Shown here piece after piece: positions 1-49,133 of a DNA stretch of 49,133 nucleotides. The first letter of the stretch is position 1. Every line of letters begins with the position of its first letter. The translations under genes and the position numbers were made by a program. Source of the DNA: Chloroflexota bacterium (lineage in GTDB: Bacteria > Chloroflexota > Anaerolineae > J102); the NCBI GenBank assembly GCA_013152585.1, contig JAADGC010000029.1, positions 1-49,133 of the forward strand. Reading direction: 5' to 3'. Below the pieces are notes generated by a model. It was not told where the DNA came from and did not search any database. It saw only the letters and a program-made list of their open reading frames with translations.

Positions 1-22
1 CTTGTTATCTTAGAATTATCTC

Positions 23-59
23 AAAAAAATGACCCCAAGGTTAGCTCGGGGTCATTTTT
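23..59. terminator. Bidirectional intrinsic terminator after the BNR protein gene
   Basis: A perfect stem (ATGACCCC pairing with GGGGTCAT) is flanked by an A-run on the left and a T-run on the right. It can therefore terminate transcription in either direction. It lies about 35 bp past the stop of the minus-strand gene ending at 95. Seen directly in the sequence. Confidence 0.85.
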
Positions 60-94
60 GCACTGTGATCGATGGGAGCGGGGCGGAATTTATG

Positions 95-3000
95 CTAATT
101 GATGCCCGCAGGTGCCGCCGGTCGGACAGAGTTTGGTGCCGGAGGTCTGGAGGGCGCCGGGGGTGTGAGGGCGTGCGACATGGGGGAGAGCGTCGGCCCG
201 GCGGCGCTGTTCAACTGAGCGCCGAACTGGGCGTTGAGCGCCGGCTGTTCCTCCCAGGTGAGCACGGAGAAGTCGTCAAAGAAGGATGTGACCGGGGTGT
301 ATTCGGAAGCCCAGTTGATGACGCCGAAGTAACCGTCTCCCTGCAGCGAATCGTCATACACGGTCTCCAGGTAGTTGTCGTTGACGAAAAGGTCAAGGCG
401 ATTGGCGTCGCGCACGACTTGCAGGCGGTTGCTGCTGCTGCCGGGACGGATGAGGGGCGAGTACTGCCAGGCGTCATCTTCGATCTGGTCCCAGGTGAGC
501 GCCAGCCAACTGCCGTTGAATTTTGCCAATACGTATTCCTGGCTGTCAGGGGTGATGAGCAGGGTGTAGAAGGTGGAGAAGCTGCCATCTTCACCGATCA
601 TGAGGCCGTATACGGTGGGATAGACGCTTTCTCCGCGTCGGGCCGTGACCTGGAACAGGCCGTTGGGGCTGCTGCCACCCGGTGAACGGAAGAAGCAGGA
701 GTAATTGGGTGCGGTCGTGGTGACATATTCGCCATTCTGGTAGCCGGCCTGACAGACCTGGATGGCGCCTGTGAACCAGCCGCTGGAGCTGTTGCCGAAG
801 TCGTCGTAGAGAATGCGGGTGGGAACGCTGATCTTGAAGTCATCGAAATAGCTGATGGCGGTGTTGCTGTCGTAGGCCGACCAGATGGCGACGCCGGTGT
901 AAGTGTTGGCAGTGAAGGCATCGTCGGTGAAACTGTTGACCATCCCATCGTTGATATACAAACGAATTTGCGAACCGGCCCGGCGCACCCGCAACTGGTT
1001 GGACTGGTCTGCCTGATGGATATTCGCCGTAAATTCTACGTTGGTGATATTACTCCAGCCGTTATCGTATTTTTGCACGATATAGGTACCGTCGGCCGGA
1101 TCGACCCAGAATACGTAGAATTGCGAGAAGGTGTTGGGATCGGCAAGCCCGAAGATCAGGCCGTAAACACTGCCATCGGGGGACGAATCTTTGCGCGCCT
1201 CTACCTGCACCACCATATCGCCAGCCTGCGGCTGGGGGGCAGAGCTCAGGCAGACCCAATTGGTTTGCAGGACGGCCATGCCGTATTCGCCATTGCTGTA
1301 AACGCGCTGACAAGAACTGGTAACGCCTGTGGCCCAGCCACTGCCGGGGTTCGAAAAGTCGTCGGCAAAGACGAGAGGAGAGGGTATGGGTGTGGTGGTG
1401 GGTGTGGGGCCGCCGGGTGTGGCTGTGGGAGTGCGGGTGGGGCCGGTCGTGGGTGTGACGGTGGGAGTGGTGGTGGGCAAGCTCGTGCCTTGCGGGGTGA
1501 GCGTGGCAGTGGGATGTTGGATGGTCTGGGTGTGTAAGGAAACGGGGAGATAGAGGGTGTGTGCGGGCGTGAAGGGAGGGATGGTGGGGGTGGCGGTCGC
1601 CGGATTGGTCGTGGGGGTGGCGGTTGGCGGCCTCGGGGTATCAGTGGGCGCCGGGCTGCCGCCCAGGTCCAGTTTCCACACGCTGCGGCCATGGGTGCCA
1701 GCGATGAGGACATGGAGGTCGGTATTGAGCGCCAGATCGACGACCGGGACATTGGGCAGGCCGGTGCCGAGCGGTTGCCAACTGCCACCACCGTTCGTCG
1801 ACCGATAAACGCCGACGTCGGTGCCGATGGTGATGGTTCCCGCCGCGGTTTTATCCAGAACGATGGAGAGTACCGGTGTATCGGGGAGGTTGCCGGAGAT
1901 ATCCTGCCAGCTCTGGCCACGGTTGTTGGTTTTGAACACGTGGCCGGGCGTATCAGGCGTGTGGGTGTTGAAGCCGTTGAACACGACATAAGCCACGTTA
2001 GCGTTGTTGTGCGGCACGGCAATCTCCGACACCCAGCGATTAGGCAGCGGTGCTTTGCTGACATTGGTCCACGACTGGCCGTCGTTGGCAGTCACCTGCA
2101 CGTTGCCATCAGAGCTGCCCACGTAGATGACGCGCGTATCCGATTGCGCCGGGGCGATGGTGGATATGCTGCCGCCGGTCTGTTGGCCCCGGGTCAGGTC
2201 GCCGCTGATGGCAGACCAGCTTTCGCCACGATTGGTGGAACGATAGAGGCGGTGGGTGCCATAATACACGATACCGGCCCGCGCTTTGTCCAGGGCGAAG
2301 GGCGCATAGAAGAGGGCGCGGTCGTTGCGATCGATGCCATCGGTTTTGACCGGCCAGTCATCGACGGGGGCGCTGCCCCCGTTGCCGTTACGCTGGAAGG
2401 AGATACCATAGCGAGAGCCGTAGAAGATGGTGGGATTGAAGGGATCGATGGCAGCATATCCGCCATCGCCCACATCCAGGGCATCCCAGGCGGTGTTGCC
2501 GTGCGTGATGGCTTTGTTGTTGTCTTGCATGCCGCCAAAGAGGATGGACGCATTCGTAGGATGGATATCGACGCCGGTAAACTGTAGAGTGCCCAGGCCG
2601 TTGTTACGATTGATCCAGCTCTGTCCCCCGTTGGTCGTCTTCCACACCCCACCGTCGTTCCCCACCCAGATGATGTTCGGGTTGCTGGGATCAAAGGCGA
2701 TGGCGTGCATGTCGGGGTGCAGCGTGGTGTTGGGAGCGTCGTTGGGCGTCATATCCTGCCAATTGGCGCCGCCATCGGTGGTGCGGATGACAACTTGGCG
2801 GATGCGCGTCACAGGCTGCCACTGGTAATTGGCCGAACCGCCCACGTAGACGGTGTTGGGGTTTTGGGGATGTACAACGATGATGTTGTCGTACCAGCAT
2901 TGGCCTGTGCAATAATTGGGTGCCTGCAATTGCTGCCAGCTAGCACCGCCATCAGTGGTCTTGAAGACGAGGGCGCCATCATAACGGTCGGGCACCGAGT

Positions 3001-4189
3001 ATTGATAGCCGGCATAGAGCACATTGGGGTTGGAGGGGCTGATGCCCAGTTCGATACGGCCAAAGTTGCTGGGTGGCAGGCCGTTGGTCAATTTTGTCCA
3101 GTTGGCGCCTCTGTCGGTAGATTTGTAGATGCCGTAGCTCCAGAAGGCCGCGTACAGCACGGCCGGATTCTTGGGGTTCATCACGATGTCGGAAGCGCCC
3201 CAACATTTCATGTCGGTGCAGCCCATGAGACCTGTCCAGCTTTGGCCGCCATCGGTGCTTTTGAAGATGCCGCGGGCAGGCACTTGCGGACCCATCACCG
3301 CGGTGCGGGCGGTGGCAGCGTACAGCACCTGCGGATTGTTGGGATTGATGACGATGTTGGACATGCCCAGGCCCGTAAAGACCTCTTTGCCCAAATGCTG
3401 CCAACTGGCCCCACCATTGGTCGATTTGAGGATGCCCACGCCGTAATAATTATCGCCGCCGGGCGTGGGCTCGCCGGTGCCCACGTAGATGGTGTCGGGA
3501 TGCTGGGGGTCGAGGACGATGACGCCGGTGGAGAGCGAGGGTTGATCGTCGGTGAGCGGCGTCCAACTGCTTCCGCCATTGCTTGTCTTCCACACGCCGC
3601 CCAGCGCCGCCCCTACATACACCACATTGCCATTGCGCGGGTCCACGGCAATGGCTTTGGCCCGGCCGCTGACGTCGTTTTTCTGGGCGCCCAACTGTGA
3701 ATTCTTCATGGGCGCCGGGCCCATCGGCTGCCAGACCGCGGTTACTGCCTGGGCGTTGATGCTTTGCCGGCGCTGCCGGTCGCGTACGGCCAGGGCCTTG
3801 TCAAAGCTGCCCAGGGGCAGGTCGTCCAGGGGATAGGCCCGCTGCTGCACAAAGTAGTTGCTGCGGCGGATGGCCTTGCCTTCCTGGGGAGCGGTGGGGG
3901 GCAGATCCGGGCCGCCGGGTGGCACCAGGCGCCAGGCGGGTGGCTCGCCGCTGGGGGGTTGCGGCGTAGGGCAACGGCTACAGGTGTCTGCGTCGGATAT
4001 GCCAGGGTTCCAGGCCTCGCCCGCGGCTGCGGAGATGGCGCCGATATCGATCATGGCCACCGGCTGCGGTTGCTGGCGTTCGTTACCACCGCCCAGCAAT
4101 GCGGCGGCGATGATCACAACGGCGATGCCGACCAATGGCGCCCGCTTCCTGATGCGTAGCTTTGTTGTAAGCATAGATAGGGTTTTCAT
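95..4189 (-). CDS. Secreted BNR/sortilin-like beta-propeller protein with two C-terminal lectin-like domains
   Basis: 1364 aa. The N-terminus has a basic stretch and one hydrophobic segment (about residues 17-34), read as a signal peptide or anchor. Residues about 155-845 carry many copies of the BNR Asp-box signature (S/T-x-D/N-x-G-x-x-W, for example STDGGQSW, TTDGGANW) alternating with phrases such as NPNNPQVLYA. This is typical of VPS10/sortilin-like multi-bladed propellers and exo-sialidase-like folds. A Thr/Pro linker (about 846-936, TPT/TATP repeats) leads to two related domains beginning DDFSNPGSGW (about 940) and DDFGNSSSGW (about 1127), which resemble LamG or DUF1080-type concanavalin folds. 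The start is backed by AGGAG seven bases upstream. The role is probably extracellular or surface polysaccharide or protein binding. Catalytic sialidase residues cannot be assigned, so no enzyme activity is claimed. It has its own promoter and terminator, so it is monocistronic. Confidence 0.85.
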   Translation of the reverse strand: MKTLSMLTTKLRIRKRAPLVGIAVVIIAAALLGGGNERQQPQPVAMIDIGAISAAAGEAWNPGISDADTCSRCPTPQPPSGEPPAWRLVPPGGPDLPPTAPQEGKAIRRSNYFVQQRAYPLDDLPLGSFDKALAVRDRQRRQSINAQAVTAVWQPMGPAPMKNSQLGAQKNDVSGRAKAIAVDPRNGNVVYVGAALGGVWKTSNGGSSWTPLTDDQPSLSTGVIVLDPQHPDTIYVGTGEPTPGGDNYYGVGILKSTNGGASWQHLGKEVFTGLGMSNIVINPNNPQVLYAATARTAVMGPQVPARGIFKSTDGGQSWTGLMGCTDMKCWGASDIVMNPKNPAVLYAAFWSYGIYKSTDRGANWTKLTNGLPPSNFGRIELGISPSNPNVLYAGYQYSVPDRYDGALVFKTTDGGASWQQLQAPNYCTGQCWYDNIIVVHPQNPNTVYVGGSANYQWQPVTRIRQVVIRTTDGGANWQDMTPNDAPNTTLHPDMHAIAFDPSNPNIIWVGNDGGVWKTTNGGQSWINRNNGLGTLQFTGVDIHPTNASILFGGMQDNNKAITHGNTAWDALDVGDGGYAAIDPFNPTIFYGSRYGISFQRNGNGGSAPVDDWPVKTDGIDRNDRALFYAPFALDKARAGIVYYGTHRLYRSTNRGESWSAISGDLTRGQQTGGSISTIAPAQSDTRVIYVGSSDGNVQVTANDGQSWTNVSKAPLPNRWVSEIAVPHNNANVAYVVFNGFNTHTPDTPGHVFKTNNRGQSWQDISGNLPDTPVLSIVLDKTAAGTITIGTDVGVYRSTNGGGSWQPLGTGLPNVPVVDLALNTDLHVLIAGTHGRSVWKLDLGGSPAPTDTPRPPTATPTTNPATATPTIPPFTPAHTLYLPVSLHTQTIQHPTATLTPQGTSLPTTTPTVTPTTGPTRTPTATPGGPTPTTTPIPSPLVFADDFSNPGSGWATGVTSSCQRVYSNGEYGMAVLQTNWVCLSSAPQPQAGDMVVQVEARKDSSPDGSVYGLIFGLADPNTFSQFYVFWVDPADGTYIVQKYDNGWSNITNVEFTANIHQADQSNQLRVRRAGSQIRLYINDGMVNSFTDDAFTANTYTGVAIWSAYDSNTAISYFDDFKISVPTRILYDDFGNSSSGWFTGAIQVCQAGYQNGEYVTTTAPNYSCFFRSPGGSSPNGLFQVTARRGESVYPTVYGLMIGEDGSFSTFYTLLITPDSQEYVLAKFNGSWLALTWDQIEDDAWQYSPLIRPGSSSNRLQVVRDANRLDLFVNDNYLETVYDDSLQGDGYFGVINWASEYTPVTSFFDDFSVLTWEEQPALNAQFGAQLNSAAGPTLSPMSHALTPPAPSRPPAPNSVRPAAPAGIN

Positions 4190-4304
4190 GGCGTAACTCC
4201 TGTTAACCAGTGCTGTGGATACTCGATTTCCTGATTCCCTCTATCGCGGCGTGGGATCGGTATGCTTGTTTGTCGGGTTGGCCTCAAGGCCTTCCTGGCC
4301 CATC

Positions 4305-4333
4305 ATGTTACAAGAAGCTGGAAACTGTGTCAA
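4305..4333 (-). promoter_or_regulatory. Sigma70-like promoter of the BNR protein gene
   Basis: On the minus strand, TTGACA at 4333-4328 is separated by 17 bp from TAACAT at 4310-4305. This lies about 115 bp upstream of the start codon and just after the nrdJ terminator. The -35 box is perfect and the -10 box is 4/6. Inferred from consensus only. Confidence 0.5.
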
Positions 4334-4355
4334 CGTACCCTGAAGGGGCTTCAGC

Positions 4356-4397
4356 AAAAAAGACCCCGCAGGTCTCGGAAACCTGCGAGGTCTTTTT
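4356..4397 (-). terminator. Intrinsic terminator of the nrdR-nrdJ unit
   Basis: A long stem (AAGACC and CGCAGGT pairing with ACCTGCG and GGTCTT, with a small internal mismatch) closes a short loop. It is followed on the minus strand by a T-run (A-run at 4356-4360 on the plus strand). It begins about 32 bp past the nrdJ stop codon. The plus strand also ends in a T-run, so it may act both ways. Confidence 0.85.
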
Positions 4398-4428
4398 ATG
4401 CTTTCGGGCTGGGGAAGATGCCGTCAGG

Positions 4429-6894
4429 CTAACACTCGCTGTAGCCACAGTTGATACATTTTTTGCAACCTTCTACATACATGAGGGAGGCCTGTCCACA
4501 CTCTGGACATAGATCGCCAATCTGCAACAAGGGTAGCTCCATCTGTTCGCTGGAGATGGTGGCGGGCCGTGTCAGGGCCTGTAGCTCCACGGTGCCCAGA
4601 TATTCGCTCAGCACCTGGGCAATGGCGTCGGGGAGAGAGCGGACGCGTTGGGCGCCAAATCCCAGGGGCCGACCGCCGCCGATGCCGCCTAACTGGTACA
4701 CGATTTGCTGCAGGCGCTCGCTGGGGCTGAGTGGGCTGGACATGCGCAGGGTGTAGCTAATCAGCCGGCCCAGGGCCTCGGCCACCGCAGCCACATCTGA
4801 TCCGGCTTTGCCCACATTGAGGAACACTTCGAAGGGTTCGGCGTCGTCGGTGCTATTCACGGTGATGTACGCGGTGCCTACGGGCGTGGCCTGACGGTAG
4901 GTGATGCCATGGAGATGGGTGGGACGATGTTTGCGGGCAGGGACAGGGGTAGGTTCGTCATAAGGAGCGGTGGCGCCATTGTGCATGGCCTTGTTTTCAG
5001 CCGTGGCCTGGGTTTCGAGCACCACCTCCTGGCGGCTGCCGGTCACATAGACGGTGAGCCCTTTGCAGCCCAGCTCCCACGCCAGTTCGTAAGCTTGTTT
5101 GACGTCATTGACTGTGGCGTCAGGCGGGTAATTGGTTGTCTTGGAGATGCTGTTGTCGACAAAACGTTGCAACGCCGCCTGCATCATCACATGGCCGCGG
5201 GGGCTGACATCCTGGCTGACGACAAAGGTATGGAGAATGGCTTCTGGCAGCTCTTCGATCTGTTGGCAGGTGCCGGCATGGAGGACTTGTTCGATGATAC
5301 GCTGACGGGTGGTGCTTTCGATGCCGGCGTTCTCCAATGCGGCCAGGAAAAGGGGACTGATATACGTCAGCGGCACATCTCCGTCTTTTTCTTTGACATA
5401 ACGCGTGTAGGCCAGGGCGAAAGTGGGTTCGCAGCCATAGCCTTCGCAGCCGGTAACAGTGCCTATGGTGCCTGTGGGGGCGATGGTGGTTTGGGCGCCA
5501 TTACGGATGCCGTGGGTCATCAACCCGGCGACGATAACGTCCCAGTTGATGGGGGGACGGCCGAAATCGTGCTTATAGGGCATGAGGGGGGTGGGGGGTT
5601 CCCAGCGCAGGTTGTTGGGGTCGTAGATGGAGCCGCGGATGGCCGGGAAGGCACCACGCTGTCGGGCCAGTTCGATGGAGCTGCGCATGATGTGAAAACG
5701 CACAAATTCCATGATCTGTGATGCCAGTTCCAGCGAGGCGTCGGAGCCATAACGTACACCCAGGCGGTACATGATGTCGGCGAGGCCCATGATGCCCAGG
5801 CCGATGCGACGCACGCGGTGGGCGGCTTCTTTGAGCTGGGGCACCGCCGGCACGTAGGCATTGGCCTGCACCACATTATCGAGGAAGTGGGTGGCTTCGG
5901 TGACGGTTTTTTCCAGCAAATCCCAATCGATCTGACCCTCGGCCGTGACGTGCTTGGCCAGGTTGACCGAGCCCAGGCAGCAGTTTTCGTAAGGCCCGAG
6001 CCACTGTTCGCCACACGGGTTGGTGGCTTCCAATTCGTACAGATGCGGCACGGGGTTGCTACGATTAGCCGCATCCAGGAAGAGGATGCCGGGTTCACCA
6101 TTGCGGTGGGCGTAGGTGGCGATTTGCTCGAACAACTGGCGCGCGGGGACGGTGCGCACGGTCTCGCCGGTACGAGGATTGACGAGAGGGAAGTCGCCAT
6201 CTTCTTTGACGGCCTGCATAAAGGCGTCGCTGACGCCAACGGAGATATTAAAATTGGTGATCGTGCCTTCTTCGGCTTTGCAGGCGATAAATTCTTCGAT
6301 GTCGGGATGGTCGACGCGCAGCACGGCCATGTTGGCCCCGCGCCGGGTGCCGCCCTGAGCGATGACGCCAAAAGCCTTATCGTAGGCTTCGAGAAAGCCC
6401 ATGGGGCCGGTGGCAATGCCGGCAGAGGTCATGACTGTATCGCCGTGAGGGCGCAGACGGCTGAAGCTGAAGCCGTTGCCGCCCCCGGTTTGCTGGATGA
6501 GGGCAGCATTGCGCATGGTTTGGAAGATGCCGTCGGGGTGCTTGCCCATGTCATCTTCGATGGGCAGGACAAAGCAGGCGGCAAGCTGGCCCAGGGGCGT
6601 GCCGGCGCCGGTGAATGTGGGCGAATTGGGGAAAAAGCGCATTTGCGTGAGCAGATCGTAAAAACGCCGTGTGGCTTGCTCTTTATCGTCGTCGAATTCA
6701 GCTTCGGCGGCGCCGATATGGCTGGCCACCCGATAAAACATCTGCGCCGGGGTCTCCAGGGTTTCACCGTGGAGGCCTTTACGCAAATAACGGCGGGTGA
6801 GTACATTGGTGCTGTTGGTCGAGAGATGAATGTTCCGATCATTTACGTAAGACGGCGGGGACGGCAACGATGGTGTGGTTTTGTGATCGATCAT
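4429..6894 (-). CDS. nrdJ: Adenosylcobalamin-dependent (class II) ribonucleoside-diphosphate reductase
   Basis: 821 aa, the normal size for a class II enzyme. It reduces ribonucleotides to deoxyribonucleotides in the cytoplasm, using adenosylcobalamin as radical source. Visible landmarks are [17 protein letters not shown] near the N-terminus, [13 protein letters not shown] (first redox cysteine), [16 protein letters not shown], the substrate-site phrase NPCGEQ with the radical-site cysteine, and [18 protein letters not shown]. The C-terminus is Cys-rich: CPEC near residue 800, then [12 protein letters not shown], which fits a zinc ribbon plus the redox-shuttle cysteines that re-reduce the active site. 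No intein is seen. It lies directly downstream of nrdR on the same strand, the usual regulator-enzyme pairing. The enzyme's B12 need matches the B12-using module at 37-44 kb. Confidence 0.96.
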
Positions 6895-6931
6895 GTGGGG
6901 GACCTAACCTGGGGGGAGGGGATGATAGAAA

Positions 6932-7378
6932 TCAGGATCGGTCCATGAGCCGATCGATTTCACTACGTACCGATTCGAGATCGGGTAAATCCATGTAGAC
7001 GGTGGCAAAGCGGATATAGGCGACGGGGTCGATGGCCTTGAGTCGATTCAGGACGATATTTCCAATTTCTTTACTGGGTATTTCTGTGCGTCCGGAACTG
7101 TGTACATATTCTTCGATTTGATCGACAATGCCTTCGAGATGCGCCGTGGCGATGGGCCGCTTGGCGCTGGCGACGCGGATGCCGTTGAGAAGCTTGATGC
7201 GGTCGAAGGGCTCGCGGCGGCCGTCGGATTTGACGATATGGACGGCTGTATTGAGCTGTTCGTAGGTGGTGAAGCGTTGGTTGCACTGTTTGCACACGCG
7301 TCGGCGTCGGATTCCATCGCCGCTGTCGCGTGTGTCGATGACTCGTGACCCATCATGGCCACAATGGGGGCATTTCAT
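6932..7378 (-). CDS. nrdR: Transcriptional repressor NrdR
   Basis: 148 aa, typical for NrdR. The N-terminal zinc ribbon has two CxxC pairs ([10 protein letters not shown] and [11 protein letters not shown]). The ATP-cone follows (about residues 46-136), beginning [19 protein letters not shown]. The protein senses ATP/dATP and represses ribonucleotide reductase genes by binding NrdR boxes. It is 37 bp upstream of nrdJ and probably cotranscribed. The Shine-Dalgarno match before ATG is weak. A NrdR-box-like site and a terminator-like hairpin lie in its own leader, which suggests autoregulation of both genes. Confidence 0.97.
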
Positions 7379-7420
7379 TAGTTACTCGCTATGCTGGTGG
7401 CTGGCGCTCTACGGATCAAC

Positions 7421-7460
7421 AAAAAAGCCGAGATCGAAGGTGGACGGCGATGATCCGGCT
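7421..7460 (-). terminator. Terminator-like hairpin in the nrdR leader
   Basis: On the minus strand AGCCGGATC pairs with GATCTCGGCT (one bulged base) and is followed by TTTTTT. It ends only about 43 bp before the nrdR start and lies downstream of the predicted promoter. It may therefore act as an attenuator rather than an end-of-operon terminator. The upstream phrase CTTGGT could pair with ACCAAG, touching the base of the stem as a weak antiterminator. Confidence 0.6.
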
Positions 7461-7484
7461 TGGTTTTGGATATGGAGGACCAAG

Positions 7485-7500
7485 GTACCAGATATTGTGG
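7485..7500. promoter_or_regulatory. Candidate NrdR box
   Basis: GTACCAGATATTGTGG matches the palindromic NrdR-box consensus ACACAATATATTGTGT at 11 of 16 positions, including ATATTGTG. A weaker look-alike (7516-7531, 7/16) has its centre 31 bp away, close to the paired-box spacing known for NrdR. Both sit just downstream of the predicted -10 element. Confidence 0.5.
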
Positions 7501-7538
7501 ACGGGCAGTGTTCGTGACCCTTATTTAGTAGGGCAAGA

Positions 7539-7567
7539 AGTATAGCATAAGCCTCATCACGGGACAA
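7539..7567 (-). promoter_or_regulatory. Sigma70-like promoter of nrdR-nrdJ
   Basis: On the minus strand TTGTCC (7567-7562) is followed after 17 bp by TATACT (7544-7539). The predicted transcript starts near 7532 and has a leader of roughly 155 nt before nrdR. Confidence 0.6.
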
Positions 7568-8244
7568 TAAAGGCCGTGAGGGCCGGAATGGCCGCTAATA
7601 GGCAAAAATGAAGCCAAACAAGGGGCGTTGACGGTGCCTGAGGGCCAGATTGAGCTCGGGGACAGGCGACGGCTGTTTTCGAAATTTAAGATGGGGCAGG
7701 GGATATATTGAGGTAAACGCAGACGCTGATGAGCATACCCGATTGTCGATGCCAGTTGCCTTTCCCACGGCGCCCCTGGAGCCCGGCATAAGCTATGCAG
7801 CGGTTCGCCTACCCTGGCATGGCCAGAACCAAGAGGACTTCTCGCCAAGCATATCCTGAACAAAGTCGAACGGGCGCCAGGAACGCAAAAAATACAGAAA
7901 GCTGGCTCTTTTGGACTCAGGAGGTACTCGATTCAGCCTCCCTGAGTTCCGGTTGAACCAAAAAGCTTTGCGACCCTTCGGTTACACTCAGGACATGCTT
8001 GGCGAGAGAGTTCCTCCGGGCAACAAATGGCTCTTGCTTTGGGGACAAGAAAGCATGGGACGCAGAGTACGCAGATTTTCGCAGATAGAGGAGAGAAATC
8101 AGCGTTATCAGCGTTAATCTGCGTCCTATCAAAAACGGGACCGGCTTCTCCGGCAGCCTGCCAGCGGGCAACTCACGCCCAGCGTCGCCCGACGGGCCGG
8201 CTACGCCCCGCTTTATCGCTGCCCCCAACCACACTCATTGATCC
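7568..8244. other. Non-coding stretch between the nrdR promoter and ftsZ
   Basis: No convincing gene is seen; short open frames here lack family features and start signals. It holds an imperfect inverted repeat at 7913-7950 (GGACTCAGG against CCTGAGTTCC). It also holds fragments of dispersed repeats: a CGCAGAT-type repeat at about 7706-7730 and 8058-8128, and a TCCTGAACAAAGTCGAA-type fragment near 7854. Confidence 0.6.
8058..8128. repeat. Dispersed CGCAGAT-type inverted repeat
   Basis: ACGCAGATT on the left and AATCTGCGT on the right form inverted arms around internal CGCAGAT and CAGCGTTA/TCAGCG units. Similar degenerate sequence (ACGCGGATAAATGCTGAT) lies at 20190-20212 between murD and mraY, and AACGCAGACGCTGATGAG lies near 7715. 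The two larger blocks suggest a multicopy intergenic repeat. Confidence 0.6.
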
Positions 8245-8281
8245 AAAAAGCGATCAGTGCGGTGGCAGGGAATACCGATCA
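8245..8281 (-). terminator. Probable intrinsic terminator of the dcw cluster after ftsZ
   Basis: Just past the ftsZ stop, TGATCGGT can pair with ACTGATCG (two G-U pairs) around a 15-nt loop, followed by CTTTTTGG. The stem is modest, so this is a candidate only. Confidence 0.5.
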
Positions 8282-8289
8282 GGCTGGGA

Positions 8290-9390
8290 TTATCTGGAGG
8301 AGCCGTCCGCGCCCTGATTTTGCTGCCGTCGTCGCAGGAAGGCGGGGATGTCGATGTCCTCCCTGTTCAGTTGCCGTTCACGCGAGGGGAAGGCAATGGT
8401 TTTGCGGGCGTGGGACGACTCTTGCTGCTGCTCTACGGCATCGAATCCGGTGGCAATCACGGTGATGCGTAGCTCGTCGTTAAGCGTGGGATCGATGACG
8501 GCACCGAAGATGATGTTGGCGTCGGGATGGGCAGTGCTGCGGATGAGTTCGGCGGCCTCGTTGACCTCGAACAGGCTCATGTCTTCGCCGCCGGTAACAT
8601 TGAAGAGAATGCCGCGGGCACCGTCGATGCCGATGTTGAGCAGTTGCGAATGAATGGCTTCTTCGGCGGCCTGTTGGGAGCGGTTATCACCCCGTCCCGC
8701 ACCAATCGCCATAAGGGCAGCGCCACCTTCGCTCATAATCGATCGCACATCGGCGAAGTCGAGGTTGATGAGGCCGGGGATGGTGATCAGCTCGCTAATG
8801 CCCTGGATGCCCTGGCGCAGGACATCATCGGCGGTGGCAAAGGCTTCCTGCACGCTGGCGCGTTTGTCGACGATCTCGAGCAGGCGGTCGTTGGGGATGA
8901 CGATGAGGGTGTCGACATGTTGGGTGAGGGCGGCCACGCCCTGTTCGGCCAGGGTGCGACGACGTGTGCCTTCGAAACGGAAGGGTTTGGTGACCACGCC
9001 GATGGTGAGGGCGCCGGTTTCGCGGGCGATGCGGGCGATGACGGGGGCGGCGCCGGTGCCGGTGCCCCCCCCCATGCCAGCGGTGACGAAGATCATGTCG
9101 GCGCCGGAAAGAATATCTTTCAGCTCTTCGGTAGATTCTTCGGCCGCCTGTTCACCCACGTTGGGCGAGCCGCCGGAGCCCAGGCCTTTGGTGAGTTTGT
9201 CGCCGATGCGCACGCGCAGAGGGGCGTCGGAAAGCATGAGCGCCTGGGCGTCGGTGTTGACAGCCACAAATTCGACACCCTGAATGCCTTCGGTAATCAT
9301 GCGGTTGACGGCATTGCCGCCGCCACCGCCCACACCAATGACTTTGATCTGGGCCAGATTTTCGATATAGGGACGGGGGGATTTTGCCAT
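8290..9390 (-). CDS. ftsZ: Cell division protein FtsZ
   Basis: 366 aa. Tubulin-like GTPase that forms the cytokinetic ring. The nucleotide-binding loop [12 protein letters not shown] is near residue 20, the tubulin signature GGGTGTG near 108, and the T7-loop region [11 protein letters not shown] near 208. The C-terminal tail ends with IPAFLRRR, a good match to the conserved peptide that binds FtsA and other partners. The start has a strong GAGGAG eight bases before ATG. It is the last gene of the dcw cluster, 54 bp after ftsA. Confidence 0.98.
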
Positions 9391-9444
9391 ATGATTTCTC
9401 CTCTAGAGTGGGGGGCGACTTGAGCGCGAGTGAAGTGGGGGGAA

Positions 9445-10662
9445 TTAACCCGGGAGCAAAGCTTGCAGCCATTTGCGCCAGCGACTTTGTCCCGATCCGG
9501 GGGTTTGGCGGGTAGTTTCGTACGCGTCTTGGCGGTGGGCCCACAGCAATAGTCCAAAGCCTGTAGCATAGGCGGGGTTCTGCCATTGCCGGGGTACGTT
9601 GACGATGTGACCAGGAATCCCGGTGCGAATAGGCAGCCGGAATACGTCCTGGGCCAGTTCCTTGAGGCCCGGCAGCAGGGAGGAGCCACCGGTGAGGACG
9701 ATGCCGGCGGGCAGGATGCCGTCATAGCCAGAGCGGTTGATCTCCCGCAAGATCAGTTGCAGGATTTCTTCCCCCCGGGCTTCCAGAATTTCGGCAATGA
9801 AGCGCCGGGATGTGGCCTGACTATCGGCATCGCCAAAGGCATCGATGTTGATGATTTCTTCTCCATCAATTTGGTCGGGCAGCACATGCCCGAAGCGGAT
9901 TTTGAGGCGCTCGGCGGTGTTGTAAGGCGTGCGTAAACCCATGGCCAAATCGCGGGTGAGATGATCGCCACCGACGTCGAGGATGACGGTGTGCCAGACG
10001 GAGCCATCGAGATAGATGGCGATATCGGTGGTGCCGCCACCGATGTCGGCGACCACCACACCCATGTCTCGCTCTTCGCGGGTGAGTATGGCTTCGCCAC
10101 TGGCCAGGGGTTCGAGGACGACTTCGTTGACGGTGACGCCATTGCCTTCGATGCACTTGATGAGGTTGCTGACGGGGGCGCGGGCGCCTGTGATCACGTG
10201 GGCATTGACTTCGAGCCGGTAGCCGTGCATGCCAATCGGTTCCTGCACGCCGGCCTGTTCATCGACCTTGAAGTTGCGGGCGATGACGTGGATGATCTCG
10301 CGGTCGGCGGCCAGGGGGATGGCGCGGGCGGCATCGAGCGCCCGATCGACATCTTGTCGGGTGATGCTGCGGCCACGGGGGATGGCCACGGCACCTTTGC
10401 TGTTGTGCGAGCTGATGTGATTGCCGACAATACCGACATAGGCGCTGTCGACGCGCTGGCTGGCGTCTCGCTCAGCTTTTTCGATGGCTTCGGTGATGGC
10501 TTCGGTGGCGGCAGAGACGTTGACGATGACGCCCCGGCGCAGGCCGCGGCTGCGGGCTACGCCGGCGCCTAGCAATTGCAGGCGTCCGTCCTCCATCGGT
10601 TCGGCAATGAAGGCGCATATTTTGGTTGTGCCGACATCTATGGCGGTAATGGGTTCTGACAC
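9445..10662 (-). CDS. ftsA: Cell division protein FtsA
   Basis: 405 aa from a GTG start. Actin-like ATPase that tethers FtsZ to the membrane. Landmarks are AIDVGTTKICAFIAE (phosphate 1), VVADIGGGTTDIAIY (phosphate 2) and GIVLTGGSSLLPGL near the C-terminus. The SHS2/1C domain lies between them. The open frame continues upstream to 10920 inside ftsQ, but that extension has no FtsA similarity. GTG at 10662 fits the family N-terminus (VSEPITAIDVG), although no clear ribosome-binding site is visible. The C-terminus (WRKWLQALLPG) is amphipathic, consistent with the membrane-targeting helix. Confidence 0.95.
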   Translation of the reverse strand: MSEPITAIDVGTTKICAFIAEPMEDGRLQLLGAGVARSRGLRRGVIVNVSAATEAITEAIEKAERDASQRVDSAYVGIVGNHISSHNSKGAVAIPRGRSITRQDVDRALDAARAIPLAADREIIHVIARNFKVDEQAGVQEPIGMHGYRLEVNAHVITGARAPVSNLIKCIEGNGVTVNEVVLEPLASGEAILTREERDMGVVVADIGGGTTDIAIYLDGSVWHTVILDVGGDHLTRDLAMGLRTPYNTAERLKIRFGHVLPDQIDGEEIINIDAFGDADSQATSRRFIAEILEARGEEILQLILREINRSGYDGILPAGIVLTGGSSLLPGLKELAQDVFRLPIRTGIPGHIVNVPRQWQNPAYATGFGLLLWAHRQDAYETTRQTPGSGQSRWRKWLQALLPG

Positions 10663-10760
10663 GGTGGGGGTTTCGTTGGGATGAGGGGTGGGGAGGCTTA
10701 GGAATCGGGCAAAGATGAATTCCGTTTTTGAGCTTCGGGGGGTTAATTCTCGACAATCAC

Positions 10761-11627
10761 TTAGCGCCAGGTGGGTAATCGATAGCGCAGATCGATCAAT
10801 GTAACTTGCAGGTTTTCCTCCAGGATGCGCTTGCGGACAGTTTCCCAGAGGGCGATTTTTTGGCTGATGCGGTCTGGCGAGCCCAGGTACACCACCCATC
10901 CTTCGGGGCTGGCAAACCACAGGCCCAGGGGTTCCTGGTAACGGAAGGATTTGACCTCGGGCAGGGCCTGATGGATGCGCAGGACGGCATTGACGACGTC
11001 GGGATTGAGGTGCTGATCGTCGATGGCGACGGCCTGTTCTTCATCGGTGAGCACCACCAGCGCCCGGGGCTCGGCTTCGGGTGCGACCCGGCCTTCGGGG
11101 CTGACCCAGTATTGCTGGTTATGCAGCTTGTAAATGAGCACGGGCTCCCATTCCTGCAACTGGATGTGCAGGCGGGCAGGGAGTGCGGTTTGCACTGTGG
11201 CCGTTTGCACGTGCGGGAGTTGCTCGAGCCGGGTGGCAATTTCCTGGGGGTCGATGGTGTAAATAGAGCTATCATAAATGCGCAGGAAGTTGATGACATC
11301 TTCGGCACGAGTGTAGCGGTTGGTTTCGACATCAGGAAAGTATACATAAAAAGCACTATCAATCAAAGTGTAACCCAAGCCGAAGAGAGCGGCCAGCAAG
11401 ATCAGCAGGGCGCAATAATGCGAAAGGTTCCAGAACGCGGCCAACGAGTGGCTGCGGGCCTTGTGTTTCGCCCGTGTTTTGCCCTGATTCTGCCGGGCAG
11501 GGGGCGGATCGGGCAGCAGGCGCCGCGGATCAAGGACGGCGACGGACGGATGCAGGAAGCGCCGTTTTTTCTTGCGTTTGGGCCTGGCCCGAGAACGCTT
11601 GGGAGAAGATCTGTAAAATGTAGGCAT
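10761..11627 (-). CDS. ftsQ: Cell division protein FtsQ/DivIB
   Basis: 288 aa. Bitopic divisome protein that links FtsL with the late division proteins. A very basic cytoplasmic tail (about 1-65, with RPKRKKKRR) is followed by one membrane segment (about 70-93, ALLILLAALFGLGYTLI). A POTRA-like domain comes next (about 95-165, with LEQLPHVQTATVQ and LHIQLQEWEPVLIY), then the beta domain. It sits between murB::ddl and ftsA, the usual place for ftsQ. The basic tail is longer than in many homologues. Confidence 0.92.
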   Translation of the reverse strand: MPTFYRSSPKRSRARPKRKKKRRFLHPSVAVLDPRRLLPDPPPARQNQGKTRAKHKARSHSLAAFWNLSHYCALLILLAALFGLGYTLIDSAFYVYFPDVETNRYTRAEDVINFLRIYDSSIYTIDPQEIATRLEQLPHVQTATVQTALPARLHIQLQEWEPVLIYKLHNQQYWVSPEGRVAPEAEPRALVVLTDEEQAVAIDDQHLNPDVVNAVLRIHQALPEVKSFRYQEPLGLWFASPEGWVVYLGSPDRISQKIALWETVRKRILEENLQVTLIDLRYRLPTWR

Positions 11628-11647
11628 GATGCATGGGGGAGGGTGCG

Positions 11648-13696
11648 TCAGGCAGAGGGTTGGAAATGGGTTTCGTTATGGGTTTTTTCAGCATGACGGG
11701 CCAGTGCCAGTTCGATCAGGCGGTCGATAAGCCGGGGGAAGGGCAGGCCGCTGGCATCCCACAGCTTGGGATACATGCTGATGCTGGTGAATCCGGGAAT
11801 GGTGTTGATTTCGTTCAGAATGATATCGCCGCTGACGTCGTCCAGCAGGAAGTCGATGCGGGCCATGCCACTGCCGTCGATGGTGCGGAAGGCGCGGATC
11901 GCCATGTCTTGGATGCGACGACTTTGTGCGGGCGTAATGGGGGCGGGAATGCGTTCTTTGCTGCTGCCGTCGATATATTTGGCGGCGTAGTCGTAAAATT
12001 CGTTGCTGGGGACGATCTCACCCGGCACCGAAGCCTGGGGCTCGGCGTTTCCCAGCACCGAGATTTCAATCTCGCGAGCATTCGGCACGGCCTGTTCGAC
12101 CACGATTTTGCGGTCGAAACGGGCGGCAAGGTCGATGGCGGCCTGCAATTCGTTGCGGTCGTGGGCTTTGCTAATGCCCACGCTGGAGCCAAGATTGGCG
12201 GGTTTCACAAAGAGCGGATACGTCAGCCTGGCCTCGATCTCGGAGATCAGCTCGGAAGCCCGGTGCGCCCACGCCCGTCGCAAGAGGGTGTACCACGGGG
12301 TTTGTGGCAGGCCGGCGGCGGCGAAGGCCAGTTTGGACACAGCTTTGTCCATGGCCAGCGACGATGCCAGCACGCCACAGCCGACGTAAGGGATGCCGGC
12401 CATATCCAGCAGCCCTTGCAAGGTGCCGTCTTCGCCATAAGTGCCATGCAGGATGGGCAGGATGACGTCGAGGCCGGCCAAGTCGGCGGGACGGGGCCAT
12501 GCCGGGGCTTCGGGGCCGGCACCTTCGCCTGCTAGCAGCCGCGACAGGGCGTCGGGCTGGAACATCCAGCGGCCATCATGATCGATGCCGATGGGCACGA
12601 CCTCGTAGGCGTGGCCATCGATGGCCTGGAGCACAGACTGGGCGCTTTGCAGACTGACTTCGTGTTCGCCGGAACGTCCGCCAAAGAGGACGCCGACCCG
12701 AAGTTTGCGGGTGGGGGAGGTCTTCATGGCAGGGGACAGAGGCGGCAGGGGGTGAGGAGACGGCCAGTCACCAACGAGTTGAATTTCGGGTTCCAGGAGG
12801 AGGCCGCTGTGCTGGCTGACGCGGTCTCGAATGGTGTGGATGAGCTGCACGACATCGTTGGCGGTGGCGTCGCCCAGGTTGACGATGAAATTGGCGTGTT
12901 TGTTGCTGACAGCGGCCTGACCCAGGCGCCATCCCTTCAACCCGGCGGCCTCGATCAGCCGGCCGGCAAACTCGTGGGGTGGGTTTTTGAAGATGGAACC
13001 GGCGCTTTTAGCGGTGGGTTGGCTGCGACGTCGGTGTGCGATAAAGCGCTGCGCTTGCTGCTGCTCGGCGGCAATGTCGTGGCGTCCAAGCCGCAGGGTG
13101 GCGCTGAGCAGCACCGTGGCGGCCTCTGTCGGCGCCTTTTTGAGGCTGCTGGAACGATAGTCGAACTGCAAGTCGGCGGCGGTGGCCCGGACGATGCGAT
13201 CCCGGCGCCACAACGTGGCATAGAGCAGATGATCGGCAATGCAGTGCCCATGGGCGCCGGCATTGCCAACCACGGCCCCGCCCACGGTGCCGGGGATGCT
13301 CGCGGCCCAGGCCAGACCCGTGATCTGATGTTGCAGGCTGGCCCGTGCCAGTCCGGCCAGGGCCACACCACTGTCAGCGGTGACGATGGGGGTATCGGTT
13401 TCGGGCCAGAGGATGCTGCGGCACTGGTTGAGCAGGACCAGGCCGTCGATGCCGGCATCGCTGATGAGGATGTTAGTTCCTCCGCCCAGCAGAAAGAAGG
13501 GCACTTCGTAACGATGCAGCAGGTGCAGGGCGGCTATCAAGTCCGATAACTGTTGCACCGTGAGCAGCCAGCGGGCGGGCCCGCCGATTTGAAAACTGGT
13601 GTGGGGAGCCAGCGCCATGTTTTCTTGCAGGCCGTAGCGGCCCAGGGGGGCCAGGGCTTGCTGAAGTGCTTGCGGCAGGGAAGGGGAAGGACTCAT
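11648..13696 (-). CDS. murB-ddl: MurB-Ddl fusion: UDP-N-acetylenolpyruvoylglucosamine reductase / D-alanine--D-alanine ligase
   Basis: 682 aa in one uninterrupted frame. Residues about 1-308 are MurB: FAD-binding PFFLLGGGTNILI, GTVGGAVVGNAG, and GSIFKNP with the catalytic serine; its layout is that of the short type II MurB. A Pro-rich linker (about 310-323, SPHPLPPLSP) joins it to Ddl (about 324-682): VLFGGRSGEHEVSL, LHGTYGEDGTLQGLL, KPANLGSSVGI and LNEINTIPGFT. The two enzymes reduce the MurNAc precursor and make the D-Ala-D-Ala dipeptide. An internal ATG at 12727 begins the Ddl part but has no visible Shine-Dalgarno, so a true fusion is favoured over two proteins. The start overlaps the murC stop (ATGA), indicating translational coupling. 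Confidence 0.93.
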   Translation of the reverse strand: MSPSPSLPQALQQALAPLGRYGLQENMALAPHTSFQIGGPARWLLTVQQLSDLIAALHLLHRYEVPFFLLGGGTNILISDAGIDGLVLLNQCRSILWPETDTPIVTADSGVALAGLARASLQHQITGLAWAASIPGTVGGAVVGNAGAHGHCIADHLLYATLWRRDRIVRATAADLQFDYRSSSLKKAPTEAATVLLSATLRLGRHDIAAEQQQAQRFIAHRRRSQPTAKSAGSIFKNPPHEFAGRLIEAAGLKGWRLGQAAVSNKHANFIVNLGDATANDVVQLIHTIRDRVSQHSGLLLEPEIQLVGDWPSPHPLPPLSPAMKTSPTRKLRVGVLFGGRSGEHEVSLQSAQSVLQAIDGHAYEVVPIGIDHDGRWMFQPDALSRLLAGEGAGPEAPAWPRPADLAGLDVILPILHGTYGEDGTLQGLLDMAGIPYVGCGVLASSLAMDKAVSKLAFAAAGLPQTPWYTLLRRAWAHRASELISEIEARLTYPLFVKPANLGSSVGISKAHDRNELQAAIDLAARFDRKIVVEQAVPNAREIEISVLGNAEPQASVPGEIVPSNEFYDYAAKYIDGSSKERIPAPITPAQSRRIQDMAIRAFRTIDGSGMARIDFLLDDVSGDIILNEINTIPGFTSISMYPKLWDASGLPFPRLIDRLIELALARHAEKTHNETHFQPSA

Positions 13697-15186
13697 GATG
13701 GCTGGGTGCTGGGGTCAGGGTGCAGGCTTTGTAACAGTTCGGGGCCGAGCCGGGTGGCTGTGCCCGCACTGAGGATGATGATGAGGCTGTGCGGCTGCAC
13801 GTGTTGGCGCAGATAGGCGGCCACTTGCGCCAGCTCGCCGGCGGCTACGGCGCCAGGGTGACGGCTGACTGCGACGACCTGGGCGGCATTGATGCTGCTG
13901 TCGTAGGCCTCGCGGGCGGCATAGATGTCGGTGACGACGAGATGGTCGGCAGCATTGAACACGCCTTCGAACTGGTCGAGCAGGGCTTTGGTGCGGCTGT
14001 AGGTGTGGGGCTGATACACGGCCCATATCTCGCGTTCGGGATAACGGGCGCGGGCAGCAGCCAGGGTGGTGCGGAGCTCGGTGGGGTGATGGGCGTAGTC
14101 GTCGATGATGAGGATGTCGTTGACGCTGCCCTTGAGCTCAAAGCGGCGTTCGGCGCCCTTGAAAGTGGCCATGCTGGCGGCAGCGGTCGCCAGATCGACC
14201 TGATGAAGCTGTGCCGTAATCAGAGCTGCGGTGCTGTTGAGGATGTTGTGCAGGCCGGGCGTCTGCAATTGCACGGGTTGTTGCTGGCCCTCGGGGCTGC
14301 GCAACAGATACCGGGTTGCTGCCGGCCCGATGTCGATGTCGTGTATCTTCCAGCCGACGCTATTGCGGGTGCCGTAGCTGTGACCATGGAGCAGGTGTGG
14401 GTGCTGGCTGACGACTTGCGACAGGATGGGATCGTCGTGGCAGTAGACGAGGTGCCCTTGCGGGTGCAGGTTGTCGATGAAGCGATGAAAGGCGTGTTGG
14501 TAGTCGGCGGGGGTGGGGAAGCAGTCGGGGTGATCCCAATCGAGGCTGGTGAGGACGATGGTGTGGGGGAACAGACCCCAGAAAGCGTAATCATATTCAT
14601 CGGCTTCGATCACAAATGTCTGCGCCCGGCCGGCGTGCCCGGCCCCCAGGCCTGGTACTTCGCTGCCGATGATGTAGCCGGGATCGAGACCTGCCGCCGT
14701 GAGGATGTGGGCGATCATGCCGGTGGTGGTGGTTTTGCCGTGGGTACCGGCCACGGCAATCACCTGGCGATTGCTGGTGAGCGGGCCCAGGAAGGCGTTG
14801 CGGTTGACGACGGGGATGCTCTGACGGCGGGCGAAGGCAACTTCGGGATTGGTGTCGGGTACTGCCGACGAGCGCAGTACCACATCGGGCAGGGTCGGTG
14901 CCTGGTCGGCCTGCAGATGGCGGGGATCATGCCCCAAGGCCACGTTGGCACCGTGCGCAGCCAGTTGTTGCAAATGCGCCGAGTCATGGCGATCGCTGCC
15001 GCTGACCTGGAAGCCCAGTTGCAGCAACACGTCGGCGATGGGGCCCAGCCCCGTACCGCCGATGCCAACGAGATGGAAGCGGTGGTGGGCGCGTTGCGGC
15101 GCTGGGAGGGTGAAGAGTTTGTGCCAGGGAGCAGACATGAGATGAGAAAGAATGAATGAATCGGGCAGAGCGTGTGGAGCCGCCAT
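13693..15186 (-). CDS. murC: UDP-N-acetylmuramate--L-alanine ligase
   Basis: 497 aa from ATG at 15186; a second ATG at 15138 (MSAPWHKLF) gives 481 aa and is equally possible. Adds L-Ala to UDP-MurNAc. The Rossmann motif HLVGIGGTGLGPIADVL is near residue 38. The ATP loop VAGTHGKTTTTGM and the ligase region IIDDYAHHPTELRTTL are present, with YQPHTYSRT further on, all typical of MurC. The first start lies only 6 bp after the stop of the CvpA-like gene, which favours coupling. Neither start has a strong Shine-Dalgarno. The 3' end overlaps murB::ddl by 4 bp. Confidence 0.96.
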   Translation of the reverse strand: MAAPHALPDSFILSHLMSAPWHKLFTLPAPQRAHHRFHLVGIGGTGLGPIADVLLQLGFQVSGSDRHDSAHLQQLAAHGANVALGHDPRHLQADQAPTLPDVVLRSSAVPDTNPEVAFARRQSIPVVNRNAFLGPLTSNRQVIAVAGTHGKTTTTGMIAHILTAAGLDPGYIIGSEVPGLGAGHAGRAQTFVIEADEYDYAFWGLFPHTIVLTSLDWDHPDCFPTPADYQHAFHRFIDNLHPQGHLVYCHDDPILSQVVSQHPHLLHGHSYGTRNSVGWKIHDIDIGPAATRYLLRSPEGQQQPVQLQTPGLHNILNSTAALITAQLHQVDLATAAASMATFKGAERRFELKGSVNDILIIDDYAHHPTELRTTLAAARARYPEREIWAVYQPHTYSRTKALLDQFEGVFNAADHLVVTDIYAAREAYDSSINAAQVVAVSRHPGAVAAGELAQVAAYLRQHVQPHSLIIILSAGTATRLGPELLQSLHPDPSTQPS

Positions 15187-15192
15187 GATGCT

Positions 15193-15744
15193 TTAGTCTT
15201 TGACGCGGAATAGGAGCAGTACCATGACCATGCCTGCCCAGAATAAGGGGGGAACCACGTAAGGCGGCAGGAAGTTGGCTGCGGTTTCGGCAAAAGGAGA
15301 GAGGGGCAGTGTCAGCAGGCCCAGATCGACCACGGGGTATTCGTACACATCCTGGAAGTACCAGAGTGTGCCGGCGACCAGATAGCCGTTGAGCAGCCCC
15401 ACTAACAGGTTGAGGAGTAGGGCGGTGGGAGCGGTCGTGTTGGCTCGTCCCTTGATCGCAAAGGTCTCGCCGGCATAGCTGGCGAAGATAATGAGAATGA
15501 AGACAAGGCTGAAGAAGTTGCTGAGAATGTGTTGCTGCGTGCGGGGGGAAAGAGCTGTCGAGCCGATGCGCTGGACGATGAGTACCAGGATGGCAGGGAC
15601 ATATTTCTCGCCGAACTGGGTGATGACGAAGAGGGCCACAAAGATGAGCGTGGTCACGCCCAGCTCGCGGGCATAGCCGCGCACCAGCGCAAAAAAGACG
15701 AAGAAGAGGGTGATGCAAGCCCAGAGGATTTCTAGTGGTCCCAT
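15193..15744 (-). CDS. CvpA-like integral membrane protein (second of pair)
   Basis: 183 aa with about four hydrophobic segments (about 5-24, 28-55, 75-100, 155-178). It begins MGPLEILWACITLFFVFFALVRGY and has the R-G-Y/F phrase after the first helix that is common in CvpA/colicin V production family proteins. That family has been linked to cell-envelope integrity and division, but its biochemical role is uncertain. It lies 6 bp downstream of a second CvpA-like gene, and the pair is inserted between murG and murC. Family assignment is from topology and general pattern, so moderate. Confidence 0.6.
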   Translation of the reverse strand: MGPLEILWACITLFFVFFALVRGYARELGVTTLIFVALFVITQFGEKYVPAILVLIVQRIGSTALSPRTQQHILSNFFSLVFILIIFASYAGETFAIKGRANTTAPTALLLNLLVGLLNGYLVAGTLWYFQDVYEYPVVDLGLLTLPLSPFAETAANFLPPYVVPPLFWAGMVMVLLLFRVKD

Positions 15745-15750
15745 GATGCT

Positions 15751-16389
15751 TTAGTGGGTCTTGATGCTGCGCAGAGCGAAGAAAAGGATGGCGACGATGA
15801 TGATGGGGATAATCCAGGTGTTGACTTGCTGATAGAGGAGGGCAAAGGGAGCGAGGGCGATTTGTAGGCCGACTTGTCCCATGTTGGGAGCGCTCTGGCT
15901 GATGACGGCTTCGGCGCCCACCGGGGGCTGAATGGGGACTTGATCGGGCAGGGCGGGGAGGAAGAAGTAGGTGAGGACGAGTCCGTTGACGGCGCCCGCC
16001 AGCAAGCCCATGATGGGGTTGCTGCGTTTCATCTTGGCGCTGACAAGATAGCCGATGCCGATCAACGCCAGCATCATGGTGAAGAGGGCGATATCGGTGT
16101 TTTGGGCCCGGATCAACTGCGTTTGTACCCGGGTGGCGCCAGCATCACTGGTCGTCAGGCCTCGGGAGCTGCCCAGCATGAATCGCACCGTGCCGTAGGC
16201 GTTGTTGATGACGTTGACGACGGTGCTCCCCAGCAGGGTGGGCTGACCGACGGCAAAGCCGACGAATACCAGCCCCAGCTTGACCATCTCGGCAATGAGC
16301 CCGCGCTGAAAACCCTGATAGGCAAAGATGCCCAGCAAGGCCAGGAAAAGCACAGTGCGTTCAGGATCGCCGACGCTAAGGGGTTGCAT
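15751..16389 (-). CDS. CvpA-like integral membrane protein (first of pair)
   Basis: 212 aa, strongly hydrophobic. The phrase FLALLGIFAYQGFQRGLIAEMVKLG resembles the CvpA core (a helix followed by R-G and a second helix). Later helices are near 100-120, 128-147 and 185-207, and an extended loop holds PDQVPIQPPVG. The start overlaps the murG end by 14 bp, so the gene is embedded in the dcw transcript. It could arise from the same ancestor as its neighbour. No catalytic residues are expected or seen. Confidence 0.6.
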   Translation of the reverse strand: MQPLSVGDPERTVLFLALLGIFAYQGFQRGLIAEMVKLGLVFVGFAVGQPTLLGSTVVNVINNAYGTVRFMLGSSRGLTTSDAGATRVQTQLIRAQNTDIALFTMMLALIGIGYLVSAKMKRSNPIMGLLAGAVNGLVLTYFFLPALPDQVPIQPPVGAEAVISQSAPNMGQVGLQIALAPFALLYQQVNTWIIPIIIVAILFFALRSIKTH

Positions 16390-17524
16390 GGTGGGTTTGG
16401 TTCAGGCCCAAAAGGGCTGCGGCAATGGCTTCTGCGGCATGGGGCTGGGCCAGTGCTTTGCTGGCCGCGGCCATGGCCTCAAGTTGGGGACGGTTTTGCA
16501 GAAGATGGAGTGTGGTGGGGAGAAGCTGCTCGGACATGTCGGCGTCGTTCACGATCACGGCGGCGCCGCGGTCGGCCAGATAACGGGCGTTGGGGATCTG
16601 GTGTCCGCCCGAGATAGGCAGGGGCACGAGAATGGCAGGTAGCCCCACCGCCGGTAGTTCTCCCAGCGTGGCTGCCCCCGCCCGGGCGATGGCCAGATCG
16701 GCTGCCCGAAAGGCCAGGGGGAGATCTGCATCCAGATAAGGGAAGGGACGATAGGATGACCGCTGGGCCTGGCTGAGATGGGCCGCGCGTTGTTGGGCCT
16801 GGGGCCAGTCGAGCGTGCCGGTGATGTGAATCACCTGGGCCTGCGCCAGCAGGGTGGGCAGCATGGCAGCCGTGGCCACGTTGATGGAACGGGCGCCGCG
16901 GGAACCGCCAAAGATAACCACGGTGGGCCGTTCGGGATCAAGCTGGAAGTGCCGGCAAGCGGCTGCGGGGCTGGGTTCCTCGCTCAGTAATTCGGCACGC
17001 ACAGGATAACCGGTGACAAGGGCTTTGCCGGGGAAGTGCTCGGCAACCTGGGGAAAACTGACTGCCACTTTGTCGGCGTAGCGGGCCAGCCGTTGTACAG
17101 CGATGCCGGGGACCATATCGGGTAGGTAGATGAGGATGGGGACGTCCTGGCGATGTGCGGCCCATACCACCGGAGCGCAGACATAGCCGCCGGTGGCAAA
17201 TAATACATGAGGCTGCCAGCGACGGATCAGGCGCCGGGCTTCGATGGCGCCCCTCATCAGGTGCAGACCGCTGACCGCGAGTTTGAAGGGGTTGCGGATG
17301 CGCATCTGACCGGCGTGGATGGGCGCGAATTCGAGGCCGGCAGCCGTCGCCAGTCTCGATTCGATGCCATTGGCGGTGCCAGCATAGCAGAGACTGATGC
17401 CGGCAGCCGCATCAGCGTTTGTTGCGGGCATAGGCGGTGGTGCCACTTTTTTGAGGGCTGCGACCACGGTGAGTATTGGATACACGTGACCGCCGGTTCC
17501 GCCGCCAGAGACGAGGATTCGCAT
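16376..17524 (-). CDS. murG: UDP-N-acetylglucosamine--LPS-type transferase MurG
   Basis: 382 aa. Peripheral membrane glycosyltransferase that adds GlcNAc to lipid I to give lipid II. Motifs: MRILVSGGGTGGHVYPIL at the start, VVIFGGSRGARSIN in the middle, and ARAGAATLGELPAVGLPAILVPLP in the nucleotide-sugar site. The frame is open to 17773, but ATG at 17524 (preceded by GGAGGG 11 bases upstream) gives the family N-terminus. This start lies inside the 3' end of ftsW, so the two genes overlap by about 113 bp. Confidence 0.96.
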   Translation of the reverse strand: MRILVSGGGTGGHVYPILTVVAALKKVAPPPMPATNADAAAGISLCYAGTANGIESRLATAAGLEFAPIHAGQMRIRNPFKLAVSGLHLMRGAIEARRLIRRWQPHVLFATGGYVCAPVVWAAHRQDVPILIYLPDMVPGIAVQRLARYADKVAVSFPQVAEHFPGKALVTGYPVRAELLSEEPSPAAACRHFQLDPERPTVVIFGGSRGARSINVATAAMLPTLLAQAQVIHITGTLDWPQAQQRAAHLSQAQRSSYRPFPYLDADLPLAFRAADLAIARAGAATLGELPAVGLPAILVPLPISGGHQIPNARYLADRGAAVIVNDADMSEQLLPTTLHLLQNRPQLEAMAAASKALAQPHAAEAIAAALLGLNQTHHATP

Positions 17525-18653
17525 TGAAGTTAAACCCTCCGCGACCATTGCGGGAGATGTTGAGAAGAATGCCCATGGCCGTGAGATTGGCCAGGGTGCT
17601 GGAGCCTCCATAACTAAAGAAGGGGAGTGGTATACCGGTGTAGGGGAATGTTGCCGTGACCACGGCGATGTTGAGAAATGCCTGCCCGACAATCCAGGAG
17701 GTGATGCCCACCGCCAACAAAGTACCAAAGGCATCTTGTGCGTGCAAAGCGGTGCGCACGCCGCGGTAAGCAAAGAAGAGGAACAGGAGTATGATGATCA
17801 GGCCGCCGATGATGCCGAGCTCTTCTCCGATGATGGCGAAAATACTGTCGCTGTGCACCAGGGGAATGGCGCCATGCTTGTATTCACTGGCGGCCAGGCC
17901 TTTGCCGAACCAGCCGCCTTCGTACAGCGCCATGATGCCATTCTTGATCTGAGGAGATGAACTCTGGAATGGATTGCTGAAGGCTTCCACAAAGAGGCGG
18001 ATGCGATTTTGAGCATGGGAAAATTGGCTGACTAGCAAAGCAGCAACTAAGCCAAACAGGCCAAAAATGAAGCCGATCTGGAAGATGTCGGCGCCGGCGA
18101 TGATGAACATGGCCAGGGCCGCGACGACAATGACCAGCGAAGTCGAAAGATCAGGTTCGATGATGATCAAGCTGACCAGCAGGCCGAGAATGACGGAAAA
18201 CGGAATCAGGCCATAGCCCACATCGCGGATGCGATCCCCTTTACTGGTGATCCAGGCGGCGATATAAAAGGATGTGGTGATTTTGGCAAATTCCGAAGGC
18301 TGAAAGTCCATGGGGCCAATGCTGATGGCTCGTGTCGAGTTGTTTACTTCCTTGCCGAAGAAAAGCACTGCGGTCAGGGCCACGAGGATGAGGATTGTCA
18401 GCGGCAGGGCAGATTTTTGCCAGAAACGATAGTCGATGTTCATGGCGATCACCATGCTCGTCAGCCCCAAGCCCACCCAGAGGAGCTGTTTGAGGGCGAT
18501 CAGCATAAAATTGCCCTTAAAACTGACGAAAGACGTGGGATAGGAGGAGCTGAACATCATGATCAACCCAAACGCCTGCAGGCCGATGATCAGGATCAGC
18601 AGCGTGTAGTCCAGTTCGGCGGTTGTGGAGGCGTTTTGTTTCATGGCGTTCAT
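17412..18653 (-). CDS. ftsW: SEDS-family glycosyltransferase FtsW
   Basis: 413 aa with about ten membrane helices. Polymerises lipid II together with the class B penicillin-binding protein encoded upstream. Diagnostic phrases are GPMDFQPSEFAKI, IIIEPDLSTSLVI, SDSIFAIIGEELGIIGG and PFFSYGGSSTLANL. The ending (RRNRRSRVSNTHRGRSPQ) is basic, cytoplasmic and overlaps the murG start. An FtsW rather than RodA assignment is based on its place in the dcw cluster. Confidence 0.95.
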   Translation of the reverse strand: MNAMKQNASTTAELDYTLLILIIGLQAFGLIMMFSSSYPTSFVSFKGNFMLIALKQLLWVGLGLTSMVIAMNIDYRFWQKSALPLTILILVALTAVLFFGKEVNNSTRAISIGPMDFQPSEFAKITTSFYIAAWITSKGDRIRDVGYGLIPFSVILGLLVSLIIIEPDLSTSLVIVVAALAMFIIAGADIFQIGFIFGLFGLVAALLVSQFSHAQNRIRLFVEAFSNPFQSSSPQIKNGIMALYEGGWFGKGLAASEYKHGAIPLVHSDSIFAIIGEELGIIGGLIIILLFLFFAYRGVRTALHAQDAFGTLLAVGITSWIVGQAFLNIAVVTATFPYTGIPLPFFSYGGSSTLANLTAMGILLNISRNGRGGFNFNANPRLWRRNRRSRVSNTHRGRSPQKSGTTAYARNKR

Positions 18654-18671
18654 CGGGGGCTTCTGAGGGGA

Positions 18672-20132
18672 CTAAAGGGCTTGCACAAGGGTGCGAAAGT
18701 GCTGGCCACGGGCGGCGAAGTCGGGGTAGGCATCGAAACTGGTGCCCCCGGGCGACAAAAGCACGATATTGCCCGGTTGGGCCAGATGGGCGGCCCTGGC
18801 GACGGCCGCGGGCAGGTCGGGGGCCTGGTGGATGTGGAGTTGACTGCCGGGGGGCAGTGGTTGTACGGCTGCGGTGATCAGGGGGGCGGCTTCGCCAAAG
18901 GTGATCAGATGCCGCACCCGTTGGTGGACGAGTGTTGCCCATTGCTCCCAGGGCAGGTGCTTGTCGCGTCCACCGGCCAGGAGGATGAGGGGGGCATCGA
19001 AGCTGCGCATGGCGGCAATGGCTCGTTCGGGCGAGGTAGCAATGCTGTCGTTGATCCACAGCACATCGTCCAGCCGGCGTACTTCTTCCAGGCGATGTTC
19101 TACCCCGTCGAAGCTACGAATGAGGTCTCGTTGCGCTGCGGGATTGGCGCCGGCAGCGGCGCTCAGGCATACGGCGGCCAGGATGTTGGCCAGGTTGTGG
19201 CGGCCGCGCAGCCGTACTTCGTCGACGCCAGCCAGGGGCAGGTCGCTCCCCTGCCAGCGCAGGGTGATGCGATCATGGTCGAGCCAGGCGCCATCGCCCG
19301 GGGGGGGGCGTTCGAGGCTGAAGGTGAGCAGGTGGGCTGCCAGGGGGAATTGCCAGGCCTCTTGCCCGGCGCCGGCCTGCACCCGACCTTTTTTCTCGTT
19401 CGCCCAGCGGGCCAGCAACGGGTCATCAAGGTTGAGTACGGCGATGTCGTCGGCGTTTTGCCAGGCCAGGATGTTGGCCTTGGCGGCAGTGTAGTGGGCC
19501 ATGGAGGGGTGGCGGTCGAGGTGGTTGGGTGTGACGTTGAGGAGGGCGGCGATGTGGGGGCTGAGTCCTTGCGGCCGGTGCCAGGGGCGGGCCGTTGCGG
19601 CGGGTGTTTGCCCCCAATACAAAAGCTGGAAGCTGGAAAGTTCCATCACCACCCGGTGTTCGGGCTGGATGTGCGGCAGTTCCTCCAGCAAGGGGGCGCC
19701 GATGTTGCCGCCCAGCCATGTGTGATAGTCTGAAGCGGCGATCATGCGGGCCGTGAGTGTGGCGGTGGTGGTTTTGCCACTGGAGCCGGTGATAGCCGTA
19801 ATGGCTGCGGGGCTGCGGCGGGCAAAGAGTCGGGTTTCGGTACTGATGGGGATGGCTCGCCGCTGCGCTTCCTGTAAAAGGGGAATGTCCTGGGGGACGC
19901 CGGGGCTGACGATGATTCCATCGATGCCGGTCAGGTGCTCGGGGGTTTGGGGGCCGAGACGGAACTGAATGGGGTAGGCGGAGAGTTCGTGCAGGGCTTC
20001 GCTGAGGGTCTGGGCACTACGCACATCACTGGCGACGACGTCGGCGCCTTGCAAGCTAAGCCAGCGACAGACAGCTTTGCCTTCGCGGGCCAGCCCGACT
20101 ACCAGGATGTTCTGAGCACTGAATTCGCTCAT
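18672..20132 (-). CDS. murD: UDP-N-acetylmuramoylalanine--D-glutamate ligase
   Basis: 486 aa from ATG at 20132 (an upstream ATG at 20156 adds eight residues). Adds D-Glu to UDP-MurNAc-L-Ala. The N-terminal Rossmann phrase ILVVGLAREGKAVCRWL, ATP loop ITGSSGKTTTATL, NHLDRHPSMAHY and NDSIATSPERAIAA are classic MurD signatures. It is followed closely by ftsW and preceded by a 154-bp gap containing a dispersed repeat. Confidence 0.96.
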   Translation of the reverse strand: MSEFSAQNILVVGLAREGKAVCRWLSLQGADVVASDVRSAQTLSEALHELSAYPIQFRLGPQTPEHLTGIDGIIVSPGVPQDIPLLQEAQRRAIPISTETRLFARRSPAAITAITGSSGKTTTATLTARMIAASDYHTWLGGNIGAPLLEELPHIQPEHRVVMELSSFQLLYWGQTPAATARPWHRPQGLSPHIAALLNVTPNHLDRHPSMAHYTAAKANILAWQNADDIAVLNLDDPLLARWANEKKGRVQAGAGQEAWQFPLAAHLLTFSLERPPPGDGAWLDHDRITLRWQGSDLPLAGVDEVRLRGRHNLANILAAVCLSAAAGANPAAQRDLIRSFDGVEHRLEEVRRLDDVLWINDSIATSPERAIAAMRSFDAPLILLAGGRDKHLPWEQWATLVHQRVRHLITFGEAAPLITAAVQPLPPGSQLHIHQAPDLPAAVARAAHLAQPGNIVLLSPGGTSFDAYPDFAARGQHFRTLVQAL

Positions 20133-20159
20133 GGTTCTGGCGAAGCTTCGCCTCAAACC

Positions 20160-20280
20160 GCTAAGACAGAGGACGCGGACGAGGGCGAAAAACGCGGATA
20201 AATGCTGATAAGATACTCTGTGTTCGTCTGTGTTTGTGCGTGTGCAAAAACTTGCTCTGTTTGTTCATATTTTCTGTACT
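20160..20280. repeat. Dispersed CGCAGAT-type repeat in the murD-mraY gap
   Basis: The only sizeable gap in the dcw cluster holds degenerate sequence related to the block at 8058-8128 (ACGCGGATAAATGCTGAT, CGTCTGTGTTTGTGCGTGTG). No terminator or promoter is obvious. Confidence 0.5.
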
Positions 20281-20286
20281 CGAGGA

Positions 20287-21288
20287 TTACAGTAGGGCCA
20301 GGGCAATGCCTAACATGCCGGAGAGCATGCCAATGAGAAAAAAACGTTGGCTGACGTGCGTTTCGGACCAGCCGGAGAGTTCGAAGTGATGGTGCAGGGG
20401 ACTCATTTTGAAGGGGCGAATGTCACGCCCCAGAAAACGGCGGCTGAGTTTGGCCGAGAGCACCTGAATGATGACGGAGAGGGTTTCGGCCAGGAAGGGG
20501 AAGCCGATGACCGGCAGCAGCAGCCATTGGCCGGTCATGAGGGCGACGACGGCCAGGGTGGCGCCCAGGGCCAGGGAGCCGGTGTCGCCCATGAAGAGCT
20601 GGGCGGGATAGGCATTGAACCACAGGAAGGCGAAGATGGCGCCCACGGTGGTGAAGCAGAAGGCCGCCAGCCATACCTGTCCTTGCAGGTAGGCAATGCC
20701 GCCGTAAGCGGCAAAACAAACGGTGGCAATGGAGCCAGCCAATCCGTCCAGACCGTCGGTGAGGTTGACGGCATTGGCGGTGGCGCTGATGATGAAGATG
20801 GCAATGGGCAGCCACCACAGGCCGATGTCGAGGCGTTGGGGGATGGTGGGGATAGCGATGCTGTGAAGATCGAGCCGCCAGTACATGGCGATGGCCAACA
20901 AGGTTGCCAGCAGCAGTTGGATGGGGAATTTGTAGCGGGCCAGCAGGCCTTGGGCATCGTCGCGGCGGCGGCGAATACCGGCGAGGTCGTCCAGAAAACC
21001 GAGACTGCCAAAGCTAAGCATGGCCATGGCGGGGACGAGCACAGACTCGCCGATGACGTTGAAGCCGAGCAGATTGGCCAGGTTGAGGCCGAGGTTGATG
21101 AGGACGACGGGGACAATGATGAGAATACCACCCATCATGGGCGTGCCGGCTTTGCTTTGATGCGACTGAGGTCCCTCGACACGGATGCGTTTGCCGAGCT
21201 GGAGCCGTTGCAGCAGACGGATGAGGGGCGTACCCCAGATGACAGCCAACAGGAAGGCCAGGGCGCCAAGTGTGAGGGGGTAGGACAT
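20287..21288 (-). CDS. mraY: Phospho-N-acetylmuramoyl-pentapeptide transferase MraY
   Basis: 333 aa from ATG at 21288, the normal length. The longer open frame to 21507 runs into murF and lacks family similarity. Polytopic enzyme making lipid I from UDP-MurNAc-pentapeptide and undecaprenyl phosphate. Motifs: HQSKAGTPMMGGI, GFLDDLAGI (Mg-binding aspartates), NAVNLTDGLDGLAGS, and MSPLHHHFELSGWSE with the histidine cluster. About ten membrane helices. It lies 26 bp downstream of murF. Confidence 0.96.
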   Translation of the reverse strand: MSYPLTLGALAFLLAVIWGTPLIRLLQRLQLGKRIRVEGPQSHQSKAGTPMMGGILIIVPVVLINLGLNLANLLGFNVIGESVLVPAMAMLSFGSLGFLDDLAGIRRRRDDAQGLLARYKFPIQLLLATLLAIAMYWRLDLHSIAIPTIPQRLDIGLWWLPIAIFIISATANAVNLTDGLDGLAGSIATVCFAAYGGIAYLQGQVWLAAFCFTTVGAIFAFLWFNAYPAQLFMGDTGSLALGATLAVVALMTGQWLLLPVIGFPFLAETLSVIIQVLSAKLSRRFLGRDIRPFKMSPLHHHFELSGWSETHVSQRFFLIGMLSGMLGIALALL

Positions 21289-21314
21289 GGGATGATGGGG
21301 GAGTTGGTGTGGCG

Positions 21315-22757
21315 TCAGGAGACGACGGGGGCTACGCTGAGGGCGGCGACAAGTTTTTCCATGCCGAGCGCCCGCGAGCCTTTGATGAGGATTTGATCGC
21401 CTTTTTGAATCAGTTGTTGCAGCACGGGTTGGGCTTCGACCATGGCGTCGAAATGGTAGACTTGGGAGGCCTCGAGGCCGCCGAGGACCGCTTCTTCTGC
21501 AATCCAACGGGCGCGGGGTCCGATGGTGAACAACATATCAGCGATGTCGGCGGCCTTTCGACCCACCAGGCGGTGCCCCGTTTCCTCGTAGGCCCCAAGT
21601 TCCAGCATATCACCTAACACAGCGACATGCCTTCCCTCCAGGTCTGAGAGAAGATTGAGAGCTGCAATGCTGGAAGGGGGGCTAGCATTGTAGGTATCAT
21701 CAAGGATGGTGCTTTGGTGAATCCCAGGCGTCACTTCGATGCGGACCTGAGCGTTGATATCGTGCAGGCCGCGGATAATTTCTTCCCACGAAAGCTGGCA
21801 AATAAGGCCCAGGGCGGCGGCGCGCAGGGCCGTGTGCACGCTGTGTCGGCCCAGCAGGGGAAGATGAACGTGCAGCACCTCGGTTTGTGAGGCGCTGCGT
21901 CGATAATGAAATCGGAAGCGAATGCCTTCGAGTCCTTCGCTTTGGATGTTGTCGGCCCACAAATCGACCTCGGGGTTGAGCCCATAACGGAAGATGGGGG
22001 CGGGGCTGAGGGGGGCCATTTTGCGCACCCATTCGTCATCCCAGTTGAGGATGGCGTGTCCGTCGGCGGGGAGGGCCTGGACGAGCTCGGATTTGCCGCG
22101 AAAGATGGCCTCCATGCTGCCAGCCCGCTCCAGGTGGATGGGGCCAATGTTGGTAATGATGCCGATGTGGGGCTGCGCCAACCGGCAAAGTTGGGCGATT
22201 TCACCTTCGAGATAAAAGCCCATTTCCAGCACGGCATAGGCGTGCTGGGCTTCGAGGTCCAGCAGCGTGAGGGGGAGACCGATCTCGTTATTGAGATTGC
22301 CCTGATTCCACAGGGTAGGATAGCGTTGGCGCAGGACGGCGGCGGCCAGCTCTTTGGTGGAGGTTTTACCCACACTGCCGGTGATGCCGACCACTGTGGG
22401 CTGATGCTGCCGGCGCCAGGTCGCTGCCAGTTGCTGCAGGGCCTGCAGGGTGTCGGGGACGATGAAGACCAGAGGGCCGCGCCCGGGATCGGGGGCGGCT
22501 TCGTGGCTGGGACGCACAGTGGTTGCCGTGATGCCGGGCGGCAGGGTCTCGGCGATGATGGTGCGGGCTCCGCGTTGGATGGCGGCGGCGATGTATTGAT
22601 GACCATCGGTGTTTTCACCACGGAAGGCGAGGAAGCAACTGTCGGGAATGGCCTGCCGCGAGTCGATGACAAAACGCGAGATAACCCGTCCACTGAGGGA
22701 CGGGTGCGGGCTTGTGCCATGCAGGGCACTGTAGATGTCGTGCTCGCAAAGGGTCAT
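21315..22757 (-). CDS. murF: UDP-N-acetylmuramoyl-tripeptide--D-Ala-D-Ala ligase
   Basis: 480 aa. Adds D-Ala-D-Ala to the UDP-MurNAc-tripeptide, using the dipeptide from the Ddl half of the MurB-Ddl protein. The N-terminal domain has FVIDSRQAIPDSCFLAFRG. The ATP loop is GITGSVGKTSTKE, and NEIGLPLTLL, LEMGFYLEGEI and DDTYNASPPSSIAAL are typical of MurF. ATG overlaps the ftsI stop (ATGA). MurE, usually just upstream of MurF, is missing here. Confidence 0.96.
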   Translation of the reverse strand: MTLCEHDIYSALHGTSPHPSLSGRVISRFVIDSRQAIPDSCFLAFRGENTDGHQYIAAAIQRGARTIIAETLPPGITATTVRPSHEAAPDPGRGPLVFIVPDTLQALQQLAATWRRQHQPTVVGITGSVGKTSTKELAAAVLRQRYPTLWNQGNLNNEIGLPLTLLDLEAQHAYAVLEMGFYLEGEIAQLCRLAQPHIGIITNIGPIHLERAGSMEAIFRGKSELVQALPADGHAILNWDDEWVRKMAPLSPAPIFRYGLNPEVDLWADNIQSEGLEGIRFRFHYRRSASQTEVLHVHLPLLGRHSVHTALRAAALGLICQLSWEEIIRGLHDINAQVRIEVTPGIHQSTILDDTYNASPPSSIAALNLLSDLEGRHVAVLGDMLELGAYEETGHRLVGRKAADIADMLFTIGPRARWIAEEAVLGGLEASQVYHFDAMVEAQPVLQQLIQKGDQILIKGSRALGMEKLVAALSVAPVVS

Positions 22758-24586
22758 TGGGGATTCGCCGGGACTGTGGGGGGTTGGTATTGGGTATCTT
22801 TGGGGATGCCGTAGTTGATGATCAGATCGTGGGCGACGGCGCGGAAGAGGTTGGCTGCGGTCTTGCTGGCCCAGGTGTTACTGCGGGGGCGATTCAGTTT
22901 GGCCAAGATCACAAATTGGGGGTCGTCTGCCGGCAGGAAGCCAACGAAGGTGGTGTTGGTAACATTTTCTTCGTATTCGCCGGTCACGGGATTGGGAATC
23001 TGGGCGGTGCCGGATTTACCGGCGATGCGATAGCCGGGAATGATGGCGGCGGGGATGTGTTGTACTGTCGTGACCATCATTTCGGTCAGTTCAGCAGCCG
23101 TCTCGGTGGAGATGGCCCGGCTTTGCGCCTGGGGGGCAATGACCCGGACGTGGCCATCTTTGATCAGCGCCTGCACGATGAAGGCTCGGTGGCGCACACC
23201 GCCATCGGCAATGGTCGCCACGGCGTTGGCCATTTGCAGAGGCGTGACACTGATGCCCTGGCCAAAGGAGTTGGTGGCCAGGGACCCGGGCACCCATCCT
23301 GACTTATGGGGATTTGTGACGATGCCGGGAAGCTCGTTGGGGAGATCGATGCCCGTCGTCTGGCCGAAGCCGAAACGACTGACGGCTTTGTAAAATTCGG
23401 AGGCGCCGAGATCGATGGCGATTTTGGCAGCGACAACGTTGAGTGATTGGGCCAGGGCCTCAGTTGTAGTGACCTCGCCATGCCCACGTTCATCCCAGTT
23501 TTTGACGACCTGTTCGTAATAAACGAATTTGTCTTCGTCCAGATACATCGTCTCGGGGGTAATCACATCTTTTTCGAGTGCGGCAGCGTAGGTGATGAGC
23601 TTGAACACCGAACCGGGTTCGTAGAAAGCATCGACCGCGGGATTCGTAAAGACCTCTTTTCTGGCGGAAAAGTCGCTGAAGTGATTCGGATCGAAGGTCG
23701 GCCAATTGGCCATGGCTAAGATCGCCCCATTGCGGGGATCCATGACGATGACCGTGCCGCCTTCGGCTTCGAATTCCTCGACGGCGTGGCGCAGGTTTTC
23801 CTCGGCAATGTATTGGATGACGCGATCAAGGCTAAGGATCAGGTCGTGCTGAAATGCAGAGGGCAGGAAATCACTGTTGGCGATGAGTTTGGCAAGTTCG
23901 GGATTGGGTTCGTCGAACTGTGGCGTCGGTAGTGCCCGCAGAAAGGCAGTGGGTACTTGCAGAAAGTCATTGTACTTCGCTTCCAGACCATATTGTCCGT
24001 GGCGTTCAGAATCTACATAGCCCAGAACCTGGGCGGCCATGAAAGTTTCCGGGAAAATGGTGCGCGGCCGAATTTGCGCAGTGACGGTATAATAGGGATC
24101 GCCGGCAATTTGTGCGCCTGTGTCAAGATCGACCATGGCCAGCTCGGCATCCCTCCGTTGTGCGTTTTCCTGCAAAGTACGGAGGATGTGTTCGGCGCTG
24201 ACTCCAAGCAGGGGGGCATACGCCTGGGCTACTGCCTCAAAGTTTTCTGGCCCGATAAGTTTCGGATCAGCAACGATGCGATACGAAAATAAATCCATGG
24301 CCAGGGGGTAGCCATTGCGATCTGTTATTGTGCCGCGCGATAAAGTCGGATCAACTTGCTGCTCGTTGGCGCTGGCAGATGGAATGGGTCCTTTAAACTG
24401 GTACCACACCAGGCGCGCGGTAAGGGTGCATCCCGCCAGCACCATGAAGCCAAAGAGTAGCCAGGTGCGGGTGCTTGACGGTTCCAGAGGACGTTGGTGA
24501 ACTGTGGGGGAAGGCGTCGTACCATCGGCTTCGCTTAGTTCGGGTTTGAGCCGGTAGACGCCACCAGATTCACGTGGAGGGGTCAT
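22754..24586 (-). CDS. ftsI: Peptidoglycan transpeptidase (class B PBP), FtsI/PBP2-like
   Basis: 610 aa. One N-terminal membrane segment (about 40-60) is followed by a dimerisation region starting near DPTLSRGTITDRNGYPLA and the transpeptidase domain. Active-site motifs are intact: SVFK at about residue 325, SLN at about 380 and KSG at about 523 (KSGTAQ). It cross-links septal peptidoglycan in partnership with FtsW. Both ends overlap their neighbours by ATGA, with ftsL upstream and murF downstream. Confidence 0.95.
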   Translation of the reverse strand: MTPPRESGGVYRLKPELSEADGTTPSPTVHQRPLEPSSTRTWLLFGFMVLAGCTLTARLVWYQFKGPIPSASANEQQVDPTLSRGTITDRNGYPLAMDLFSYRIVADPKLIGPENFEAVAQAYAPLLGVSAEHILRTLQENAQRRDAELAMVDLDTGAQIAGDPYYTVTAQIRPRTIFPETFMAAQVLGYVDSERHGQYGLEAKYNDFLQVPTAFLRALPTPQFDEPNPELAKLIANSDFLPSAFQHDLILSLDRVIQYIAEENLRHAVEEFEAEGGTVIVMDPRNGAILAMANWPTFDPNHFSDFSARKEVFTNPAVDAFYEPGSVFKLITYAAALEKDVITPETMYLDEDKFVYYEQVVKNWDERGHGEVTTTEALAQSLNVVAAKIAIDLGASEFYKAVSRFGFGQTTGIDLPNELPGIVTNPHKSGWVPGSLATNSFGQGISVTPLQMANAVATIADGGVRHRAFIVQALIKDGHVRVIAPQAQSRAISTETAAELTEMMVTTVQHIPAAIIPGYRIAGKSGTAQIPNPVTGEYEENVTNTTFVGFLPADDPQFVILAKLNRPRSNTWASKTAANLFRAVAHDLIINYGIPKDTQYQPPTVPANPQ

Positions 24587-24972
24587 TGTTCTGTTGGGGG
24601 AGGGGAATGATTTAGATTGGGTGCATTGAGTTCAGGAGCGGTAACATAAAGGAAATTGACTGTGTCAAGCGGCTGGTATCCCATGCCGATGGCTTTCTTG
24701 GCCATGCGGCGGATGCTGTTTTGGATGGCAATCTGGCCCAGGATGTTGGTGTTTTCACGCATCAACTGGGCGTAATCGTTTTGTAAATGGGCAATGTTAT
24801 AGTTGACAACGGTGATTTTGGCGGATTGATAAATGTAGAGACCAAGAATCAGCGTGACGCCGACGATCAGAAGGATGGTGAGGAGCGCTTGCCGGGGACC
24901 GGTGTTGGCGCTTCGCACCAATACGCCAGCCTGAATGTCTTGTAGTGAGGAGATGGTGGAGCGCTGAATCAT
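24583..24972 (-). CDS. ftsL: FtsL-like bitopic division protein
   Basis: 129 aa from ATG at 24972. A short cytoplasmic part precedes one hydrophobic helix (about 31-50, LLTILLIVGVTLILGLYIYQ) and a coiled-coil-like stretch (VNYNIAHLQNDYAQLMRENTNILGQIA). This is the layout of FtsL/DivIC septum-formation proteins. Sequence similarity in this family is always low, so the call rests on topology and on its position between rsmH and ftsI. ATGA overlaps at both ends show coupling. The open frame extends further upstream but only into rsmH. Confidence 0.8.
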   Translation of the reverse strand: MIQRSTISSLQDIQAGVLVRSANTGPRQALLTILLIVGVTLILGLYIYQSAKITVVNYNIAHLQNDYAQLMRENTNILGQIAIQNSIRRMAKKAIGMGYQPLDTVNFLYVTAPELNAPNLNHSPPPTEQ

Positions 24973-25958
24973 GATGACCGCCTGCGGGGGGAGGAGGATG
25001 GAGACACGGGAGCGAATGATGCGGAAGGGATGTCGAGTTTGCGGGCTGCACGCAGACGAGCGCTGCGGCTGCGGGGGTTTTGGTCGGTCTCTGCGGCCTG
25101 AGCCGTGAGTCCTTTGCGATACAGTTCGACGATGCTGGCCCGATGGTGGCATTGGCAGATGGGGATGCGGGGTGGGCAGATGCAGTCTTGCGACTCTTGC
25201 CGCATAAACTGCTTGACAATGCGATCTTCGAGGCTGTGGAAGGAGATGACGGCGAGGATGCCGCCGGGCCTGAGCAGGCGTACGGCCTGTGGTAGCACCG
25301 TTTGCAGCGCCGCCAATTCGTCGTTGATGTAGATGCGCAGGGCCTGAAAAGTACGGGTGGCGGGGTGAATGCGGCGGTGGGGACGGGGTCTGACGGTGCG
25401 GGCGACGAGTTCGGCCAGCTCTTGGGTGTTATGCAGGGGACGGGCCCGAACAATGGCTCGGGCAATGCGGCGGGCGTAGCGCTCTTCGCCGTAGGTGTAG
25501 ATGACATCGGCCAGCTCTTTCTCATCGGCATGGTTGACAAAGCTGGCAGCATCGCTGCCCTGAGTGTGGTCGAAACGCATATCGAGCGGCCCTGCGTGCA
25601 TAAAGCTAAAGCCGGTAGCACCTTCATCAAGCTGGTACGAGGAAACGCCAAGATCCAGCAGGATGCCGTCGGCGGCAGGAAACTGATGTGCCTGGGCTAC
25701 CTCTTCCAGGGCCTTGAAATTGCTATGCACGAGGGTGATGCGCTCGCTCCAGGGCGCCAGCCGTTGGCTGACTCGCTGAATGGCTGCGGCGTCGGCATCG
25801 AGGCCCAGGAGGCGACCATCGGGGGCCGTCGCCTGCAACAGGGCTTGGGCATGACCGCCACCCCCGAGCGTGGCATCGATGTAGTTCTGGCCTGGTTGGG
25901 GCTGGAAGGTGTCGAGAACTTCTTGGTAAAGAACGGGAATGTGGGTAGGGTTGTTCAC
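24969..25958 (-). CDS. rsmH: 16S rRNA m4C1402 methyltransferase RsmH
   Basis: 329 aa from GTG at 25958 (VNNPTHIPVLYQEVL), which matches the family N-terminus. The longer frame to 26072 overlaps mraZ. SAM-dependent methylation of C1402 in 16S rRNA. Motifs: DATLGGGGHAQALL, RLLGLDADAAAI, ILLDLGVSSYQLDEGATGFSF, MRFDHTQGSDAASFVN and AVISFHSLEDRIVKQFM. It has the standard second position in the dcw cluster. Confidence 0.95.
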   Translation of the reverse strand: MNNPTHIPVLYQEVLDTFQPQPGQNYIDATLGGGGHAQALLQATAPDGRLLGLDADAAAIQRVSQRLAPWSERITLVHSNFKALEEVAQAHQFPAADGILLDLGVSSYQLDEGATGFSFMHAGPLDMRFDHTQGSDAASFVNHADEKELADVIYTYGEERYARRIARAIVRARPLHNTQELAELVARTVRPRPHRRIHPATRTFQALRIYINDELAALQTVLPQAVRLLRPGGILAVISFHSLEDRIVKQFMRQESQDCICPPRIPICQCHHRASIVELYRKGLTAQAAETDQNPRSRSARLRAARKLDIPSASFAPVSPSSSPRRRSS

Positions 25959-25989
25959 TGAGAACGACCTGTCGAATGAATGCCGATGC

Positions 25990-26463
25990 CTAAAAGATGA
26001 TGTTGTTCCAGGCTTCGGCTTGATCAGCGCTTTCTTCAAATTGTCTGAGCTGATCGGCCCAGTTTTCGGCACTCCAGATTTCGATATAGCTGTCGTTGCC
26101 GATCACCGTGACGGAGCCGTCTAATTCGGCGTGGTGACGGAGAGGTGGAGGAATGTTGACGCGCCCCTGACCATCTGGTTTAATAGGGGCAGCGCCGGAG
26201 AAAATCAGCCGCTTTAGCCGCCGTTCTTCATCCTGAGTGATTGACAATGCGCGCAATCTCTGTCGTAGTTCGAGAAAATAATGCTTTGGAAACAGAAAAA
26301 GACTGCGGTCCAGTCCTCGGGTCAGCACGGCACCTTCTTCCCCCAAGGCTTCCCTGAAGGAGGCAGGTAAGGTGATGCGCCCCTTGGCATCTAACCCGCG
26401 ATCATAGGAGCCCATAAAGATGGGCGTATCATCGACTGGGGAGAGGAGATCATCGTTGCTCAT
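25990..26463 (-). CDS. mraZ: Transcriptional regulator MraZ
   Basis: 157 aa from ATG at 26463. Two SpoVT/AbrB-like swapped hairpin repeats: FMGSYDRGLDAKGRITLPASFRE in the first half and SGAAPIKPDGQGRVNIPPPLR in the second. MraZ oligomerises into rings and binds tandem repeats upstream of its own operon, usually as a repressor. Exactly such repeats (26471-26500) lie immediately upstream. A longer start at 26478 would run into the operator and is less likely. Confidence 0.96.
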   Translation of the reverse strand: MSNDDLLSPVDDTPIFMGSYDRGLDAKGRITLPASFREALGEEGAVLTRGLDRSLFLFPKHYFLELRQRLRALSITQDEERRLKRLIFSGAAPIKPDGQGRVNIPPPLRHHAELDGSVTVIGNDSYIEIWSAENWADQLRQFEESADQAEAWNNIIF

Positions 26464-26470
26464 GAGTGAG

Positions 26471-26500
26471 TCTACCACTTTCTACCACTTTCTACCACTT
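26471..26500 (-). promoter_or_regulatory. MraZ operator: three perfect decamer repeats
   Basis: Three head-to-tail copies of AAGTGGTAGA are read on the minus strand. The pattern matches the AAAGTG-plus-spacer repeats with 10-bp period described for MraZ binding. They begin 6 bp downstream of the -10 box and overlap the predicted start of transcription, so MraZ bound here would block the promoter. Confidence 0.85.
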
Positions 26501-26506
26501 TTGACC

Positions 26507-26535
26507 ATTATACAGGACTTGTGCATAGATTGCAA
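26507..26535 (-). promoter_or_regulatory. Promoter of the dcw cluster (Pmra)
   Basis: TTGCAA (26535-26530) is separated by 17 bp from a perfect TATAAT (26512-26507) on the minus strand. It lies about 44 bp upstream of the mraZ start. Confidence 0.8.
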
Positions 26536-26902
26536 GCCTTTTTGATCATTTTTAAGGTCGAATTCTAATTATTTAGTGTTTTTAGGCCTGTGTGTTCATA
26601 GAATGAATGTTCTGTTTGTGTGGCGTAAGATGCTTAAAGCGCCGCAGTCACCATTTTGACGTTGATGGACGGCAGGGAGATTCAAGCGCATCTCAGGGGT
26701 CTCACGATGACCTGCGGCAGGCAGCCAGGACATTTTTGCCCAAACAGAGTGTTTTTGTCCCCTCCCGCAGGTCGCCGGGCGTTCCGCACCAACACAACCA
26801 GCCCCGGCATCTGATCGGTGAATCGAAATGGTGACCAATGCCTCCCCGGACGAGTCCATTTGACACTATTGGCAGTGGGTTCATTTGTACCACGATGGGT
26901 GG

Positions 26903-27065
26903 TGTAGGGGCGAACAATTCCTTCCTAACGCCCTCTGGAGCAGGCCTGTTGTGGCGCCAGGAGCGGGCGAGCAATTTCGGCCAGATTGCGCTGTGGCAAA
27001 GGTACTTTTGCGATGTACGCGCTTTTTGACGTCCCCTTGTCGCCAGGAAATTCTTCGCCCCTACA
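26903..27065. repeat. About 163-bp element with 20-bp terminal inverted repeats
   Basis: The left end TGTAGGGGCGAACAATTCC (26903-26921) and the right end (27046-27065) are inverted copies that differ at one base plus one inserted base. The inside has GCGGGCGAGCAATTTCGG, itself related to the unit at 27077-27104. No coding capacity. It resembles a MITE or a nested intergenic repeat. Confidence 0.55.
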
Positions 27066-27076
27066 ATTGGGCCATG

Positions 27077-27104
27077 GTTGGTGCCGGGGAATTGCTCGCC
27101 CGGC
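27077..27104 (-). repeat. Copy 1 of a 28-bp GGGCGAGCAATT repeat
   Basis: Its reverse complement matches 49097-49124 at 27 of 28 positions. The shared core is GCCGGGCGAGCAATTCC. Confidence 0.7.
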
Positions 27105-27125
27105 CTGGATGACTGCCTCGCTGGT

Positions 27126-30100
27126 CTAGGCGCGGCTGCGCGGCGCCGACGAATGCCGTTGCAGCAATGCCATCACCACCATCGTCAGCACGCTTAGATC
27201 CGCTAAAAAGAGCGAGTTGTCGATCAAACCATGGGCCATCCCCGCCACAAAACCGACCCACAATCCGCCCCAAATACGCTGCTCGACAGCCTGGGACGGC
27301 AAGGCGCTGCGCCATGCCTGCGCCCCGCGGCGGAGGGCTTCGCCCACCATCGCCAAACCCGCGACCAGACCGAATATCCCCAGCCGTGTTAACAGATCGA
27401 GAATGAGGTTGTGGGGGTGGCTGAGATTGAGTTCTTCCCAGGCGGAGGGGAGGGCGTAGGTACTGCGGTAGGCATAGAGGAAATTATCGGGGCCTACACC
27501 AAACCAGGGATGATCCAGCCACATGTGCCATGCGCTTTGCCAGAGCTGCAGGCGCAAAAAAGTTGTGCCACTTTGGGTGTTCAGCAAATCGCGGAAGCGT
27601 TCGGTGCCCAGGAAGGGCAGCAGCGCCAGCGCCCCCACCGCGAACAGGGCGATCACTGGCCAGCGCAGGCGTTTTTCCAGCACGGCCAGCAGCAGCAGTG
27701 CTACGGGGATGCTGATCAGCAGCAGGCCTTTGCTGAAGGTGAGAAATGCCACCGTGGTGGTTAGCACAAAGGTGATGACATAAAACAGGCGCCGAGGGCT
27801 CATCCGCTTCTCGTCCAGCCCCAGCACGGCCCCGATTAGAAGCAGCGGCCACACACGGCCCAGGTACAGGGCCAGATTGTTGGGCGAACCATAGCCGGCG
27901 CTGATCCGGGGCACGCCTTCGACGAAGATGGACTCGCCCATCCACCACTGCCGCACCCCCAGCAAACTCAGCAGCAGAGCGCTCAGCGCCAGGGCATCGG
28001 CGATGGTCAGGGCAAAGGGCTGGTCGGGGGTATGCAAACGCGTGAGGAAGAAGTAGAGCAAGGTGGGCGTGAGTAAAGTGATGCGCCAATCGTAGAGGGC
28101 AAAGCCGAAGCGCTGCGCCGACAGCACGGCCAACCCCCCGATCAGCAGCAAGCCGAATACAGGCCAGTCCAGGCCCCGCCAGGGTTGCAGGGGTGTGAAC
28201 GGCGATGTGTCGGCAGGGGCCGCTTGCAACCGGTGTATGCCCCAGCGTAGCAGGGCGACGGCCGCCACCAGCCAGATCATCAGCTCGTGCAGCGGTAGGC
28301 CGATGGCTCCCAGCAGTTTGGGATGGGTGTAAAAGGGCAAGGCTGGCACAATCAGCCAGGGCGCTAATTCCAAACGCAGGGCCAGCAACAGCGCCAACAG
28401 CCCCCCCACCAGCAAGCTCAATATCCAGTGAGGCGCCATGTAAAAGGCCAACAGCAATGCCAGAGCCAGGGGCACATGCCCGGCCGGATGCCAGGTGGCA
28501 AACCAGGTGCTGGATTGTTGCCAGCCCTGTTCCAGTGTTCGCAGCAGATGTTGGGCCGTGGGTTGGCGCAGCTCTCGCCGCAGGCGCCACAGGCTCCAGG
28601 CCAGCGCCAATAGCAGGCCGATGCTGAACGACCACAGAGGCCACGGCCGCGGCCAGGGCTGATCCAGCACCACAAATTGGCGCAAGGGCCACTGGCTCCA
28701 GCCGCCGCTGATTTGCAGGCGTAGCTCGTGTTCGCCGGTCGGGAGCCTGCGGGCAAGGGGCACGGTGACCTCGGCGTTTTCGGGATCATACAACAGCAAA
28801 TAGGCGTCGCCCTGTTCGTCGCGGGGCAGGGCCGGGGCAGGCTGTCCGTCGATCCAGGCTCGGATCACGCCCCGATAGGGGCCGCGCTGCACGGTGAGGG
28901 CCAACGCCTGCCCCTGCCAGCGCAGACCGAGGCTGGCCGACCCCGCGGCCGGGTCGGCGGCGGTGGGGCTCAGGCGCCACTGGCCGGGGGCATAGGCAAT
29001 GGCCGGGGCCGTCACCGGCCATCTGCCATTGCCTGCCACCTCGTCTAGGGCCAGGCGGCGTAAAATGGCGCCGGTGGATGTTTCTGCGCCCGCGGTTGTG
29101 CGTTGGGCAAATCCAGCCCGCAGGGGGTCTGCGGTGGGGCTGGGCCAATAGCTCGTCCAGGCCATGGGGCCGGCCCAGGGCCAGTGTGTTTGGGCCCAGT
29201 CCCAGGCCTGCTGCACGGTGGCCGGCAATGCCTCCGCCTCGATCTGTCCCCATGGTGATGAGGCTTGTGCTGCAGAGGGCACCCACCATCCCCAACTGGT
29301 GATCCATAGCGGTTTGGCGGCGTCGCCCTGTGCGGCCATGATGGCATACAGCAATTCGGGACGACGGAAGTTGAGACGGTCGGCAGCAGGCATGGCGTCG
29401 GGGGGCAGATCAAAGCCCAGGGCATTGGCGCCGACAATATCGAACCAGGCGGCGGCTTTTTGCTCGTAAAGCTGGCGCAAATAATCGAGATCGGAGAGAT
29501 TAGCGCCGTCGTCGGCGGTCGTGGGGGCCAAGGTAGCCAGGACGATCTGTGCCCGGGCATCGACTTGGTGGATGCTGAGCGCGGCCTCGCGCAGCAGGCG
29601 GGCATAGGCTGCGGCATCGACCCAGCGGGCCCCCCAGTGCGGGGCGATGTTGGGTTCATCCCAGATCTGGTAGGCGAGCACGCGGCCCTGCGCCTGTTGC
29701 GCTACCTGGGCCGCGAAATGGCCGAAAGCACGGATGTCGCCCGGTGGCGCCAGGGGATTGTCGGCATCGATTGTTTCCCGCGCCCAGGCGGGGCTGCCGT
29801 CGAGGAGCAGGAGCACCGCCAGCCCCTGCTGCTGAGCGGCATCCAGGCTTGTTTCTAAGCCCTGCCAGCGCCAGACATCGGCCTGGGGTTGCACTTCGTT
29901 CCAGGACAGACGCAGGCGCAGGAGGCTATGCCCGTCGGCAGCCGCCGCGGCAATGCGGGCCTCGATAGCCGCGGGCGTGAGGCCTGCCAGATCGATGTTG
30001 GCCATGCGCTGGCCATGCCGGGCTGCCACCAGGGGCGGCATGGTAGGCGGGCGATGCTGGCGACCGGCCCACAGATTCAGCCCCAGGCCGGCCGTAAACA

Positions 30101-30137
30101 AGCAAGGGAGCAGGACGAAAAGGAGAAGTTTGCGCAT
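27126..30137 (-). CDS. Glycoside-hydrolase-like domain fused to O-antigen ligase/polymerase-like membrane domain
   Basis: 1003 aa from ATG at 30137 (MRKLLLFVLLPCLF, a signal-anchor). Upstream in-frame ATGs reach 30266, but none has a ribosome site. Residues about 40-400 look like a clan-A TIM-barrel glycosidase of the GH39/GH5 type: YQIWDEPN has the acid/base Glu in the N-terminal W-x-E-P-N style, and LWITSWGWW is a likely strand-7 region, although a Glu nucleophile is not clear there. A beta-rich segment follows (about 410-530), then 12 or more membrane helices with WaaL/Wzy features: GSPNNLALYLGRVWPLL, LTFSKGLLL, DHPWFGVGPDNFLYAYR and LSHPHNLILDLLTRLG. The protein may trim or recognise a glycan and ligate or polymerise it at the cell surface. 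It stands alone, divergent from acpP. Confidence 0.8.
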   Translation of the reverse strand: MRKLLLFVLLPCLFTAGLGLNLWAGRQHRPPTMPPLVAARHGQRMANIDLAGLTPAAIEARIAAAAADGHSLLRLRLSWNEVQPQADVWRWQGLETSLDAAQQQGLAVLLLLDGSPAWARETIDADNPLAPPGDIRAFGHFAAQVAQQAQGRVLAYQIWDEPNIAPHWGARWVDAAAYARLLREAALSIHQVDARAQIVLATLAPTTADDGANLSDLDYLRQLYEQKAAAWFDIVGANALGFDLPPDAMPAADRLNFRRPELLYAIMAAQGDAAKPLWITSWGWWVPSAAQASSPWGQIEAEALPATVQQAWDWAQTHWPWAGPMAWTSYWPSPTADPLRAGFAQRTTAGAETSTGAILRRLALDEVAGNGRWPVTAPAIAYAPGQWRLSPTAADPAAGSASLGLRWQGQALALTVQRGPYRGVIRAWIDGQPAPALPRDEQGDAYLLLYDPENAEVTVPLARRLPTGEHELRLQISGGWSQWPLRQFVVLDQPWPRPWPLWSFSIGLLLALAWSLWRLRRELRQPTAQHLLRTLEQGWQQSSTWFATWHPAGHVPLALALLLAFYMAPHWILSLLVGGLLALLLALRLELAPWLIVPALPFYTHPKLLGAIGLPLHELMIWLVAAVALLRWGIHRLQAAPADTSPFTPLQPWRGLDWPVFGLLLIGGLAVLSAQRFGFALYDWRITLLTPTLLYFFLTRLHTPDQPFALTIADALALSALLLSLLGVRQWWMGESIFVEGVPRISAGYGSPNNLALYLGRVWPLLLIGAVLGLDEKRMSPRRLFYVITFVLTTTVAFLTFSKGLLLISIPVALLLLAVLEKRLRWPVIALFAVGALALLPFLGTERFRDLLNTQSGTTFLRLQLWQSAWHMWLDHPWFGVGPDNFLYAYRSTYALPSAWEELNLSHPHNLILDLLTRLGIFGLVAGLAMVGEALRRGAQAWRSALPSQAVEQRIWGGLWVGFVAGMAHGLIDNSLFLADLSVLTMVVMALLQRHSSAPRSRA

Positions 30138-30282
30138 GCGGGTTTGTATCCAGGTCAGCGGACGCCGTGATCGTAGCATAGAGGGAGCTAAAAAAAAAGT
30201 TGTGGAATCTGTGCCAATGCCGCGACTTTTATTTGCAAACGGTGTTCCCCTACATGGAACCATCACTGCGCAATGTCGATTT

Positions 30283-30310
30283 TTGCACGCTCATCAAGAC
30301 GTGCTAGAAT
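30283..30310 (+). promoter_or_regulatory. Promoter of acpP
   Basis: TTGCAC and TAGAAT are separated by 16 bp, about 70 bp upstream of the acpP start. Confidence 0.6.
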
Positions 30311-30379
30311 GGCAACAATTGAATTATTGCACAGTCTCCTGGACTTTTCTATTCGACACTCACATTTGGAGAACATGCT

Positions 30380-30616
30380 ATGAGCGTAAAAGACAAAGTT
30401 ATCGAAATCATTGTAGATCAGCTTGGCGTTGACGAAAGCGAGGTGACTGTAGAGTCACGCTTCCGCGAGGACCTGGAAGCCGACAGCCTGGATCTGGTTG
30501 AGTTGATGATGGCCTTCGAGGAAGCATTTGGCGGCGAGATTTCTGATGATGACGCCCAGAGAATCTCGACGGTCGGCGAAGCGGTCAAGATGCTGGAAGC
30601 TGCTGGCGCAGAATAA
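30380..30616 (+). CDS. acpP: Acyl carrier protein
   Basis: 78 aa, acidic, standard ACP length. Carries growing acyl chains in fatty acid synthesis on a 4'-phosphopantetheine attached to the serine of the DSL motif ([17 protein letters not shown], Ser at about residue 37). The start is preceded by GGAGAA. The gene is alone, with its own promoter and terminator, rather than next to fab genes. Confidence 0.97.
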
Positions 30617-30677
30617 AACTGTATTGCCCAAAAATAAGCGCTGGTCCACATGACCGGTCTTTTGTTACGTCACCCGG

Positions 30678-30709
30678 CACCGGGCGCTACGCGCGCTCGG
30701 TGTCTTTTT
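30678..30709 (+). terminator. Intrinsic terminator after acpP
   Basis: CACCGGGCGC pairs with GCGCTCGGTG (one G-U pair) around a short loop, followed by TCTTTTT. It lies about 60 bp past the acpP stop and ends just before mobA. Confidence 0.8.
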
Positions 30710-30725
30710 GGCAGGCGGGTGTCGC

Positions 30726-31337
30726 ATGGCTGATGTCAGTGTTATGATTCTGGTGGGGGGAGTCAGTAGTCGGATGGGCACCAATAAGGCGCTGTTGCCG
30801 ATCGGCGGCATCAGCATTTTGCAGCGCGTGGTGACGGCGGCGCTATCGGTGGGGCAGGATGTTTTGTTGATTACGGGTGATCCTGGGCCCTACCGTGATC
30901 TCAAACTCCCCACCATCCCTGACATCCGCCCGCATTACGGGCCGTTGATGGGGCTGTATTCTGGCCTGATGGCCGCACAGCACGAACTTGCTTTGTTGTT
31001 GGCTTGCGACATGCCTTTTGTATCGGGGCCATTGCTGCACCACATGGTGGCGCTGGCTCCGGGTTATGATATTGTCATTCCCCGCACCGAAGATGGACTG
31101 CATCCCCTGCACGCTCTTTATCGGCGCTCGACCTGCCTGCCTGCCATCGAGCAGGCGATTGACCGGGGTCAGCGGCGGATGGTCTCGTTTTTCGGGCAGA
31201 TGCGGTTGCGTGAGCTGGACGCCGCTGAGATAGCGGCCGCTGATCCGGCGGGTTTGGCGCTGATGAATGTGAATACCCCGGCCGATCTGGCCGCAGCACG
31301 GGCTTATGCGGTGGGGCAGGGAGCGCAGGACGACTGA
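30726..31337 (+). CDS. mobA: MobA-like molybdenum cofactor guanylyltransferase
   Basis: 203 aa from ATG at 30726. Nucleotidyltransferase fold with VMILVGGVSSRMGTNKALLP at the start (the usual L-x-G-G-x-S-x-R-M-G-x-x-K signature with V for A), LLACDMPFVSGPLL (metal-binding Asp) and a C-terminal VNTPADLAAA. It would attach GMP to molybdopterin for Mo enzymes. Related enzymes (MocA, CofC) share the motif, and no moa/moe genes are nearby, so the exact substrate is inferred. The stop overlaps the next start (TGATG). Confidence 0.85.
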   Translation: MADVSVMILVGGVSSRMGTNKALLPIGGISILQRVVTAALSVGQDVLLITGDPGPYRDLKLPTIPDIRPHYGPLMGLYSGLMAAQHELALLLACDMPFVSGPLLHHMVALAPGYDIVIPRTEDGLHPLHALYRRSTCLPAIEQAIDRGQRRMVSFFGQMRLRELDAAEIAAADPAGLALMNVNTPADLAAARAYAVGQGAQDD

Positions 31338-31702
31338 TGGCAACTTCGTTTTTTAAGAAGGTGTATTGGCTGGTGCAACAGATTCCACCAGGTAAGGTGG
31401 CCTTTTACGGTCAGATTGCGGAGATGCTGGCAGCGCCGGGGGCTGCTCGTACCGTGGGCTGGGCGTTGGCTGCGCTCAGTCCCCAACAGGCCGAACGGGT
31501 GCCCTGGCAGCGGGTGATCAACAAGGCGGGGCGCTGTTCGCTGCGCTCGTTCGAGCATTCGGCCAGCGATCAACAGCAATTGCTGGAAGCCGAGGGGGTC
31601 GAGTTTGATGCCCGGGGCACTGTGGACTGGCGTCGCCATGGCTGGGAGGGGCTGAGCCCCGACGAAGTCCGTGAGCTGCTGGCAGAGGCCGGGCTGGACT
31701 GA
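31337..31702 (+). CDS. Alkyltransferase-like protein (ATL), MGMT family without the acceptor cysteine
   Basis: 121 aa. Matches the DNA-binding domain of O6-alkylguanine-DNA alkyltransferases: IPPGKVAFYGQIAEM helix-turn-helix region, AARTVGWAL with the arginine finger, and VPWQRVINKAG where the acceptor Cys of PCHRV is replaced by Trp57. ATL proteins bind O6-alkylguanine, flip it and hand the lesion to nucleotide excision repair instead of removing the alkyl group. Translation is coupled to mobA through a one-base overlap. The pairing with mobA has no obvious functional meaning. Confidence 0.9.
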   Translation: MATSFFKKVYWLVQQIPPGKVAFYGQIAEMLAAPGAARTVGWALAALSPQQAERVPWQRVINKAGRCSLRSFEHSASDQQQLLEAEGVEFDARGTVDWRRHGWEGLSPDEVRELLAEAGLD

Positions 31703-31709
31703 GAACCTT

Positions 31710-33020
31710 TTATCCGTGTAGGATCAGGGGTAAAAGGGTGGCCCAGCGTGATGAGGCGATGAGATAAGCATCGTGTTCGCTGCCTGTGGCTGCGTCGAAT
31801 CCCACGATCATGCCAGGTTGGCCGTGACACAGTTTTATCAGGGGGTGGGTCACGGCAAAGGGGCGTTCGGGATAGAGGCTGAGGGGCCGGGTGATGTGGG
31901 GGGTGGCAGTGGGAACGGCGTTGAGCCAGACCGTGCCAATGCGGGCCAGCAATACCTCATCGGGGATGTATGACAAGACGACGGCTACGTCGCCGTTGGC
32001 CGGATCGACATCGACAGCGGGTTGTTGCTCTTGGGCAACCAGATCTTCACTGACCACAAAGGGGGTGTTGATGGCGGGGTCGCCTTGTTGGATGCGTTCG
32101 TCCAGCCACACAGCCCGGACATCGCTGTTGTTGGCGGCGTCTGCCTGCCAGGCCACGATAAAAGCCTGGGCGTTTTGCGAATACCCCAGGCTGGGGTTGG
32201 TTTCGCTGTCCGAAGTGAAGGCAATATCGAATGCCTGCGCCATGAGTTGACCGGCATCGGTGTAGAGGCCCCGCAGGCGTTGCCCGCGAATATCCCAGTC
32301 ATCGCTGGCGAATTCGTACGCGTAAGCCACCAGAAAATAGGATTGTTGGGTGCTGGCCAGCACCTGGGGTTGGGCTTCGTTGTGCTCGAAATCGGCGGCA
32401 ATGGCGAATTCGGCAGCAATCAGATTGCCGCTGTTATCGCCCATGTGTTGGCGGGCCACCCGCCGCCCCCAAATATCGCCATCCAGTTCATACACCACCA
32501 AAAAATGCTGGCTACTGGGCAGATAAGCGACGTCCGGATTTTGTTCGCTGCCAGTTGTTCCCCCGATGCTGAAGGCGCTGCCCTTGAGTTCGCCTCCCTG
32601 GTCTCCCTCTCCCGAGCGCCCGGCGACTCGCTGGCCGAAGATGTCATGGTCGCTGGCAGTAAACTGGTATTCGTAGACCACCAGATAGTCATCATCGCTG
32701 CTGTTGTAGGCAACCGCGGCCGTGTCTTCGCTGGTGGCCGATGCGGCTACGACAAAGGCCTCGCCCAGCCACTGGAATGGGCCCATGTGGCGGCCGCGGC
32801 GCGCCCAGATATCATAATTCCCATTCCCGGCATCCACCTGCCACACCACCAGCATCTCACTACGGAGGCTGTTGTAGGCAATGGCACTGATTTGCTCGTC
32901 ACTGGTGGTGGCCGCAACGACGATCTCATGGCCATAGGCCTGGGGTGCGACCGCGGTGGCGTTGAGGACAGGCGCCAGTAAAAAGAGAAATGTGAGGGCG
33001 AGGAAAAAAGTGCGTTTCAT
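31710..33020 (-). CDS. Secreted repeat protein of unknown function
   Basis: 436 aa. A clear signal peptide (MKRTFFLALTFLFLLAPVLNATA) is followed by about five imperfect repeats of roughly 60 residues. Their pattern is N/S-P-x-x-A-Y-N, then FLVVYE or LVVWQ, then D-x-x-D-I-W/F-G-Q/R-R-V (for example YEYQFTASDHDIFGQRV). This suggests a beta-propeller or similar repeat fold exported from the cell. No catalytic motif is recognised. It is convergent with the ATL gene, with only 7 bp between stops. Family unknown. Confidence 0.75.
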   Translation of the reverse strand: MKRTFFLALTFLFLLAPVLNATAVAPQAYGHEIVVAATTSDEQISAIAYNSLRSEMLVVWQVDAGNGNYDIWARRGRHMGPFQWLGEAFVVAASATSEDTAAVAYNSSDDDYLVVYEYQFTASDHDIFGQRVAGRSGEGDQGGELKGSAFSIGGTTGSEQNPDVAYLPSSQHFLVVYELDGDIWGRRVARQHMGDNSGNLIAAEFAIAADFEHNEAQPQVLASTQQSYFLVAYAYEFASDDWDIRGQRLRGLYTDAGQLMAQAFDIAFTSDSETNPSLGYSQNAQAFIVAWQADAANNSDVRAVWLDERIQQGDPAINTPFVVSEDLVAQEQQPAVDVDPANGDVAVVLSYIPDEVLLARIGTVWLNAVPTATPHITRPLSLYPERPFAVTHPLIKLCHGQPGMIVGFDAATGSEHDAYLIASSRWATLLPLILHG

Positions 33021-33135
33021 GGCAATGGCTCCGGAACAGGGAGGCGGGGCAGCGCAAGATGGGCCGCTACAGACCCATGATACCCCGAGCTGCGGTCTGA
33101 CGCCAGTCGATCTCGCATTGCGGCTCAGGGTCTGC

Positions 33136-33141
33136 TATACT
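33136..33141 (+). promoter_or_regulatory. Weak -10 element upstream of the DUF4870-like gene
   Basis: TATACT lies about 95 bp upstream of the start; the -35 region 17 bp away (TCGCAT) is poor. Low confidence. Confidence 0.3.
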
Positions 33142-33231
33142 TGAGAGGCAGCAAACGCGAGTGCCGGCAATGCCGTAGCATCCACTTTTGGTTGCCATCT
33201 GTTTTGTTCTTTTTTGTAGGAGATGTTTGAT

Positions 33232-33690
33232 ATGAATGAGACGTTCGATAACTCAGAAACCGGGCGCGCTGCGGCCGATCGCAATATGGCAGCTTTCGCT
33301 CATTGGAGTGCTGTTTTGGGGCCTCTGACCAATTATGTGGGTGGTTTGGTCATCGCTCTGGTGATCTGGGTGGTGTATCGCGATCGCTCGGCCTTTGTGC
33401 GCCAGCAGGCCTTGCAGGCGCTGGCCTATCAACTGCTGGCCCTGGGGATCACTGTGCTGGCGTGGCTGGGATGGGCGGTGCTGTATGTGCTCAGTCTGGT
33501 GCCGTGGATGTTTGGGCCTGAGCCCGATACGGTGCCGTGGACGTTTTGGGTCGGGTTGGGAAGTATGATCATCCCGTGTGGTATTTCAATTCTGGTCGTA
33601 TTGGTGGCGATATGGGGAGGCTGGCGCGCCCATCAGGGCCACGATTTCCGTTATCCATTGATTGGCCGTTGGGTTGCCGACAAGTTCTAA
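33232..33690 (+). CDS. DUF4870/Tic20-like small membrane protein
   Basis: 152 aa from ATG at 33232, where TAGGAG lies 9 bases upstream; the ATG at 33223 is too close to that site. Three or four hydrophobic helices. MAAFAHWSAVLGPLTNYVGGLVIALVIWVVYRD and FVRQQALQALAYQLLAL are typical of DUF4870 proteins, whose function is unknown. It precedes surE by 10 bp and is likely cotranscribed with it and with the kinase-like gene. Confidence 0.8.
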   Translation: MNETFDNSETGRAAADRNMAAFAHWSAVLGPLTNYVGGLVIALVIWVVYRDRSAFVRQQALQALAYQLLALGITVLAWLGWAVLYVLSLVPWMFGPEPDTVPWTFWVGLGSMIIPCGISILVVLVAIWGGWRAHQGHDFRYPLIGRWVADKF

Positions 33691-33700
33691 TTTCCTGCAC

Positions 33701-34531
33701 ATGACTCCACTCATCCTGATTACGAACGATGATGGCATTCATTCGCCGGGGCTGCACGCGGCGATAAATGCTCTGCACGATCTGGGCGATCTCCTGGTGA
33801 TTGCCCCCACCAGGCAGCAATCCGGCAAGTCGTGCAGCTTCGATGCTGACTTCGACGGTGCCATTCAGCCTATCCAGTTGGCGCTTCCGGGCGGAGCTAT
33901 GGCGGCGTATCATATGGATGGAACGCCGGCGCAATCGGTGCTGTACGGGGTGGTGACGATGGCGGATCGGCTGCCGGATATGGTGGTGAGCGGCATCAAT
34001 TTTGGTGAGAACCTGGGCAGCAATACCCTGGTCTCGGGCACAGTGGGCGCGGCCCTGCAGGGTGGGGATATGGGCATCCCATCTCTGGCCCTGTCGCTTG
34101 AAGTGCCCAAAGATTATCATTACAACCACGGCCATGATGTCGATTGGTCTGCGGCCGAGTACTGGCTGCGGCAATTTGCCCGTCAGGCTCTGGAGCCTTC
34201 TGACTGGCCGCCGGATGTTTCGGTACTCAAGATCGATATCCCTGACACTGCCACCCCTGCCACGTCCTGGCGCATCACGCGGCAGAGCCGTCAATCTTAT
34301 TATCGCTCGGTACCGGCAGCCCCGTCATCAGCCAGTGGCCCCCGGCCCCTCGACTACGAGGTTGTCATTGACTACGATGGCCTGGAGCCGGATTCCGACA
34401 TCTATGCCTTCGCCATCGACAGGGTGATCTCGGTAACGCCGTTGAGCACCGATCTCACGGCCCGCGTGGCTCTGCCGCATTTTGATTCAGCACTTCGGTA
34501 CAGCCTGGCTCGCTGGCTTGCTCATGGATAA
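33701..34531 (+). CDS. surE: 5'/3'-nucleotidase SurE
   Basis: 276 aa from ATG at 33701 (MTPLILITNDDGIHSPGL). SurE is a metal-dependent nucleoside monophosphatase with stationary-phase and stress roles. Metal ligands DD in NDDG, the SGKSCSF segment (the usual S-G-x-S motif), and GINFGENLGSNTLVSGTVGAA are present. The stop overlaps the next start by 8 bp. An upstream frame extension to 33662 lies inside the preceding gene and is unlikely. Confidence 0.95.
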   Translation: MTPLILITNDDGIHSPGLHAAINALHDLGDLLVIAPTRQQSGKSCSFDADFDGAIQPIQLALPGGAMAAYHMDGTPAQSVLYGVVTMADRLPDMVVSGINFGENLGSNTLVSGTVGAALQGGDMGIPSLALSLEVPKDYHYNHGHDVDWSAAEYWLRQFARQALEPSDWPPDVSVLKIDIPDTATPATSWRITRQSRQSYYRSVPAAPSSASGPRPLDYEVVIDYDGLEPDSDIYAFAIDRVISVTPLSTDLTARVALPHFDSALRYSLARWLAHG

Positions 34532-35861
34532 CATTTTTACAGAACTCGAATTGCCAACAGAACGAACTGCGATCTTCGACCGTGCCCAGACCTATGTGAT
34601 CGTGCGCCTGGCATTCGATGCCCTGCTATTGCCGCTGAGCTTTTTGTCATTACTGGCCCAGGGCCAATACCCGACCTACTGGTTTGTTGGTATCGATGCG
34701 TTGGTTTTGGCGATCTACTGGTTGTTTGTGCGCCGTTGGCCCAGTGTGAGCACCTATTTGGTGTTGCTTGTGCCGGCGGTACTGATTATTTTGCTTGATT
34801 TTAATCAGGGTCAGGTGCTGTTGTTTACCTGGTTCCTGTTGATTCCGTTGGCCAGTGTGGGCGGCATGATTATGGGGCGCACTGGCTTTAACAGCCTGGT
34901 GACTTTGACGCTGATGTTGGTTTTTGGCGCTTACGTCGCTTATGTCATGAGGATGCAGACGCCGGTTGTGTCTGTGTTATCGAGGTCGGCATTGCTTCCT
35001 GTGGCGATTAGCATGGGCATTGTGCTGTTGGTTCTTAACGCCCTGGTCGAAACGTTGATCGTGCATATGTTTCAGAATCAGGAACAACTGGTGCAAACCA
35101 AGGCCCAGTTATTTCAGGCCCTGAGTGAACTCGAAAGTAGCCGTTCGACCATGAGATCGGTGCAGCAGCGGATGCTACGTAGCGAGCGCCTGAATACGAT
35201 TGGCCAGGTGGCGTCACAACTGAACAAATCGATTCAGGCCCCGCTGAAAAGAGTGCAGCAAATGTTGGACTCGTCGCCCACCGAGCAGTGGAACCGCGAA
35301 ACGGTTGAGTTGATTCGTCAGGACCTGCGGGACATTGTACGGGTGACAGAAGGGTTGCAGCATATCGCTGATCTCAAGGCGCCGCAGATTAAGCCTGTGA
35401 ATCTGGATGATCTGGTTCTGGGAATGCTTTCTCAGATGCGGCCTCCGCAGGGGATTCATTTGCATTACAAAGAAGCCGTGTTGATTCCCCCCATTCAGGC
35501 GGATCCCGAGCAGTTGCAAGTTCTGATTCATCAATTGCTCGAGAATGCTTTTCAGGCCATCCCCCAGGGCGGGGAGGTGGAGATCGAATTACAACCCAGC
35601 CCGGAGGGTGTGCGCCTGAGCGTCAGCGACACCGGGCCGGGCATCCCGCCCGACCAGCTCGAGCAGATTTTTGAGCCTTTATTTACGACCCAACAAAAGG
35701 GGATTGGCCTGGGGTTGGTGATTTGCCAGCAGATTGTGCAACTGCACGGAGGCAGTATCAAAGCTGAGAATGCGCCGGAGGGTGGGGCCAGATTCAACGT
35801 GTATCTGCCCCGTATGCCGCACAATATGGAACAGGAGCTGGTACAGGACGTTTCGGCCTGA
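34524..35861 (+). CDS. Membrane sensor-kinase-like protein lacking the phosphoacceptor histidine
   Basis: 445 aa from ATG at 34524. About six N-terminal helices (about 20-195) are followed by a coiled coil with LVQTKAQLFQALSELESSRSTM. The dimerisation segment then reads GQVASQLNKSIQAPL, where kinases have G-Q-x-A-x-x-x-x-H-E-I-x-x-P-L; Lys and Ser occupy the His-Glu positions. The ATPase domain is intact: LLENAFQAIPQGG (N box), VSDTGPGIPPDQLEQIFEPLF (G1 and F boxes) and GIGLGLVICQQIVQLHGG (G2). It may be a pseudokinase that dimerises and binds ATP without autophosphorylating on His. No response regulator gene is adjacent. It overlaps surE. Confidence 0.85.
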   Translation: MDNIFTELELPTERTAIFDRAQTYVIVRLAFDALLLPLSFLSLLAQGQYPTYWFVGIDALVLAIYWLFVRRWPSVSTYLVLLVPAVLIILLDFNQGQVLLFTWFLLIPLASVGGMIMGRTGFNSLVTLTLMLVFGAYVAYVMRMQTPVVSVLSRSALLPVAISMGIVLLVLNALVETLIVHMFQNQEQLVQTKAQLFQALSELESSRSTMRSVQQRMLRSERLNTIGQVASQLNKSIQAPLKRVQQMLDSSPTEQWNRETVELIRQDLRDIVRVTEGLQHIADLKAPQIKPVNLDDLVLGMLSQMRPPQGIHLHYKEAVLIPPIQADPEQLQVLIHQLLENAFQAIPQGGEVEIELQPSPEGVRLSVSDTGPGIPPDQLEQIFEPLFTTQQKGIGLGLVICQQIVQLHGGSIKAENAPEGGARFNVYLPRMPHNMEQELVQDVSA

Positions 35862-35915
35862 GGGATGGGCGGGGTGAAGGATGGGGCTGCGCTCGTCGTT
35901 GCCCTGTTCCACTGG

Positions 35916-35987
35916 CCGACTGGAAGTCGGGCTCTTTAGGCCTGCGGCCAGAGGACGGCCTGCGCCGTCCGCTCTTGTTGACAGCGA
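35916..35987. repeat. Palindromic intergenic repeat, copy 1
   Basis: 72 bp with a second copy at 48918-48988, in the same orientation. It contains three palindromes: CCGACTGGAAGTCGG, GGCCTGCGGCC and GGACGGCCTGCGCCGTCC. Between copies the first stem differs by paired changes (CCGACT/AGTCGG here, CTGACT/AGTCAG there), which keeps the pairing. Confidence 0.85.
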
Positions 35988-36046
35988 CTTGCTATCGCGG
36001 CGCCCTGTCCTGAGTGAAGCGAAGGAGCTACAGACGGCGGAACGTC

Positions 36047-36085
36047 CCTGAGCCCCGAATTCGTTTCGCCGGGGCTTCTCTCAGG
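36047..36085. terminator. Stem-loop between convergent genes
   Basis: CCTGAG and GCCCCG pair with CGGGGC and CTCAGG, with a 4-nt bulge, around the gap between the kinase-like gene and the tetR-type gene. There is no T-run on either side, so terminator function is uncertain. A TCCTGAGTGAAGCGAAGGAG dispersed fragment lies just upstream. Confidence 0.4.
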
Positions 36086-36785
36086 ATTGGAAAATAGTTT
36101 CCCGGAAGTCTTGCTCAACTGCCAGCGCATCCCAGTTTTCTACTGGCTGCCAGCCATAGCCATCCAACAACAGGCGATAGTTCTTTTTTACGGCTTCGAT
36201 GGCATCTGCCAGGCCTACTTGGCGGATGTCATCGAAGGATTGCACCAGTCTGTGAAAACCAACCGTGATGGACCACAGACCAAAGATGATGTCCCCCTCG
36301 ATGACCCATCCCCTCTGCAAATCACCCTCTGCCAGTGCGTCTCGGATGATGCCGAGGACGACCTCGCTGCAGCGTTGTTCCATCGCCACCATGGTGCGAT
36401 ATCTCTCTTCGGTCGCCCGTTTCCAAATGGATGGCGACGAAGCCAGCCGCTCGATGTCGAACGTCTCGGGGTTGGACTCGGCGAGCATAAGGCGCACGAT
36501 GAGGATGCCGTAGGCGCGGTCGCGAGATGGCCGTTTGGCCTGTCGTACCTGCTCGAACAGCAGAGCCCTTTGGCTAATGGATTGCACGGCCAGGGCGACC
36601 AGCAGGTCCTCTTTAGTTTCAAAATGTCGATAGAGCGTCCCCACCGAATACTCAACTGCCTTGGCCAACTCCGACATCGTCAGGCTTAAAAAGCCCTTAT
36701 CGTGAATGAGTCGACGAGCCGTGCCCAGGATAAGGTTCTCCCGTTCCCCCCATTGTCGTTTGCGTCGCTCACTTGTTACAGTCAT
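36081..36785 (-). CDS. TetR/AcrR-family transcriptional regulator
   Basis: 234 aa. The N-terminal helix-turn-helix reads TARRLIHDKGFLSLTMSELAKAVEYSVGTLYRHFETKEDLLVAL (typical TetR signature, residues about 22-66). The rest is a helical ligand-binding domain with no recognised ligand. The start has AGGAG ten bases upstream, and the site overlaps a perfect palindrome. It is divergent from the B12-riboswitch methyltransferase operon. By analogy with other divergent TetR genes it probably controls that operon in response to the transported substrate or a product. Confidence 0.92.
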   Translation of the reverse strand: MTVTSERRKRQWGERENLILGTARRLIHDKGFLSLTMSELAKAVEYSVGTLYRHFETKEDLLVALAVQSISQRALLFEQVRQAKRPSRDRAYGILIVRLMLAESNPETFDIERLASSPSIWKRATEERYRTMVAMEQRCSEVVLGIIRDALAEGDLQRGWVIEGDIIFGLWSITVGFHRLVQSFDDIRQVGLADAIEAVKKNYRLLLDGYGWQPVENWDALAVEQDFRETIFQS

Positions 36786-36791
36786 GTTGAA

Positions 36792-36805
36792 CTGACTCCT
36801 GTCAG
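36792..36805. promoter_or_regulatory. Candidate TetR operator over the tetR ribosome site
   Basis: CTGACTCCTGTCAG is a perfect 5-bp inverted repeat with a 4-bp spacer, 7 bp before the regulator start. It shares TGAC/GTCA half-sites with the palindrome at 36894-36910. Confidence 0.45.
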
Positions 36806-36893
36806 AGAGAGAGGGTTTCTTTTTGTGGGATCAGAAAGCGCAAGGCGGGGGTGCGCAAGGCGGTCATTTCATCCAGGATCAGGCTAACACCTC

Positions 36894-36910
36894 TTGACAG
36901 CTTAGGTCAA
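36894..36910. promoter_or_regulatory. Candidate TetR operator over the -35 box
   Basis: TTGACAGCTTAGGTCAA: perfect TTGAC/GTCAA arms with a 7-bp spacer. The left arm is part of the -35 element of the methyltransferase operon, so binding would block RNA polymerase. Confidence 0.45.
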
Positions 36911-36922
36911 ATCAAGTATACT
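36894..36922 (+). promoter_or_regulatory. Promoter of the methyltransferase/transporter operon
   Basis: A perfect TTGACA (36894-36899), a 17-bp spacer and TATACT (36917-36922). The predicted transcript begins near 36929 and has a leader of about 540 nt before the first gene. Confidence 0.85.
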
Positions 36923-36988
36923 GCGCACTATATTGAATGATGTTCCTTTTTTGAATAATAGTCAAATAACCAATTCTTAGGTGAACGC

Positions 36989-36999
36989 GCTTCCTCTCC
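36989..36999 (+). promoter_or_regulatory. Putative antiterminator arm
   Basis: GCTTCCTCTCC is the exact reverse complement of the terminator 5' arm (GGAGAGGAAGC at 37196-37206) and nearly identical to the terminator 3' arm. It could capture the 5' arm and keep the terminator open, enclosing the riboswitch in the loop. It can also form a small local hairpin (TCTCC with GGAGA at about 37007). Confidence 0.5.
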
Positions 37000-37044
37000 G
37001 AATCTTGGAGAAGGAGCCTGGTGTCTCGTGTGAACCCACTCTTG

Positions 37045-37170
37045 TGTTTGCAGAGACTCCCGGTGCGAAGTTCGGTGAATCGCTATCGAGGCGAAAAACC
37101 GGCGCTGTCCCGCAACTGTAAGGTCAGGTTGATCCCAAGTGCCTGACCAAGCCAGACCGCTTGCTGTCCA
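37045..37170 (+). ncRNA. Cobalamin riboswitch aptamer
   Basis: The conserved core CTGTCCCGCAACTGTAAG (37105-37122) follows CCGGCG. Next is a 7-bp stem (GGTCAGG 37122-37128 with CCTGACC 37142-37148), then the B12-box-like GCCAGACCGCTTGC (37151-37164). Upstream, CCCGGTGCGAAG and TTCGGTGAATCG form the expected 5' part. The order matches the Rfam cobalamin family. It lies between the strong promoter and an intrinsic terminator, so it should control transcription read-through into the corrinoid methyltransferase operon. Exact ends are approximate. Confidence 0.9.
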
Positions 37171-37195
37171 CCTTTCAATGACGCATTTCCTCCGA

Positions 37196-37240
37196 GGAGA
37201 GGAAGCCGATCCCGCAAGGATGAGGTTTCCTCTCCTTTTT
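37196..37240 (+). terminator. Riboswitch-associated intrinsic terminator
   Basis: GGAGAGGAAGCC (37196-37207) pairs with GGTTTCCTCTCC (37224-37235; one G-U), followed by TTTTTGTTTT. It lies 25-30 bp past the aptamer, the normal place for an expression platform. Confidence 0.88.
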
Positions 37241-37466
37241 GTTTTACCCATTAACGCATAGGCTGGCATAGCCACAACCAAAGGCATTCACAACCCGGTG
37301 AACCTGGAATCCGGTAGACCGGGGATAGGCGGCGTCACTTCCACCGGCCCGGTTTTCGGGTCTACCGGTCACCTTGTTTACCTCGACCAAGATTAACGCA
37401 TACCTCGCACATTCTGCGGACAAACCATGTATTTAGCCGATCATCTCGAAGGAATTCGGAGACATC
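37241..37466 (+). other. Leader between terminator and first gene, with a large hairpin
   Basis: No gene. A long hairpin occupies 37297-37373: GGTGA pairs with TCACC, then CCGGTAGACC with GGTCTACCGG, with nested CCGGG/CCCGG inside. No T-run follows, so it is not an obvious terminator. ATTAACGCATA occurs at both ends of the stretch (about 37251 and 37393). GGAG at 37458-37461 is the ribosome site for the GTG at 37467. Confidence 0.6.
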
Positions 37467-39416
37467 GTGGCCATTCATCATTCTGCGTCCGAATCTAAAC
37501 ATAAGGTCGTCCTTCAGCCCTCGGGACGTAGTGGCATGGTGCCCGAGGGGATCACGCTTTTGGAGGCGGCGCGACGGTTGGGCGTGGGGATCGAGGCCAT
37601 CTGTGGGGGGCGAGAAAGCTGTAATAAGTGCATGGTACGGGTGGAAGAAGGCATGTTTCCCCAATATGATCTGCATTCCCTGGCTTCCCACCTGAGCCCA
37701 CCCGGCGAACGGGAATTGGCGTTCCGGCGGCGGGGGATTTTACCGTCGGGCTATCGCTTTTCGTGTACGGCGCGGGTGCGGGGTGATGTGCTGGTGACAG
37801 TGCCAGAGGAAAGTCGGGCGCAGAAGCAGGTCGTGCTCAAGCAGGCGTCCGGGCGAGCCATTGTCGTAGACCCTATTGTGCGCCTGCACTATCTCGAATT
37901 GGAGCCGACTCGGGCGGGCGACAGGGCCGACCGCCAGCGCCTATTATGCGAACTCGAACGTCGTTTCGGCTTGTCTGGCGTCGAGTTCGATTATCTCGCC
38001 CTGCGCGAGCTGTCAGAAACGCTACATAAAGCCGATGGTGCGGTGACGCTTACCGTGTGGGATCAGCGGCTGGTGATTCGCGTGCAGCCCGGCTACCATG
38101 AACAGCCGCTGGGCCTGGCGGTCGATGTGGGCTCGACCACTTTGGCCGCGTATCTGTGTGACCTGCGTACGGGCGAACTGTTGGCCACGGCCACGGACAT
38201 GAACCCCCAGGTGACCTATGGCGATGACATCATGTCGCGCATTTCTTACGCCAACGAGGTGGCCAGCGGCCGCGATCGCCTGCATGGCGCCGTCATTCGC
38301 GCCATCAACCAACTGGCCCGGAATGCTACCCGGCAGGTGGGGTTGCGCGTCAGGGATATCGTCGATATGACGATGGTGGGGAACAGTGTCATGCACCATT
38401 TGGCACTGAACCTGCACCCGCGGTCCCTGGGCGTGGCCCCCTTCATTCCCGTGGTCGAGGATGCTCTCGATCTGAAGGCCTCCGCAATCGGCCTACGCTT
38501 TCATCCCGGCGCCCGCCTGCATGTCTTGCCCCTGGAGGCTGGCTTTGTGGGCGCCGACAATGTGGGCGTGATCCTCTCGGAGCAGCCTCATCGACAGGAT
38601 GAAGTGATGCTCGTGATCGATGTGGGCACCAATGGCGAATTGTTGCTGGGCAATCGCGAACGCCTGTTGTGTACATCCAGCCCCACCGGCCCCGCCCTCG
38701 AAGGCGCGCAGATCACCCACGGCATGCGGGCTGCACCCGGCGCCATCGAGCGCATTCGCATCGATCCCGAAACCCTGGACGTGCGCTTCAAGGTCATCGG
38801 CGAGGAGCGCTGGAGTGACGAATTACCACCGGGAAAAATCCAGGCGCGGGGCATTTGTGGATCGGGCATCATCGAAGCGGTGGTGGAACTGTTCGCCGCC
38901 GGAGTGATCACGGCCAGTGGGCGTTTCGCCAGGGGATTGGATACGCCGCACCTGATCGAAAGCGACGGCCTGAAAGCCTTTGTGCTGGTCGACGCCACCC
39001 AATCGGCCACGGGGTCTCCCATCGTGGCGTCGCAACGGGATGTGCGCAACATCCAACTTGCCAAGGCCTCACTGCTTGTGGCCGCGCAATTGCTCATGCA
39101 GGAGTGGGGCGTCGATGCCGTTGACCGCATCGTTCTGGCGGGGGCATTCGGCAATGTGATTGATCCGGCCTACGCCCTGGCATTGGGCATGATCCCCCCC
39201 TGCCCTCTCGATAAAATAACTTCGGCTGGCAATGCCGCCGGTGACGGCGCCTGTATTGCCTTACTCAACAGAGCGATGCGTCTTGAGGCTGCAGGCGTCG
39301 CCCGTTGGGTCGAGCATGTAGACCAGCCGTTGGCAGATGAGTTTCAGTCCCTCTTTATGGCAGCCCTATCATTTCCCCCCATCCCCGAGGCGATTTATGC
39401 AACAAGACGAAAGTAA
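37467..39416 (+). CDS. Reductive activator of corrinoid enzymes (RACE; RamA-like ferredoxin-ASKHA protein)
   Basis: 649 aa from GTG at 37467. Uses electrons through an iron-sulfur cluster and ATP to reduce inactive Co(II) corrinoid back to Co(I). The N-terminal plant-type [2Fe-2S] ferredoxin domain has Cys46, Cys52, Cys55 and Cys100 (CGGRESCNKC and FSCTARV). A linker leads to the ASKHA ATPase domain: GLAVDVGSTTLAAYLCD near residue 213, TMVGNSVMHHLALNLHP, MLVIDVGTNGELLLGN, SPTGPALEGAQI and ARGICGSGIIEAV. This is the [2Fe-2S] bacterial type, not the [4Fe-4S] methanogen RamA. First gene of the operon; it overlaps the corrinoid protein start by 20 bp. Confidence 0.93.
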   Translation: MAIHHSASESKHKVVLQPSGRSGMVPEGITLLEAARRLGVGIEAICGGRESCNKCMVRVEEGMFPQYDLHSLASHLSPPGERELAFRRRGILPSGYRFSCTARVRGDVLVTVPEESRAQKQVVLKQASGRAIVVDPIVRLHYLELEPTRAGDRADRQRLLCELERRFGLSGVEFDYLALRELSETLHKADGAVTLTVWDQRLVIRVQPGYHEQPLGLAVDVGSTTLAAYLCDLRTGELLATATDMNPQVTYGDDIMSRISYANEVASGRDRLHGAVIRAINQLARNATRQVGLRVRDIVDMTMVGNSVMHHLALNLHPRSLGVAPFIPVVEDALDLKASAIGLRFHPGARLHVLPLEAGFVGADNVGVILSEQPHRQDEVMLVIDVGTNGELLLGNRERLLCTSSPTGPALEGAQITHGMRAAPGAIERIRIDPETLDVRFKVIGEERWSDELPPGKIQARGICGSGIIEAVVELFAAGVITASGRFARGLDTPHLIESDGLKAFVLVDATQSATGSPIVASQRDVRNIQLAKASLLVAAQLLMQEWGVDAVDRIVLAGAFGNVIDPAYALALGMIPPCPLDKITSAGNAAGDGACIALLNRAMRLEAAGVARWVEHVDQPLADEFQSLFMAALSFPPIPEAIYATRRK

Positions 39417-40083
39417 CATCGAAGTCATGCGCGAGAGGCTGCGCGCCGGCATCACAGCCGGTAATAAGCTGCAGGGTGTGCAACTGGCCCAGGAGGCGTT
39501 GGCGGCCCAGATGTCGCCACTGGAATTCTTTCACGCCGTCATCGATCCGGTGCTGGTAGAAGTCGGCGATCGTTTTTCCCGCCTGGAAATATTTCTGCCG
39601 GAGCTGATGCGGGCGGGGATGGTTGTGAAAGCGATGCAGGAAGAGGTGCTGGAACCAGCGGTGCTGGTGGGGACAGGGGAAAGCAGCATCGTTGGCCGGG
39701 TCGTCATCGGCGCCTGTCAGGGTGATATTCATGATATCGGTAAAAATATGGTGGCGTTGATGCTCCAGGTCAATGGCTTTGAGGTCACGGATTTGGGCAC
39801 CAACGTGGCTCCCCGCACCTTCATCGAGACCGCTCGCCAGAAGCAGGCGGACATCATCGCCATGTCTTCACTGTTGACCACCTCGATGCCCTACATCCGA
39901 GATCTGGTGCAGTTGCTGGAAGGCTACGGCCTGCGCGATCAGTTCCTTGTCGTCGCCGGCGGCGCCGCCGTGACCCACGATTGGGCGCAGTCTGTGGGAG
40001 TCGATGGCTTCGGCGAAGACGCGGTGGAGGCTGTCAATGTCTGCCAGAATTTGTTATTGCCCCGTAAGGAGGGCCATGTATGA
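39397..40083 (+). CDS. Corrinoid protein A (MtbC/MttC-type methyl carrier)
   Basis: 228 aa from ATG at 39397, preceded by GAGG. The N-terminal helical cap (about 1-95; FHAVIDPVLVEVGDRFSRLEIFLPELMRAG) is the B12-binding-2 domain. The C-terminal Rossmann domain has GDIHDIGKNMVALML, the D-x-H-x-x-G motif whose His ligates cobalt, then MSSLLTTSMPYIRD and VVAGGAAV. It carries the methyl group from methyltransferase A to the next acceptor. Its stop overlaps the methyltransferase start by ATGA, so the two are probably made in matched amounts. Confidence 0.95.
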   Translation: MQQDESNIEVMRERLRAGITAGNKLQGVQLAQEALAAQMSPLEFFHAVIDPVLVEVGDRFSRLEIFLPELMRAGMVVKAMQEEVLEPAVLVGTGESSIVGRVVIGACQGDIHDIGKNMVALMLQVNGFEVTDLGTNVAPRTFIETARQKQADIIAMSSLLTTSMPYIRDLVQLLEGYGLRDQFLVVAGGAAVTHDWAQSVGVDGFGEDAVEAVNVCQNLLLPRKEGHV

Positions 40084-41462
40084 GAAACACCACGCGTTTA
40101 CTCGATGTTTTGGACAGGATGGAGTCCGGCCCCATCGTGGAGGAGTCGCAATGGGACATGTTCATGGTCCCCGACGAGGTCGCCCGCGTGCAGGTCGAAT
40201 TTGATATCGATCTGAACGCACTCGGCGACAAGCTGGTTTCCGCTGACGATGCCCTGGCCGACCGCGTATTCGCGGCGGGACTGACGCTGGCCGAGCGCCT
40301 GGGTGTTTACTGCATCAGCACCTCGCGCCAGATCAAGTTTAGCCGGGCGGAGATCCTTGCCGCCCTGGCCGTGGCCCCCACCGAGGTGACGTTTGGCGAA
40401 GGCGGCGACCGTCACACCGAGCGCAAGCGTCAGGTCGAAGACCCCGCCCATCTCACGATCAAAGGCGGCGGCGTGGGCACGCCCATTCCCGAGCATCTAT
40501 ACCTGGCCGTGCATCAATCCTACGCCCAGGAGTCGCTGGTCGATGGCATGATCAATTGCACGCTGGAGCGAGTCTATGGCCGCGAGATACGCAGTCGTTC
40601 GCCCTGGGAGGTGCTGGGCGGATGGCACGAGGTCGAGTTGACCAAGGCCGCTTGTCGTCGCGCCGGTCGGCCGGGATTGGGTCTGGGCTGTGTGGAGAAT
40701 GCGGTGTCAGAATTATCCGAGCTGTCGGCGACTTCGTATGGGGGCTTCAGCCCCAATGACTGGCATCACATCGCCATGATATCCGAATTCAAGACCGACT
40801 ACGGTGCGCTCACCAAGCTGGCTCATCTCGTGCGCACGGGCAGCGTCATTCACGCCTTCTACAATACCATTTATGGTGGCTCGGTGGGCGGCAAAGAGGG
40901 CATGGCCATCGCCATTGTGGCCGGCAGCATCCTCTTACAGATGATCTACATGACCAATACTCATTCGGTCTCTCCCGCCCATCCTTTTTACGACAACGAC
41001 ACCACGCCGGAGATCATTCAGGCTATCAGCGTGGGCCATCAGGCACTGGCCCGCAACAGCCGCCTGCTCACCGATCTCGTGATCACGCCGGTGAGCGGAC
41101 CCGGTACAAGCACCCTGTTGTACGAAACCGCCGCCATGGCGATTATGGCGGCAGCGTCGGGAAGCTGTGGCCTGATCGGACCTCGCTCTGCCGCCGGCAT
41201 CCATCCCGCCCATGTCTCTGGCCTGGAAGCGCGCTGGATGGCAGAGGTGGCGCACGCGGCCGCGGGCATTTCGCGGGGCGAGGCCGATGCCCTGGTGCGG
41301 CAACTGGTGGCGTTGTATCAACCTACTCTGAATAAACGCCCCATCGGAAAACCCTTCCCCGAAGTCTACGATCCCGTCATGCTTCGGCCTTCGCCAGAGT
41401 GGCAGGGCACGTATGAGGTGGTCAAACAAGAACTCGCACAAATGGGATTGGCCATCCCCTGA
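40080..41462 (+). CDS. MttB-superfamily corrinoid methyltransferase A (no pyrrolysine)
   Basis: 460 aa, standard for trimethylamine methyltransferase (COG5598) relatives. The open frame has no internal amber codon, so it belongs with the non-pyrrolysine group that includes glycine betaine, proline betaine, carnitine and butyrobetaine demethylases. Visible family features: ERLGVYCISTSRQIKFSRAEIL, GGGVGTPIPEHLYLAVHQSY, NAVSELSELSATSYGGF, the GGSVGGKEGMAIAI turn and GPRSAAGIHPAHVSGLEARWMAEVAHA. It transfers a methyl group from an N-methylated (usually quaternary amine) substrate to corrinoid protein A. Substrate unknown; it differs clearly from methyltransferase B. Confidence 0.92.
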   Translation: MRNTTRLLDVLDRMESGPIVEESQWDMFMVPDEVARVQVEFDIDLNALGDKLVSADDALADRVFAAGLTLAERLGVYCISTSRQIKFSRAEILAALAVAPTEVTFGEGGDRHTERKRQVEDPAHLTIKGGGVGTPIPEHLYLAVHQSYAQESLVDGMINCTLERVYGREIRSRSPWEVLGGWHEVELTKAACRRAGRPGLGLGCVENAVSELSELSATSYGGFSPNDWHHIAMISEFKTDYGALTKLAHLVRTGSVIHAFYNTIYGGSVGGKEGMAIAIVAGSILLQMIYMTNTHSVSPAHPFYDNDTTPEIIQAISVGHQALARNSRLLTDLVITPVSGPGTSTLLYETAAMAIMAAASGSCGLIGPRSAAGIHPAHVSGLEARWMAEVAHAAAGISRGEADALVRQLVALYQPTLNKRPIGKPFPEVYDPVMLRPSPEWQGTYEVVKQELAQMGLAIP

Positions 41463-41942
41463 CATGCTCTGGAAATAGTCGTTAGTCCTTAGTCATGGCC
41501 ACGAGAAGACGACGTAGGCAAGCCACTGAGGATCAATCCGCAGCCCGAACTAGTACACGCAGGCGTCAATAGCGCTACGGTTATCCAGCGTTAGCCGCAT
41601 CCGTGATGCGGCGGGTTAGGCGGCGAAAACGGCGCATCACGGATGCGCCGGGCGCTCGACAACCCTCCTATTATTCAGGCCGTCGTGTACTAGCCGCTCG
41701 ACAGTTTCATGTTCGTGTCACCCTGAGTGGGTCGAAGAGGCCCCTCACGCAAGTGCACAACACCAACGAAGGGTCTCGCCCTTCGAAACTCGAAAGTGAT
41801 GCGGCGTGTAACAACCTCCGGCGCCTCATGGATGCACCTTTTGTGAGTGCATCAGAAGAGTGCCGCACCCAAATCCGCAATTCGCAATTCGCAATCCGAA
41901 ATTCCCGATTCCCAATTCCCATCCCCCATCGAGGAGTGAACA
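41463..41942. other. 480-bp intergenic stretch between the two methyltransferase genes
   Basis: No gene. It contains an inverted pair built on GCATCCGTGATGC (about 41597-41609) and GCATCACGGATGC (about 41633-41645). It also has a CCCTGAGTGGGTCGAAGAGG / GAAGGGTCTCGCCCTTCG dispersed fragment (about 41720-41790). A degenerate AATTCGCAATTCGCAATCC-type tandem (about 41876-41930) runs up to the GAGGAG ribosome site of the next gene. No clear promoter was identified; the second half of the operon may have its own. Confidence 0.6.
41876..41930 (+). repeat. Degenerate short tandem repeat (AATTCGC/AATTCCC)
   Basis: Repeated 7-9 base units, AATTCGCAATTCGCAATCC and then ATTCCCGATTCCCAATTCCC, lie immediately before the Shine-Dalgarno of the second methyltransferase. 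Low complexity, perhaps length-variable between strains. Confidence 0.65.
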
Positions 41943-43337
41943 ATGCAAAGTAACTGGTTAGTCGAAATTATGAAACGGGCGCAAAGCGGCCCGTACATCA
42001 AAGAAAAGGAGTTTGAGTTGGCGCTGATTAAGCGGATCAGGAAACTGGTCAAGGAGTATGGCATCAAATACGATGCCAATACGCTTGTCCCCGCGGATGA
42101 TGGCATGGCCGACCGCGTCTTTCAGGCAGGCCTGGACCTGTTCGTCGAATTCGGCGCTTACTGCCAGTCCACCGAACGCCAAATCCTCTTCAGTCGCGAT
42201 GAGGTGCTGGATATTCTCGCCATGGCACCTTCCTCCGTCACCCTGGGCACGGGCAAGGACGCCGTGGTCATGCGCCACCGCGGCGTCGAGGATCCTACAC
42301 CGGCCACGATGCACTCTGGCCCCACCGGTACGCCTGCCTCCGAAAAGTATCATCCCCAGATCCTGCTCTCGTGTGCCCAAGAGCCGTTGGTAGATTGTCT
42401 GGGCGCGGGCTCGGTGGCCACCTACCTGGGCGCGGACATCATTCCCGGCACACCGCTGGAGCTGCTGGGTGCTCGCCGCGACGCCAGTGTGGCCCGCGAG
42501 GCCGTGCGCATGGCCGGACGACCGGGTATGCACATCAACGATGTGGCCGTATCCCTCACTTGTGCCGGCAAGATGGCAGCCTGCGATCCCGACGCCGGTC
42601 TGCGTCCCAGCGATGGCATTCTCGTTTCGCAGATGGTGGAGCTCAAGACCGATTTCGATCAGCTCTCCCGCGTGGCCCATCTCTACAACATCGGTGGCAT
42701 CACTGTCGATCTGATGACGCCGTTGCTGGGGGGACTGGGGGGTCGGGCCGAGGGCACGGCGGTGGTGTCGGTGGCGGATCATCTGCTGGGTGTCGTGCTC
42801 TATGATGTGGATTACCACATGTTCTCGCTCACCCATCTGAACTACGTCAATAACACCGATCCGATGGGCATCTGGACGCAAGCCATGGTAGGCCAGGCCC
42901 TCTCGCGTAACACCCCCATCATCCTGCTCAACGACATCTACGTCCTCTCCGGTCCCGGCACGACCGAGCTGCTGTACGAATGTGCGGCGGGGGCAATGGT
43001 AGGGACCGTGTGTGGCTTCAACATGCAAGGGGCAGGCACAACCGGCGGCTTCAATCGCGACCACACCACCGGTTTGGAGGCGCGCTTCATCGCCGAAACC
43101 TCACGGGCGTCGTTGGGGTTCAGTCGTGAGGAAGCCTCGGAATTAATCCCCGAAATCATGAAGGGCTACATCCACACCCTTTCCAACCCCAACCGCGGAC
43201 GTCCTTTCCCCGAAGTGTATGATGTGGAGACCGTTCAGCCTACAGCAGAATGGCTGGATATGACCTATTCTGTCAAAGAAGAACTTAGCAAGCTTGGCAT
43301 CAATTTTCAATACGCTCCCCGGCCCATCTCTTCGTAA
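41943..43337 (+). CDS. MttB-superfamily corrinoid methyltransferase B (no pyrrolysine)
   Basis: 464 aa; GAGGAG lies seven bases before the ATG. Same fold family as methyltransferase A and also without an in-frame amber codon. Comparable blocks: LFVEFGAYCQSTERQILFSRDEVL, GPTGTPASEKYHPQILLSC, GRPGMHINDVAVSLTCAGK, VLSGPGTTELLYECAAGAM and TTGGFNRDHTTGLEARFIAETSRA. The N-terminal half diverges from A, including substrate-side loops, so the two enzymes probably act on different methylated compounds or different N-methyl states. It is followed after 13 bp by its own corrinoid protein. Confidence 0.92.
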   Translation: MQSNWLVEIMKRAQSGPYIKEKEFELALIKRIRKLVKEYGIKYDANTLVPADDGMADRVFQAGLDLFVEFGAYCQSTERQILFSRDEVLDILAMAPSSVTLGTGKDAVVMRHRGVEDPTPATMHSGPTGTPASEKYHPQILLSCAQEPLVDCLGAGSVATYLGADIIPGTPLELLGARRDASVAREAVRMAGRPGMHINDVAVSLTCAGKMAACDPDAGLRPSDGILVSQMVELKTDFDQLSRVAHLYNIGGITVDLMTPLLGGLGGRAEGTAVVSVADHLLGVVLYDVDYHMFSLTHLNYVNNTDPMGIWTQAMVGQALSRNTPIILLNDIYVLSGPGTTELLYECAAGAMVGTVCGFNMQGAGTTGGFNRDHTTGLEARFIAETSRASLGFSREEASELIPEIMKGYIHTLSNPNRGRPFPEVYDVETVQPTAEWLDMTYSVKEELSKLGINFQYAPRPISS

Positions 43338-43350
43338 GGAGGAACGCTTC

Positions 43351-44010
43351 ATGAGTATCCCTGAATCTATCGCAAAACCACTCTACGACGCCTTTATCGA
43401 GGGCGACGAGGACGCCGCCAACGAATTGACGCAACAGGCACTCCAGGCCGGGCTCGATCCCCTGGAGATCATCAACACCGTTATAGTGCCGGCGCTCACC
43501 GAGGTCGGGCGCCTGTTTCAACTGGGAGAATTCTTTTTGCCAGAGTTGATGATGGCGGGCGAGGCCGCGGAGGTTGCCAGTAAGCACCTCGAAGCCGCCA
43601 TTATCGTCTCGGGGCAGGCCAGCCAAAAACTGGGCACTGTTGTGTTGGGAACGGTCGAAGGTGATGTGCACGAGATCGGTAAGAACATCGTGGCGACCAT
43701 GCTGCGTGCCCATGGCTTCGAGGTGGTCGACCTGGGACGAAACGTCTCGCCCAGCGCCTTCGTCGATGCCGCCCAAGAGCGTAAAGCCCATGTGATCGGC
43801 CTGTCTTCGTTGATGACCACCACGCGTCCGGCTGCCCAACACACGATTCAGCTATTCTCAGAATTGGGATTGCGGGACCAGTATAGCTTGATGGTCGGCG
43901 GTGGCTCTGTCACCGAGGAGTGGGCTTCTGAGCTTGGTGTCGGATATTCCCCAGATGCCGCTGGTGCGGTAGAATTGTGTAAACGACTCGTCGGGATCAA
44001 CCCTTCATAG
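43351..44010 (+). CDS. Corrinoid protein B (MtbC/MttC-type methyl carrier)
   Basis: 219 aa from ATG at 43351, with AAGGAGG eight bases upstream. The cap domain has ELTQQALQAGLDPLEIINTVIVPALTEVG and FFLPELMMAGEAAEVA. The Rossmann domain has GDVHEIGKNIVATMLRAHGFEVVDLG (cobalt-ligating His in D-V-H-E-I-G), GLSSLMTTTRPAAQ and MVGGGSVTEEWASELG. Partner of methyltransferase B. The gene order (enzyme then carrier) is the mirror of pair A (carrier then enzyme). Confidence 0.95.
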   Translation: MSIPESIAKPLYDAFIEGDEDAANELTQQALQAGLDPLEIINTVIVPALTEVGRLFQLGEFFLPELMMAGEAAEVASKHLEAAIIVSGQASQKLGTVVLGTVEGDVHEIGKNIVATMLRAHGFEVVDLGRNVSPSAFVDAAQERKAHVIGLSSLMTTTRPAAQHTIQLFSELGLRDQYSLMVGGGSVTEEWASELGVGYSPDAAGAVELCKRLVGINPS

Positions 44011-44030
44011 TGTTAAGCCTTGAGACGCTG

Positions 44031-44057
44031 ACACAGCGGCCAAATAAGTGGCTGTGT
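44031..44057 (+). other. Stem-loop before the BMP lipoprotein gene
   Basis: ACACAGC pairs with GCTGTGT around a 13-nt loop that can add CCA/TGG pairs. No T-run. Could stabilise or process the mRNA between corrinoid protein B and the transporter. Confidence 0.4.
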
Positions 44058-44095
44058 GAGCACGAAAGGCGCCCCCTACTTCAAGGAGTAGAGAA

Positions 44096-45124
44096 ATGAA
44101 ACCCCGTAAGTATTGGATCTTGTTGGCTCTTCTTACCGCTATCCTTTTATTGGCGGCATGTGCCACACCTCCCCCTCCTGCAGCTTCGACCTCCGTGCCT
44201 GAAGCAGCCCCCGCCGAAACAACGGGCGCAGGGAGCATTGCTGTTATCCTCACCGGTCCATGGGATGATAATTCCTGGAACGAAGCCGGCTATGATGCCG
44301 TGCAGGCATTGGGAAAGAAAGGCGCCAAGATCGCCTATTCTGAGAACGTATCCGATGTCGATGTCGGGCGCGTGTTGCGCGAATACACCGATCAGGGCTT
44401 CGAGATGATCGTCGCCCACTCTTTCAGTTTTCAGGACCCCACCTTCGAGGTCGCAGCCGAGCATCCCGAGACCAACTATGCCTGGGCGGGCGGCATCGGT
44501 CGCACGGCCAAGAACGTGGCTGACTACGATCAGCCTTTCTACGAGGCAGCCTATCCCATCGGCGTGCTGGCCGGGTACATGAGCAAGAGCGGCGTCTTGG
44601 GGGCGCTGTATGGCTTCGATATCCCCGTGTGCCATGCCATGGGTGAAGCGCTCCTCGCCGGCGCCAAGACTGTGAACCCGGACGCCACTTTGATCCAGAC
44701 GGCGGTCGGAGATTGGGTGGATGTCGCCAAGGCCAAGGAGGCTGCTCTGGCTCAGGTAGATGCCGGGGTAGACTTCTGGATCGAATGTGGTGAAGGTCCC
44801 GCCCTGGGTGCCATCGAAGCGGCCAAGGATCGCGGTGGCTATGTCACCGGCTACGTGGGCGATATGACCGAGAACGGCCCGGACGTGGTTCTGGTCAATC
44901 TAATCTGGAACCTGGAACCCTTGTTCAGTCAGATGCTCGAAGACACGCACAACGGCACTTTCGACAATCCTTACTATCGTTTCGGAATTGCCGAAGGGGC
45001 CATGTTGGTGCAATATAACGAGCAGTTGAAGGACAAGATTCCGGCTGAAGCCGTCGCCGCCGTCGACAAGGCCATGAAAGACATCGCCGCCGGCACCCTG
45101 AAGGTCGAGTTTGTCCCCCAGTAA
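44096..45124 (+). CDS. BMP-family ABC transporter substrate-binding lipoprotein
   Basis: 342 aa. Signal peptide with lipobox LLAAC (lipidated Cys22), then a Pro/Ala/Thr-rich spacer and the periplasmic-binding-protein fold. Family features: VILTGPWDDNSWNEAGYDAV (usual D-x-S-F/W-N), EMIVAHSFSFQDP, YAWAGGIGRTAKNVADYDQPFYEAAYPIGVLAG, GALYGFDIPV and GYVGDMTENGPDVVL. BMP/PnrA-type proteins usually bind nucleosides, but the family also serves other ligands. Here it is placed with corrinoid demethylases, so a methylated ligand is inferred. AAGGAG precedes the start. Confidence 0.9.
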   Translation: MKPRKYWILLALLTAILLLAACATPPPPAASTSVPEAAPAETTGAGSIAVILTGPWDDNSWNEAGYDAVQALGKKGAKIAYSENVSDVDVGRVLREYTDQGFEMIVAHSFSFQDPTFEVAAEHPETNYAWAGGIGRTAKNVADYDQPFYEAAYPIGVLAGYMSKSGVLGALYGFDIPVCHAMGEALLAGAKTVNPDATLIQTAVGDWVDVAKAKEAALAQVDAGVDFWIECGEGPALGAIEAAKDRGGYVTGYVGDMTENGPDVVLVNLIWNLEPLFSQMLEDTHNGTFDNPYYRFGIAEGAMLVQYNEQLKDKIPAEAVAAVDKAMKDIAAGTLKVEFVPQ

Positions 45125-45130
45125 AGCGTA

Positions 45131-45156
45131 GTCGGGCGTATTCATAACGCCCCGAC
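45131..45156 (+). other. Hairpin after the lipoprotein gene (first of two)
   Basis: GTCGGGCGT pairs with ACGCCCCGAC (one bulged C) around a 7-nt loop, 7 bp past the stop. No T-run. Confidence 0.5.
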
Positions 45157-45161
45157 GCACC

Positions 45162-45197
45162 GCGGTGGGGGGGAGCTTCGCACCTCACCCCCACCGC
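45162..45197 (+). other. Hairpin after the lipoprotein gene (second of two)
   Basis: GCGGTGGGGG pairs perfectly with CCCCCACCGC, and an inner GAG pairs with CTC. It is very stable but lacks a T-run. Such stem-loops often protect the upstream binding-protein mRNA so that it is made in excess over the membrane parts. Confidence 0.6.
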
Positions 45198-45250
45198 CAT
45201 ACTGATTCCTCTCCTTTCATCCGCCTTTACGCCGGTTTCATGAGGTTCCC

Positions 45251-46798
45251 TTGACCACCACGTCCCCTCCCATTGTGCAAATGCGCGGCATCGTCAAGCG
45301 CTTTCCCGGTGCCCTCGCCAATGCTGGCGTGGATTTTGATCTGTTGCCCGGGGAAATCCACGCCTTGTTGGGGGAGAATGGGGCCGGGAAAACCACGCTG
45401 ATGAATATCCTGTACGGGCTTTATATGCCCGACGAGGGGGAGCTGCGCCTGTATGGGCAGCCGGTGGCGTTCTCCTCAGCCCGAGACGCTATCGCCCATG
45501 GTCTGGGCATGGTGCACCAACATTTTATGCTGGTACAAACCCTGACTGTATCGGATAACATCATTCTCGGGCAGCGGTCGCCACGCTCACCGTTGCTGGA
45601 GGATACGAAAAAGGTACATCAGCGCCTCCATGCCCTGTCTGAGCGCTACGGATTGGCCATCGACCCGGCGGCAGAGCTGTGGAAGTTATCGGTGGGTGAG
45701 CAACAGCGGGTAGAGATTCTGAAGGCGCTTTATCGTGGCGCCGATATCTTGATCTTGGACGAGCCGACCGCTGTGCTCGCCCCCCAGGAAGTGGACGAAC
45801 TGCTGGAGATTTTGCACCGCCTGACGGAAGAAGGTAAATCCATCGTTTTCATATCGCACAAGTTAGACGAGGTGCTGAAGACCAGCGACCGCATCACTGT
45901 GTTGCGCGATGGAAAGGTGGTCGCCACGGTGAAACCGGCCGACGTGGATAAGCAGATGCTGGCGCGCATGATGGTTGGTCGGGATGTGTTGCTGACTGTA
46001 GCCAAAGGTGTGGCCAAACCGGCGGAACCCCGTCTACGCGTCATCGATCTTTGGGCCAACAGTGATCGCAATCTTCCTGCTTTACGCGGCATCAATCTCG
46101 AAGTGAGATCGGGCGAGATTTTAGGCATCGCCGGCGTGGCCGGCAATGGCCAGAGTGAGCTGGAGGAAGTGATCGCGGGGTTGAGACGGGAGACGAGCGG
46201 TCGGGTGCAGATATGCGGTCAGGAAGCCACCCATAGCACGCCTCGCCAGATCGGCCAGATGGGCCTGGCCCACATCCCATCTGATCGCTATCGCATGGGC
46301 CTGCTGCCCGATTTTACGGTGGCCGAGAATATGTTCCTGCAGCGCATTGGCGATCCTCCCTTTACCCGGCGGGGATTTTTGAACTGGAATATGATTCGCA
46401 GCAAGGCGCAGGAGCTGATCTCGGCGTATAATGTGCGTGGAGCCACGGGCGATACAACGGCGGGCTCTCTTTCGGGCGGCAATGCCCAAAAAATGATCCT
46501 GGCCCGGGAGCTGACGCGGAATCCCAAGGTGCTCTTGGCGGCGCAACCGACGCGCGGGCTGGATGTGAGTGCGGTGGCGTATGTGCACGAGCAGCTCGTT
46601 AAGCAGCGAGACGGAGGCGTGGCGATCCTGCTGATCTCGACGGAACTGGACGAGATATTGGCGCTCAGTGACCGGATCGCAGTGTTGTATGAAGGGGAGG
46701 TGGTGGGAGTTATCGACGCGGCTAATGCCGATATCAACGAAATCGGCCTGTTGATGGCCGGGTCCAAACATATGGAGCACTCGGAGGCGACGGCATGA
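45251..46798 (+). CDS. BMP-type ABC transporter ATP-binding protein (two ATPase domains)
   Basis: 515 aa from a TTG start at 45251 preceded by GAGG. Two fused nucleotide-binding domains. The first has GENGAGKTTLMN (Walker A), LSVGEQQRVEILKAL (signature) and ILILDEPTAVL (Walker B). The second has GVAGNGQSELEEV, LSGGNAQKMILAREL and VLLAAQPTRGLDV. The missing Asp-Glu in the second Walker B is the usual condition in YufO/NupA-type and sugar-type double ATPases, so it is not a defect. It energises import through the two permeases that follow. The stop overlaps the first permease start (ATGA). Confidence 0.94.
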   Translation: MTTTSPPIVQMRGIVKRFPGALANAGVDFDLLPGEIHALLGENGAGKTTLMNILYGLYMPDEGELRLYGQPVAFSSARDAIAHGLGMVHQHFMLVQTLTVSDNIILGQRSPRSPLLEDTKKVHQRLHALSERYGLAIDPAAELWKLSVGEQQRVEILKALYRGADILILDEPTAVLAPQEVDELLEILHRLTEEGKSIVFISHKLDEVLKTSDRITVLRDGKVVATVKPADVDKQMLARMMVGRDVLLTVAKGVAKPAEPRLRVIDLWANSDRNLPALRGINLEVRSGEILGIAGVAGNGQSELEEVIAGLRRETSGRVQICGQEATHSTPRQIGQMGLAHIPSDRYRMGLLPDFTVAENMFLQRIGDPPFTRRGFLNWNMIRSKAQELISAYNVRGATGDTTAGSLSGGNAQKMILARELTRNPKVLLAAQPTRGLDVSAVAYVHEQLVKQRDGGVAILLISTELDEILALSDRIAVLYEGEVVGVIDAANADINEIGLLMAGSKHMEHSEATA

Positions 46799-47856
46799 CT
46801 GCACCCATCTCTGAATTGCCTGCGCATCCATCTCGGGCAAGATCATTGGCCCGGGCCTTGGGTGCTCCTCTGGTCGGCGGGATCATGGGTCTATCGATCG
46901 GCGCCATATTGGTTTTGCTGGCCGGAGCCAACGTGGGCGAGGTGTACTGGGCGATGCTGCGTGGTGCTTTTGGCGGCCAACGTCAGATCACCGAAACGTT
47001 CCTTAAAGCGACGCCATTGCTCATCGTGGGCCTGGGCTTGACGGTGGCTTTTCGGGCTCGGGTGTGGAATATCGGCGGGGAGGGGCAGTTTTTTATGGGG
47101 GCGTTGTTTGGTAGCGTCATAGCCCTTTCTTTTCCGAATTTACCTCAGCCCCTGTTGCTGATGATGATGCTGATGGCGGCCGCGATTGGTGGCATGTTGT
47201 GGGCGTTGCTGGCGGCATACATGAAAGTGCGGTGGAATGTGAATGTCATCATCTCCACCCTGATGTTGAACTACATTGCCCTTTTCTTCGTGCTCTACAT
47301 GGCCCGAGGCCCCCTCCAGGACCCGGGCGGATACCTGCCGGAAAGTGCCCAGTTTGTGGCGGCAGCGCGTATGCCGCATCTCTTCGGCACGCGCATTCAT
47401 TTGGGCGTGCTGCTGGCATTTCTGTTAGTCCCGTTTGTGTATGTGTTACTTTGGTCCACTCCCCTGGGTTTTCGTCTGCGCGCTGTGGGGTCTCGCGCCA
47501 GTGTCGCCCGCTACGCCGGCATCAACGTCGAGCGGGCCATCCTCTTCGTCATGGGCTTCAGCGGCGCCCTGATCGGCCTGGCCGGCATCATCGAAGTGAG
47601 TAGCTTGCACACACGGTTGAAAGGCGATATCTCCGGCGGGTATGGTTTCACCGGCATATTGGTGGCATTGCTGGGGCGCATGAATCCGGTGGGGGTGGCA
47701 GTGGCGTCGATTCTTTTCGCGGCGCTGATTATCGGCGCCGAATCCATGCACGTCGTCTCAGGTCTGCCCGACGCCCTGGCAGATGCAATTCAAGCGATCA
47801 TTGTGCTTTCGGTGTTGGCTGTAGATGCGCTGGTGAGAAGGAGGCAAAACCGATGA
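46795..47856 (+). CDS. BMP-type ABC transporter permease 1
   Basis: 353 aa, eight to ten membrane helices. Resembles YufP/NupB of nucleoside-type importers: GLTVAFRARVWNIGGEGQFF, the AAYMKVRWNVNVIISTLMLNYIA stretch, and RLRAVGSRASVARYAGINVERA, the coupling-helix region that contacts the ATPase. It ends with the typical helices and RRRQNR. It overlaps the ATPase and the next permease by 4 bp at each end. Confidence 0.93.
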   Translation: MTAPISELPAHPSRARSLARALGAPLVGGIMGLSIGAILVLLAGANVGEVYWAMLRGAFGGQRQITETFLKATPLLIVGLGLTVAFRARVWNIGGEGQFFMGALFGSVIALSFPNLPQPLLLMMMLMAAAIGGMLWALLAAYMKVRWNVNVIISTLMLNYIALFFVLYMARGPLQDPGGYLPESAQFVAAARMPHLFGTRIHLGVLLAFLLVPFVYVLLWSTPLGFRLRAVGSRASVARYAGINVERAILFVMGFSGALIGLAGIIEVSSLHTRLKGDISGGYGFTGILVALLGRMNPVGVAVASILFAALIIGAESMHVVSGLPDALADAIQAIIVLSVLAVDALVRRRQNR

Positions 47857-48845
47857 ATTGGGACCAGATTTTGCAGTGGAGTTTTCTCATCGCCCTGATC
47901 ACGGCTGCGGTACGTCTGGCATTGCCCGTGCTGCTGGCGACTTTGGGCGAAATTATCACGGAGCGTAGCGGTATTTTGAATTTGGGATTGGAGGGGATGA
48001 TGATCATGGGTGCTGTGAGTGGATTCATGGCCGCCTATTATCTCGAAAATGGACCGTTGGCGGGTATCACCGGTGCCTGGAGCACGTGGCTGGGCCTGGC
48101 GGTCGGCTTTTTCACGGGCATGGCCATGGGCCTGCTCATGGCGGTTCTCAGCATCTCGTTGCAGGTGGATCAGGTGATCGCCGGGGTGACGCTGGTGGTT
48201 TTCGGACAGGGCATGGCCAATTATCTTTATCGCCAGGAATTCAGCTCGTTGACGGCGCGGGTCTCGGGGCTGGAGCCGGTATCGTTCCCCCTCTTGAGCC
48301 ATATCCCCGTGCTCGGCGATCTTCTTTTCAACTATGATGCGACGGTCTATCTCACTGTGTTGCTGGTGTTCGTCATCTGGTTCCTGTTGTTCCGCACTAC
48401 CTGGGGGCTGAATATCCGTGCCGTGGGCGAGAATCCTGCCGCCGCGGAGACTTCGGGCGTGAACGTGGTGCTTGTTCGCTATGTCTCTACTTTATTGGGG
48501 TCTGGTTTGGCCGGGCTGGGCGGGGCAGTCCTTACGGTGGTGCAATTGCGCATGTTTCGCGAGGGAATTACGGCCGGTCGAGGCTGGATCGCCGTGGCGT
48601 TGGTCATCTTTGCCCGCTGGCGCCCGGGGCTGGCGCTGGTGGGTGCTTTTCTGTTCGGGCTGGCCGATGCCCTGCAATATCGCATCCAGGCTCTGAGTCA
48701 GGTCGAGCGCGGGGCTGGCGTTATCCCTTACGAATTTTTGTTGATGTTACCTTATGTGCTGACGTTGCTGGCGCTGCTTTACCGCCGGGGCCGGGCAGAC
48801 GCGCCGGCGGCATTGGGCCGACCTTATTCTCAGGAAACACATTAG
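47853..48845 (+). CDS. BMP-type ABC transporter permease 2
   Basis: 330 aa, polytopic. Resembles YufQ/NupC: LATLGEIITERSGILNLGLEGMMIMGA at the N-terminus, GVTLVVFGQGMANYLYRQEF, LNIRAVGENPAAAETSGVNV (coupling region) and GRGWIAVALVIFARWRPG. Paired with permease 1 to form the transmembrane channel. Last gene of the module. No methyl-corrinoid:tetrahydrofolate methyltransferase gene follows within the window. Confidence 0.93.
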   Translation: MNWDQILQWSFLIALITAAVRLALPVLLATLGEIITERSGILNLGLEGMMIMGAVSGFMAAYYLENGPLAGITGAWSTWLGLAVGFFTGMAMGLLMAVLSISLQVDQVIAGVTLVVFGQGMANYLYRQEFSSLTARVSGLEPVSFPLLSHIPVLGDLLFNYDATVYLTVLLVFVIWFLLFRTTWGLNIRAVGENPAAAETSGVNVVLVRYVSTLLGSGLAGLGGAVLTVVQLRMFREGITAGRGWIAVALVIFARWRPGLALVGAFLFGLADALQYRIQALSQVERGAGVIPYEFLLMLPYVLTLLALLYRRGRADAPAALGRPYSQETH

Positions 48846-48917
48846 GCCCTGTCCAGAAACAAGTGATCCTGTTTCTGCCAAGGGAACGTCCATCGATGAC
48901 CTTTCGGTTTGCTCTCG

Positions 48918-48988
48918 CTGACTGAAGTCAGGCTCTTCAGGCCTGCGGCCAGAGGACGGCCTGCGCCGTCCCATCTTGTTGACAGCGA
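48918..48988. repeat. Palindromic intergenic repeat, copy 2
   Basis: 71 bp, same orientation as copy 1 (35916-35987). The core AGGCCTGCGGCCAGAGGACG and the following GCCTGCGCCGTCC are identical. The first stem is CTGACTGAAGTCAG, a paired variant of copy 1. Confidence 0.85.
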
Positions 48989-49096
48989 GGCGCCGACGTC
49001 AATAAGGTGACGTTTCGTGATGCCGGCAAGCCCGATTCACCCGGCGCCGTTTCGGTGGGCTGTTGTCAACACGTCCGGTTCCCGTACAGCAGCCAT

Positions 49097-49124
49097 GCCG
49101 GGCGAGCAATTCCCCCGCACCAAC
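49097..49124 (+). repeat. Copy 2 of the 28-bp GGGCGAGCAATT repeat
   Basis: Matches the reverse complement of 27077-27104 at 27 of 28 positions. Confidence 0.7.
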
Positions 49125-49133
49125 GTTGCCGAT

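Follow-up and report, generated by a model that had tools for sequence, protein, structure and literature searches.

A predicted activating corrinoid riboswitch ahead of B12-using methyltransferase genes in Anaerolineae

Introduction

Why would a corrinoid riboswitch stand ahead of genes that use B12, and in which direction would it act on them? The categories of the cobalamin regulon in a published survey are biosynthesis, transport, cobalt and isozymes, not B12-using enzymes (PMC3766115). The window analysed here—a stretch of 49,133 nucleotides from a Chloroflexota bacterium of the class Anaerolineae—raises this question because a first-pass annotation placed a B12 riboswitch before B12-using genes. 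That placement is confirmed by our analysis, in which a divergent aptamer and a terminator precede an operon for RACo, corrinoid proteins and MtmB-family methyltransferases (Table 1).

Results

The aptamer is a distant relative of known ones. With default settings, Rfam gave no hit in the window; the match to RF00174 appeared only at a lower threshold, spanning the full model (1-189) with an E value of 0.011 in a 721-base stretch and 0.74 in the whole window. With 19.4 bits against a gathering score of 31.5, it is best described as a divergent homologue of the family and not a curated member. The doubt raised by this weak score is removed by two other loci at which the leader is conserved and its P6, P3 and terminator helices carry compensatory changes. 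In a sister species of the same genus (G001:C84), where it precedes the same RACo gene, the whole leader is 77% identical (E 3e-61), while in another genus (G003:C60), where it precedes a non-homologous MttB-superfamily methyltransferase gene, the stretch that runs from aptamer core through terminator shows 76% identity (E 5e-26). The conserved core, GCUGUCCCGCAACUGU plus AGCCAG with the L5 sequence, is found exactly at 37104-37119 and is common to the class members that pass the RF00174 cut-off. UCC in L5 and GGA in L13 (37196-37198) are both present and conserved, and form a predicted kissing pair. The apical loop of P6, UUGAUCCC, was considered as L5 and rejected, the literature consensus and the alignments giving GC-UGUCCC-GC.

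The expression platform is where a sign can be read. The terminator hairpin (37195-37236, followed by TTTTT at 37236-37240) has a 5' arm that starts inside L13 and takes in the entire 3' arm of P13; bases 37199-37205 are common to the two stems, which cannot coexist. The L13 motif, CGNGGA, is that of most corrinoid riboswitches in the class, and the inner terminator stem covaries between the window, G001 and G003. Because P13 and the terminator use the same RNA strand, a P13 stabilised by ligand would exclude the terminator, an arrangement that, by analogy with characterised switches, predicts activation.

To place the window among its relatives, 140 distinct corrinoid riboswitches gathered across the class Anaerolineae were sorted by a rule that is blind to genes and considers only P13 and the terminator, which gave 103 with a separate terminator, 18 with a shared strand and 19 unclassified. 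Seventeen of the 18 shared-strand calls are credible; the other, L206, with its poor U-tract, is a probable false positive. Most of the 17 precede corrinoid-dependent systems, namely methyltransferases with RACo or diol dehydratase, with the qualifications that L102, L112 and L114 finish at or near contig ends, the first two showing ABC importer genes only, and that in L097 and L137 P13 and the terminator overlap at the stem base only. Four further shared-strand loci were called by eye, and the protein behind one of them (L169) is a candidate corrinoid-linked protein. A narrow P13 pattern, searched across 400 genomes of the phylum, matched the window alone.

Among the 103 separate-terminator loci, typed through cluster representatives with a few singletons left without identity, no corrinoid-dependent enzyme was identified. 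Their first downstream proteins include secreted alpha-toroid proteins (a cluster of 56), Peripla_BP_2 binding proteins (30), CobT (9), CbiA (4) and CobA (3), as well as CbiM, CbiQ, CbiX and FecCD, and the typed representatives are mostly genes for B12 or cobalt uptake (BtuF-type among them) or synthesis and secreted proteins. By analogy with transcobalamin-like folds, the alpha-toroid proteins may be involved in B12 uptake; a PDB search gave squalene-cyclase-like matches only. The contrast of 17/18 with 0/103 (Fisher test, p = 8e-20) is descriptive only, the loci being related, and it should be read knowing that the activation hypothesis was formed on family f1, that L097-L216 were fetched later and that every locus was already known when the rule was adjusted to its final form. 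The shared-strand loci are spread over seven families, and eleven genomes (G000, G001, G003, G009, G033, G188, G203, G209, G278, G295 and G324) hold both platform types with the same gene split, the gene behind the separate-terminator copy of G003 being cut off by the contig end. In separate-terminator loci, pairing of the P13 3' strand with the terminator 5' arm is moderately stronger than in re-paired controls (-10.5 vs -9.6), and a metE-like off mechanism is plausible for them, if weakly tested.

Base changes in the shared strand are accompanied by changes in both of its partners, a three-way covariation seen over 17 loci. The first base, G with C in P13 and C in the terminator, becomes A with T and T in L101 and L105; the second changes from A-T-T to G-C-C in L105, and the third from G-C-C to A-T-T in L081 and L102. 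The aptamers differ too: on a strict count, ACC follows AGCCAG in 13/21 shared-strand riboswitches vs 2/104 others, and also in L071 and L086 if the anchor is placed by eye. Since L004, L114, L137 and L169 resemble the ordinary class at this site, a repeated origin of the shared-strand platform is probable.

The genes behind the leader in the window bear on what it could serve. The first-pass annotation held that they all need corrinoid, which stands for RACo, the two corrinoid proteins and the two MtmBs and is a little too broad given the ABC importer (44096-48845 in full). This importer is of the BMP/PnrA type and not the BtuCDF type, its best NCBIfam matches are putative B6 ABC models, and no corrinoid link was recognisable by Pfam or NCBIfam. 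Both MtmBs have another residue at the pyrrolysine position, as defined by the TAG of a pyrrolysine-containing relative, and, with the importer alongside, these enzymes may demethylate a compound other than methylamine.

Upstream, the promoter looks like a near-perfect sigma-70 type, and the two palindromes, the second lying just 3' of the expected transcription start, are likely TetR operators. In locus L061 (genome G007), the same TetR gene, promoter and first transcribed bases are followed directly by RACo, without a riboswitch. As a separate observation, an inverted-repeat element (CCGGTAGACC ... GGTCTACCGG, 37292-37380) lies between the terminator and RACo; similar copies occur in tandem after MtmB in L061 (9405-9474), and a search of the window's own genome with the repeat at 37285-37395 gave one weak second copy.

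Table 1. Features of the window and downstream genes of other shared-strand riboswitches (coordinates are those of the window unless another locus is named)
Feature	Position or locus	Strand	Basis or downstream genes
TetR-family regulator gene, divergent	36081..36785	-	Pfam TetR_N 2e-15; kept in L061, G001
Predicted sigma-70 promoter, TTGACA (36894-36899), 17-base spacer, TATACT (36917-36922)	36894..36922	+	sequence; kept in L061, G001
Candidate TetR operator TTGACagcttagGTCAA, covering the -35	36894-36910	+	palindrome TTGAC-N7-GTCAA; kept in L061, G001
Second candidate TetR operator TTGAATAATAGTCAA	36951..36965	+	palindrome TTGA-N7-TCAA; kept in L061, G001; putative role
Extra 5' strand complementary to shared P13/terminator strand	36989..36999	+	duplex -24.4 kcal/mol
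Corrinoid riboswitch aptamer, RF00174-like	37002..37182	+	cmscan 19.4 bits; kept at G001:C84, G003:C60
L5 kissing-loop sequence UCCCG	37108..37112	+	UCCCG consensus cited in PMC10653944; kept in aligned homologues
P13 hairpin UUUCCUC[CGAGGA]GAGGAAG	37186..37205	+	homologous P13 in classified riboswitches; -7.3 kcal/mol
Intrinsic terminator, stem GGAGAGGAAGCC/GGUUUCCUCUCC, tail UUUUU	37195..37240	+	-27.2 kcal/mol; compensatory changes in G001, G003
RACo, reductive activator of corrinoid proteins	37467..39416	+	Pfam RACo_C_ter 3e-83, Raco_middle, RACo_linker, Fer2
Corrinoid protein, MtbC/MtgC-like	39337..40083	+	Pfam B12-binding 4.7e-27
MtmB-family methyltransferase without pyrrolysine	40080..41462	+	Pfam MtmB 5.6e-97; PDB MtmB E 5e-69; Gly at Pyl position
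Second MtmB-family methyltransferase without pyrrolysine	41943..43337	+	Pfam MtmB 3.8e-100; Asn at Pyl position
Second corrinoid protein	43294..44010	+	Pfam B12-binding 1.6e-25
BMP-family ABC importer: binding protein, ATPase, first permease	44096..47856	+	Pfam Bmp, ABC_tran, BPD_transp_2
Shared strand	window, L089		RACo/MtmB
Shared strand	L073, L078, L081, L086, L097		MttB methyltransferases
Shared strand	L004, L113; L114 by similarity (contig ends)		corrinoid protein, URO-D methyltransferase, RACo
Shared strand	L137, L159		branched-chain-type ABC importer, then MttB genes
Shared strand	L158		oxidoreductase, then pterin methyltransferase, corrinoid protein, MttB
Shared strand	L102, L112		branched-chain-type ABC importer, no methyltransferase before contig end
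Shared strand	L101 / L220 (G324:C26) 2746-16400		PocR-type sensor kinase and response regulator, then microcompartment gene, B12-dependent diol dehydratase (Pfam E 1.6e-302), its reactivase
Shared strand	L105		PocR-type sensor kinase and response regulator, then acetate kinase, reactivase/EutJ-like ATPase
Shared strand, by eye, degenerate	L071 / L222 (own genome, G000:C57)		five MttB-like genes, pterin methyltransferase, corrinoid proteins
Shared strand, by eye	L098		pterin methyltransferase, corrinoid protein, MttB
Shared strand, by eye	L168 / L223 (G260:C38) 1720-3439		PceA-like reductive dehalogenase, PDB E 4e-35
Shared strand, by eye	L169 (G260:C113)		455-aa protein, signal-like start, no Pfam match

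Discussion

The main outcome of this study is the prediction, to which we give a probability of roughly 0.78, that the window's leader acts in cis, at the level of transcription, as a corrinoid riboswitch switching its genes on. Its observed basis consists of the homology of the aptamer, the incompatibility of P13 with the terminator, the conservation of the leader and the association with B12-using genes. An activating switch was one of the readings offered by the first-pass annotation, and the shared strand together with the near-exclusive link to B12-using genes across the class supports it, the sign being a prediction. We infer ligand binding, the direction of the response and the role of TetR, and take the coupling between kissing loop and P13 from published work. 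RNA polymerase would start near 36929 when TetR is off its operators, and the aptamer and P13 would be synthesised before the terminator is complete. With a corrinoid bound, L5 (UCCCG) would kiss L13 (CGAGGA) and hold P13 together; P13 would then occupy bases 37196-37205, without which the terminator has no 5' arm, and polymerase would continue into the genes for RACo, both corrinoid proteins and the MtmB-type methyltransferases. With corrinoid absent, the terminator (-27 kcal/mol) would displace P13 (-7 kcal/mol) and transcription would stop at 37236-37240, such that apo-methyltransferases would be made only if their cofactor exists.

Comparison with characterised systems highlights important similarities and differences. 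In this class of riboswitches, the ligand acts by stabilising P13 via the kissing loop (PMC10653944). The closest precedent is cobT of Alkalihalobacillus halodurans, an activating switch in which, as shown experimentally, P13 and the terminator cannot form together and P13 acts as antiterminator (PMC10653944). As in the window, the 3' arm of P13 doubles as the 5' arm of the terminator, and its L5-L13 kissing loop matches the one predicted in the window; unlike in the window, where the genes use B12, the switch controls a B12-synthesis gene and its best ligand is cobinamide (PMC10653944). The repressing metE switch of Priestia megaterium shares with the window the aptamer class and L5 UCCCG, along with the kissing loop and the control by transcription termination that are predicted there, but its P13 is compatible with a separate terminator, as in the 103 separate-terminator loci (PMC10653944). 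The window lacks this metE-type layout, a separate terminator downstream of P13 whose 5' arm pairs in the free state with the P13 3' arm; its own terminator begins inside L13. In Listeria monocytogenes pocR, B12 also ends up favouring genes for B12-dependent enzymes, although there an off-switch silences an antisense RNA, whereas in the window the sign would be built into the sense leader (PMC9943018). In the open-licence literature, we found one activating corrinoid riboswitch plus this antisense case, and no activating ones linked to methyltransferases.

The most serious rival is an ordinary off-switch, with terminator formation favoured by ligand and the 5' strand at 36989-36999 acting as antiterminator when ligand is absent. 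Almost every known corrinoid riboswitch is repressing (PMC10653944), and pairing between this strand and the 5' arm of the terminator is strong: the duplex reaches -24.4 kcal/mol vs -11.5 in shuffles, with 0/100 of them attaining the former value, and the minimum-energy fold keeps the shared strand bound to it up to the completion of the terminator. Such a strand did not, however, reach significance in any of 16 other shared-strand leaders, among them the two closest homologues, and it was rejected as a general antiterminator; any ligand-stabilised P13 would block the terminator, and such a switch would shut a cofactor-using pathway when the cofactor is plentiful. We therefore consider repression improbable. 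In an activating leader, the same strand may, according to the folding model, allow some ligand-free read-through and hence a leaky uninduced state. It is very unlikely that the leader is a non-functional relic or passive attenuator with no corrinoid response, as could be argued from the weak Rfam score and from the reduced pairing beside J6/3 in the window, G001 and G003, given that the leader is 77% conserved with compensatory changes in three helices and that L5 and L13 are kept. Least credible of all is the mixed logic entertained by the first-pass annotation, in which a repressing switch controls uptake of a corrinoid or precursor by the importer at the operon end, since that importer is akin to putative B6 importers, unlike the BtuF/FecCD genes behind ordinary riboswitches, and since L061 carries the same TetR-promoter-RACo-MtmB block without any riboswitch.

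The activating riboswitch that we favour also has a history that can be partly read from its relatives. Rfam detects no riboswitch in L061 or in the MtmB loci L062-L065 and L067, so the riboswitch does not go back to a common ancestor of all MtmB loci, and comparison of these loci points to either a gain in the window's genus or a loss in the others. That these loci lack it, while a close copy serves the MttB gene in G003, suggests that the leader is a movable regulatory cassette. In the window, this cassette would sit behind a TetR that probably reports the substrate, so that substrate and cofactor are probably needed together for the operon.

The window's leader most likely belongs to a group of activating corrinoid riboswitches that control B12-using genes; the group is widespread and, it seems, hitherto undescribed. 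The choice of ligand in this riboswitch class is influenced by J6/3, which makes a different ligand possible for the ACC subgroup. We tentatively propose, rating it somewhat below even odds, that Anaerolineae sort riboswitch sign by gene function—repressing for B12 supply, activating for B12 use—and that most of the activating ones also share the ACC aptamer variant, maybe sensing another corrinoid form (methyl-, hydroxo- or incomplete). If the activating reading is true, the sign of a B12 riboswitch would be readable from sequence, correct annotation would be possible for many uncultured loci, and natural B12-inducible switches would be at hand for biosensors. It would also mean that, across a whole bacterial class, methyltransferases, diol dehydratase and a reductive dehalogenase are controlled by antitermination that B12 induces directly.
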